Assembly: GCA_020349885.1 (NCBI GenBank)
Contig: CP070701.1
Coordinates: 633,789 to 675,800, forward strand
Length of the DNA: 42,012 nt
Direction: 5' to 3'
From: Acidobacteriota bacterium
GTDB taxonomy: Bacteria > Acidobacteriota > G020349885
Made by a program: the position numbers and the translations under genes. This document shows, in pieces, positions 1 through 42,012 of the stretch. Position 1 is the first letter of the stretch; each line of letters begins with the position of its first letter. Below the pieces are notes generated by a model. It was given only the letters and a program-made list of their open reading frames with translations. It did not search any database and had not been told where the DNA came from.

Positions 1-15
1 AGGGCCCCAGTTGTC

Positions 16-528
16 TTATGCGTGGTGGTAATCGGGATTGAGGCGGACGTCCTCGGCGAACTTGGTGAAGGACTCCCGGAGGAGCACTTCGTCTTCCTTC
101 ATCATGGCCAGATTCACAAGCGCAACACCCCAGTTGTAGTAGGCTTCGTGGTCATCGGGCTCGAGGCGGACGGCCTCGGCGAACTTGTCGAAGGACTCCC
201 GGAAGAGCGCCTCGTCTCCTTTCATCTCGGCCAAATCGGAAAGCGCAAGACCCCACTTGTTATAGGCCTCAGAACCTTTTCCCTTCGAAGCTGAAATGCC
301 GAACCGCCTTGCGGCCTCTTCCATATCGCCCCTGTCATAAGCGTCCAGGCCCAGGATAAAGTGCATTTCGGTGGTGAGGGGTTCGCCCTCCTGCTCGCGC
401 TTGAGGAGGTCGGGAACAGACGGTTTAACTTCCTCTTTCTCCTCTTTGGAGGAAGCGGGATCTTGCGCGGCCCAGAAAACGGCGGGAATGAAGCCGAGGC
501 AGACAATCAGCAGCGCAATCTTTTTCAT
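16..528 (-). CDS. Secreted TPR-repeat protein, probably truncated by an in-frame stop
   Basis: A 170-residue product with a clear signal peptide (Met-Lys-Lys, hydrophobic core, cleavage near AVFWAAQ), so it is exported. After an acidic Lys/Glu linker come TPR-like helical repeats. Two consecutive 41-residue units (starting SEAYNKWG and HEAYYNWG) share the pattern A-Y-x-N/K-W-G...FRESF.KFAE.VRL.PD; at DNA level the unit is 123 bp. A good Shine-Dalgarno (AAAGGAG) lies just before the ATG. The reading ends at TAA exactly where a third unit should begin. In the same frame beyond the stop the sequence reads D-N-W-G-P, which continues the A-Y-x-N-W-G pattern, so TAA replaces an expected Tyr codon. 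TPR proteins usually scaffold protein contacts; the partner is unknown. It lies 82 bp after ribF on the same strand. Confidence 0.75.
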   Translation of the reverse strand: MKKIALLIVCLGFIPAVFWAAQDPASSKEEKEEVKPSVPDLLKREQEGEPLTTEMHFILGLDAYDRGDMEEAARRFGISASKGKGSEAYNKWGLALSDLAEMKGDEALFRESFDKFAEAVRLEPDDHEAYYNWGVALVNLAMMKEDEVLLRESFTKFAEDVRLNPDYHHA

Positions 529-610
529 GATGTTCTCCTTTGCCGAGACGGTGATTCGCCGCGTTCTTCCTATTCTACGACAGGAATAGCGGAAATCCCA
601 ACTTTTAGGC

Positions 611-1576
611 TTATTCTTTTAAGCTTTTTTCCAGTCCCTTCAACGCTTCCATCGCCTGCGGGATGTCGCGCTCGAGGATCTCCCTGCGCAATTCCTCGGT
701 GGAGGAAAATTTCCGCTCCTCGCGCAGCATCGCGACGAACTCGATGCGCACGCGCTCGCCCACGATGTTGCGCTGGAACGGCGCGTGGGGCTCGCGGGGC
801 AGGATGTGCGTCTCGATGGTGAGGCCGCCGTGGAGGTGGAACGTCGGCCGGAACCCGACGTTCGTCACGCCCGGGTGCTGGACGCCGCCCACGCGGATGC
901 GCGTCGCGTAGACGCCGGGGCTCGGGATAATCTCGTTGTAGGAGCGCAGGTTGGCCGTGGGGACGCCGATGCGCATGCCGCGCTTATCGCCCTCGATTAT
1001 CCTGCCGTCGATGAAGTAGTTCCTTCCGAGAAGGCGCGCGGCCTCCTCGACGCTGCCCTTGCCCAGGAGGCGGCGGATGGCGCTGCTTCCAAGCTTCCCG
1101 CCCTCGTGCTGCAGGTCGGGGGCGCACACCACCTCGAAGCCCCGCTTCTTCCCCTCCTTACGCAGGAGGGCCACGTCGCCCTCGGTGCGGCGGCCAAAGC
1201 GGAAGTCCCCGCCCACGTGGACCTCCCCGACCGGCATGGCGCCGAGAACGCCGTCTATGAATTCCAGCGGGCTCTTTTTGGAAAATTCCTTCGTGAAAGG
1301 GACGAGCACGACGGCGTCGAGGCCCTGGGCCTCCAGAAGCTCCAGTCTCTGCTCCGGGGTGTTTATCATCTTCTGGAGCCGGTCGAGGGCGAGCACATGC
1401 ATGGGATGGGGATAGAACGTCAGGGCGAGGGACGTGCCCCCGCGCTCGCGCGCCCGCTCGACCAGCGCCCCGAGGACGCGCTGGTGGCCGCAGTGGACGC
1501 CGTCGAAGTTGCCGATGGCGACGAGCACCGGCTCCTTGAGGCCCTGCACCTGGTCGATGTCGCGGAAAATTTCCAT
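611..1576 (-). CDS. ribF: Bifunctional riboflavin kinase / FAD synthetase RibF
   Basis: Converts riboflavin to FMN (kinase) and FMN to FAD (adenylyltransferase) in the cytoplasm. The N-terminal nucleotidyltransferase domain shows the GNFDGVHCGHQ motif (HxGH-type) near residue 20 and a GSSAIRRLL segment near mid-protein. The C-terminal flavokinase domain has GDKRGMRIGVPTANL, the conserved PTAN motif, and ends at about 321 residues, normal for the family. I chose the ATG at 1576 (MEIFRDIDQ); an in-frame GTG six codons upstream at 1594 is possible. An AGGGCGG stretch lies a few bases before the chosen ATG. It is followed by the TPR gene on the same strand; upstream is a repeat-filled intergenic region. 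I see no FMN riboswitch-like structure in front. Confidence 0.95.
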   Translation of the reverse strand: MEIFRDIDQVQGLKEPVLVAIGNFDGVHCGHQRVLGALVERARERGGTSLALTFYPHPMHVLALDRLQKMINTPEQRLELLEAQGLDAVVLVPFTKEFSKKSPLEFIDGVLGAMPVGEVHVGGDFRFGRRTEGDVALLRKEGKKRGFEVVCAPDLQHEGGKLGSSAIRRLLGKGSVEEAARLLGRNYFIDGRIIEGDKRGMRIGVPTANLRSYNEIIPSPGVYATRIRVGGVQHPGVTNVGFRPTFHLHGGLTIETHILPREPHAPFQRNIVGERVRIEFVAMLREERKFSSTEELRREILERDIPQAMEALKGLEKSLKE

Positions 1577-1710
1577 GGCGTACCGCCCTTGCACGTGCTT
1601 GCCCCGGCGAAGCCCGTCGGCGTAGCGCGGGCAAGGGAGAATTCCATTATGCGGAGGGAGTGCCTAGCGCGTCAAATAAGAGTCTGGGCAAGCTCCGACG
1701 GTAGTCGGGA

Positions 1711-1755
1711 CAAAAGCGGCACATGCGGCAAAAGCGGCAAATCCGGCAAGAACGG
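1711..1755. repeat. 9-bp tandem repeat, five units
   Basis: Five consecutive degenerate units of the type CAAAAGCGG (CAAAAGCGG, CACATGCGG, CAAAAGCGG, CAAATCCGG, CAAGAACGG). A four-unit array of the same motif, reverse-complemented, lies at 13764-13799. Confidence 0.85.
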
Positions 1756-1926
1756 CAAAATGCTTGACAAATCGCGGAAACGGCATACATGGAGAAGTAT
1801 GAATAATGCCCAATGTCTGATGTCAAATGCGGAAAGCAAAATGAAAAATGAGTCATTTGTCATTCGGTCATGCGGGGAGCCGCGGGCGAAGGAAGGGGGA
1901 CACCCCCCGCCCCCCCTAAATTACGA

Positions 1927-2066
1927 AACGAACCTACGAAGTGCGCATGAACAAAGGATTTTTTAATTCGACCTAGGAACGAACCTACCAAGTGCGCATG
2001 AATAAAGGATTTTTTGTGAGACCCGGAAAGAGCCGCTAACTGCTTATGGATAAAGGATTTTTTAAC
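1927..2066. repeat. Three-copy degenerate direct repeat with ATAAAGGATTTTT core
   Basis: Three spaced copies of a unit of about 50 bp. Two begin CGAACCTAC(G/C)AAGTGCGC; all three contain (A/G)(T/C)AAAGGATTTTT. The 13-mer ATAAAGGATTTTT occurs exactly at 2002-2014 and 2050-2062 and with one change at 1951-1963. Its reverse complement is at 13591-13603 and inside the hrcA promoter at 23071-23083. Confidence 0.8.
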
Positions 2067-2128
2067 TTGAGCCTAGGAACGAATCCGCCGGCCTGCCCGG
2101 CCAGGGAGGCGGACAAGTCACGAAGCTT

Positions 2129-2175
2129 GCCCGTCCTATCGACCTTGACGGGCTTGCCCCGATCAAGGGTCGGGG
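2129..2175. other. Two adjacent hairpins downstream of pgpA
   Basis: GCCCGTC at 2129-2135 pairs with GACGGGC at 2147-2153. CCCCGA at 2157-2162 pairs with TCGGGG at 2170-2175. They lie about 40-90 bp past the pgpA stop, so could help end that transcript, but no T-tract follows on the minus strand. A similar CCCCGAC/GTCGGGG stem occurs in the right-hand mosaic at 13990-14005, so they may simply belong to the repeat family. Confidence 0.4.
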
Positions 2176-2216
2176 GGCACGGGTCGGCAAGCATATGTCA
2201 AACATTTTTCGCTCCC

Positions 2217-2669
2217 TCAGAAAATCCAGTGGAGCGCGGCGCGCGTGAGCAGGTTCGCGAGAATCCCCGCCGCCAGGTCGTCGAGCACGACGCCCCAGGC
2301 GCCCCCCGCGCGCTCGAGGGAGCGGATCGGAGGCGGCTTCAGGACGTCGAGAAGGCGGAAGAGGACGAACGCCATGACGAAAGCCGTCCACGAGAGCGGA
2401 AGAAAAAGAACGGCGACGCCGCTCCCCAGCACCTCGTCGGCCACGATTTCTCCCGGGTCGCGCTCGCTTTTGGTCTTGAGGTATACGTGCGTCGCGGAGA
2501 AAAGAAACGGCGCCACGTGGGCCAGGAACAGGGCCACGGCCCACGCGGGCAGGAGCGCGGAGAGCCCCGCCCAGCACGCGAACGCCGCGAGCGAGGCTGC
2601 GGTGCCGGGAAGCTTCGGCGTGTAGCCGACGCCGAAGAACGTGGCGAGAAGGGCGGCCGTGCGGTTCAT
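2217..2669 (-). CDS. pgpA: Phosphatidylglycerophosphatase A
   Basis: Dephosphorylates phosphatidylglycerol phosphate to phosphatidylglycerol in the inner membrane, the last step of PG synthesis. The 150-residue length fits PgpA. Family motifs are all visible: GVGYTPKLPGT near residue 13, DPGEIVADEVLG near residue 70, FRLLDVLKPPPI near residue 107 and GAWGVVLDDLAAG near residue 123. The acidic D/E residues form the metal-dependent active site in this family. Several hydrophobic segments between the motifs fit a polytopic membrane protein. It starts 39 bp after the second ABC half-transporter on the same strand and is probably the last gene of that operon. No functional link to the transporter is evident beyond both acting in the membrane. 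Confidence 0.93.
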   Translation of the reverse strand: MNRTAALLATFFGVGYTPKLPGTAASLAAFACWAGLSALLPAWAVALFLAHVAPFLFSATHVYLKTKSERDPGEIVADEVLGSGVAVLFLPLSWTAFVMAFVLFRLLDVLKPPPIRSLERAGGAWGVVLDDLAAGILANLLTRAALHWIF

Positions 2670-2708
2670 GGCGGGAATTTCTCTCCATTACACAGGAGGG
2701 GAAGTTTC

Positions 2709-4514
2709 TTAAGCAAGCGCAGGGGTCTCCCGAGGCGCTTCCCGCTCGCCGAACTGCATCCGGTAGAGCCGCCAGTAGATGCCGCGGCGGCGCATCAGGG
2801 CCTCGTGGCTCCCCTCCTCGCGCAGCGCTCCCTGGTGGAGCACGAGGATGCGGTCGACCGCGCGGATGGTCGCAAGGCGGTGGGCGATGACCAGGGAGGT
2901 GCGGCGGCGGAGCAGCTTGGGGACGGCCGCCTGGATGAGGGCCTCGGTCTCGGAATCGATGCTCGACGTGGCCTCGTCCAGAACGAGAACGGCCGGCTCG
3001 TGCGCAAGGACGCGCGCGAAGGCGAGGAGCTGCCGCTCGCCCGCCGAGAGGTTTACGCCCTGCTCCCCCACGTTCGCGCCGTAGCCCCGCGGGAGGCGCC
3101 CGATGAAGCGGTCCGCCCCCACGGCCTCGGCGGCCCGGCGCACCCTTTCTTCCGAAAAATCTTTTCCGAGCGCGATGTTCTCGCGCACCGAGCCGGCGAA
3201 GAGGAAGACGTCCTGCGGCGCGACGCCGATGTTCCGCCTGAGGAGCGCGAGGTCGAAGCCGCGCACGTCCAGGCCGTCGACGAGCACGGCGCCCTCCGTC
3301 GCGTCGTAGAGGCGGTTGAGGAGCTTCATCAGCGTGGTCTTCCCAGCGCCCGTGTGGCCCACGACGGCAACCTTCTCGCCCGGGGCGACGCGGAACGAAA
3401 CCTCTTTGAGCACCGGCTCCCCGGGCGCGTATGCGAAGGAGACGTTTCGGAATTCCACCTCGCCCCGGAACGCGTGCTCGCGGAGCGGGCTGCGGTCCTC
3501 GGGCAATCTTTCCTCGAGGTCGAGTATGTCGAAAACCTTCTCGCTCGAAGCCAGGGCGTTCTGCATGTCGGCGTATTCCTCTGTAATATCCTGGATGGGC
3601 TCGAAGAACTTGTGAATGTATTCGATGAAGGCCACCAGCACGCCGAGCGTGAGGACCCCGTCGAGGAGCTGGAGGCCGCCGTGCCAGAGAAGGAGCGCGA
3701 GCGCCACCGAGGTTGCGGCCTCGACGATAGCCGAGAACCACGACTCGAAAAAGACGGACCGCAGGTGCACATCGCGGTACGCCGTGTTCCGGGCGGTGAA
3801 TTCCTCGTAGCTTTTCTCCTCGCGCGCGAACGCCTGGACGATGCCCATACCGGTCAGCTGCTCCTGGAGGTAGGAGTTCACATGCGCCACGAGCGTCCGG
3901 AGGGTGCGGTAAATCTTGCGCAGCTGGTGGCGGAAGCGGGCCGCGATGAAAAGAAGCGGCGGAACCACCGCCAGGGCCGCGAGCGCGAGCCGCCAGTTGA
4001 GCCAGAACATGGCCGCGACGATGCCGACGAGCATGAACGCGGCGGCCACCACTCTCACCAGCCCCGAGGAGAACATGTCGCTCAGGTTCTCGATGTCGTT
4101 CGTGACCCGCGTCAGGATGCGCCCCACGGGAGTGCGCGTGAAGTAGGACATGGAAAGTTTCTGAAGGTGGCGGAAAAGGGCCGTCCGCAGTGCGAGCGTC
4201 ACGCGCTGGCCCGTGTACTCCATGACCAGGATCTGCGCCTGCTCGAGAAAAAAGTAAAGAACGATAAGGCCGAAAAACATGGCGACGTAGCGGTGGAGCG
4301 ACGAAAGGGAGCGCGCGGCGATGGCGTGGTCGATGGCCTGCATGATGACGAGGGGCTGGGCGATGCTCACCAGCGCGACCGTCGGCACGAGTGCGAGCGA
4401 AAGGACGAACCAGCCGAGGTGCGGGCGCACGAACGGCCAGAGGCGGCGCGCCAGGCGGACGTCGTATCCGCGCTCCGGGGCCCGCGTTCCGTCGTGCTTC
4501 TCGGAGGAATCCAT
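2709..4514 (-). CDS. ABC exporter half-transporter with the canonical Walker B glutamate
   Basis: A 601-residue type-IV ABC half-transporter: six-helix membrane domain (about residues 25-320) fused to a nucleotide-binding domain. Walker A is GHTGAGKTT, Walker B runs into LDEATSSID with the catalytic Glu present, and the H-loop is SLVIAHR with His present. The signature motif is not the usual LSGGQ but LSAGERQ. It starts one base after the stop of the partner gene, so translation is almost certainly coupled. In heterodimeric exporters of the TM287/288 or BmrCD type, the degenerate site is built from Walker A/B of one subunit and the signature of the other. This protein supplies the deviant signature, and its partner supplies the deviant Walker B and H-loop. 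The substrate cannot be read from sequence; lipid or drug export are family possibilities. Confidence 0.93.
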   Translation of the reverse strand: MDSSEKHDGTRAPERGYDVRLARRLWPFVRPHLGWFVLSLALVPTVALVSIAQPLVIMQAIDHAIAARSLSSLHRYVAMFFGLIVLYFFLEQAQILVMEYTGQRVTLALRTALFRHLQKLSMSYFTRTPVGRILTRVTNDIENLSDMFSSGLVRVVAAAFMLVGIVAAMFWLNWRLALAALAVVPPLLFIAARFRHQLRKIYRTLRTLVAHVNSYLQEQLTGMGIVQAFAREEKSYEEFTARNTAYRDVHLRSVFFESWFSAIVEAATSVALALLLWHGGLQLLDGVLTLGVLVAFIEYIHKFFEPIQDITEEYADMQNALASSEKVFDILDLEERLPEDRSPLREHAFRGEVEFRNVSFAYAPGEPVLKEVSFRVAPGEKVAVVGHTGAGKTTLMKLLNRLYDATEGAVLVDGLDVRGFDLALLRRNIGVAPQDVFLFAGSVRENIALGKDFSEERVRRAAEAVGADRFIGRLPRGYGANVGEQGVNLSAGERQLLAFARVLAHEPAVLVLDEATSSIDSETEALIQAAVPKLLRRRTSLVIAHRLATIRAVDRILVLHQGALREEGSHEALMRRRGIYWRLYRMQFGEREAPRETPALA

Positions 4515-4515
4515 T

Positions 4516-6267
4516 TCAGGTCACCTTCTCCAACTCTTCCTTGAGGCGCTGCTGCTCGTGGAGGCGCGCGTAGAGGCCGCCCCGGCGGAGAAGCTCCGCG
4601 TGGTTTCCCTGCTCGAGGACGCGCCCCTCGTCCAGCACGATGATCAGGTCGGCGTGCCGCACCGTGGAGATGCGCTGCGAGATGATGAGCGTCGTCCCGT
4701 CCCGGCGGAGGGCGCGAAGCTCTTTCAAGATGGAGCTTTCCGTCTCGCTGTCCACGCTGGAGAACGCGTCGTCGAGAATCAGGATGTCCGGCTCGATGAG
4801 GAGGGCGCGAGCGAGCGCCCCGCGCTGGCGCTGGCCGCCGGAGAGCGTGATGCCGCGCTCGCCGACGAGCGTCTCGTAGCCCGCGGGGAAGGCCGCGACC
4901 TCGCCGTCGAAGCGCGCCGTGCGGCACGAGCGGCGCACCTCGTCCATGCCCGCCGAGGCGCGCCCGAAGGCGACGTTCTCGCGCACCGTCATGGAGAAAA
5001 GAAACGCTTCCTGCGGCACGTAGCCGATGCGCCTGCGGAGCTCGCCGAGGGGAAGCTCCGTGACGTCGCGCCCGCCGATGAAGACCGCGCCGGGCGGCAC
5101 CTCGATCAGGCGCGGCAGGGCCTTGGCCAGCGTGGACTTTCCCGAGCCCACCTTCCCGACGACGCCGAGCGTCGAGCCTCCCCGCATCAGGAAAGAAACG
5201 TCCGCGAGGGCGGGGCGGCCGTTGTAGGAAAAGTTGAGATGCCGCGCCTCGACGTCGCCGCGCGCATGCCACGAGGGGTCCGGGCCGTCGGGCGGACTCG
5301 AATCAAGGATGGTCGGCTGAGTGGAGAGAATCTGGTGAAGACGGTCCGAGGCGGCGGCGCCGCGCTGGAGCGTGTTCAGGAGCCACCCGAGCGCCTGCAT
5401 CGGCCAGATGAGAAGGGCCAGGTACGCGTGGAACGCTACGAAGTCACCGGGCGTGATGGCGCCCGCGATGAGGCGCTCGCCGCCCTTCCACAGGACGAGC
5501 AGGATACCGAGTCCTTCGGTAGCAACGAAGGAAGGCGAGAGGAGGGCCTCCTTGCGCGCGAGCGCCATGTTGCGCTTGAGGTACTCCTTCGAGAGGGCCT
5601 CGAACCGCCGCACCCGGAACGCCTCCATCGCGTAGGACTTGACGATCTGTATGCCCGTCAGGTTCTCCTGGAGGTGGTCGCTCAGTTGGGACAGTTTCTC
5701 CTGCGCGCTCCTTGAGCGAACGTAGAGGGGCTTCGAGGTGAGCTTGATGATAAGGATGATGAGGGGAAACGCCGCCATCGCCCAGAGCGTGAGCGTCACG
5801 TCGATGAACGCCATGGACGTGAACGCCATGGTGAAGAGGAACGCGGCGTTCGCCGAATACAGGACGCTGAACCCCGCCACGCCGCGGAGCGCGCGGATGT
5901 CGTTGATGAGGCGCGACATCAGGTCGCCCGTGTTCCACCGCGCGTAGAACGAGGGCGCGAGGGTTTCGAGGTGCCTGAACACGGCGTTCTGGACGTCCAC
6001 CTCGAAGCGGCGCGAGATTCCCAGGATGTAGAGCCTCGACTGCGTGCGTATGATGGCCTGGACTACGGCCCCGCCCATCAGGATGAGGGCGAAGTAGGCC
6101 AGGACGGAGCGCTCAAGGTGGGGGATGCGGAGGCTGTCGATGGCGAGCTTCAGGATCCACGGCATCATGAGCGTGAGGGCGTTCGTCACAAGGAGAAAGG
6201 CCAGCCCGAGCGCGTATTCGCGCCGGTAGCGCAGGAAGAATTCTTTAAACCTCAGGAGGCTTTTCAT
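4516..6267 (-). CDS. ABC exporter half-transporter with degenerate catalytic residues
   Basis: A 583-residue half-transporter with a six-helix membrane domain (about residues 15-315) and a C-terminal nucleotide-binding domain. Walker A is GKVGSGKST near residue 370 and the signature is canonical (TLSGGQRQR). The Walker B segment reads ILILDDAFSSVD, so residue 500 is Asp instead of the catalytic Glu. The H-loop reads LIISQRIS, so residue 531 is Gln instead of His. Both changes are those known from the degenerate site of heterodimeric ABC exporters, so its own site is expected to bind but barely hydrolyse ATP. It begins 37 bp after oppB and ends one base before the partner, giving a tightly coupled pair. 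Confidence 0.93.
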   Translation of the reverse strand: MKSLLRFKEFFLRYRREYALGLAFLLVTNALTLMMPWILKLAIDSLRIPHLERSVLAYFALILMGGAVVQAIIRTQSRLYILGISRRFEVDVQNAVFRHLETLAPSFYARWNTGDLMSRLINDIRALRGVAGFSVLYSANAAFLFTMAFTSMAFIDVTLTLWAMAAFPLIILIIKLTSKPLYVRSRSAQEKLSQLSDHLQENLTGIQIVKSYAMEAFRVRRFEALSKEYLKRNMALARKEALLSPSFVATEGLGILLVLWKGGERLIAGAITPGDFVAFHAYLALLIWPMQALGWLLNTLQRGAAASDRLHQILSTQPTILDSSPPDGPDPSWHARGDVEARHLNFSYNGRPALADVSFLMRGGSTLGVVGKVGSGKSTLAKALPRLIEVPPGAVFIGGRDVTELPLGELRRRIGYVPQEAFLFSMTVRENVAFGRASAGMDEVRRSCRTARFDGEVAAFPAGYETLVGERGITLSGGQRQRGALARALLIEPDILILDDAFSSVDSETESSILKELRALRRDGTTLIISQRISTVRHADLIIVLDEGRVLEQGNHAELLRRGGLYARLHEQQRLKEELEKVT

Positions 6268-6304
6268 AAAGGTGCCGCGACCCTGTCCGCCTTGGGGGCC
6301 GTTC

Positions 6305-7222
6305 CTACTCCAGCCTTATCCTCGGGTCGAGCCAGGCGTACGCGAGGTCCACGAGCAGGTTAAAGATAAGAAGAAGCGTCGCGAAAACGAGGACGACGCC
6401 GATGACGAGGAGGTAATCGCGGTTCAGGGCGCCCTGCGTGAAAAAGGTGCCGAGGCCGGGGATGTCGAATATCATCTCGACCACGATGCTCCCGGAAAGA
6501 AGGTTCGCCGTCGCGGGGCCGAGGAACGAGACGACGGGGATGAGGCCCGACTTGAGCGCGTGCTTGGCGATGACGGTGCGGGCGGGAAGGCCCTTGGCAC
6601 GCGCGGTGCGGATGTAGTCCTGCTGGAGCACCTCGAGCATGCCGCCGCGCGCGAGGCGGGCGAAGTAAGCCGCGTAGGGCGCGCCCGTCACTACGGCGGG
6701 AAGGACGAGGTGCGAGAGCCGCCCCCAGCCGGCCACGGGGAACCAGTCGAGGTAGTAGACGAACGCGATGATGAGCACGGGCCCGAGGACGAAGTTCGGA
6801 ACGGATACGCCCACCATGGCGAGCGTCATGGAGCCGTAGTCGAGGGCCGTGTTCTTCTTGACGGCGGCGAGGACGCCCGCGCCCACGCCGAGCGTCAGGG
6901 CGAACATCAGTCCGAGCATGCCGAGCGTCATCGAGACGGGAAAGGCCTGCAGGATAATCTCGTTCACGCTGCGGTTGAGGTAGCGGAAGGAGGGGCCGAG
7001 GTCGCCGTGGACGAGGTCGCGCATGTACATTCCGTATTGGACGACGAGGGGCCTGTCGAGACTGTACTTGGCCTCGATGTTCTTCTGAATCTGGGGCGGG
7101 AGCACCCGCTCCTGGTCGAAGGGGCCGCCGGGCACCGTGCGGAGGATGAAGAAGCACGCCGTGGCCGTCACGAACAGGATGAGCGGCAGGAGCAGGAGGC
7201 GTCTGGTGGCAAAGACGAGCAT
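6305..7222 (-). CDS. oppB: Oligopeptide/dipeptide ABC transporter permease (OppB/DppB type)
   Basis: A 305-residue inner-membrane permease. It has an N-terminal helix followed by the family segment RTVPGGPFD and five further hydrophobic helices. The cytoplasmic EAA-type coupling loop (DYIRTARAKGLPARTVIAKHA) sits near residues 200-225, and the end is WLDPRIRLE, typical of OppB/DppB. It forms half of the translocation pore for peptides or related solutes. The binding protein lies 97 bp upstream on the same strand. The expected second permease (OppC) and ATPases (OppD/OppF) are absent; the next genes are exporter halves. The missing subunits must be encoded elsewhere, or this is a relic. The oppB name reflects the family; the substrate is not shown. 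Confidence 0.9.
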   Translation of the reverse strand: MLVFATRRLLLLPLILFVTATACFFILRTVPGGPFDQERVLPPQIQKNIEAKYSLDRPLVVQYGMYMRDLVHGDLGPSFRYLNRSVNEIILQAFPVSMTLGMLGLMFALTLGVGAGVLAAVKKNTALDYGSMTLAMVGVSVPNFVLGPVLIIAFVYYLDWFPVAGWGRLSHLVLPAVVTGAPYAAYFARLARGGMLEVLQQDYIRTARAKGLPARTVIAKHALKSGLIPVVSFLGPATANLLSGSIVVEMIFDIPGLGTFFTQGALNRDYLLVIGVVLVFATLLLIFNLLVDLAYAWLDPRIRLE

Positions 7223-7234
7223 CGTATAGAAAGT

Positions 7235-7318
7235 ATATCGTATGGAGTATGGCGTATCGAGTATTGAGCGCGGGGCGGCGGGCGGCGGGATTTATGCTCT
7301 ATACGCGATACTCCATAC
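7235..7318. repeat. Imperfect inverted repeat between oppA and oppB
   Basis: The left part (about 7239-7270) reads CGTATGGAGTATGGCGTATCGAG... and the right part (about 7288-7318) reads ATGCTCTATACGCGATACTCCATAC.... Reverse-complemented, the right arm (GTATGGAGTATCGCGTATAGAG) matches the left with few changes, giving a long imperfect stem around a GC-rich loop (GCGGGGCGGCGGGCGG). ATACTCCATAC also occurs near 13700 in the right-hand mosaic, so the motif is dispersed. It may attenuate or stabilise mRNA between the two genes. Confidence 0.6.
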
Positions 7319-7319
7319 T

Positions 7320-8900
7320 CTACACGCCTTCCTTCTCAATCCAGATGTTCTTCAGAAAAAGTTCCCCCAGGAGATTCGGCGGCGCCCCGCGGACGTAGGG
7401 CGGGTACATCCACCTGACGACGTAGTAATAGAGGGGAATGACGGGCGGCCCGTCCATGACGAGGATCCGCTCGGCGCGGCGAAAGATGCGCATGCGCTCG
7501 GCATGGTCGTCCGTCCGGGCGGCCCGGGCGATCAGGGCGTCGTACTCCTCGTTCGACCAGCCCGTGGCGTTGTTGCCGCCGCCGGTGACGAACATGTCGA
7601 GGAATGTGTTCGGGTCCACGTAGTCGCCGATCCAGCCGGAGCGCGAGAGGTCGTACTCCAGGTTGCGCTGCGAGTTGAGATACACTTTCCATTCCTGGTT
7701 CAGAAGCTCGATGTCGACGCCGAGGTTCTCTTTCCACTGCTGCTGGAGGACCTCGGCGATGTCGCGGTGCCCTTCGAGCGTGTTGTAGAGGTAGACGAGC
7801 TTGCGGAGCCCCCGGCCGCCCGGGTAGCCCGCCTCGGCGAGGAGGCGGCGCGCCTCCTCGGGGTCGTAGCCCGGGGCCTCCGGCGGCTCGTAGCCGTGCA
7901 TGGGCGGCGTGAAAGTGTAGGCGGGCACCTCGCCGCCTCGAGTGATGTACCGGACGATGTCCTCGCGCCGGACGCTCTGGAAAAGCGCCAGGCGCACGCG
8001 CGGGTCGTCGAGCGGCGGGCGCGTGACGTTCACGCGCACGAAATACGTGCCTAGGTAGGGCGCCACGTGCACGTCCGGGCGCTCGAGCAGGAGGTCCGTG
8101 AGGTGCGCGGGCATGGACCCATGCCAATCGGCCGTGCCCTTTTCGTAAAGGTTGAAGGCGGTATTCGCGTTCTCGGAGGGAAGGACGCGGACGCTCCGGA
8201 GCGCGACGTTTTCGGCGTCCCAGTATCGGGGGTTCTTCACGAGGTAGATCTCGTGTCGGAGTCGCCAGTCCCTGAGCAGGAAGGGGCCGTTCGTGACGAT
8301 GTGCTCCGGCTTGATCCACTCGTCGCCCCACCGCTCGACGGTTCCCCGGTGCACTGGGAAGAGCGTGTAGAACGAGGTGAGCGAGACGAAGTAGGGCGTG
8401 GGGTTCTCGAGCGTGACCTCGAGCGTGCGGTCGTCGAGGGCGCGGACGCCCACCTCGGAGAAATCCGAAATTTCGCCCGCGTTGAATTTCTCGGCGTTCT
8501 TGATGTACCAGAGCTGGTAGGAATACTGCGCGGCCGTCTCGGGCGTGAGCGCCCGCCGCCACGAGTATACGAAATCATGCGCCGTGAACGGCTCGCCGTT
8601 CGACCACCGGGCGTCCTCCCGGATACGGAACGTGTAGACGTGTCCGTCGTCCGAGACGTCCCACGATTCGGCCATGCCGGGGAGCGGCTCGAGCGTCTCG
8701 GGGTGGCGCGTCGTGAGGCCCTCGAAGAGGCTGCTGATGATTCGGTTCTCGGGGACGCCGGTTGCGATCGCGGGGTCGAGGGTCTGCGGCTCGGCGCCGT
8801 TTATGAACGTGAAATCTGCCGGCGGGCTGAAGCACGCCGTGCAGGAAAGCAGCCCCCAAAGCGCCAAGGCGCCTTCGACTCGCATCGCCCGTCCGTGCAT
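7320..8900 (-). CDS. oppA: Extracytoplasmic peptide-binding protein (OppA family, SBP_bac_5)
   Basis: About 526 residues from the chosen ATG at 8900; ATG 8885 (MRVEGALALWGLLSC) is equally possible. The signal peptide ends in GLLSCTAC, a weak lipobox, so this is probably a lipoprotein. The mature part has the family pattern FINGAEPQTLDPA, LFEGLTTRHPETLEPLPGMAESW, a WSNGEPFTAHDFVYSW block and a C-terminal DYVDPNTFLDMF segment with RIFRRAERILVMDGPPVIPLYY. These are hallmarks of OppA/DppA binding proteins that capture oligopeptides outside the inner membrane. The longer reading from 8993 adds a proline/arginine leader before the signal peptide and is unlikely. It is first of the oppA-oppB-ABC-ABC-pgpA run. 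Confidence 0.92.
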   Translation of the reverse strand: MHGRAMRVEGALALWGLLSCTACFSPPADFTFINGAEPQTLDPAIATGVPENRIISSLFEGLTTRHPETLEPLPGMAESWDVSDDGHVYTFRIREDARWSNGEPFTAHDFVYSWRRALTPETAAQYSYQLWYIKNAEKFNAGEISDFSEVGVRALDDRTLEVTLENPTPYFVSLTSFYTLFPVHRGTVERWGDEWIKPEHIVTNGPFLLRDWRLRHEIYLVKNPRYWDAENVALRSVRVLPSENANTAFNLYEKGTADWHGSMPAHLTDLLLERPDVHVAPYLGTYFVRVNVTRPPLDDPRVRLALFQSVRREDIVRYITRGGEVPAYTFTPPMHGYEPPEAPGYDPEEARRLLAEAGYPGGRGLRKLVYLYNTLEGHRDIAEVLQQQWKENLGVDIELLNQEWKVYLNSQRNLEYDLSRSGWIGDYVDPNTFLDMFVTGGGNNATGWSNEEYDALIARAARTDDHAERMRIFRRAERILVMDGPPVIPLYYYVVRWMYPPYVRGAPPNLLGELFLKNIWIEKEGV

Positions 8901-8906
8901 GGCGCG

Positions 8907-8936
8907 AGTATAACAGGGAGCATGCGGGCGGAACAA
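8907..8936 (-). promoter_or_regulatory. Candidate sigma-70 promoter for the oppA operon
   Basis: On the minus strand, TTGTTC (8936-8931), an 18-bp spacer and TATACT (8912-8907). The -10 box matches five of six consensus bases and the -35 three. It lies immediately before the start codons at 8900 and 8885, which implies a very short leader. Confidence 0.4.
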
Positions 8937-8992
8937 CGGCGCGGGAGCGGTTATGTGATGCCGTCCTCGGCGCTCACCTGAGGAAGAAACCA

Positions 8993-9001
8993 TGCTATAC
9001 T
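8993..9001 (+). promoter_or_regulatory. Candidate extended -10 promoter for DUF507-pgi
   Basis: TGCTATACT is an extended -10 element (TG-N-TATACT). It sits 28 bp before the DUF507 start, in the short divergent region shared with oppA. No good -35 box is visible, as expected for extended -10 promoters. Confidence 0.35.
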
Positions 9002-9028
9002 GCCCCTCTCATAGGAACCGCAAGCACG

Positions 9029-9322
9029 ATGAAGATGTCGCCGGACAAGATGTCCTATCTTTCGGACAAGATAACGCGGGCGCTACATTCCGAAAAATCG
9101 CTCCGTATTGACGCGCCGCGCGAGGAGATTTACCGACAGGTGGCGCTCACCCTCAAGCACGACGCCCAGCGCGAGGCGGACATCGAAGAGAAGGTGCGCC
9201 GGAAGATCGAGTCCATCAAGCGCCGCATCCAGGAGGACACGCCCGAGTGGAGCACCCTTTTCCGCCAGTACTACGAGGAGGAGGTGTTCAAGATTCACGC
9301 CGTCCGCAAGACGTGGCAGTGA
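9029..9322 (+). CDS. DUF507 family protein
   Basis: A 97-residue, highly charged, mostly helical cytoplasmic protein. Its start (MSPDKMSYLSDKITRAL) and its C-terminal part (EEKVRRKIESIKRRIQEDTPEW...QYYEEEV) fit the small uncharacterised DUF507 family, which is about 95 residues long. No catalytic motif is visible and the function is unknown. The ATG at 9029 gives the full length; a second ATG is two codons later. The pgi GTG start follows after only four bases, so the two genes are surely co-transcribed and possibly translationally coupled. Confidence 0.8.
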   Translation: MKMSPDKMSYLSDKITRALHSEKSLRIDAPREEIYRQVALTLKHDAQREADIEEKVRRKIESIKRRIQEDTPEWSTLFRQYYEEEVFKIHAVRKTWQ

Positions 9323-9326
9323 CGCC

Positions 9327-10667
9327 GTGAGTCGATTCGTCGCGGGCTCCACCAAGGCGCAAATAACCCTGGACGTTTCCCGCGCCCTTGCGAGCGCGTG
9401 CGGTCGGCACGGCATCGCGGCCGGCGCGTGGGAAGGCCTGAAGCGCCGGGCCGCGGCGCTCCATCGCCGGCTGGCGCTCAAGCGGCGCCGCAGGCGCCTG
9501 GCCTTCGCCGAGGTTCCCTACGAAAGCAAGCGCCCGCTCCGGGACATAGAGCGCGCGGTGCGCGCGAGGAGCCACCTCTCGTCCATGCTCGTGCTGGGCA
9601 TCGGGGGCTCCGCCCTGGGAACGCGCACCATCGTCGAGGCCGTGGGGCCCGGGAAAAAGCCCGTCCACGTTCTCGACAACGTCGACCCGGAGACGGCGGC
9701 CGCGACGCTCGACCGGCTGGACCTGCGGAAGACGCTCGTCAACGTGGTCACGAAGTCGGGCGGCACCGCCGAGACGCTCGCCCTTTTGCTGCGCGTCCTG
9801 GAGTACGCGCGGCGGAGAAAAGTGAAAATCCCGCCCGAGCACGTCGTGGTCACGACGGACCCGCAGCCCTCGGAGCTTTCCCGGATTGCGGCCGGGGAGG
9901 GCTGGGCCCTGCTGACGCTTCCGCGGGGCGTCGGGGGGCGGTTCTCGGTGCTCACGTGCGTCGGGATGTTTCCGGCCCACTTCGCGGGCCTCCGGGCGGT
10001 CGAGATTCTCGCCGGGGCGCGCCGGATGGCCGACGCCCTGTGGTTCGGTGAACCGCGGAAAAACCCGGCGCTCCTTTCCGCGCTCCTTCTTCACGCGCTT
10101 GCGACGAAGAAGGAAAAATCCGTCTTGGCCGTCATGCCCTACGCCGACCGTCTCCTGGGGCTTGCGCGGTGGCACGCGCAGCTCTGGGCCGAGAGCCTCG
10201 GCAAGGAGCGCGACCTCAGAAGAAAGCCCGTGCGCGCGGGGCAGACGCCCGTCGTGGCGCGGGGCGCCACGGACCAGCACTCGCAGCTCCAGCTCTACCT
10301 GGAGGGCCCGCGCGACAAGGTCGTCGCGTTCCTGCGGGTCGAGAAATTCTCCGACCGGGGCCGCCTCGCGCGCGCCTTCGAAAATTTTTCCTCCTTCGGC
10401 TACCTTTCCGGAAAATCACTCGAGGAGCTTCTCGACGCCGAGGCCCGGGCGACGGCGTTCGCGCTCGCGCGCGCGGGCTGCCCCAACTTCACGCTCTCGA
10501 TCCCCGCCCTCACGGAGCGGACGCTCGGGGCGCTTTTCTATTTCTTCGAGTTCCAGACCGTAGCCGCCGCCGCGCTCTGGAACGTGAACCCCTTCGACCA
10601 GCCGGGCGTCGAGGCCGGAAAGCACCGCACCTACGCCCTGATGGGACGCAAGGGGTATGCGCGGTAG
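9327..10667 (+). CDS. pgi: Glucose-6-phosphate isomerase
   Basis: Interconverts glucose-6-phosphate and fructose-6-phosphate in glycolysis and gluconeogenesis. Motifs: LVLGIGGSALGTR near residue 90, NVVTKSGGTAETL near residue 143, GATDQHSQLQLYLEGP near residue 312 and the C-terminal NVNPFDQPGVEAGK signature. I chose GTG at 9327 (MSRFVAGSTKAQ), four bases after DUF507, giving 446 residues, the usual size of the shorter bacterial PGI type. The open frame extends upstream into DUF507 but that part is only a shadow. It ends just before the outer-membrane protein gene, whose chosen start is 13 bp downstream. Rich Arg/Ala content reflects the GC-rich genome. Confidence 0.95.
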   Translation: MSRFVAGSTKAQITLDVSRALASACGRHGIAAGAWEGLKRRAAALHRRLALKRRRRRLAFAEVPYESKRPLRDIERAVRARSHLSSMLVLGIGGSALGTRTIVEAVGPGKKPVHVLDNVDPETAAATLDRLDLRKTLVNVVTKSGGTAETLALLLRVLEYARRRKVKIPPEHVVVTTDPQPSELSRIAAGEGWALLTLPRGVGGRFSVLTCVGMFPAHFAGLRAVEILAGARRMADALWFGEPRKNPALLSALLLHALATKKEKSVLAVMPYADRLLGLARWHAQLWAESLGKERDLRRKPVRAGQTPVVARGATDQHSQLQLYLEGPRDKVVAFLRVEKFSDRGRLARAFENFSSFGYLSGKSLEELLDAEARATAFALARAGCPNFTLSIPALTERTLGALFYFFEFQTVAAAALWNVNPFDQPGVEAGKHRTYALMGRKGYAR

Positions 10668-10680
10668 GGCGGGCGCGCCC

Positions 10681-11508
10681 ATGGCCCGCTTCCTTGGAGC
10701 GCTCTTGTTGTGCCTCGCCGCCGCCCTTCCCGCGGCCGCTCAGGAAAGCCGGGCGGCCGACGAGACGCCGCTTCCCCTTACGACCGAGCGGGCGCCGACG
10801 ATTCCGCGCGGCGCGGCCGTGCTGGAAGCCTACGCCGAATACCTCGACACGCACGCCGTGCCGTTCGTCTCTCCAGAAGGCTCCCTCCTGCGCGCGCCCG
10901 TGGTGAGCCTCCGCTACGGCGCGGCGGACAACGTCGAGTTCCAGGTCGAGGGCGCCGCGCAGGTCTGGGGCTTCGCCGACGAGGACGATGAGAAGGTCGA
11001 GGACGAGCACGAGGTCGGGGATTTCACGCTCTGGACGAAGTGGCTCGCCCTGAAGGAAAAAAAGAAGCGGCCGGCCGTGGCGCTGCGCTGGGGCGTAAAG
11101 CTCCCGAACGCCTCGGACGAAAGCGGCCTGGGCACCGACGAGACGGACGTGTTCGGCAGCGTCGTCGTCTCCAAAAGGCTGGGCAAGAAAACCGGGCTGG
11201 ACGCCAACCTCGGCGTGGCCATCCTGGGCGATCCCACGGAGGCGCGCCGGCAAAACGACGTGCTCACCTACGGAGCCTCCCTGACCAGGATCATGTCGAA
11301 AAACACCGCCCTGCTCATGGAGGTTGCAGGCACGAGCGGCAAGGGGCATGCGCCGCCGCGAAGCGTGGCGCGGCTGGGCTTCAAGTGGTTCCCCTACCGC
11401 AGCAGGTTTCATTTCTTCGCGGCGGGGCTCGCGGGCCTCACGTCGCGCTCGCCGGACTGGGGCGCCCTCGTCGGGGCGGGGCGGGCCTTTCACCGGAAAG
11501 CGAAATAG
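10681..11508 (+). CDS. Outer-membrane beta-barrel-like protein
   Basis: About 275 residues starting with a textbook signal peptide (MARFLGALLLCLAAALPAAAQ, cleavage after AAA). The mature part shows alternating strands such as DNVEFQVEGAAQVWG, GDFTLWTKWLAL, PAVALRWGVKLPN, TGLDANLGVAI and VARLGFKWFPY. Soluble loops carry Asp/Glu clusters (EDDEKVEDEHE). This resembles small transporter-like barrels of the MetA/phenol-degradation or DUF3187 type; that assignment is tentative. The C-terminus ends in Lys rather than the usual aromatic residue, which is odd for a classical barrel. An upstream ATG at 10657 overlaps pgi, but the signal peptide argues for 10681. Confidence 0.7.
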   Translation: MARFLGALLLCLAAALPAAAQESRAADETPLPLTTERAPTIPRGAAVLEAYAEYLDTHAVPFVSPEGSLLRAPVVSLRYGAADNVEFQVEGAAQVWGFADEDDEKVEDEHEVGDFTLWTKWLALKEKKKRPAVALRWGVKLPNASDESGLGTDETDVFGSVVVSKRLGKKTGLDANLGVAILGDPTEARRQNDVLTYGASLTRIMSKNTALLMEVAGTSGKGHAPPRSVARLGFKWFPYRSRFHFFAAGLAGLTSRSPDWGALVGAGRAFHRKAK

Positions 11509-11523
11509 CCGCGCGCGCCGATG

Positions 11524-11552
11524 TTGATGGCCGTTGAGAACGGTGCTATACA
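11524..11552 (+). promoter_or_regulatory. Candidate promoter for the CNB/ATP-grasp pair
   Basis: TTGATG (11524-11529), a 17-bp spacer and TATACA (11547-11552), each box matching four of six consensus bases. It lies about 70 bp before the cyclic-nucleotide-binding gene, after the end of the outer-membrane protein gene. Confidence 0.4.
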
Positions 11553-11623
11553 TGGAGGCGCGGAAAGGGTAGAATGGAGGCTAACGGCCTTTTATATTGT
11601 TGACCTGACGCAAGGAGAATCGT

Positions 11624-12148
11624 ATGAGCGAAGACTTTACGGTAACACTGGCGAACAACAAGATTTTTAACGCCCTGAGCGAAGGGGAGCTCGCGGCGCT
11701 TTCCTCCATTGCGACCCCCGTGCACTTCAAGCGCGGCGAGAGTATTTTCCAGGAGAGCGAGGTGGGCGATTCCTTTTACCAGGTCGTGGAAGGCAAGGTC
11801 TCGATCACGAAGCGCGACTCGACGGGCGTGGAGCGCGAGGTCGCGTCCCTGGGCGGGAACGAGATCCTGGGCGAGATGGCGCTTCTCTCGGAGGCGCCGC
11901 GCTCGGCCTCGGCGAAGTGTGTCGAGGACACGCAGCTCCTGCGCATCCTCAAGACCGATTTCGACGACCTGCTCGAGGCGGGCAACGTCCACGCCCACCG
12001 CGTGGTGCGCCACATGGCGAAGGTGCTGTGCGGGCGCGTGTGCGAGATGAACGACGCCCTCTCGACACTCCTCCAGCGCGAGGCCGCGCGCTCGACGCCG
12101 GAGCTCGCCGCGCTGCGCGAGCGCCTCATGAAGGAGTGGAGTTTCTAG
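11624..12148 (+). CDS. Stand-alone cyclic-nucleotide-binding domain protein
   Basis: A 174-residue CRP/PKA-type cyclic-nucleotide-binding domain. After IFNALSEGELAALSSIA come the beta-roll glycines (FKRGESIFQESEVGDSFYQVVEGKVSI). The phosphate-binding cassette GGNEILGEMALLSEAPRSASA follows near residues 77-97, with the Glu and Arg that contact the nucleotide present. The remainder (about residues 115-174) is helical and has no CRP-type helix-turn-helix, so it is unlikely to bind DNA directly. A strong AAGGAGA site precedes the ATG. The ATP-grasp ligase follows after 72 bp on the same strand. By inference it senses cAMP, c-di-GMP or another nucleotide and acts through a partner protein. Confidence 0.9.
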   Translation: MSEDFTVTLANNKIFNALSEGELAALSSIATPVHFKRGESIFQESEVGDSFYQVVEGKVSITKRDSTGVEREVASLGGNEILGEMALLSEAPRSASAKCVEDTQLLRILKTDFDDLLEAGNVHAHRVVRHMAKVLCGRVCEMNDALSTLLQREAARSTPELAALRERLMKEWSF

Positions 12149-12220
12149 CGGCGCACTGTCGGTCTCATGCGGGGCCGGGCGCGCCCCGCTTCCGCGCCTC
12201 ATAACTAGGGAGGCCGCCCG

Positions 12221-13495
12221 ATGGACGAAAACTTTCTTGAGGGCTCTTGCGTAGAGCTTCTCGGGGAGAGGAAGGTCTTCGCGCACGACGTGATGACCAT
12301 CCCGGGCATCGAGCGCATCCTGGACTCCATCCCCGACGCCTGCCTTTACGACCGGGTCATTCCCGTGGCGAGCGAGGGCGACGTGGTGTGCCTGAGGGAG
12401 GAGGCGGACGACGCCTACCTGGACTGGCTCGAGTCGGCGGGGCTCGGCACGAGAAACGTCTGCGTACTTCCGGGGCCGCTCAGGGAGCCCGTCTCGGACC
12501 GCATAGTGCGCGCGGGGGCGAAGGCGGAGATCGAAAAATTTCTTCGCACACGGAGCGGGCCCGCGGTGTTCTCCCCCTACTTCGCGGGCGAGCCGGAGCG
12601 CAAGGCGAGCGAGTACCTCGAGATTCCCATGTACTCGGACACGCGGCTCGCCTGGAAGCTCAACAGCAAGGTCCACTTCAAGGACATGTGCCGCACGCTG
12701 GGTGTGCCCGTGCTGCGGAGCACGGTGTTCCGCGCGGACGAGGGGGCGGAGGCGCTGGCGGCCCGCGTCGCCGACATGCTCGACGAGACGGGCGTCGCGT
12801 GCATCCGCGGGGAGCACAGCTCCTCCGCCTCGGCCATGTACCTCTTCCCCAAGGTAGACGAGGAGCTTATAAGGAAGGTGCTGCGGGAGAGCGACAAGGG
12901 GGAAAAGTACGTGGTGGAGCCTTTCTGTAAGAAGGTTCTCTCCTCGCCCTCCTCGACGTGGTTCATCACCCGGGAGAGGAAGATTTACCACCTGCGGACG
13001 TCGAACCAGCTCCTCGACCGGGGCGTCGTCCACTGCGGCAACGAGTTCCCCGTCGCGTTCGACGTCCCGCTCGTCAAGGCCCACTCGCTCAAGATCGCGC
13101 GGCATTTTCTCCACGAGAATTTCATCGGCCCCTTCGGCTTCGACTTCATCGAGACCGGGGAGGGAATGTTCGCCACCGAGTGCAACCCCCGCGTCACGGG
13201 CGCGATGTATCCGTGGGACATCGTCCACATCCTGGAAAAACGCCACGGGCCCGTCGCCGCCGCCCGCTCGCGGAACCTGCACCTGCCCAAGGGCAGCGCC
13301 GGGTTCTCTTACCTCCGGAGAATCTGGAAAGACCTCCTCTACGACGGCCGGCGGAAGCACGGCGTCCTCGTTCCCTTCAACGTGGGGCCGCTGAGGGAGG
13401 GGAAGGTGACGGCGGTGGGCACGGGGGCTTCGAGGGCGGACGTCAACGAGCTTTTCGAAGAGGCCGTGCGGCGCGTTGAGGATTCCTCCCGGTAG
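12221..13495 (+). CDS. ATP-grasp ligase, PGM1-like, substrate unknown
   Basis: A 424-residue protein. The first ~130 residues look like a pre-ATP-grasp region, with SIPDACLYDRVIPVASEGDVV. The central and C-terminal parts are ATP-grasp: LNSKVHFKDMCRTLGVPV near residue 148, YVVEPFCKKV near residue 230, and the metal-binding segment GFDFIETGEGMFATECNPR near residue 308, ending with the E-x-N-P-R triad. ATP-grasp enzymes join a carboxylate to an amine through an acyl phosphate; peptide ligases of the PGM1 group are the closest match I recognise. GGGAGG lies before the ATG. It pairs with the upstream nucleotide-binding protein. No peptide precursor or NRPS gene is nearby. Confidence 0.8.
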   Translation: MDENFLEGSCVELLGERKVFAHDVMTIPGIERILDSIPDACLYDRVIPVASEGDVVCLREEADDAYLDWLESAGLGTRNVCVLPGPLREPVSDRIVRAGAKAEIEKFLRTRSGPAVFSPYFAGEPERKASEYLEIPMYSDTRLAWKLNSKVHFKDMCRTLGVPVLRSTVFRADEGAEALAARVADMLDETGVACIRGEHSSSASAMYLFPKVDEELIRKVLRESDKGEKYVVEPFCKKVLSSPSSTWFITRERKIYHLRTSNQLLDRGVVHCGNEFPVAFDVPLVKAHSLKIARHFLHENFIGPFGFDFIETGEGMFATECNPRVTGAMYPWDIVHILEKRHGPVAAARSRNLHLPKGSAGFSYLRRIWKDLLYDGRRKHGVLVPFNVGPLREGKVTAVGTGASRADVNELFEEAVRRVEDSSR

Positions 13496-13502
13496 GGAGG
13501 AA

Positions 13503-13565
13503 CCAATGACCGATGACCAATGACCGATGACCAATGACCGATGACCAATGACCGATGACCGATGG
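13503..13565. repeat. Heptamer tandem array CCAATGA/CCGATGA
   Basis: Nine consecutive heptamers, the first eight alternating perfectly between CCAATGA and CCGATGA (a 14-bp superunit four times), followed by CCGATGA-like CCGATGG. It begins eight bases after the ATP-grasp stop. Reverse frames read VIGHWS/VIGHRS repeats and should not be annotated as a gene. Confidence 0.95.
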
Positions 13566-13663
13566 TAGGTTCGTTCCTAGGCCGAAATTGAAAAATCCTT
13601 TATTTTCGCGCACTTCGTAGGTTCGTTTCGTAATATAGGGGGGGAGGGGGGTGCATCCTCCCC

Positions 13664-13692
13664 ATGACCAATGACCAATGACCGATGACCGA
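13664..13692. repeat. Second short heptamer array
   Basis: ATGA followed by CCAATGA, CCAATGA, CCGATGA and a partial CCGA: the same heptamers as at 13503-13565, separated from them by about 100 bp of the mosaic block. Confidence 0.85.
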
Positions 13693-13763
13693 ATCCTTGC
13701 ATACTCCATACGACATACTCCTCCATCCTCTCCATGTATGCCGTTTCCGCGATTTGTCAAGGA

Positions 13764-13799
13764 TTTTGCCGGAGTTGCCGCTTTTGCCGCTTTTGCCGG
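13764..13799. repeat. 9-bp tandem repeat, four units
   Basis: Units TTTTGCCGG, AGTTGCCGC, TTTTGCCGC, TTTTGCCGG; the reverse complement of the array at 1711-1755. Confidence 0.85.
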
Positions 13800-13845
13800 A
13801 GCTTGCCCAGACTCTTAGTCTGGGTTGCCGGCCCGCCTCCCTCGT

Positions 13846-13922
13846 GTCATTCCGAGGCTTTGTCGAGGAATCGTCTTGTCACGCCGCAAGAAAACCGATC
13901 CCTCCGTTTCAGTCGGGATGAC
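13846..13922. repeat. 77-bp element with terminal inverted repeats
   Basis: Begins GTCATTCCGAGG and ends TCGGGATGAC, so its ends are near-perfect inverted repeats (GTCATTCC/GGGATGAC, one mismatch). An inner copy of the motif (GAGGAATC) follows. It resembles the dispersed GTCATTCCGAG...GGAATC palindromic repeats found between genes in many bacteria. Size and termini fit a MITE-like or REP-like element. No transposase is present. Confidence 0.6.
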
Positions 13923-13952
13923 GCGTGGTGGAACGTCTGGCCCCTGATCCCT

Positions 13953-14034
13953 GGCGGCTACGCCGCCCAAACCACTACGAAAAAATTAACCCCGACGGGT
14001 CGGGGGCCGTTTCGTGCTTTGGTGGTGCGCTACA
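13953..14034. other. Hairpin-rich leader before the AT-rich cassette
   Basis: GGCGGC-TAC-GCCGCC (13953-13967) is a perfect hairpin. CCCCGAC-GG-GTCGGGG (13990-14005) is a second. Around the second, ACCAC.ACGAAA (about 13970-13981) pairs imperfectly with TTTCGTGCTTTGGTGGT (about 14009-14026), forming a larger cruciform. It lies just upstream of the gene at 14076 and marks the left edge of the low-GC segment. Confidence 0.5.
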
Positions 14035-14075
14035 TTGCAGGAATCACAAAACAGGGTGTGGTAGCATGCCTTTGT

Positions 14076-14759
14076 ATGAGAAAAACAATAGAAATTAGCT
14101 TAATATTTCTATTCTTGGCTGTTCTGTGCCTGCAATGCGCCCCGCGTGCTCGAATCGACCTCCACCCTTACTCCCAGACGGAGCAGCAACTCATCCGGAT
14201 AACGCGCCCTTGTTATAAGCGGCTTATAAGCGGCCAACAAGATCCCTGGAAGACATTTTTTTCCAGGGTGCTCATTGAAGAAGACTCTGAGGCCTATCAT
14301 GTGTTCTACCTTGAGAGCGCGGTGGATGAACTCCTTCCTGGTGCCAAAATCTCAGAACCGGCAATTTATACTTCTTACGCACACATTCCCGTCGACAAAG
14401 AAACAATGTCGACACGGGGGGATTGGTGCGGCAAGCTTGATGTTGCGTGGGAGGAGGTTAAACTTCCACAGGCGGAGATTGAGAAGATTCATGCGGCTTG
14501 CGAAAAGTTCTGCCGCACGGAACTGGGGGAAGAAGTGTTCTGGGAGAACTACATTCAGTTTGTGAACTACGGGATTCTCGTCGTCGAAGAATTGAAATTC
14601 AATACCGATGTGTATGAGGTGCTCTATCACCGGAACCCAAAGCTAGAGGGTGAAGCATGCATTGGGTCAGGTTGTGGCTTCCACATTTACCTCAAAAAGG
14701 ACACGCTGGAAGTGGTTGCCGTGCAGAGGAGTATGCCGGCAATGGTTTTGTCGCGGTAA
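14076..14759 (+). CDS. Exported protein of unknown function
   Basis: A 227-residue product from the ATG at 14076. The N-terminus (MRKTIEISLIFLFLAVLCLQCAPRA) is a signal peptide and possibly a lipoprotein signal, though the residue before Cys is Gln, so the lipobox is poor. The mature part has seven further cysteines, including WCGK, ACEKFC and ACIGSGCGF, which could form disulfides outside the cytoplasm. I do not recognise the family. The open frame extends upstream to 13734 through repeats, but that part is not credible coding sequence. Base composition is visibly more AT-rich than the genes on either side and the ribosome site is weak. It lies 52 bp before the HEPN-like gene and may be transcribed with it. 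Confidence 0.6.
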   Translation: MRKTIEISLIFLFLAVLCLQCAPRARIDLHPYSQTEQQLIRITRPCYKRLISGQQDPWKTFFSRVLIEEDSEAYHVFYLESAVDELLPGAKISEPAIYTSYAHIPVDKETMSTRGDWCGKLDVAWEEVKLPQAEIEKIHAACEKFCRTELGEEVFWENYIQFVNYGILVVEELKFNTDVYEVLYHRNPKLEGEACIGSGCGFHIYLKKDTLEVVAVQRSMPAMVLSR

Positions 14760-14811
14760 GGCACCGCAAAACGATGGAAGCGTTGGAAGCGATTGACAAG
14801 AGGATCGGGAA

Positions 14812-15810
14812 ATGGCTGGTGGGGTATCGCCAATGACAAAGAAACCGCGAAGACGCCACAAAAAGAAAACAGAGTTGATATTTCAACGAAATATTCTCGA
14901 AGTCGAGAATTATCACGATACAGTTGAGAAATGTGCTCAGAAGATACGGACAAAAACAATCAAGCCGTACGCTCAGGTATTTGCAAGGAACGTAGAAGAC
15001 TTAATTATGCTGTGTGGTCTCCCAGTTGTCTTGTTATACACGGGAGTGTTCGAAACAAGGCATACGGCTTTTATACCTGGGGCGATTCTTAAGATTAAAA
15101 AGAATTTAGGAAAAGGGAAGCCCCTCACAAAATCAGAGCACAGACGAATCCACCAAGAAGCGGATCGACAACTTAGGAAATACAGTGAAAGTGCGGCGGG
15201 AAAAGAAGCGATTAAGAAAGAAGTAGAGTTCAAGATAGAACATATTTTGAATATGTCGGACATGCGGCAAGCGGTCATAAATCTATTGCGCGCTATAACG
15301 GTAACATCGTGGACAATCTTTGAAGCTCTTTCTAAGGATATTTGGATTGCGGCCTTAAATTCTAATTGTGATATTCTAGCTAAACGCGCAATGAAGATTC
15401 TAAAGGAAAGTAGTCCTTCTGGTGACATTACAAGCAAGACGATTTCCACAGATTTGCTCGCGAAACACGGATTTGATGTTAGAAATTGTATGGGCACTTT
15501 ATTGAGCGGGAAATTTGATTTTACCGGAGTAACCGGCATCAAGAAGGCTTATGTTTACGCTTTCGATAACAAAAAGATGTTCGAACGAATATTCGATGTT
15601 AAGGGCCTATCTCATCTAGAAGCTTCTCGACACGTGATTGTGCACAACGCAGGAATAATAGATGAAAATTATCTTAGACGCACTAAACGAAGATTAAAGG
15701 TTGGGAAAGCGCTCCCTTTAAATTCTAGGATCGTTTCCAGGCACGTGAAAAAGGCTATTGATTCAGGGTGTCAACTTCTCAAGGCAGTGGACAAGTGCAT
15801 GCCCCGATAG
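14812..15810 (+). CDS. Putative HEPN-domain protein (RiboL-PSP/MAE_18760-like)
   Basis: A 332-residue, Lys-rich, mostly helical protein in a low-GC segment. The first ~40 residues are very basic (KKPRRRHKKKTE). The C-terminal half resembles HEPN proteins: the helix TSWTIFEALSKDIWIAALNS around residues 165-184, and ASRHVIVHNAGIIDENYLRR near residue 271. In the latter, Arg273 and His278 form the R-x4-H motif that is the catalytic signature of many HEPN ribonucleases. RiboL-PSP-type HEPN proteins carry a similar R...VHN.G..D segment. By inference it may be an RNase in a defence or toxin context. No antitoxin-like small gene is adjacent. AGAGGA lies 8 bp before the ATG; a second ATG at 14833 is possible. 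Confidence 0.55.
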   Translation: MAGGVSPMTKKPRRRHKKKTELIFQRNILEVENYHDTVEKCAQKIRTKTIKPYAQVFARNVEDLIMLCGLPVVLLYTGVFETRHTAFIPGAILKIKKNLGKGKPLTKSEHRRIHQEADRQLRKYSESAAGKEAIKKEVEFKIEHILNMSDMRQAVINLLRAITVTSWTIFEALSKDIWIAALNSNCDILAKRAMKILKESSPSGDITSKTISTDLLAKHGFDVRNCMGTLLSGKFDFTGVTGIKKAYVYAFDNKKMFERIFDVKGLSHLEASRHVIVHNAGIIDENYLRRTKRRLKVGKALPLNSRIVSRHVKKAIDSGCQLLKAVDKCMPR

Positions 15811-15831
15811 TCTCCGCTCCTTGACTCAATA

Positions 15832-15840
15832 CCCCCCCCC
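15832..15840. repeat. Homopolymer of nine C
   Basis: Nine consecutive C residues between the HEPN-like gene and udg4 (convergent). It falls outside any coding frame, so is more likely a slippage-prone spacer than a phase switch. Confidence 0.8.
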
Positions 15841-15891
15841 AAAGCACCCCTGAAATCGATGTCCCGCCCTAACAAGCTGGCGGGCAAGCTC

Positions 15892-16566
15892 TTATCTGCC
15901 CGCCCTTTCCCGGAGCTTCGCCATGACCTTCTTGACGTCCTGCCAGAGCTCGCGCTTCTTGGCCGGGTTGCGCAGGATGTAGGCGGGGTGGAAGGTGGGC
16001 ATCAGGAGGCGGCCGCGGAAGTCGCGGAAGCGGCCGCGGATGCGGGTGATGGGGAGCGACGCCCCGAGGAGCGCGTTCGCGGCGGGGGCGCCCAGGGCCA
16101 CGACGACCTTGGGGTCCACGATCTCTATCTGCTTGTGGAGGTACGGCATGCAGGCGTCGATCTCGTCGGGGCGCGGGGTGCGGTTCCCCGGGGGGCGGCA
16201 CTTGACGATGTTTGCGATGTAGACGTCGGCGCGGCGCATCTTCATCCCGTCCTCGATTATTTTCGTAAGCAGCTGCCCGGCCCGGCCCACGAAGGGGATT
16301 CCCCGGCGGTCCTCCTCGGCGCCCGGGCCCTCGCCCACGAACATCAGCTCCGCCCCGGGCCCGCCGTCCGCGAAGACCGTCTGCGCGCGTCCCTCGGCGT
16401 GGAGGCGGCACTTCGTGCACGTCGCGACGCAGCTCGCCCACTCGGCCAGCACCTCGCCCTTGGGACGGGACGGAGCCCCCGCCGCACGTGCCGCGCCCGC
16501 GCCCAGGCGGATTTCCCCGATCCCCAAATCCTGGTAGAACCGCAGCCAGTCCCGGAGCTCGTCCAT
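15892..16566 (-). CDS. Family-4 (Fe-S) uracil-DNA glycosylase
   Basis: Removes uracil from DNA to start base-excision repair. The 224-residue protein shows the family-4 set: four iron-sulfur Cys (C50-x2-C53, then C123 and C139 with 15 residues between), motif A GEGPGAEEDRRGIPFVGRAGQLL near residue 78, NIVKCRPPGNRTP near residue 119, and motif B TFHPAYILRN near residue 191. It lacks the DinG/DnaQ fusions seen in some relatives and has a short N-terminal extension rich in Ala and Gly. It lies 30 bp downstream of the distal FG-GAP gene on the same strand, and the copied segment ends in that gap. Confidence 0.93.
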   Translation of the reverse strand: MDELRDWLRFYQDLGIGEIRLGAGAARAAGAPSRPKGEVLAEWASCVATCTKCRLHAEGRAQTVFADGGPGAELMFVGEGPGAEEDRRGIPFVGRAGQLLTKIIEDGMKMRRADVYIANIVKCRPPGNRTPRPDEIDACMPYLHKQIEIVDPKVVVALGAPAANALLGASLPITRIRGRFRDFRGRLLMPTFHPAYILRNPAKKRELWQDVKKVMAKLRERAGR

Positions 16567-16596
16567 GGGTGCCGCGGGGAGAGCCGGCGGGCCCCG

Positions 16597-19500
16597 CTAC
16601 GTCTCCTGCGTGATGGTCAGAAGGGTGTTGGACGCGGCGCCCTTCACGACCTGGCTCGTCCCGTTGGGCCACGTCACCCGGACCTCGTCCGCCCTCGTGT
16701 TCCGCCCGAGGCCGAAATAGAGAATCTCCGGCTCCTGCGAGAAGAACCCCAGGCCGCACGTGACGTACTTCCTGATTACCAGGTCCCCGGCCCGCACGAC
16801 GACCTCCGCGCCCACGCCGTTCCGGTTGTCCTCGGTGCCCCGGAGCCGGAGCCTCAGCCAGCGGTTGCCGCCCTTCTGCTCGTTCCGGAGGACCGTCGCC
16901 CTGTCGTGGAAGTTGTTGACGACCATGTCGAGGTCGCCGTCGTCGTCCATGTCGAAGCTCGCGAAGCTGCGGCTCGTCCCCATGAAGGACTCGGGCGAGC
17001 CCGCGTCCATGTGATAGTAATAGCCGTTCTGGTTCAGGAAGAGCTTGTTGCGGTTCACGTGCGCGTCCGGCCTCCACCCGTTGCACAGGTACATGTCGGG
17101 GTCGCCGTCGTTCTCGTAGTCGAAGAACCCGCCGTGCCAGCACCAGCCGTCCTCGCCCGGCTCGAACCACCAGTTGGCCTTGTCCACGAAGAATTTTCCT
17201 CCCTTGTTGATGAAGAAACGGCAGTCCTCCATGTAGCGGATCCCCTGGAGGATGGCGTCCGAGATGTTGGAAAAGGTCTCGCCCCGCGGAAAGCGGTACT
17301 TGATTCTGGTGGTGTAGAGGTCGATGTTCGAGACGTACATGTCAGGAAAACCGTCCGCGTTCGCGTCCACGAAGCTCACGTTCATGCTGTGGCCCCGGTC
17401 GTACGTGAGGGCGTCCGACGTGATGTTTCGAAAAGTCCCGTCCCCCAGGTTCTCGTACAGGGCGTTCGCGCCGAAATCGTTCGAGATGTAGAAGTCCTCG
17501 TCGCCGTCCCGGTCGAAATCGAACGCCGCCGCCGCCTGGGCCCAGCCCGTGTCCGCCACGCCGGCCCTCTCCGAGACGTCGGCGAACTTCAGGCCGCCCC
17601 TGTTCTCGAAAAGCATGTTCGCGTATCCGTTCCGGCCCCCGAGCGTGGGATTGATCTTCTTCTCCCACGGCCCGTAGCCGCTCACGAACAGGTCCAGGTC
17701 GCCGTCCCTGTCGTAATCGAAAAAGAACGACATCCCGGGCATGGGAGGGGCCGCCTCGACCCCCGACGCCTCGACGTCGGTGAATTTTCCCTCCCCGTCG
17801 TTCTCCCAGAGCCGCGACGCCCCGAGGGCGTTAGCCAGGAAAAGGTCCAGGTCCCCGTCGTTGTCCACGTCGGCGAACAGGGCCGAGCGGCCCTCGGACG
17901 AGTCGGCGACGCCCGCCTCCGCGGTGACGTCCCGGAATTTTCCGTCCCCGAGGCCCTTGTAGAGCTTGTTGTCCCGGCCGCTCACGAGGTAAACGTCCAT
18001 CCGGCCGTCGCCGTCCACGTCGCCCACGGCGAGGCCGCCGCCGGCGAACTTGGGCTTGCCCTCCCCCGACAACTGCGTGTTCTCGGTCTTCGTGTTGGAC
18101 CTGTGATGAAAATCAATTCCCGAACCCCGCGTGACGTCGGTGAAGAGGGGAGGAGGATAGGTCCGGAGAAGGGCCTCTTTTTCGAGCTTGCGCTTCTCGC
18201 CCCACGGCGGCTGCCTGATTTCCGGGACCAGGATTAAGTCTCTCATCCTCGTGAGCTCCGCGAGGTCCTTGTCCGTGATCAGGGTTTTTCCTCCGGCCTT
18301 GGCCAGCTCCCTCGCTCCCACCAGGTAGTAGACGGCCAGGATGGACACGGCCTCGGAGATGAACTCGCCCGCAAACGGCGTCATGGGCTTCCCCTGTCCC
18401 TGCTGCCAGACCTCGGCGAGGACCTGCCAGTGAAGGGAGTTGTCGCGCAGGGCGTCCATGTCGCGCTCGATAAGGATAATCGTTTTGAGCTCGCTGAGGT
18501 CCACGTCTATGTGCGGGTCCGCATACGGCGTGCTGTCGATCCGGCCGTAGGGGCCGAACGTAAACTCCACGTCGCCGTTCAGGAGCAGGCGGTAGGGAAG
18601 CTTGCGCTGGATTCGCTCGTAGTCCTTCTCGTCGATCAGGGGCCCCCGGACGTCGTCCGCAAGGTCGATGTAGAATTTTCGAAGCTCCTCTACCAGATAC
18701 TCGACGCCCCGGTCGTCCACGGGAACAATCTTGAGTGCGTTGATGAATCGCTCGATGTTCTCCTCGATCGCCGCGGTGTTGAACCGCTTGAGAGATTTGA
18801 TCTTCTGGTGAATCATCTTCTCCGTCAGGTCACGGAGAAATTCGACCTCCCGCTCTCCAAGCTGTCTGGTCTCCGCAAAGCCGCCCTCCCAGAGCGTGGG
18901 CTCCGGGGTCGGCGGGGCCTCCAGGCCGTGCCGCTCCGCCACGCGCTTGAGCGCCTCGCGGACGTGCCAGCCTTCCACGCTGGGATTCCTCTCCTCCCGG
19001 GCTATGCGCGAGGACTCCCGCAGCAGCTCGAGCGCGAGGGACGAGACGATGCCCGAGAGCTCCACGGCGGCCTCCTCGCCGAGCGGCTTCAGCAGCACGG
19101 GGCGCTCCTCGTAGAGGTCCATCCCGCACACCGCGTCCTGAATGACGGAGAGGATAATCCGCCAGTGCTCGCTCGTCGAGCGGTAGTCCGAAAAATCCTT
19201 GAACCCCAATTCCTCGAGCCGCACCTGCGCCTCCTCGATTTGGTCGGCGGTCGGCCGGTCGAAATCGCCCCGGACGACGCCGGCGAGGTCCTCGGGGGTC
19301 ACGTGCGCCCCATCGGCCCCGAGGGAGGCTTTTTCCCAAACCCGGTCGGCAAGAACCTGCATGGCATGAATTTTTACGAGCACCGCGGTCGGGGTGTGCA
19401 CCCTCTGGGCCATGAAGTTGTCGAGCTTGCAGAAGCTGGACCAGCAGACGACGTCCCTTTCGCTCTCGAGGCGGTCAATCTGGGTGAAGACGAGGTCCGC

Positions 19501-19635
19501 CATCGCCTCCAGGCTGGCCGGCACGGGAGACTGCGACCCCTTTGAGCAGCTCCAGCCGAACCATGCCGTGGCCGAAAGAAGCAGCAAGACGACCAGCTTC
19601 GCGGAAAGCCTGCGCTTGGGTGCCATCGGAGCCAT
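16597..19635 (-). CDS. Large secreted FG-GAP/VCBS protein with ASPIC/UnbV domain (paralogue 1)
   Basis: 1,012 residues. A basic N-terminus and hydrophobic helix (about residues 8-28) end at WSCSKG, a signal peptide with an imperfect lipobox, so export or surface anchoring is likely. Residues ~30-480 form an unrecognised helical region with a conserved CWSSFCKLDNFMA segment. From ~500 come integrin-like repeats with at least seven calcium-loop motifs (DVDGDGRMD, DVDNDGDLD, DYDRDGDLD, DFDRDGDED, DANADGFPD, DYENDGDPD, DMDDDGDLD). The last ~95 residues are an ASPIC/UnbV domain (NRNGVGAEVVV...VTWPNG). This is the CRTAC1-like family, probably surface adhesion or binding; the ligand is unknown. It is a tandem paralogue of the gene at 19889-22933: 82 of the last 94 residues are identical. 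Confidence 0.88.
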   Translation of the reverse strand: MAPMAPKRRLSAKLVVLLLLSATAWFGWSCSKGSQSPVPASLEAMADLVFTQIDRLESERDVVCWSSFCKLDNFMAQRVHTPTAVLVKIHAMQVLADRVWEKASLGADGAHVTPEDLAGVVRGDFDRPTADQIEEAQVRLEELGFKDFSDYRSTSEHWRIILSVIQDAVCGMDLYEERPVLLKPLGEEAAVELSGIVSSLALELLRESSRIAREERNPSVEGWHVREALKRVAERHGLEAPPTPEPTLWEGGFAETRQLGEREVEFLRDLTEKMIHQKIKSLKRFNTAAIEENIERFINALKIVPVDDRGVEYLVEELRKFYIDLADDVRGPLIDEKDYERIQRKLPYRLLLNGDVEFTFGPYGRIDSTPYADPHIDVDLSELKTIILIERDMDALRDNSLHWQVLAEVWQQGQGKPMTPFAGEFISEAVSILAVYYLVGARELAKAGGKTLITDKDLAELTRMRDLILVPEIRQPPWGEKRKLEKEALLRTYPPPLFTDVTRGSGIDFHHRSNTKTENTQLSGEGKPKFAGGGLAVGDVDGDGRMDVYLVSGRDNKLYKGLGDGKFRDVTAEAGVADSSEGRSALFADVDNDGDLDLFLANALGASRLWENDGEGKFTDVEASGVEAAPPMPGMSFFFDYDRDGDLDLFVSGYGPWEKKINPTLGGRNGYANMLFENRGGLKFADVSERAGVADTGWAQAAAAFDFDRDGDEDFYISNDFGANALYENLGDGTFRNITSDALTYDRGHSMNVSFVDANADGFPDMYVSNIDLYTTRIKYRFPRGETFSNISDAILQGIRYMEDCRFFINKGGKFFVDKANWWFEPGEDGWCWHGGFFDYENDGDPDMYLCNGWRPDAHVNRNKLFLNQNGYYYHMDAGSPESFMGTSRSFASFDMDDDGDLDMVVNNFHDRATVLRNEQKGGNRWLRLRLRGTEDNRNGVGAEVVVRAGDLVIRKYVTCGLGFFSQEPEILYFGLGRNTRADEVRVTWPNGTSQVVKGAASNTLLTITQET

Positions 19636-19775
19636 GCTACCGCTTATAAGGGGGGAGCGTCAAATGCGCCCGCGCGCCCGCGAATGGTCTCGGCGAGATG
19701 GGCTGAGAATTAATTTCGACGCCCGATATGTTTCCAATTCTCCGGAACAACCGGCTCTTCAGGTAAGGCGGGAAC

Positions 19776-19882
19776 TCGACGAGCGCCCAAAAAATCTTTT
19801 ATATTTTACATTCGGGGTAAACGGAGCGCAGGCATGGTAAGCCAGCTTGACCCGCGGAGCTCCGGGAAGCGAATCGGCGGGC
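19776..19882 (+). pseudogene. Decayed duplicate of the hrcA promoter and first codons
   Basis: Between the two paralogues lies a clear but damaged copy of the hrcA upstream region and start. The promoter-like TCGACG, 18-bp spacer and TATATT (19776-19805) corresponds to TTGACG-17-TATATT of hrcA. ACATTCGGGGTAAACGGAG is shared exactly. An ATG at 19834 is followed by GGTA, a 6-bp insertion, then TTGACCCGC-GAG as in the hrcA start. Similarity stops near 19870-19882, where the downstream flank of the FG-GAP gene begins. It cannot encode HrcA and is a scar of the tandem duplication. Its -35 box and the CIRCE-like right arm have decayed. Confidence 0.8.
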
Positions 19883-19888
19883 CCCGCG

Positions 19889-22800
19889 CTACGTCCCCTG
19901 GGCGATGGTCACAAGGGTGTTGGACGCGGCGCCCTTCACGACCTGGCTCGTGCCGTTGGGCCACGTCACCCGGACCTCGTCCGCCTCGCCGTTCCGCCCG
20001 AGGCCGAAGTGCAGAATTTCCGGCTCCTGCGACAAAAACCCGAGCCCGCACGTGACGTGCTTTTTTATTACCAGGTCCCCGGCCTTCACAACGACCTCCG
20101 CCCCCACGCCGTTTCGATTGTCCGCCGTGCCCCGGAGCCGGAGCTTCAGCCAGCGGTTGCCGCCCTTCTGCTCGTTTCGCAGGACCATCGCCTTGTCATG
20201 ATAATTGTTGACGACCAGGTCGAGGTCCCCGTCGTTGTCCATGTCGAAGCTCGCGAAGCTGCGGCTCGTCCCCGCGAAGGATTCGGGCGAACCCGCACTC
20301 ATGTGATAGTAGTAGCCGTTGTGGAGCAGGAAGAATTTGTTCCGGTACATGTGTATGCTTTTTCTCCACCCGTTGGCCACGTACATATCGAAGTCGCCGT
20401 CGTTCTCGTAGTCGAAGAACCCGGCATGCCAGCACCAGCCTTCCTCTCCGGGCTCGAACCACCAGTTGATCTTGTCCACGAAGAACTCCCCCTTTACATT
20501 CACATACAGGCGATTGTCCTCCGTGTAGCGAATCCCCTGAAGAATCGCGTCCGTGACGTTCGAAAACGTTTCGCTTCGTGGAAAGCGGTATTTGACTTTC
20601 GAGGAATAGAGGTCAATGTTTGAGACGTACATGTCCATGAACCCGTCCGCGTTCACGTCCACGAAACTTACGTTCATCCCGTGGCCCCGGTCGAACGGAA
20701 GGGCCTCGTGGGAAATGTCGCGAAACGTTCCGTCTCCCAGGTTCTTGATCAGGACGTTCGCGCCGAAATCGTTGGCAACGTAAATATCCTCGTCGCCGTC
20801 CCGGTCGAAATCGAACGCCGCCGCCGCGTGACCCCAGCCCACGTCCCCGACGCCTGCCTTCTCCGTCACGTCGGCGAACTTCCAATTCCCTCTGTTTTCA
20901 AAGAGTTTGTTCGGGTAGCCGTTGCGGGCGCCGAGCGTCGGCATGGTGCCCCGATCCCACGGCCCGTAGCCGGCCACGTACAAGTCCAGGTCGCCGTCCT
21001 TGTCGTAATCAAAAAAGAACGCTGACCCCGGCACCGAAGGCGGCTTAATCCCCGATCCTTCGGCCACATCCGTAAAATGCCCATCCCCATCATTTTTCCA
21101 AAGCCGCGACGCTCCGAAGACATTCGCCAGAAAAAGGTCCAAATCCCCGTCGTTGTCGATGTCGGCAAACAAGGCCGCGCGGCCTTCCGACGAATCGGCG
21201 ACGCCTGCTTTCTTCGTAATGTCGCGGAACGTTCCATCGCCGTTATTTTTGTAGAGCTTGTTGTCCCGGCCGCTTACGAGGTAAACGTCCATCCGGCCGT
21301 CGCCGTCCACGTCACCCACCGCGAGGCCGCCGCCCGAATACTTGGGCTTGCCGTCTCCCGTCAATTGCGTGTCCTCGGTCTTTGAGTGGGACTCGTGACG
21401 AAAATCAATTCCCGAAGCCTTCGTGACGTCCGTGAAGAGGGGAGGAGAATAGATTCGGAGAAGGGCCTCTTTTTCACGCTTGCGGTCCTCGCCCCAAGAC
21501 GGCTCCATGACTTCCGGGGGCACGAAGTGGTCTTTCATCTTCGTGAGATCCGCAAGGTCCCCGTCCGTGACCACGGATTTGTCCGCGGCTCTGGCCAGCT
21601 CCCTCGCTCCCACCAGGTAGTAGGTGGCCAGGATGGACACGGCCTCGGAAATGAACTCGGCCGCAAAGGGCGTCATGGGCTTTCCCTTTCCCTGCTGCCA
21701 GACCTCGTCGAGGATCTGCCAGTGAAGGGCGTTGTCGCGCATCGCGTCCATATCACGCTCAATTAGGGTAATGGTTTTGAACTCGCTGAGGTCCACCTTG
21801 AGGTATGGATTCGGTCCCCGCTGGCCCTCCGTCCAGCCGTAGGGCCCAAAGGTCAGCAGCACGTCGCCGTTTAGGAGAAGGCGGTAGGGAAGCCCGCGGT
21901 GGATTCGCTCGTAATCCTTTTCGTCAATCAACCCCCCCGGACAGTCGGCCGCAAGGTCGATGTAGAATTTTCGAAGCTGCTCGACCAGGTAGTCGACGCC
22001 CCGCTCGTCCACGGGAACGATCGAAAGGGCGTTGATGAATCGCGTGACGTTCTCCTCGACCGCCCCGGCGTTGAACCGCCGGAGGGATTTGATTTTCTGG
22101 TGAATCATCTTCTGCGTCAAGGTACGGAGAAATTCGGTCTCCCGCTCTCCAAGCTGTTTGGTCTCCGCGGCCCCGCCCTCTCGAATCGTGGGCTTCAGGG
22201 TTGAGGGAACCGCTAAACCGTGCTGTTTCGCCGTGCGCTTGAACGCTTCGCGGACGTGCCAGCCCTCCACGTGAGTGCTCCTGTCCTCTCGGGCCATGCG
22301 CGAGGACTCCTGCAGCAGCTCGAGCGCCAGGGACGAGACGACGCCTGAGATCTCCACGGCGGCCTCTTCGGCAAGCGGCTTCAGCAGCACCGGACGCTCC
22401 TCGTAAAGGTCCATCCCGCAGACGGCGTCCGCAATTACGGAGAGAAGAATTCGCCAGTGCTCGCTCGTGGTGCGGTAGTCCGAAAAATCGCTGAACCCGA
22501 TTTCTTCGAATTTTCCCTCCATTCCTTGGATGGGAAAGGGTGGCAGGTCGTGAAAATCGCCCTTTTGGACGACGCGGGCGAGGTCTTCCGGGGTCACGTG
22601 CGTCCCCTGGGCTTCAAGGGAAGCTTTTTCCCAGATCTGGTCGGCCAGGATCTGCATGGCATGAATTTTCACGAGCACGGCAGTCGGGGAGTGCGGTTTC
22701 CGGGCCATGAAGTTATCAAGCTTGCAGAAGCTGGACCAGCAGACGACGTCCTTTCGGCTCTCAAGGTAGTCAATCTGGTCGAAAATAAGGTCTGTCATGG

Positions 22801-22933
22801 CCTCCAGGCTGGTCGGCACGGGAGACAGCGACCGCTCCCTAGAGCAGCTCCAGCCGAACCATGCCGTGGCCGAAAGAAGCAACAAGACGCACAGCGTCGC
22901 GGAAAGCCTGCGCTTGGGTGCCATCGGAGCCAT
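19889..22933 (-). CDS. Large secreted FG-GAP/VCBS protein with ASPIC/UnbV domain (paralogue 2)
   Basis: 1,014 residues, with the same architecture as its neighbour: signal peptide ending WSCSRE, a ~450-residue unrecognised N-terminal region with CWSSFCKLDNFMA, the seven DxDxDGxxD-type calcium loops from about residue 530, and a C-terminal ASPIC/UnbV domain. Differences from paralogue 1 cluster in patches, for example around residues 120-145 (KGDFHDLPPFPIQGMEGKFE here). The calcium loops and the C-terminal domain are nearly unchanged. That suggests the beta-propeller is under constraint and parts of the N-terminal region less so. It is divergent from hrcA, with 184 bp between the two starts. 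A TTGACA lies at 22962-22957 on the minus strand upstream of the start, but I see no convincing -10. Confidence 0.88.
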   Translation of the reverse strand: MAPMAPKRRLSATLCVLLLLSATAWFGWSCSRERSLSPVPTSLEAMTDLIFDQIDYLESRKDVVCWSSFCKLDNFMARKPHSPTAVLVKIHAMQILADQIWEKASLEAQGTHVTPEDLARVVQKGDFHDLPPFPIQGMEGKFEEIGFSDFSDYRTTSEHWRILLSVIADAVCGMDLYEERPVLLKPLAEEAAVEISGVVSSLALELLQESSRMAREDRSTHVEGWHVREAFKRTAKQHGLAVPSTLKPTIREGGAAETKQLGERETEFLRTLTQKMIHQKIKSLRRFNAGAVEENVTRFINALSIVPVDERGVDYLVEQLRKFYIDLAADCPGGLIDEKDYERIHRGLPYRLLLNGDVLLTFGPYGWTEGQRGPNPYLKVDLSEFKTITLIERDMDAMRDNALHWQILDEVWQQGKGKPMTPFAAEFISEAVSILATYYLVGARELARAADKSVVTDGDLADLTKMKDHFVPPEVMEPSWGEDRKREKEALLRIYSPPLFTDVTKASGIDFRHESHSKTEDTQLTGDGKPKYSGGGLAVGDVDGDGRMDVYLVSGRDNKLYKNNGDGTFRDITKKAGVADSSEGRAALFADIDNDGDLDLFLANVFGASRLWKNDGDGHFTDVAEGSGIKPPSVPGSAFFFDYDKDGDLDLYVAGYGPWDRGTMPTLGARNGYPNKLFENRGNWKFADVTEKAGVGDVGWGHAAAAFDFDRDGDEDIYVANDFGANVLIKNLGDGTFRDISHEALPFDRGHGMNVSFVDVNADGFMDMYVSNIDLYSSKVKYRFPRSETFSNVTDAILQGIRYTEDNRLYVNVKGEFFVDKINWWFEPGEEGWCWHAGFFDYENDGDFDMYVANGWRKSIHMYRNKFFLLHNGYYYHMSAGSPESFAGTSRSFASFDMDNDGDLDLVVNNYHDKAMVLRNEQKGGNRWLKLRLRGTADNRNGVGAEVVVKAGDLVIKKHVTCGLGFLSQEPEILHFGLGRNGEADEVRVTWPNGTSQVVKGAASNTLVTIAQGT

Positions 22934-23057
22934 ACTACCGCTTAAATGGGCAGCGTGTCAAACGCGCCCGCGCGCCCGCGGATGGTTTTGAAAATTCTTG
23001 GGTGCCCGTTACATTTCCAATTCTCCGGAACAACCCGTTTCTCGGGAAGGGAGGAGC

Positions 23058-23086
23058 TTGACGAGCGTTCAAAAATCCTTTATATT
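23058..23086 (+). promoter_or_regulatory. Sigma-70-type promoter of hrcA
   Basis: TTGACG (23058-23063), a 17-bp spacer and TATATT (23081-23086); five of six consensus bases match in each box. The spacer contains AAAAATCCTT, part of a 13-mer also found in the intergenic mosaics. Confidence 0.7.
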
Positions 23087-23114
23087 TTGACATTCGGGGT
23101 AAACGGAGTGTAAG
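23087..23114 (+). promoter_or_regulatory. Weak CIRCE-like inverted repeat overlapping the hrcA ribosome site
   Basis: TTGACATTC (23087-23095), 10 bases, GAGTGTAAG (23106-23114). Each arm matches six of nine bases of the HrcA operator TTAGCACTC-N9-GAGTGCTAA, but the spacer is one base long. It sits right after the -10 box and covers the GGAG ribosome site, where an autoregulatory operator would work. In the decayed duplicate upstream the right arm has changed to GAGCGCAGG. Confidence 0.35.
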
Positions 23115-23117
23115 CAT

Positions 23118-24194
23118 ATGGTAATTGACCCGCAGAGTCCCGCGAAGCAGGTTTCGGCCGGGATTCGTTCAAGTGAGACGTTCGAGGAACGCGGTGAGCG
23201 CATCCTGGGGGACGCGGTCGAAGCCTACATCCAGAGCGGCCTCCCGGTGGGCTCGCGCCGTCTGGCGCGCCGCGGCCGCTACGGTCTCAGTGCGGCCACG
23301 GTGCGCAACGTCCTGAGCGACCTCGAACAGGAAGGCTATCTTTCGAAGCCCCATACATCGGCGGGGCGCGTTCCCACGGACAAGGGCTACCGCTTCTACG
23401 TGAACCGGATCCTTGCCCGGGGCGGGGTCGAGCCGATCTCCGTGGAAGGCCGCGAGGACTGGCTCCACCACTCACAGAACCGGGAAACGCTTCTCGCGCG
23501 GGCGTCGCGCCTCCTGGCGGATCTGACGCACCAGGTGGGCATGGTGCTCGCGCCGAACGTCGCCGACGCGCCGCTCAAGCACATGGAATTTCTTGCAATC
23601 TCCCCCCGAAGAGTTCTGGCCGTTTTCGTTGCGGGAAGCGGCCTCGTGCACCACAAGGCATTCGACGTGCCGGAACCCTATTCCGCCGAGGACCTCCAGC
23701 GCGCGGGAAGGTTTCTGAAGGAGGAGTTTGCCGGCCTGACGCTGCGGCAGATGCGCGGGCGCCTCCTCGAAAAAATGGCCGAAGACCGCGCGCGGTACGA
23801 CACGCTTCGCCGGCGCGCCCTGGCGCTCGGGCAGAGGTGCCTCGAGGACGAAACCGAAAGCTCCGACCTCTACGTGGAGGGCACGGAGAACCTTCTCGAC
23901 GGCGGAGAAATCGAGGTCGAGGAAATGCGCGCGCTTCTGGCCACGTTTGAGGAGAAGAAGCGAATCGTCGAGCTCCTGGGCGCATGCATAGCCCGGCCGG
24001 GCAAGGCGGTCTTTATCGGAACCGAAAATCCCGACGAGCCCTTCCGGTGCTGCTCGCTCGTGCTGGTGCCCTACTGTTCGCCGCAGGGGGAGCGCGGCGC
24101 GCTCGGGATCGTGGGGCCGACGCGCATGGAATACTCCAAGGTCCTGGGGACGGTGAGCGGCGTCGCCCACCTGGTGAGCAAAGCGATGGCGTAG
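23118..24194 (+). CDS. hrcA: Heat-inducible transcription repressor HrcA
   Basis: Represses class-I heat-shock operons by binding CIRCE operators, with GroEL as its usual folding cofactor. 358 residues. The winged-helix N-terminal domain carries VEAYIQSGLPVGSRRLARR near residue 35 and LSAATVRNVLSDLEQEGYLSKPHTSAGRVPTDKGYRFYV at about 57-95, both diagnostic. The central and C-terminal parts end with LVLVPY...GALGIVGPTRMEYSKVLGTVSGVA, the conserved HrcA tail. About 20 residues precede the usual HrcA start. The ATG at 23118 is kept because GGAG lies 9 bp before it and the duplicated fragment preserves this ATG. dnaK follows after 149 bp; grpE and dnaJ, common neighbours, are absent. Confidence 0.95.
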   Translation: MVIDPQSPAKQVSAGIRSSETFEERGERILGDAVEAYIQSGLPVGSRRLARRGRYGLSAATVRNVLSDLEQEGYLSKPHTSAGRVPTDKGYRFYVNRILARGGVEPISVEGREDWLHHSQNRETLLARASRLLADLTHQVGMVLAPNVADAPLKHMEFLAISPRRVLAVFVAGSGLVHHKAFDVPEPYSAEDLQRAGRFLKEEFAGLTLRQMRGRLLEKMAEDRARYDTLRRRALALGQRCLEDETESSDLYVEGTENLLDGGEIEVEEMRALLATFEEKKRIVELLGACIARPGKAVFIGTENPDEPFRCCSLVLVPYCSPQGERGALGIVGPTRMEYSKVLGTVSGVAHLVSKAMA

Positions 24195-24223
24195 AGTCTA
24201 TGGCAAAAAAACCTTCCGCGGGT

Positions 24224-24243
24224 TCCTCGCGCTGAAGCGAGGA
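24224..24243 (+). other. Hairpin in the hrcA-dnaK gap
   Basis: CCTCGC-GCTGAA-GCGAGG (24225-24242), extendable by one T-A pair. There is no T-tract, so it is not a classic terminator. It could be an mRNA processing or stability element between repressor and chaperone genes. The rest of the 149-bp gap has no clear CIRCE element. Confidence 0.45.
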
Positions 24244-24343
24244 GACCACGGGAAAGGCGGGAAAATTGTGTCTCGACTGAAGTGCGGGATCCCTCCCTTG
24301 GTCGGGAAAGGAGTTTAATAAGGTTTTTCATTGGTTTTGAACG

Positions 24344-26152
<1,809 letters not shown>

Positions 26153-26197
26153 GGAACACTCCCCGTCCCCGCGAGCGCTCGGAGGTCTTCTTGGCGC

Positions 26198-27396
26198 ATG
26201 CACTGGAACCTTCCTGAGCCGAAGCACATTGTGGGTCTCATCTCCGGCACGTCGTACGACGGCGTGGACGCGGCGCTCGTGGAGGTGCGGGGGGCGGGAG
26301 TGGAAACCGAGTGGCGCCTTCTGGCCTTCGAGGGCCTTCCCTTCAGCGGCAAGCTGCGCGAGCGGCTGAGCCGCGTCGTCTCGCGCGAGACGGTGTGCCT
26401 CGAGGAAGTGGCCAAAATGCATGTCCTCCTCGGGGAGGTGTTTTCCGACGCCGCCAAGGCGGCGGCCCGGAAAGCGGGCGTCCCGATGGAATCCATCTCG
26501 CTCATCGCCTCCCACGGACAGACCGTCTGCCACCGCCCGACGCCGGAGCAGGCCATGGGCTACGACATCGCGGCGACGCTTCAGCTCGGCTCGGCGGCGG
26601 TGATGGCGGAGCGCACGGGCGCGACGGTCGTGTGCGACTTTCGCGCACGCGACATGGCCGCGGGCGGCACGGGCGCGCCCCTGGTGCCCTTCGCGGATTT
26701 TCTGATGTTCCGAAGCGAATCCGTCGGGCGCATCTGCCTCAACCTGGGCGGCATCGCGAACGTCACGGTGCTTCCCGCGGGCGCCTCCCCCGGGGCGGTC
26801 CTCGGCTTCGATACCGGCCCCGGCAACTCCCTGCTCGACGTTCTGGCCGAGCGCGTGAGCGGCGGCCGGGAGATGTACGACCACGAGGGGCGCCGCGCCG
26901 CCTCCGGGCGGGTCCACAAGAAACTACTCGCGGAGCTTATGAAGAACCCTTATCTTGCGCAGCCCCCCCCGAAGAGCACGGGGCGCGAGGAATTCGGCGA
27001 GTCGCTCGTCTCCTGGATGTTCACGCGGGAGCCCGACGCGCCGTTCGAGGACATGCTCGCGACGGCGGCGCATTTTACAGTCGAGAGCATCGCCCGCGCC
27101 CTCGAGGATTTCGTGTTTCCCAAGGAGCGCTTCCGCGAGCTTGTCGTCTCGGGCGGCGGCCTCCGAAACACGCACCTCATGGCCCTGCTGCGCGAGCGGC
27201 TCGACTTGACAGTACGGACGAGCGAGGAGTTGGGCGTACCCGCCGACGCCAAGGAGGCGGTCGCGTTCGCCCTTCTCGGAAACGAAACCATGGCCGGCCG
27301 CGCCGGAAACGTCCCCTCGGCCACCGGCGCCCGCCGGGCGGTCGTCCTGGGAAGCATCGTGCCGGGGCGCGGCTTTTTCGAAACCAAGGAGGAGCA

Positions 27397-27400
<4 letters not shown>
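26198..27400 (+). CDS. anmK: Anhydro-N-acetylmuramic acid kinase
   Basis: Recycles murein: cleaves and phosphorylates 1,6-anhydro-MurNAc to MurNAc-6-phosphate using ATP. 400 residues with the ASKHA-type pattern. The phosphate-1 loop is GLISGTSYDGVDAALVE near residue 13, where Tyr replaces the more usual Met in GTSMDG. ASHGQTVCHRP lies near 108, AGGTGAPLVPF near 154, NLGGIANVTVLP near 187, FDTGPGNSLLD near 208, and VVSGGGLRNTHLM near 313. GGAGGT precedes the ATG by 11 bp. It ends in a four-base overlap (GTGA) with uvrA, so translation of the two is coupled. No murQ is nearby. Confidence 0.94.
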
Positions 27401-30330
<2,930 letters not shown>

Positions 30331-30349
30331 GAATCAAGGGCCGTCCGCC

Positions 30350-30967
30350 CTACGCGGCTTTCCGCGCCAGGGCGGCGACGGCCCGCTCGACGCGCAGGTG
30401 CAGCCCCGCTTCGGCGGAGCCATCCTTGCCTGTCTCCGGCGCGAGGGGCTCACCGAGGACGACGCGGATTTTCCTCGGGCGGATGAGGGCGCTTCCGCGG
30501 GGCATCGCGCGGTGGGCGCCGTCGATGAACGCGGGCACCACGGGCACGCCCGCCCTGGCCGCCAGAACGGCGACGCCCCGCTCGAATGGCTGGAGGCTGC
30601 CGTCGCGGCTGCGCGCGCCCTCGGGAAAAATTCCGACGACCTCGCCCCCCTCGAGCGCCCGCAGCGCCCGCTTGATGGACCCCAGCTGTGTCCCGCCCTC
30701 CGTGTCGATGGGGATCGCCCCCATCGGCGCGCAGAACCACCGCAGGTACCACGGCTCGTAAAAGGAACGCATCATCAGGAAGCGGACGGGGCGCGGAAAC
30801 ACGGCGCCCAAGACGAGCGGGTCGAGGTAGGAGGCGTGGTTCGCCGCCACGATGAGGCCGCCTTCCTCCGGAACGTGCCCGGCGCCCTCCGCCGTAAGGC
30901 GAAAGGCGATTCGAAAGAGAAATCTCCCAAAGGAGCGCACCAGGCGATAGGTAAGGTTGGTCCGCAT
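30350..30967 (-). CDS. plsC: 1-acyl-sn-glycerol-3-phosphate acyltransferase
   Basis: Transfers an acyl chain to lysophosphatidate to make phosphatidate at the inner membrane. 205 residues, a compact PlsC. The catalytic HX4D is NHASYLD at residues 43-49; block III is FPEGARSRDG from residue 114; VVPAFIDGAHRAMP near 142 is block IV. A hydrophobic, basic N-terminus (LVRSFGRFLFRIAFRL) suits membrane association. The start codon has no strong ribosome site. It is last in the minus-strand series and 153 bp downstream of the aminotransferase gene, so co-transcription is possible. The exact acyl acceptor cannot be read from sequence. Confidence 0.9.
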   Translation of the reverse strand: MRTNLTYRLVRSFGRFLFRIAFRLTAEGAGHVPEEGGLIVAANHASYLDPLVLGAVFPRPVRFLMMRSFYEPWYLRWFCAPMGAIPIDTEGGTQLGSIKRALRALEGGEVVGIFPEGARSRDGSLQPFERGVAVLAARAGVPVVPAFIDGAHRAMPRGSALIRPRKIRVVLGEPLAPETGKDGSAEAGLHLRVERAVAALARKAA

Positions 30968-31020
30968 AGCTTATTTTACCGCACCATAGGAGCTTTCCTA
31001 TCGAAACCTGACGGAAAAAG

Positions 31021-31097
31021 GAGGTTCGGGAAGTGCGGAAAGTGCGGAAAGCGCGGGTCGCTGATCCCGATAACGCGGCGAATCCCCGGTACCGGGG
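31021..31097. repeat. Short GTGCGGAAA repeats and a 14-bp palindrome
   Basis: In the 153-bp gap between the aminotransferase gene and plsC, three near-copies of GTGCGGAAA occur about 31034-31060. A perfect palindrome CCCCGGTACCGGGG lies at 31084-31097. The 9-bp periodicity recalls the CGGCAAAAG arrays in the mosaics. There is no T-tract to make the palindrome a terminator. Confidence 0.5.
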
Positions 31098-31120
31098 CGC
31101 TTCCCGCGGAAGGAAAGGCG

Positions 31121-32296
31121 TTACGGTCGGGTCGCGTATACGGAAGATGCCGACGCGAGCACCTCGCCGTCCGCAAGCTTGACGCCCTCGTCTATAAGGA
31201 TCGCCTTGAGCGCCGCGAGAAAGAGCATCACGCTACGCCGGCGGCTCGTGTGCCCCATGATGCCGATCCGCCAGACCTTCCCCTTGAACGGGCCGAGCCC
31301 CGCGCTGACCTCGATGCCGAACTCCTCGAGGAGCCGGCGGCGCACCCTCGCGTCGTCCGCGCCGTCGGGAACGTACACCGGGTTGAGCACCGGAACCGCG
31401 TGCTTCGTCACGTAGCGGAGCCCCATCGCCTCGAGCCCCGCGCGCAGGGCGCGGTGATTCAGCTCGTGCCGCTTGATCCGCGCCTCGAGCCCTTCCTCCA
31501 GAACGATGCGCAGCGCCTCGCGCAGCGCGTACGTCATGTTGATGGGCGCGGTGTGATGATAGACGCGCTCCTCGCCCCAGTACTCGCGCACCATGGAGAT
31601 GTCGAGATACCAGTTCCGGGCCTTGGTCTTGCGCGCTTCCATGGCGGCCACCGCGGCCGGCGAGAGCGTCACGGGAGCCAGGCCCGGCGGGCACGAGAGG
31701 CACTTCTGCGAGCCGCTGAAGCAGGCGTCGACCTTCCAGTCGTCCACGGCCACCTCCACGCCGCCGAGAGACGTCACGGTGTCGAGGAGGAACAGGGCGC
31801 CGGCCTCGTGCACGAGTTTCGAAATTTCCTCGACCGGCTGATGCGTGCCCGTGGAGGTTTCGGCATGGACGATGCCGAAAACTTTCGTCTTCGGGTATTT
31901 CTTCAAGGTCTTGGCGACGACCTCGGGATCGAAAATCTCGCCCCACTCGGCTTCGATTGCGTGGACCACGGCGCCGTTGCGCTCGGCTATGTCCTGCATC
32001 CGGGCGCCGAACTTGCCGTTCACGCATACGATCATCTCGTCGCCGGGCTCGATAAGGCTGCACACGCACGCTTCCATCCCCGCGCTTCCCGCGCCCGAGA
32101 CGACGAGCGTGAGCTCGTTCCGTGTGCGGAACACCTCGCGCAGGAGCGCGCTCGTCTCGCTCATGATGCGGAGGTATTCGGGATCGAGGTGCCCGATCGT
32201 GGGAGCCGCCATGGCCCGGAGCACGCGATTCGGCACGTTGCTCGGGCCCGCGCCCATCAGGATGCGCGACGGCGGTTTAAACTCTCCAACACTCAT
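31121..32296 (-). CDS. Class-V aminotransferase, serine-glyoxylate/alanine-glyoxylate type
   Basis: A PLP enzyme of the AGXT/SgaA group that transfers amino groups between serine or alanine and glyoxylate or pyruvate. 391 residues from ATG 32296, chosen because GGAGG lies 8 bp upstream; a TTG five codons earlier is unlikely. Family marks: MGAGPSNVPNRVL near residue 14, VSGAGSAGMEACV near 66, HAETSTGTHQP near 144 (cofactor binding), LDTVTSLGGV near 171, and the PLP lysine at K198 in GSQKCLSCPPG. GHTS near the end is also typical. It follows ilvD but has its own strong promoter. A role in glycine/serine or pyruvate balance next to branched-chain synthesis is inference. Confidence 0.93.
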   Translation of the reverse strand: MSVGEFKPPSRILMGAGPSNVPNRVLRAMAAPTIGHLDPEYLRIMSETSALLREVFRTRNELTLVVSGAGSAGMEACVCSLIEPGDEMIVCVNGKFGARMQDIAERNGAVVHAIEAEWGEIFDPEVVAKTLKKYPKTKVFGIVHAETSTGTHQPVEEISKLVHEAGALFLLDTVTSLGGVEVAVDDWKVDACFSGSQKCLSCPPGLAPVTLSPAAVAAMEARKTKARNWYLDISMVREYWGEERVYHHTAPINMTYALREALRIVLEEGLEARIKRHELNHRALRAGLEAMGLRYVTKHAVPVLNPVYVPDGADDARVRRRLLEEFGIEVSAGLGPFKGKVWRIGIMGHTSRRRSVMLFLAALKAILIDEGVKLADGEVLASASSVYATRP

Positions 32297-32356
32297 TCTC
32301 GTCCTCCACAAAATCAGACATGGTTCTCAACCTTCCTTGTTTTGCACGAAAGCGCC

Positions 32357-32385
32357 ATTATAGATAGGGGGTGTCAAAAAATCAA
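32357..32385 (-). promoter_or_regulatory. Promoter of the aminotransferase gene
   Basis: On the minus strand, TTGATT (32385-32380), a 17-bp spacer and a perfect TATAAT (32362-32357). It lies in the ilvD-aminotransferase gap about 60 bp before the start, so the gene can be expressed independently of the ilv genes. Confidence 0.7.
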
Positions 32386-32392
32386 CGTTCTA

Positions 32393-34081
32393 TCATGAAA
32401 AACTGTCGGTCACCGCGCCCCGGTCGGCCGAGCTCACCAGCTTCGCGTACTTGTAAAGGACCCCCCGCGTGTACTTCAGAGGCGGCGCCTTCCAGCTCTT
32501 CAATCGCTTGTCCGTCTCTTCCGGGCTTATGTTCAGCTGAAGCAGTTGCTTGTCCGCGTCGATCGTGATGCTGTCGCCGTCGCGAACAACGGCCAGGACG
32601 CCTCCCGTCTGGGCCTCGGGAGAAACATGCCCCACGACCATGCCGTGGGTGCCCCCGGAGAACCGCCCGTCCGTGATGAGCCCCACGTCCTTTCCGAGGC
32701 CCTTGCCGATGAGCGCGGAGGTCGGCGCGAGCATCTCCCGCATGCCGGGGCCCCCCTTGGGGCCCTCGTAGCGGATGACCATGACGTCGCCTTTCTTTAT
32801 CTTGTCCCCGAGGATCGCCTTCAGTGCATCCTCCTCGGAATCGAAAACCTTGGCGGGGCCCGTTATGGACGTGACCTTCAGGCCGGACACCTTGGCCACG
32901 GCCCCTTTCGTAGCCAGGTTTCCCCTCAGGATGACGATCGGGCCCGTGGGGCGCAGCGGGTCCTTAAGGCTTCGTATGACCTTCTGGTCCGGCTGTAGGC
33001 CTTCCGCGCCCTTCATGTTCTCCGCGAGCGTTTTCCCCGTGACCGTCATGCACCCGCCATGCAGGAGCCCCGCCTCGAGGAGCATTTTCATGACGCCCGG
33101 AACCCCTCCCACCTTGTACAGGTCGTACATCACGTGTTTCCCCGAGGGCTTGAGGTCGGCCAGGTGGGGCACTTTCCCGGCAATTCTTTCGAAATCCTCG
33201 AGCCCCAGGTCCACGGAAACCGCGTCCGCCATCGCGATGAGATGCAGGATAGCGTTCGTGGAGCCGCCCAGGGCCATCACGACCGCTATGGCGTTCTCGA
33301 AGGCCTCCTTCGTCATGATGTCATTGGGAAAGATTTTCCTCTCCAGCATGCGGATCACGGCTTCCCCGGCGCGGAAACATTCCCCCTTCTTCTCCTCCTC
33401 CTCCGCCGGCACGGACGCGCCGCCCGGAAGGCCCATCCCCAGGGCCTCGATGGCGCTGGCCATGGTGTTCGCCGTGTACATGCCGCCGCAGCTGCCGGCC
33501 CCGGGACATGCGCTGCATTCGATTCCCTTGAAGTCCTCCTCCGAGATGTTCCCGACGTTGTGCCTCCCGACTGCCTCGAAGATGCTCACGATGTCGACGT
33601 CGTTTCCCTTGTAGTTGCCGGGCTTTATCGTGCCGCCGTAGACGAATACCGAGGGGATGCCCAACCGCGCGATGGCCATGAGGCATCCCGGCATGTTCTT
33701 GTCGCAGCCGCCGATGGCCACGAGGCCGTCGAAGCGCTCGGCCTGGCTTACGGTCTCGATGGAATCCGCGATCACCTCGCGCGACGCCAGCGAGAACTTC
33801 ATCCCCTCCGTGCCCATCGAGATGCCGTCGCTTACGGTGATGGTTCCGAACGTGAGCCCGGCGCCGCCGCCCTCCCTTATGCCCTTCCTGGCCTCCACGG
33901 CCAGTTGGTCGATGTGCATGTTGCACGGCGTGATGTCGCTCCACGTGGAAGCCACGCCGACGATGGGTTTTTCAAAATCCTCGTCCCGGAACCCCACGGC
34001 CCTGAGCATGCCGCGGTTGGGCGCCCGGCTGTCTCCGTCCGTAATCAAACGGGATCGTATTTTTAGATTCGCCTTGCTCAT
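32393..34081 (-). CDS. ilvD: Dihydroxy-acid dehydratase
   Basis: Dehydrates 2,3-dihydroxy-3-methylbutanoate or -pentanoate to the 2-keto acids in valine and isoleucine synthesis. 562 residues. Three cysteines at family cluster positions are visible: C53 in TPCNMH, C126 in [10 protein letters not shown] and C198 in [29 protein letters not shown] near residue 472 is the other hallmark. The size and the Cys spacing fit the common [2Fe-2S] form rather than the long [4Fe-4S] form. It lies 34 bp after ilvN and is the last pathway gene of the cluster. Confidence 0.97.
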
Positions 34082-34115
34082 CTTGACGCTTTCCTTATGT
34101 CCGCGCCGGGCTTTT

Positions 34116-34622
34116 TCACTCCCACCGGATGGCGGTGACGCCGCTCTTTACGATATCTTCCACCCCGAAGGGCTCGAGCGTCTTGACGAGCGCCTGCACC
34201 TCGTCGGGGGTTCCGTGGAACGCGACGAGCGTCCTGTCACCCTTCGTCTCGACCACGCTGGCCCGGGGGGGAAGGTTGGCGGCCCGGACGAAGGCGTCGC
34301 ACTCCCCCTCGGGCACCTTGAGCTTGACCAGGATCAGCTCCCGCTCGAGGTAGCGCGCGCCGAGGGAATTCGAGACACGGATGACGTCGATCAATTTCGC
34401 AATCTGCTTCGTCAGCTGGGCGACGCCGGTTTCCGTCGCGTTCACCTTGATGACCATGCGGTAGATGTCCGGGTTCATGGTGGCCTCGGCGATGAAGGAG
34501 TTGATGTTGTAGCCGCGGCGGGAGATGAGGCCCGAGACGCGCGACACGAGTCCGAACCGGTTCATCACCAGCATCGAAATGGTGTACTCGCGTTCCTCCT
34601 CTTTGGGGAAGGGTTCTTTCAC
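34116..34622 (-). CDS. ilvN: Acetolactate synthase small (regulatory) subunit
   Basis: Binds and activates the catalytic subunit and confers feedback inhibition by valine. 168 residues. The N-terminal ACT domain (about residues 12-85) contains [30 protein letters not shown], with the conserved Asn-rich effector-binding turn, then [13 protein letters not shown]. The C-terminal regulatory domain ends with [16 protein letters not shown]. Length is normal for the IlvH/IlvN family. It starts nine bases after ilvB, so the two subunits are made together. Confidence 0.95.
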
Positions 34623-34631
34623 GGTGTTTCC

Positions 34632-36320
34632 TTAGCGGACGGCGTCTTCCAGGCCGATGGCCTCGGTAAAGGGGGCGCCGCTCGGGACAAGGGGATAGAC
34701 GTTGGTTTCCTCGGGAATCACCATGTGAAGCAGGTATGGGCCGTCGTGCTCCAGGCATTTCTTGATGGCCGCGGGGACGTCGGCGTTGCGCTCCACGCGC
34801 GCTCCGGCGATCCCGTAGGCCGAGGCCAGCTTCACGAAATCCGGATTCCCCTCCAGGTGGGTGCAGGAATAGCGCTTGTCGAAGAAATGCTCCTGCCACT
34901 GCCGCACCATGCCGAGGTATTTGTTCTCCATCAAGACAATCTTTACCGGAATCTTATTGGTGGAAACGGTCGCGAGCTCCTGGATGTTCATCTGGATGCT
35001 TCCGTCTCCGGTGATGGCTATGACGAGCTTGTCGGGATTGGCGACTTGCGCCCCCACGGCGGCCGGCAGCCCGAATCCCATCGTGCCGAGGCCTCCCGAT
35101 GTCACGAAATAGCGGGGGCGGCCCTGGCGGAGGAGTTGGGCCGACCACATCTGGTGCTGGCCGACGTCGGTCGTGACGATTACGTCGTCGGTTCCGCGCT
35201 CGGAGATGCACTCGAGGATGGTCATGGGATTGACGCCGTCCTTCTCGTCCAGCACCTTCTTGGGATACTGCTTCCGCCAGCGCTCGATCCGCGCGAGCCA
35301 CTCCGGACGCTTCTTTTCCGTCACCGACTCGCGGAACCTCTCGAGCAGGATTTTCGCGTCGCCCACGATGCCCACGTCCGCCCTGACGTTCTTGTCGATC
35401 TCGGACGGGTCGATGTCGACGTGGATGACCTTCGCGTTTTCGGCGAAGGTCTTCAGATTGCCCGTGATGCGGTCGTCGAAGCGGCTTCCGAAATTGATGA
35501 TCAGGTCCGCCTTCAGCACGGCGTTGTTCGCGTAGCCGCTTCCGTGCATGCCGAGCATCCCCAGCGCAAGGGGGTGGGCCGTGGGGAGCGCCGAGAGGCC
35601 GTGGAGCGTGGCCGCGACGGGGCAGTCGATTTTCTCGACAAACGCGGTGAGCTCCGGTGTCGCGTTGGAATACACCACGCCTCCGCCGCAGATGAGGACG
35701 GGCCGCTCGGCCCGCTCAACCAGCTCGCATGCCCGAGCGACGGCCTCTTCGTCCACCTCCTCGGCTTCCTCGGGATGGTACCCCGGCAGATTCACCTCGT
35801 CGGGATACACGAACTCGGTCTTTTGGTTTTGAACGTCCTTCGGCACGTCGATCACCACGGGCCCGGGGCGGCCCGACAGGGCGATGTGGAACGCTTCCTT
35901 GAACGCCCGCGCGAGGTCGCGTACATCCTTGACGAGATAGCCGTGCTTCGTCGCGGGAAGCGTGATGCCGAAGACGTCGATCTCCTGAAACGCGTCCGTT
36001 CCGATGACCGGACAGGCCACCTGCCCGGTGATGGCGACCACCGGCGAGCAGTCCATGAGCGCCGTGGCCAGTCCCGTGACGAGGTTGGTCGCGCCGGGGC
36101 CGGACGTGGCCACGCAGACCCCCGCTTTATCCGACGTGCGGGCGTAGCCGTCGGCCGCGTGGGCGGCGCCCTGTTCGTGCCGGACGAGGTAGTGCCTGAT
36201 CTTCGAATCCATCAGCGCGTCGTAAAAGGGCATGATGGCCCCGCCGGGAAAGCCGAAGATGTGCTTTGTCCCCTCGAGCTCCAGGCACTTCGCCATGATT
36301 TGCGCGCCGCTCAGTTCCAT
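34632..36320 (-). CDS. ilvB: Acetolactate synthase large (catalytic) subunit
   Basis: A thiamine-diphosphate enzyme that condenses two pyruvates, or pyruvate and 2-ketobutyrate. 562 residues. The catalytic Glu is E49 in VRHEQGAAHAADGYAR, followed by GPGATNLVTGLATA. The central FAD-binding domain contains LGMLGMHGSGYANNAV. The ThDP-binding motif begins GDGSIQMNIQELATV near residue 441 and runs to MENKYLGMVRQW. GGAGAAG lies before the ATG. The 60-bp gap from ilvC contains ACCACCTCCTTA on the coding strand (36360-36349), which looks like the 16S rRNA 3' end rather than a ribosome site. Confidence 0.97.
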   Translation of the reverse strand: MELSGAQIMAKCLELEGTKHIFGFPGGAIMPFYDALMDSKIRHYLVRHEQGAAHAADGYARTSDKAGVCVATSGPGATNLVTGLATALMDCSPVVAITGQVACPVIGTDAFQEIDVFGITLPATKHGYLVKDVRDLARAFKEAFHIALSGRPGPVVIDVPKDVQNQKTEFVYPDEVNLPGYHPEEAEEVDEEAVARACELVERAERPVLICGGGVVYSNATPELTAFVEKIDCPVAATLHGLSALPTAHPLALGMLGMHGSGYANNAVLKADLIINFGSRFDDRITGNLKTFAENAKVIHVDIDPSEIDKNVRADVGIVGDAKILLERFRESVTEKKRPEWLARIERWRKQYPKKVLDEKDGVNPMTILECISERGTDDVIVTTDVGQHQMWSAQLLRQGRPRYFVTSGGLGTMGFGLPAAVGAQVANPDKLVIAITGDGSIQMNIQELATVSTNKIPVKIVLMENKYLGMVRQWQEHFFDKRYSCTHLEGNPDFVKLASAYGIAGARVERNADVPAAIKKCLEHDGPYLLHMVIPEETNVYPLVPSGAPFTEAIGLEDAVR

Positions 36321-36380
36321 ATCACGCTTCTCCGAGAAAGTCTTCCCCTAAGGAGGTGGTGTTTTATCCCTAACGCTTCG

Positions 36381-37382
36381 TTAGTCCTTGAGTTCCTTGG
36401 CCTCGAGCCACGGCATCATCCTGCGCAGCTTCAAGCCCACCTTCTCGATCGGGTGCTGCCGGTCGCGCTTGGCCAGGGCGTTGAACTTGGGGCGGCTCAC
36501 CCGGTTCTCCATAATCCATTCCTTGGCGAAGTCGCCGCTCTGGATCTCGGAAAGAATCTTTTTCATCTCGCGCCGCGTCTCGCCGGTGATGATCCTCCGC
36601 CCGCGGGTCAGGTCGCCGTACTCGGCGGTGTCGCTGATGGAATAGCGCATCCACGTGATCCCGCCCTCGTTGATGAGGTCCGTAATCAGCTTGACCTCGT
36701 GCAGGCACTCGAAGTACGCGAGCTCCGGCTTGTAGCCCGCCTCAACGAGGGTGTCGAACCCGGCCCGGATGAGCTCGCTCAAGCCGCCGCACAGGACCGA
36801 CTGCTCGCCGAAGAGGTCGGTCTCGGTCTCGTCGCGGAAGGTGGTCTCGATCACACCGGCGCGCGTGCCGCCGATGCCCTTCGCGTACGCGAGGGCGAGC
36901 TGTTTGGCCTTCCCGGAATAATTCCGCTCGACGGCCAGGAGGCAGGGAATGCCTTTTCCCTCCGTGAAGAGCCGCCGCTCGATGTGCCCCGGCGCCTTCG
37001 GGGCGACCATGATGACGTCCACGTCCTTCGGGGGCTTGATCTGCCCGAAGTGGATGGTAAAGCCGTGGGCGAACAACAGAACGTTTCCTTTCTTCAGGTT
37101 GGGCAGAATCTCCTTCTTGTAGACCTCCTCCTGAATGTGGTCGGGCAGAAGAATGGAGATCAAATCCGCCTGTTTGGCCGCTTCCGGCGTGGACAGAACC
37201 TTGAAGCCTTCTTTCTGGGCCGCCTTCTTGGCCCTGGGCGCCGGCTCCGCAACCACGACATTGAGTCCGCTGTCCCGCAAATTCAGGGCATGGGCGTGAC
37301 CCTGGCTCCCGTATCCGAGGACGGCGATCTTTTTCTTCTTGAGCGGTGCGAGGCTCGCGTCCTTGTCGTAGTAAATCTTCAT
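36381..37382 (-). CDS. ilvC: Ketol-acid reductoisomerase (class I)
   Basis: Rearranges and reduces acetolactate or acetohydroxybutyrate with NADPH and Mg2+. 333 residues from ATG 37382 ([14 protein letters not shown]), the usual class-I length; the frame runs further upstream to 37466 but without a family match. The Rossmann motif [13 protein letters not shown] sits at residues 23-35. The metal-binding KARI domain shows [12 protein letters not shown] near residue 190 and [14 protein letters not shown] near 224. The start is preceded by an AAGGAAAGG purine stretch. The stop codon lies inside a small hairpin (CTAACG-CTT-CGTTAG, 36370-36384). It is first of the ilvC-B-N-D run; AT-rich sequence at about 37420-37490 probably holds the promoter, but I could not fix its boxes. 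Confidence 0.97.
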
Positions 37383-37583
37383 GGCCTTCTTTCCTTTCCT
37401 TGTTCGTTCATTTTCCTGTGCTCTGTATAATTTACATACGTTACTCCGTTCTCTAGAAAAAAGCAAATTTTTCCTATATACCGATGGAGCCGAGGGGAAA
37501 AGGCGCCGCCGCCCCGGCGGGGTATGCCGACCGCTCCGGGTCTAGCGACAGGCGGGGGCGAGGGAAAATTCCGGCTAAATTAC

Positions 37584-37611
37584 TTGAAATTTTGGTAAAA
37601 CGGCATATAAT
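37584..37611 (+). promoter_or_regulatory. Strong sigma-70-type promoter of the giant surface protein gene
   Basis: TTGAAA (37584-37589, five of six), a 16-bp spacer and perfect TATAAT (37606-37611). The leader to the likely start at 37742 is about 120 bases. It contains an in-frame ATG at 37631 and another at 37724 that could lengthen the protein. Confidence 0.7.
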
Positions 37612-37741
37612 ATGTAAGTGAGACAATACGATGCCTTATCTGGAGGGTTTTCGTAAGGCGGTATGGGTGCTCCGGGAGCGGGAGGGGGAGGTGCACCCGG
37701 GGTGCCGCCGGGGAGATGACGGGATGAAGGAGCGCGAGGGG

Positions 37742-40700
37742 ATGGCTCGTTCGTGGGCGTTATTCCTAGTCGGCATGCTTGCATGGATCTGGGCAAGCGG
37801 CCTCGCCTTCCCGGCAGACCTCTACGTGGACGCCGCGTTCGGCAACGATGTCAACGACGGGCTTTCGTGGGGGACGGCGAAGGCTACCGTTGGGAACGCC
37901 TTGACCGCGGCCGACGGAACGCCGGGGGCCGACACAATCTACGTGGCGGAAGGGACTTATCAAGAAACGATGAATTTCTGGTTCGGCCCTGACGATGTCT
38001 CCCTGATTGGTGGCTTTCCAGCAGGGGGCGGGGCGAGGGACCTCGCAGCTCATCCAACGGCCGTGTCGCCTCCGAGCGGCTCACCCTTTGAGGCTTGGTA
38101 TTCGGCCAACGTCTCCCTCGACGGATTCATTCTTGAGAACGGCCGCCACAATGTGATTGCGGATTCGACGAACATCACCGTAAGAAATTGCATCATCCGA
38201 AACAACACGGATCAAGCCATCATCGGGAGGACAGAGGCCTGCGGGGGTATGTGCTTTGGAGTGTGTATTCAGATTGTAGGGTGGCCGTCTTGGGGATATG
38301 GCGGGGGACTTTACGCATACAACTCATCCGTAGAAATTGTCAACAATCTTATTGTTGACAACACCATAACCCTGTACGATCCGGCTCCTTGTTCCCCCGA
38401 GTGGGGCCCTAATCCGCCGGGTGGCGAGGGCGCGGGGATGTGCCTATCGAATGTTACGGGCTTGGTAGCGAACAACACGATCGCCTCGAACGACAACCTT
38501 GTTCCTCCTTTCTATCAAGTCTGGATGATACCGGGCTACCGATCCGGCGGCGTGTACCTCGAAAACGTTTCCGCATCCCTTGTGTTCCGCGACAACATTA
38601 TGTGGGGCAACGTCGGTTTCAATTATTGCGAGCCCGCCGGGCTTTTACAGCCCGTCTACTGCGACTCGGGAAGTTTGTTGGGCGATTTCTCGGGGCCGGG
38701 CAACATTCGGCTCAACCCCCTCTTTGCCACCGGCCCCGGCGGGGACTATTACCTGTCGCAGACGGCTGCGGGGCAGGGCTCCGATTCGCCGTGCCTGGAT
38801 GCGGGAAGCGACACGGTGGCCGCCGTCGGCATGACGGACACGACGACGCGCACGGACCGGGTGGAGGACGCCGGAACGGTGGACATGGGATATCACGAAA
38901 TCTTGGCGAGTATCCCTGATTTAGAATACACTGCCCACAGCTTCACCGATTGCGGGAACGTCGACGGCTTCGCGGACCCGGGCGAGACGATCACCCTCAG
39001 CGTCACGGCTGAGAACACCGGCAACGCGGACGCTTTCAACGTAAGCGGAGTGCTTTCCACCATAACGCCGGGGGTTACGGTGTTCGTGAACAACGCCGCG
39101 TTCCCCGACATCCCCGAGGGCTTGACCGGAGCGTCGCTCACGCCGTACCGGTTCGTCGTGGACCCGGGCGTGCCCTGCGGGACGCTGATTGACTTCGCGC
39201 TCGATCTTACCTACCAAGACAATTTGGGAAATCCCCTCACCAGCGCCGAGTCGTTCCAGGTGCCGGTGGGCCAGCCCCAGCCGCCGCTTACACTCCTCCT
39301 TACGGACTTCGAGGACTGCGCGGACCCGCCGACGTCGGTCTGCCCGCCGTGTGTTCCCGTAAATGGAGACTGGACGGTCATCAACAACGGCAACAAGGTC
39401 GGCTGGACGCACGCCGGCCCGGGCTGCCCGTCGACCTGCGAGTGGGGGCTCTTCCCGACGAACTACTACATTTGCGACACCACCTGCCCGGGCTGGTCGA
39501 CGGTTCACAACGAGGAGCTCATCTCGCCGGTGATTGACACCTCGGCGGCGGCGGCGGTGACGCTCCGATTCGACCACGACTACTACAACTATTCGATGCC
39601 CACGACTTCGGACTTGAACGTGAGGAGCTCGCTCACGGGCGGTGCCTGGGTCACGCTGAGGGATTTTGCTGATTGTTGGCTTTGGTGTAGTTGGGATCCG
39701 TGGATGTGCGACAATTGCATCACCGGACCCATTGCGCTCGACGCCACGGCGCAGTGCGCGGGCGCCGCGGACTGCCAGTTTGAATTCCACCAGGTGACGA
39801 ACTACTACGACTCCTGGTGGTGGGCCGTGGACAACGTGGCGGTGGAGGCGCCCGTTGCTCCGGTGTGCAGCCCGGCGGCACCACCCATAGCCTACGATAC
39901 GGGCTTCGATCCGACCACGACGCTCGCGCAGGTCTGCGGCGACGGCGACCTTATCGTGGAGCCGGGCGAGGAGTGGCAGGCGACGGTGCAGCTCATTAAT
40001 TCCGCGGCATGCACCGTCAACAACGTCAAGGCGGATTTAACGGTAAACCCGGGCTCGGCGGTGGCCGCTGCCGTTTGCAACAATCCGGGCGATTATGGAA
40101 ACATCCCCGCGGGTGGCACGGCGCAATTCACCTATTCGTTCGTCGTGGACACTGGGGCTGTCTGCATCAACGACATCACGTTCGACGTAACCGGCATTGT
40201 CTCGGACGAGGGGGCGTATCCCGGCGAGATTCCCGCGTTCGCGGTGCAGGTGGGAGCGCTCGCTCCCGGTCCGACGGAGCCCGGGGCGCAGGCGACGGAC
40301 CCGCTGACGGAGAAGAACGGAACAATAAGCTCGGACTTTACGCCTGCGTTCACGATTCCCGGCGCTGCTAAGTCCGCCACACTTTCCTACGTGCTTTCCG
40401 GGGGAACCGACTTGGTGAACTGCGTCGAGGTGGCGCTAGTGGACCCGTTGGGGACGGCGACGGTGGTGAAGCCCCTGGGCGCGGCGGACGCCAATCCCTA
40501 CGACGTGACCGGGCTCTACACGGGGGCGGGCACGTATCAGCTTCAGCTGACGGAAGCGGGAAAGGGCTGCGGCGGGGGAGGCAGCGCGACCCTGACGGCG
40601 GGGACGCTGAGTGTAACGGCTCCGGACGTTACGGAGTGCGACGTGAGCGCGTGCTCGTGCCCGTGCCCGACGGCGACGATTTCCGAATCGGCCTGCGATT

Positions 40701-42012
40701 GCTCACTCAATGTGGTGCTTGATGCGAACCCGTCGGGCGGAACGCCGCCGTACACCTATCTTTGGAGCACTGGCGAGACCTCGCGGACGATCGTGGTGGT
40801 CGGCGACGGGGTGTCGTCGTACGACGTGACGGTGACGGACGCGAACAGCTGCCAGGGTTCGGATACCTACGGCCCGTTGCAGCTTTGTGTGCCGTGCTGC
40901 ATCACGAGCGCGACGGCGACGGCGCTCGGGCCGACGACGTTCTGTACGGGTGGCTCGGTGGACCTGGTGGCCACGCCGGACGACGGAATCGGACCGTTCA
41001 CGTACCTGTGGAGCACGGGAGATGCGACGGCGACGATCACGGTGAGTGCGCCCGGAACGTACAGCTGCGACGTGACGGACAACGATCCGGGCTGCGGCAA
41101 CACGGTCACGACGAATTCGATCGCGGTGACGGTGAACGAGAATCCCGTGGTCGCGATTTTTGGGCCGACGGAGACCTGCGAGGGCGGCTGCGTGACGTTC
41201 ACGGTGATTCCGTCCGGCGGGACGCCTCCGTACGACATACTGTGGTGCACGGGAGAGACGACGCAGAGCATTACACTGTGCCCGCCGGTGGGCGTCACGA
41301 CCTGTACGGTGACGGCGACGGATGCAAACGGGTGCGTGTCCTTCCCGACGATCTTCATGATTACAGTGAACGAGAACCCGACGGCGGTGCCGACGGTGGA
41401 TGTGGATCCGGCGTGTGAGGGCGCGGTGCAGACGTTTACGGCGAACAACGTGGGCGGCGACACGTTCCTGTGGAACTTCGGGGACGGGGACACGTCGACG
41501 TTGCAGAATCCGACGCACACGTACGCTGGGGCTGGCTCGTACACGGTGACGCTGACGGTGACCGACTCGGCGACGGGCTGCACGTTTGGACCGGTGGGAG
41601 TGGCGAGCAACCCGGTCGAGGTGAACGTATGCGTTGTCCCCTCATTGGTTTATAGCGGCCACTCGCTCACCGACTGCGGGAACGCGAACGGGGCGGTGGA
41701 CCCGGGCGAGACGATCGACCTCGACGTCACGGCGCAGAACACGGGCGGCGCGGACGCCTTTAACGTGAGCGGAACCCTCTCGACGATTACACCCGGCATC
41801 ACGATTACCACGAACACGGCCGCGTTCCCGGACATCGCCGTGGGGCTTACGGGCACGTCGCTCACGCCGTTCCAGTTCGTGGTGGATCTGAGCGTGCCGT
41901 GCGGGACGGTGATAGACTTCACGCTCGACCTTGCGTACGAAGACGGGGTTGGGAGTCCCTTCTCCAACGCCGCGTCGTTCCAGGTGCAGGTGAGTGTCGG
42001 AGGGCCGGTAAC
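37742..42012 (+). CDS. Giant modular surface protein, 5' part (runs off window)
   Basis: Open for at least 1,423 codons to the window end. The chosen ATG has AAGGAG 9 bp upstream and a signal peptide (MARSWALFLVGMLAWIWASGLAFPA); in-frame ATGs at 37724 and 37631 are possible. By eye the modules are: beta-helix-like region ~25-385 (DAAFGNDVNDGLSWGTAKAT start, then short NN-rich coils); CARDB-like domain ~400-511; MAM-like DFEDC...W region ~517-700; a GDGDLIVEPGEEW CARDB-like domain ~710-837; P-domain-like region ~840-960; three SprB-type repeats (GGTPPYTYLWSTGET and relatives); a PKD domain with FLWNFGDGDTS near 1245; then a second copy of the first CARDB-like domain (77 of 112 residues identical). 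It is rich in Cys, so probably disulfide-stabilised. Likely an adhesin or secreted matrix protein. Confidence 0.85.
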   Translation, partial: MARSWALFLVGMLAWIWASGLAFPADLYVDAAFGNDVNDGLSWGTAKATVGNALTAADGTPGADTIYVAEGTYQETMNFWFGPDDVSLIGGFPAGGGARDLAAHPTAVSPPSGSPFEAWYSANVSLDGFILENGRHNVIADSTNITVRNCIIRNNTDQAIIGRTEACGGMCFGVCIQIVGWPSWGYGGGLYAYNSSVEIVNNLIVDNTITLYDPAPCSPEWGPNPPGGEGAGMCLSNVTGLVANNTIASNDNLVPPFYQVWMIPGYRSGGVYLENVSASLVFRDNIMWGNVGFNYCEPAGLLQPVYCDSGSLLGDFSGPGNIRLNPLFATGPGGDYYLSQTAAGQGSDSPCLDAGSDTVAAVGMTDTTTRTDRVEDAGTVDMGYHEILASIPDLEYTAHSFTDCGNVDGFADPGETITLSVTAENTGNADAFNVSGVLSTITPGVTVFVNNAAFPDIPEGLTGASLTPYRFVVDPGVPCGTLIDFALDLTYQDNLGNPLTSAESFQVPVGQPQPPLTLLLTDFEDCADPPTSVCPPCVPVNGDWTVINNGNKVGWTHAGPGCPSTCEWGLFPTNYYICDTTCPGWSTVHNEELISPVIDTSAAAAVTLRFDHDYYNYSMPTTSDLNVRSSLTGGAWVTLRDFADCWLWCSWDPWMCDNCITGPIALDATAQCAGAADCQFEFHQVTNYYDSWWWAVDNVAVEAPVAPVCSPAAPPIAYDTGFDPTTTLAQVCGDGDLIVEPGEEWQATVQLINSAACTVNNVKADLTVNPGSAVAAAVCNNPGDYGNIPAGGTAQFTYSFVVDTGAVCINDITFDVTGIVSDEGAYPGEIPAFAVQVGALAPGPTEPGAQATDPLTEKNGTISSDFTPAFTIPGAAKSATLSYVLSGGTDLVNCVEVALVDPLGTATVVKPLGAADANPYDVTGLYTGAGTYQLQLTEAGKGCGGGGSATLTAGTLSVTAPDVTECDVSACSCPCPTATISESACDCSLNVVLDANPSGGTPPYTYLWSTGETSRTIVVVGDGVSSYDVTVTDANSCQGSDTYGPLQLCVPCCITSATATALGPTTFCTGGSVDLVATPDDGIGPFTYLWSTGDATATITVSAPGTYSCDVTDNDPGCGNTVTTNSIAVTVNENPVVAIFGPTETCEGGCVTFTVIPSGGTPPYDILWCTGETTQSITLCPPVGVTTCTVTATDANGCVSFPTIFMITVNENPTAVPTVDVDPACEGAVQTFTANNVGGDTFLWNFGDGDTSTLQNPTHTYAGAGSYTVTLTVTDSATGCTFGPVGVASNPVEVNVCVVPSLVYSGHSLTDCGNANGAVDPGETIDLDVTAQNTGGADAFNVSGTLSTITPGITITTNTAAFPDIAVGLTGTSLTPFQFVVDLSVPCGTVIDFTLDLAYEDGVGSPFSNAASFQVQVSVGGPV

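Follow-up and report, generated by a model that had tools for sequence, protein, structure and literature searches.

Genes and features of the locus

The analysed window, a stretch of 42,012 nucleotides, corresponds to positions 633789-675800 of the single-contig, 2.40-Mb genome of an Acidobacteriota bacterium. The gene order at the locus is UDG - copy A - hrcA stub - copy B - hrcA, with dnaK directly after hrcA on the right side. The left neighbour, a family 4 uracil-DNA glycosylase (UDG; 15892-16566, minus strand), and the intact hrcA (358 aa; 23118-24194, plus strand) were recognised by TIGR00758 and TIGR00331, respectively, both above cut-off. Copy A (16597-19635, 1012 aa as called) and copy B (19889-22933, 1014 aa as called) are both located on the minus strand, and their products share 76% amino acid identity. 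In each of them the Pfam models FG-GAP_3, as repeats, and UnbV_ASPIC, at the C-terminus, scored above the gathering threshold. This is the domain order of the CRTAC1-like proteins, from which the present proteins differ in their approximately 500 N-terminal residues (motif DVVCWSSFCKLDNF), which matched no Pfam or NCBIfam model. The duplicated gene encodes a large, secreted-type protein, and the sole solved relative found was cartilage acidic protein 1 (9etn). Rfam gave no match in the window.

To the left of the locus, a 332-aa ORF without confident family match (14812-15810) has a GC3 of 0.41 as compared with about 0.82-0.93 around it, and was possibly acquired recently. Several other repeats are also present in the window. 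A 123-bp unit in tandem (5-267; 2.1 copies, 80%) probably represents protein-coding repeats, and a 326-bp direct repeat of 77% identity (38943-39268 and 41667-41992) was seen when the window was searched against itself by BLASTN. An intergenic repeat, built of ~51-bp tandem units (ACGAACCTACCAAGTGCGCATGAATAAAGGATTTTTTAATT...) together with a ~75-bp block, occurs at 1726-1990, inverted at 13563-13798, and also at 1927-2083, with 51 matches across the genome, mostly partial; beside this dispersed repeat lies a tandem array of ACCAATGACCGATG (13502-13564; 4.5 copies at 97%).

Extent of the duplicated unit

The same BLASTN self-comparison matched 16585-19870 with 19875-23148 at 81.4% identity over 3309 columns, which confirmed the statement of a preliminary description that the two ~3-kb FG-GAP/ASPIC genes are tandem copies. 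Global alignment of the two units gave identity at 82.9% of 3249 aligned bases. The repeat is ~3.28 kb long and comprises one FG-GAP/UnbV_ASPIC gene of ~1,010 aa together with the divergent promoter region and ~13-16 codons from the start of hrcA; read on the minus strand, the left unit carries the copy A gene, the promoter region and an hrcA stub, and the right unit the copy B gene, the promoter region and the start of hrcA itself. The units are adjacent and in the same orientation, their intergenic flanks are repeated, and the ends of the unit are joined at a novel junction at ~19871-19887. These features support, as the best reading of the sequence, a head-to-tail tandem duplication in which the divergent promoter and the beginning of hrcA would have been copied as well. 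An assembly artefact was rejected, as a difference of 17-19% between the copies and a genome in one contig speak against it.

The region between the copies (19636-19876) was compared with the hrcA promoter and start (22934-23156), and the local alignment score was 169, while the best of 500 shuffles reached 26; the resemblance of 19640-19882 to 22930-23150, on which the preliminary description depended, is thus real. The coding stub alone (19834-19876, plus strand), an ATG and about 14 codons, scored 28, a value matched by 0 of 5000 shuffles. It reads ATG GTA AGC CAG CTT GAC CCG CGG AGC TCC GGG AAG CGA ATC GGC GGG, where hrcA starts with ATG GTA ATT GAC CCG CAG AGT CCC GCG AAG CAG GTT TCG GCC GGG; the two are in frame, the stub having a 6-base (2-codon) insertion. 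No HrcA domain is present in the stub, since it ends at about residue 14 and the TIGR00331 match begins at HrcA residue 23. The only long match of the spacer in the 2.40-Mb genome was the hrcA promoter (E 2e-34, 74%), and a 43-bp piece matched also upstream of a paralogue, C, described below. The identity of the spacer to its parent was 76-83%, varying with the alignment used; as MAFFT put the -10 box and the start codon out of register, a gap-penalised pairwise alignment was preferred. Two blocks, of 22 and 19 bases, are the same in the spacer and the hrcA promoter region. The 22-mer, TTTCCAATTCTCCGGAACAACC, was considered as a genome-wide operator and rejected, as it occurs only in the two spacers.

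The spacer had been described as a degraded copy of the promoter and the first hrcA codons. It is indeed such a copy, but it is not specially degraded: when the synonymous divergence of the two genes (pS 0.34) was set against that of the spacer, the latter was no more diverged than silent sites. Since these divergences are about equal, one event explains both the genes and the spacer.

The duplication junction

The left parental breakpoint falls in the 30-bp gap between the stop codon of copy A and UDG (16567-16596), and similarity to the spacer does not extend leftwards beyond 16585. The right breakpoint lies inside hrcA, at codon ~13-16. At the junction (19871-19887) hrcA codon ~14 runs directly into the sequence that follows the stop codon of the FG-GAP gene. 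The sequences are GAATCGGCGGGCCCCGCGCTACG at the junction, AGCCGGCGGGCCCCGCTACG in the left parent and TTTCGGCCGGGATTCG in the hrcA parent. The left end and the junction both contain CGGCGGG, and hrcA has CGGCCGGG at the corresponding place; the ends are strongly diverged. A short CGGC(C)GGG-like sequence was likely shared by the junction and both parents, the length of this overlap being approximate because the junction is ~20% diverged, and it suggests that the ends were joined by illegitimate recombination. The GGCGGGCCCCGC(GC)TACGT shared after both genes, from which the right edge of the unit had been placed, exists (about 16587-16602 and 19876-19894), but it belongs to the start of the unit and marks the junction at ~19871-19887.

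In bacteria, duplications joined at short homology or at none are known, and homology-independent joins have been discussed, with 36 of 104 Acinetobacter junctions cited as such (PMC4432121). The 9.2-kb patAB duplication of Streptococcus pneumoniae resembles the present one in that the copies lie head-to-tail and one new junction puts neighbour sequence beside a copy (PMC4432121). That duplication is young and unstable and raises expression by promoter switching, whereas the one described here is old (~18% diverged), and the copied neighbour promoter faces away from copy A and runs antisense into copy B.

The same arrangement of ends would result if a larger duplication, including all of hrcA and perhaps dnaK, had been trimmed later to the stub by deletion. 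Deletions within tandem duplications are common, but such a history needs two events, hrcA codon ~14 meets the FG-GAP downstream sequence directly with a short shared sequence at that very place, and the genome has a single hrcA match and no further copy of the spacer. We consider this course of events extremely unlikely, and a single duplication of the ~3.28-kb unit is preferred.

Of the claim that both the unit and the direction of the event can be read, the first part holds, to ~10 bp at both ends. The second does not: any tandem duplication of the unit gives the same layout, therefore the position of the stub tells which copy kept which neighbour (UDG in case of copy A, hrcA in case of copy B) and not which copy is the older or 'original'.

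Relatives

The single-copy state was not seen in the genomes taken as relatives, all of which shared only the phylum with the source genome, in a set of 396 genomes from this phylum, or in two scans of GTDB contigs; these gave only distant homologues (best segments 24-46% identical), none of them close to hrcA. Same-phylum hrcA genes were found at about 26-48% identity, and none of the 29 same-phylum hrcA loci examined had an FG-GAP gene within 1.5 kb. Full-length FG-GAP relatives, about 30-37% identical, were found in MAGs of Myxococcales, other 'Deltaproteobacteria', Planctomycetota and Dadabacteria, with no hrcA in the surrounding DNA examined. Since no relative showed the single-copy state, the polarity is given by geometry alone. 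In a Myxococcales MAG (JALTMC010000931.1, 1231-3282 and 5920-8679) two relatives of the FG-GAP family stand side by side, and the family may duplicate repeatedly.

Promoters, start codons and the fate of the stub

A candidate hrcA promoter, TTGACG-17-TATATT, is located at 23058-23086 (plus strand). Its counterpart in the stub, TCGACG-18-TATATT (19776-19805, plus strand), retains the -10 box and has lost one -35 consensus base and the 17-bp spacing. The putative promoters of copy A (TTGACG-18-TAGCAT, 19634-19663) and copy B (TTGACA-18-TAGTAT, 22932-22961), both on the minus strand, abut the start codons. They are part of a 33-bp block, TTTGAC...CGGTAG(C/T)AT(G/A)G, which the genome contains in three places, in front of A, B and C and nowhere else. 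In case of A and B the -10 box of the block overlaps the called ATG and ends 7 bases before Met-4, which makes Met-4 the likelier start (ATG at 19626 and 22924, respectively). In case of C it ends 6 bases before the ATG, with no competing start there; this gene is directly behind a lon-like gene (named from its translation), the stop codon of which overlaps the -35 box. Judged from the promoter positions, the mRNAs of A, B and C are probably leaderless; -10 boxes adjoining ORFs have been described for Deinococcus-Thermus (PMC12340547).

No CIRCE operator was found in the window within 3 mismatches. Elsewhere in the genome two CIRCE-like sites stand just before groES-groEL (names from translations) and a further one at another place, thus the duplicated region probably carried no HrcA operator. 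The idea that the stub represents a CIRCE-bearing, HrcA-controlled promoter was rejected on the same ground. Here hrcA-dnaK is without a CIRCE site, while groES-groEL has two CIRCE-like ones.

The stub could have been kept for a function, if a live hrcA promoter produced an antisense transcript covering the 3' end of copy B, or if a short peptide were made. The TATATT -10 box is intact and the promoter site scores 9/12, the frame of the stub stays open for 73 codons, continuing antisense into copy B, and the 22- and 19-base blocks are unchanged. However, the -35 box and the spacing moved off consensus, the identity of the spacer is at about the silent-site level or slightly above, the CIRCE operator is absent, and the 73-aa frame lies mostly antisense to a GC-rich gene, a setting in which open frames arise easily. 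A retained function is therefore unlikely.

Divergence of copies A and B

The comparison of A and B gave pS 0.34 (dS 0.46), pN 0.13 (dN 0.15) and dN/dS 0.32. Both copies look coding, and at this dN/dS and a dS of ~0.46 both have been under purifying selection for a long time. Their codon use is not the same, GC3 being 0.89 in A and 0.78 in B, as compared with about 0.82-0.93 in clearly coding neighbours. Outside the conversion-like tract described below, 33 of the 43 third-position changes unique to B were G/C to A/T and none the reverse, while among the 26 unique to A the corresponding numbers were 9 and 7. From these changes and the GC3 contrast, A stays genome-like in codon use and B drifts towards AT. 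Antisense RNA entering B from a live stub promoter, and absent for A, might have aided a divergence of expression, so that B lost its GC3 preference and A retained it, although we hold this to be very unlikely.

Dispersed paralogues and the mosaic structure of copy A

Two dispersed paralogues, absent from the preliminary description, lie 1.15 Mb away: C (genome positions 1810579-1813602) has 67% amino acid identity to B, and D (1798604-1801612) 62-64%. In the coordinates of the extracted piece, C (15577-18609, minus) and D (3431-6691, plus) flank in convergent orientation a ~9-kb aminotransferase-like/aldehyde-dehydrogenase-like block, which contains two adjacent aminotransferase-like ORFs of 446 aa, apparently another tandem pair.

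Over the whole gene, sites shared by A and B outnumber those shared by A and C (424 and 261). In codons 600-799 the relation is reversed, with 88 A+C sites against 25 A+B sites, and 0 of 2000 shuffles gave such a segment, although the shuffles treat sites as independent, which they are not fully. An independent fragment scan delimited an A-C tract at codons 579-799 (89% identical, 0/2000 permutations) and also a short A-B tract at codons 17-66. The former, at alignment codons ~580-800, corresponds to 17406-18063 of the window (minus strand, ~0.66 kb), where A is closer to C than to B. In the trees codons 0-580 favoured (A,B) by 59 log units, while codons 580-800 favoured (A,C), with an AU p value of 0.007 against (A,B) from fewer replicates than recommended; the boundaries used for the trees were picked after the scan, and only the shuffles correct for that.

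In this conserved FG-GAP part of the gene, convergent selection on the propeller core might also have made A and C alike. The signal persists, however, at silent third positions, where in codons 600-799 A equals C at 27 and B at 7, and B does not approach D in the tract. Convergence thus seems highly doubtful. A conversion of B by D as the cause of the mosaic was rejected, since the tract brings B no closer to D.

Copy A is a mosaic with a bounded tract, the phylogeny of which conflicts with the rest of the gene, as expected of ectopic gene conversion. In the tract the third-position divergence of A-B is 0.35, up to the B-C level (0.32), and that of A-C is down to 0.16; since A-B rises while A-C falls, a transfer from C into A is favoured, and the mosaic is best read, with the direction taken from these distances, as gene conversion of A by C. 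Bacterial paralogues are well known to undergo gene conversion (PMC13061034). In the PE/PPE/ESX genes of Mycobacterium tuberculosis, too, short tracts are copied between family members at separate loci (PMC13061034); in contrast to those, the present case was read from phylogenetic mosaicism in one genome and not across isolates, and outside the tract a difference of ~29% separates donor from recipient over most of the gene.

Proposed history and its meaning

The ancestral order would have been UDG - FG-GAP/ASPIC gene - hrcA, the last two being divergent. One head-to-tail duplication, with its limits in the gap behind the FG-GAP stop codon and at hrcA codon ~13-16, gave the present arrangement, as the alignment shows; the two ends would have been joined where they had a few GC-rich bases in common. 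Each FG-GAP gene would have kept a full promoter and each old neighbour its context, so that nothing would have been broken. Purifying selection then acted on both copies over a long time (dS ~0.46). The hrcA promoter of the stub lost a -35 consensus base and the spacing of 17 bp. At a later time homologous recombination with paralogue C would have replaced ~0.66 kb of copy A. We consider this whole history, from a single ~3.28-kb duplication through long purifying selection to the later C to A replacement, very probable.

The duplicated gene pair is a known phenomenon, bacterial tandem duplication, and no new kind of system. The duplication itself is old and ordinary; its junction is unusually legible and it was followed by a conversion tract. 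It illustrates cleanly how a gene fragment left at the junction can make an old bacterial tandem duplication legible, and how synonymous divergence can give a misleading date when an unlinked copy has acted as conversion donor. The three paralogues, with their common 33-bp promoter abutting the start codon, provide a small testable model.
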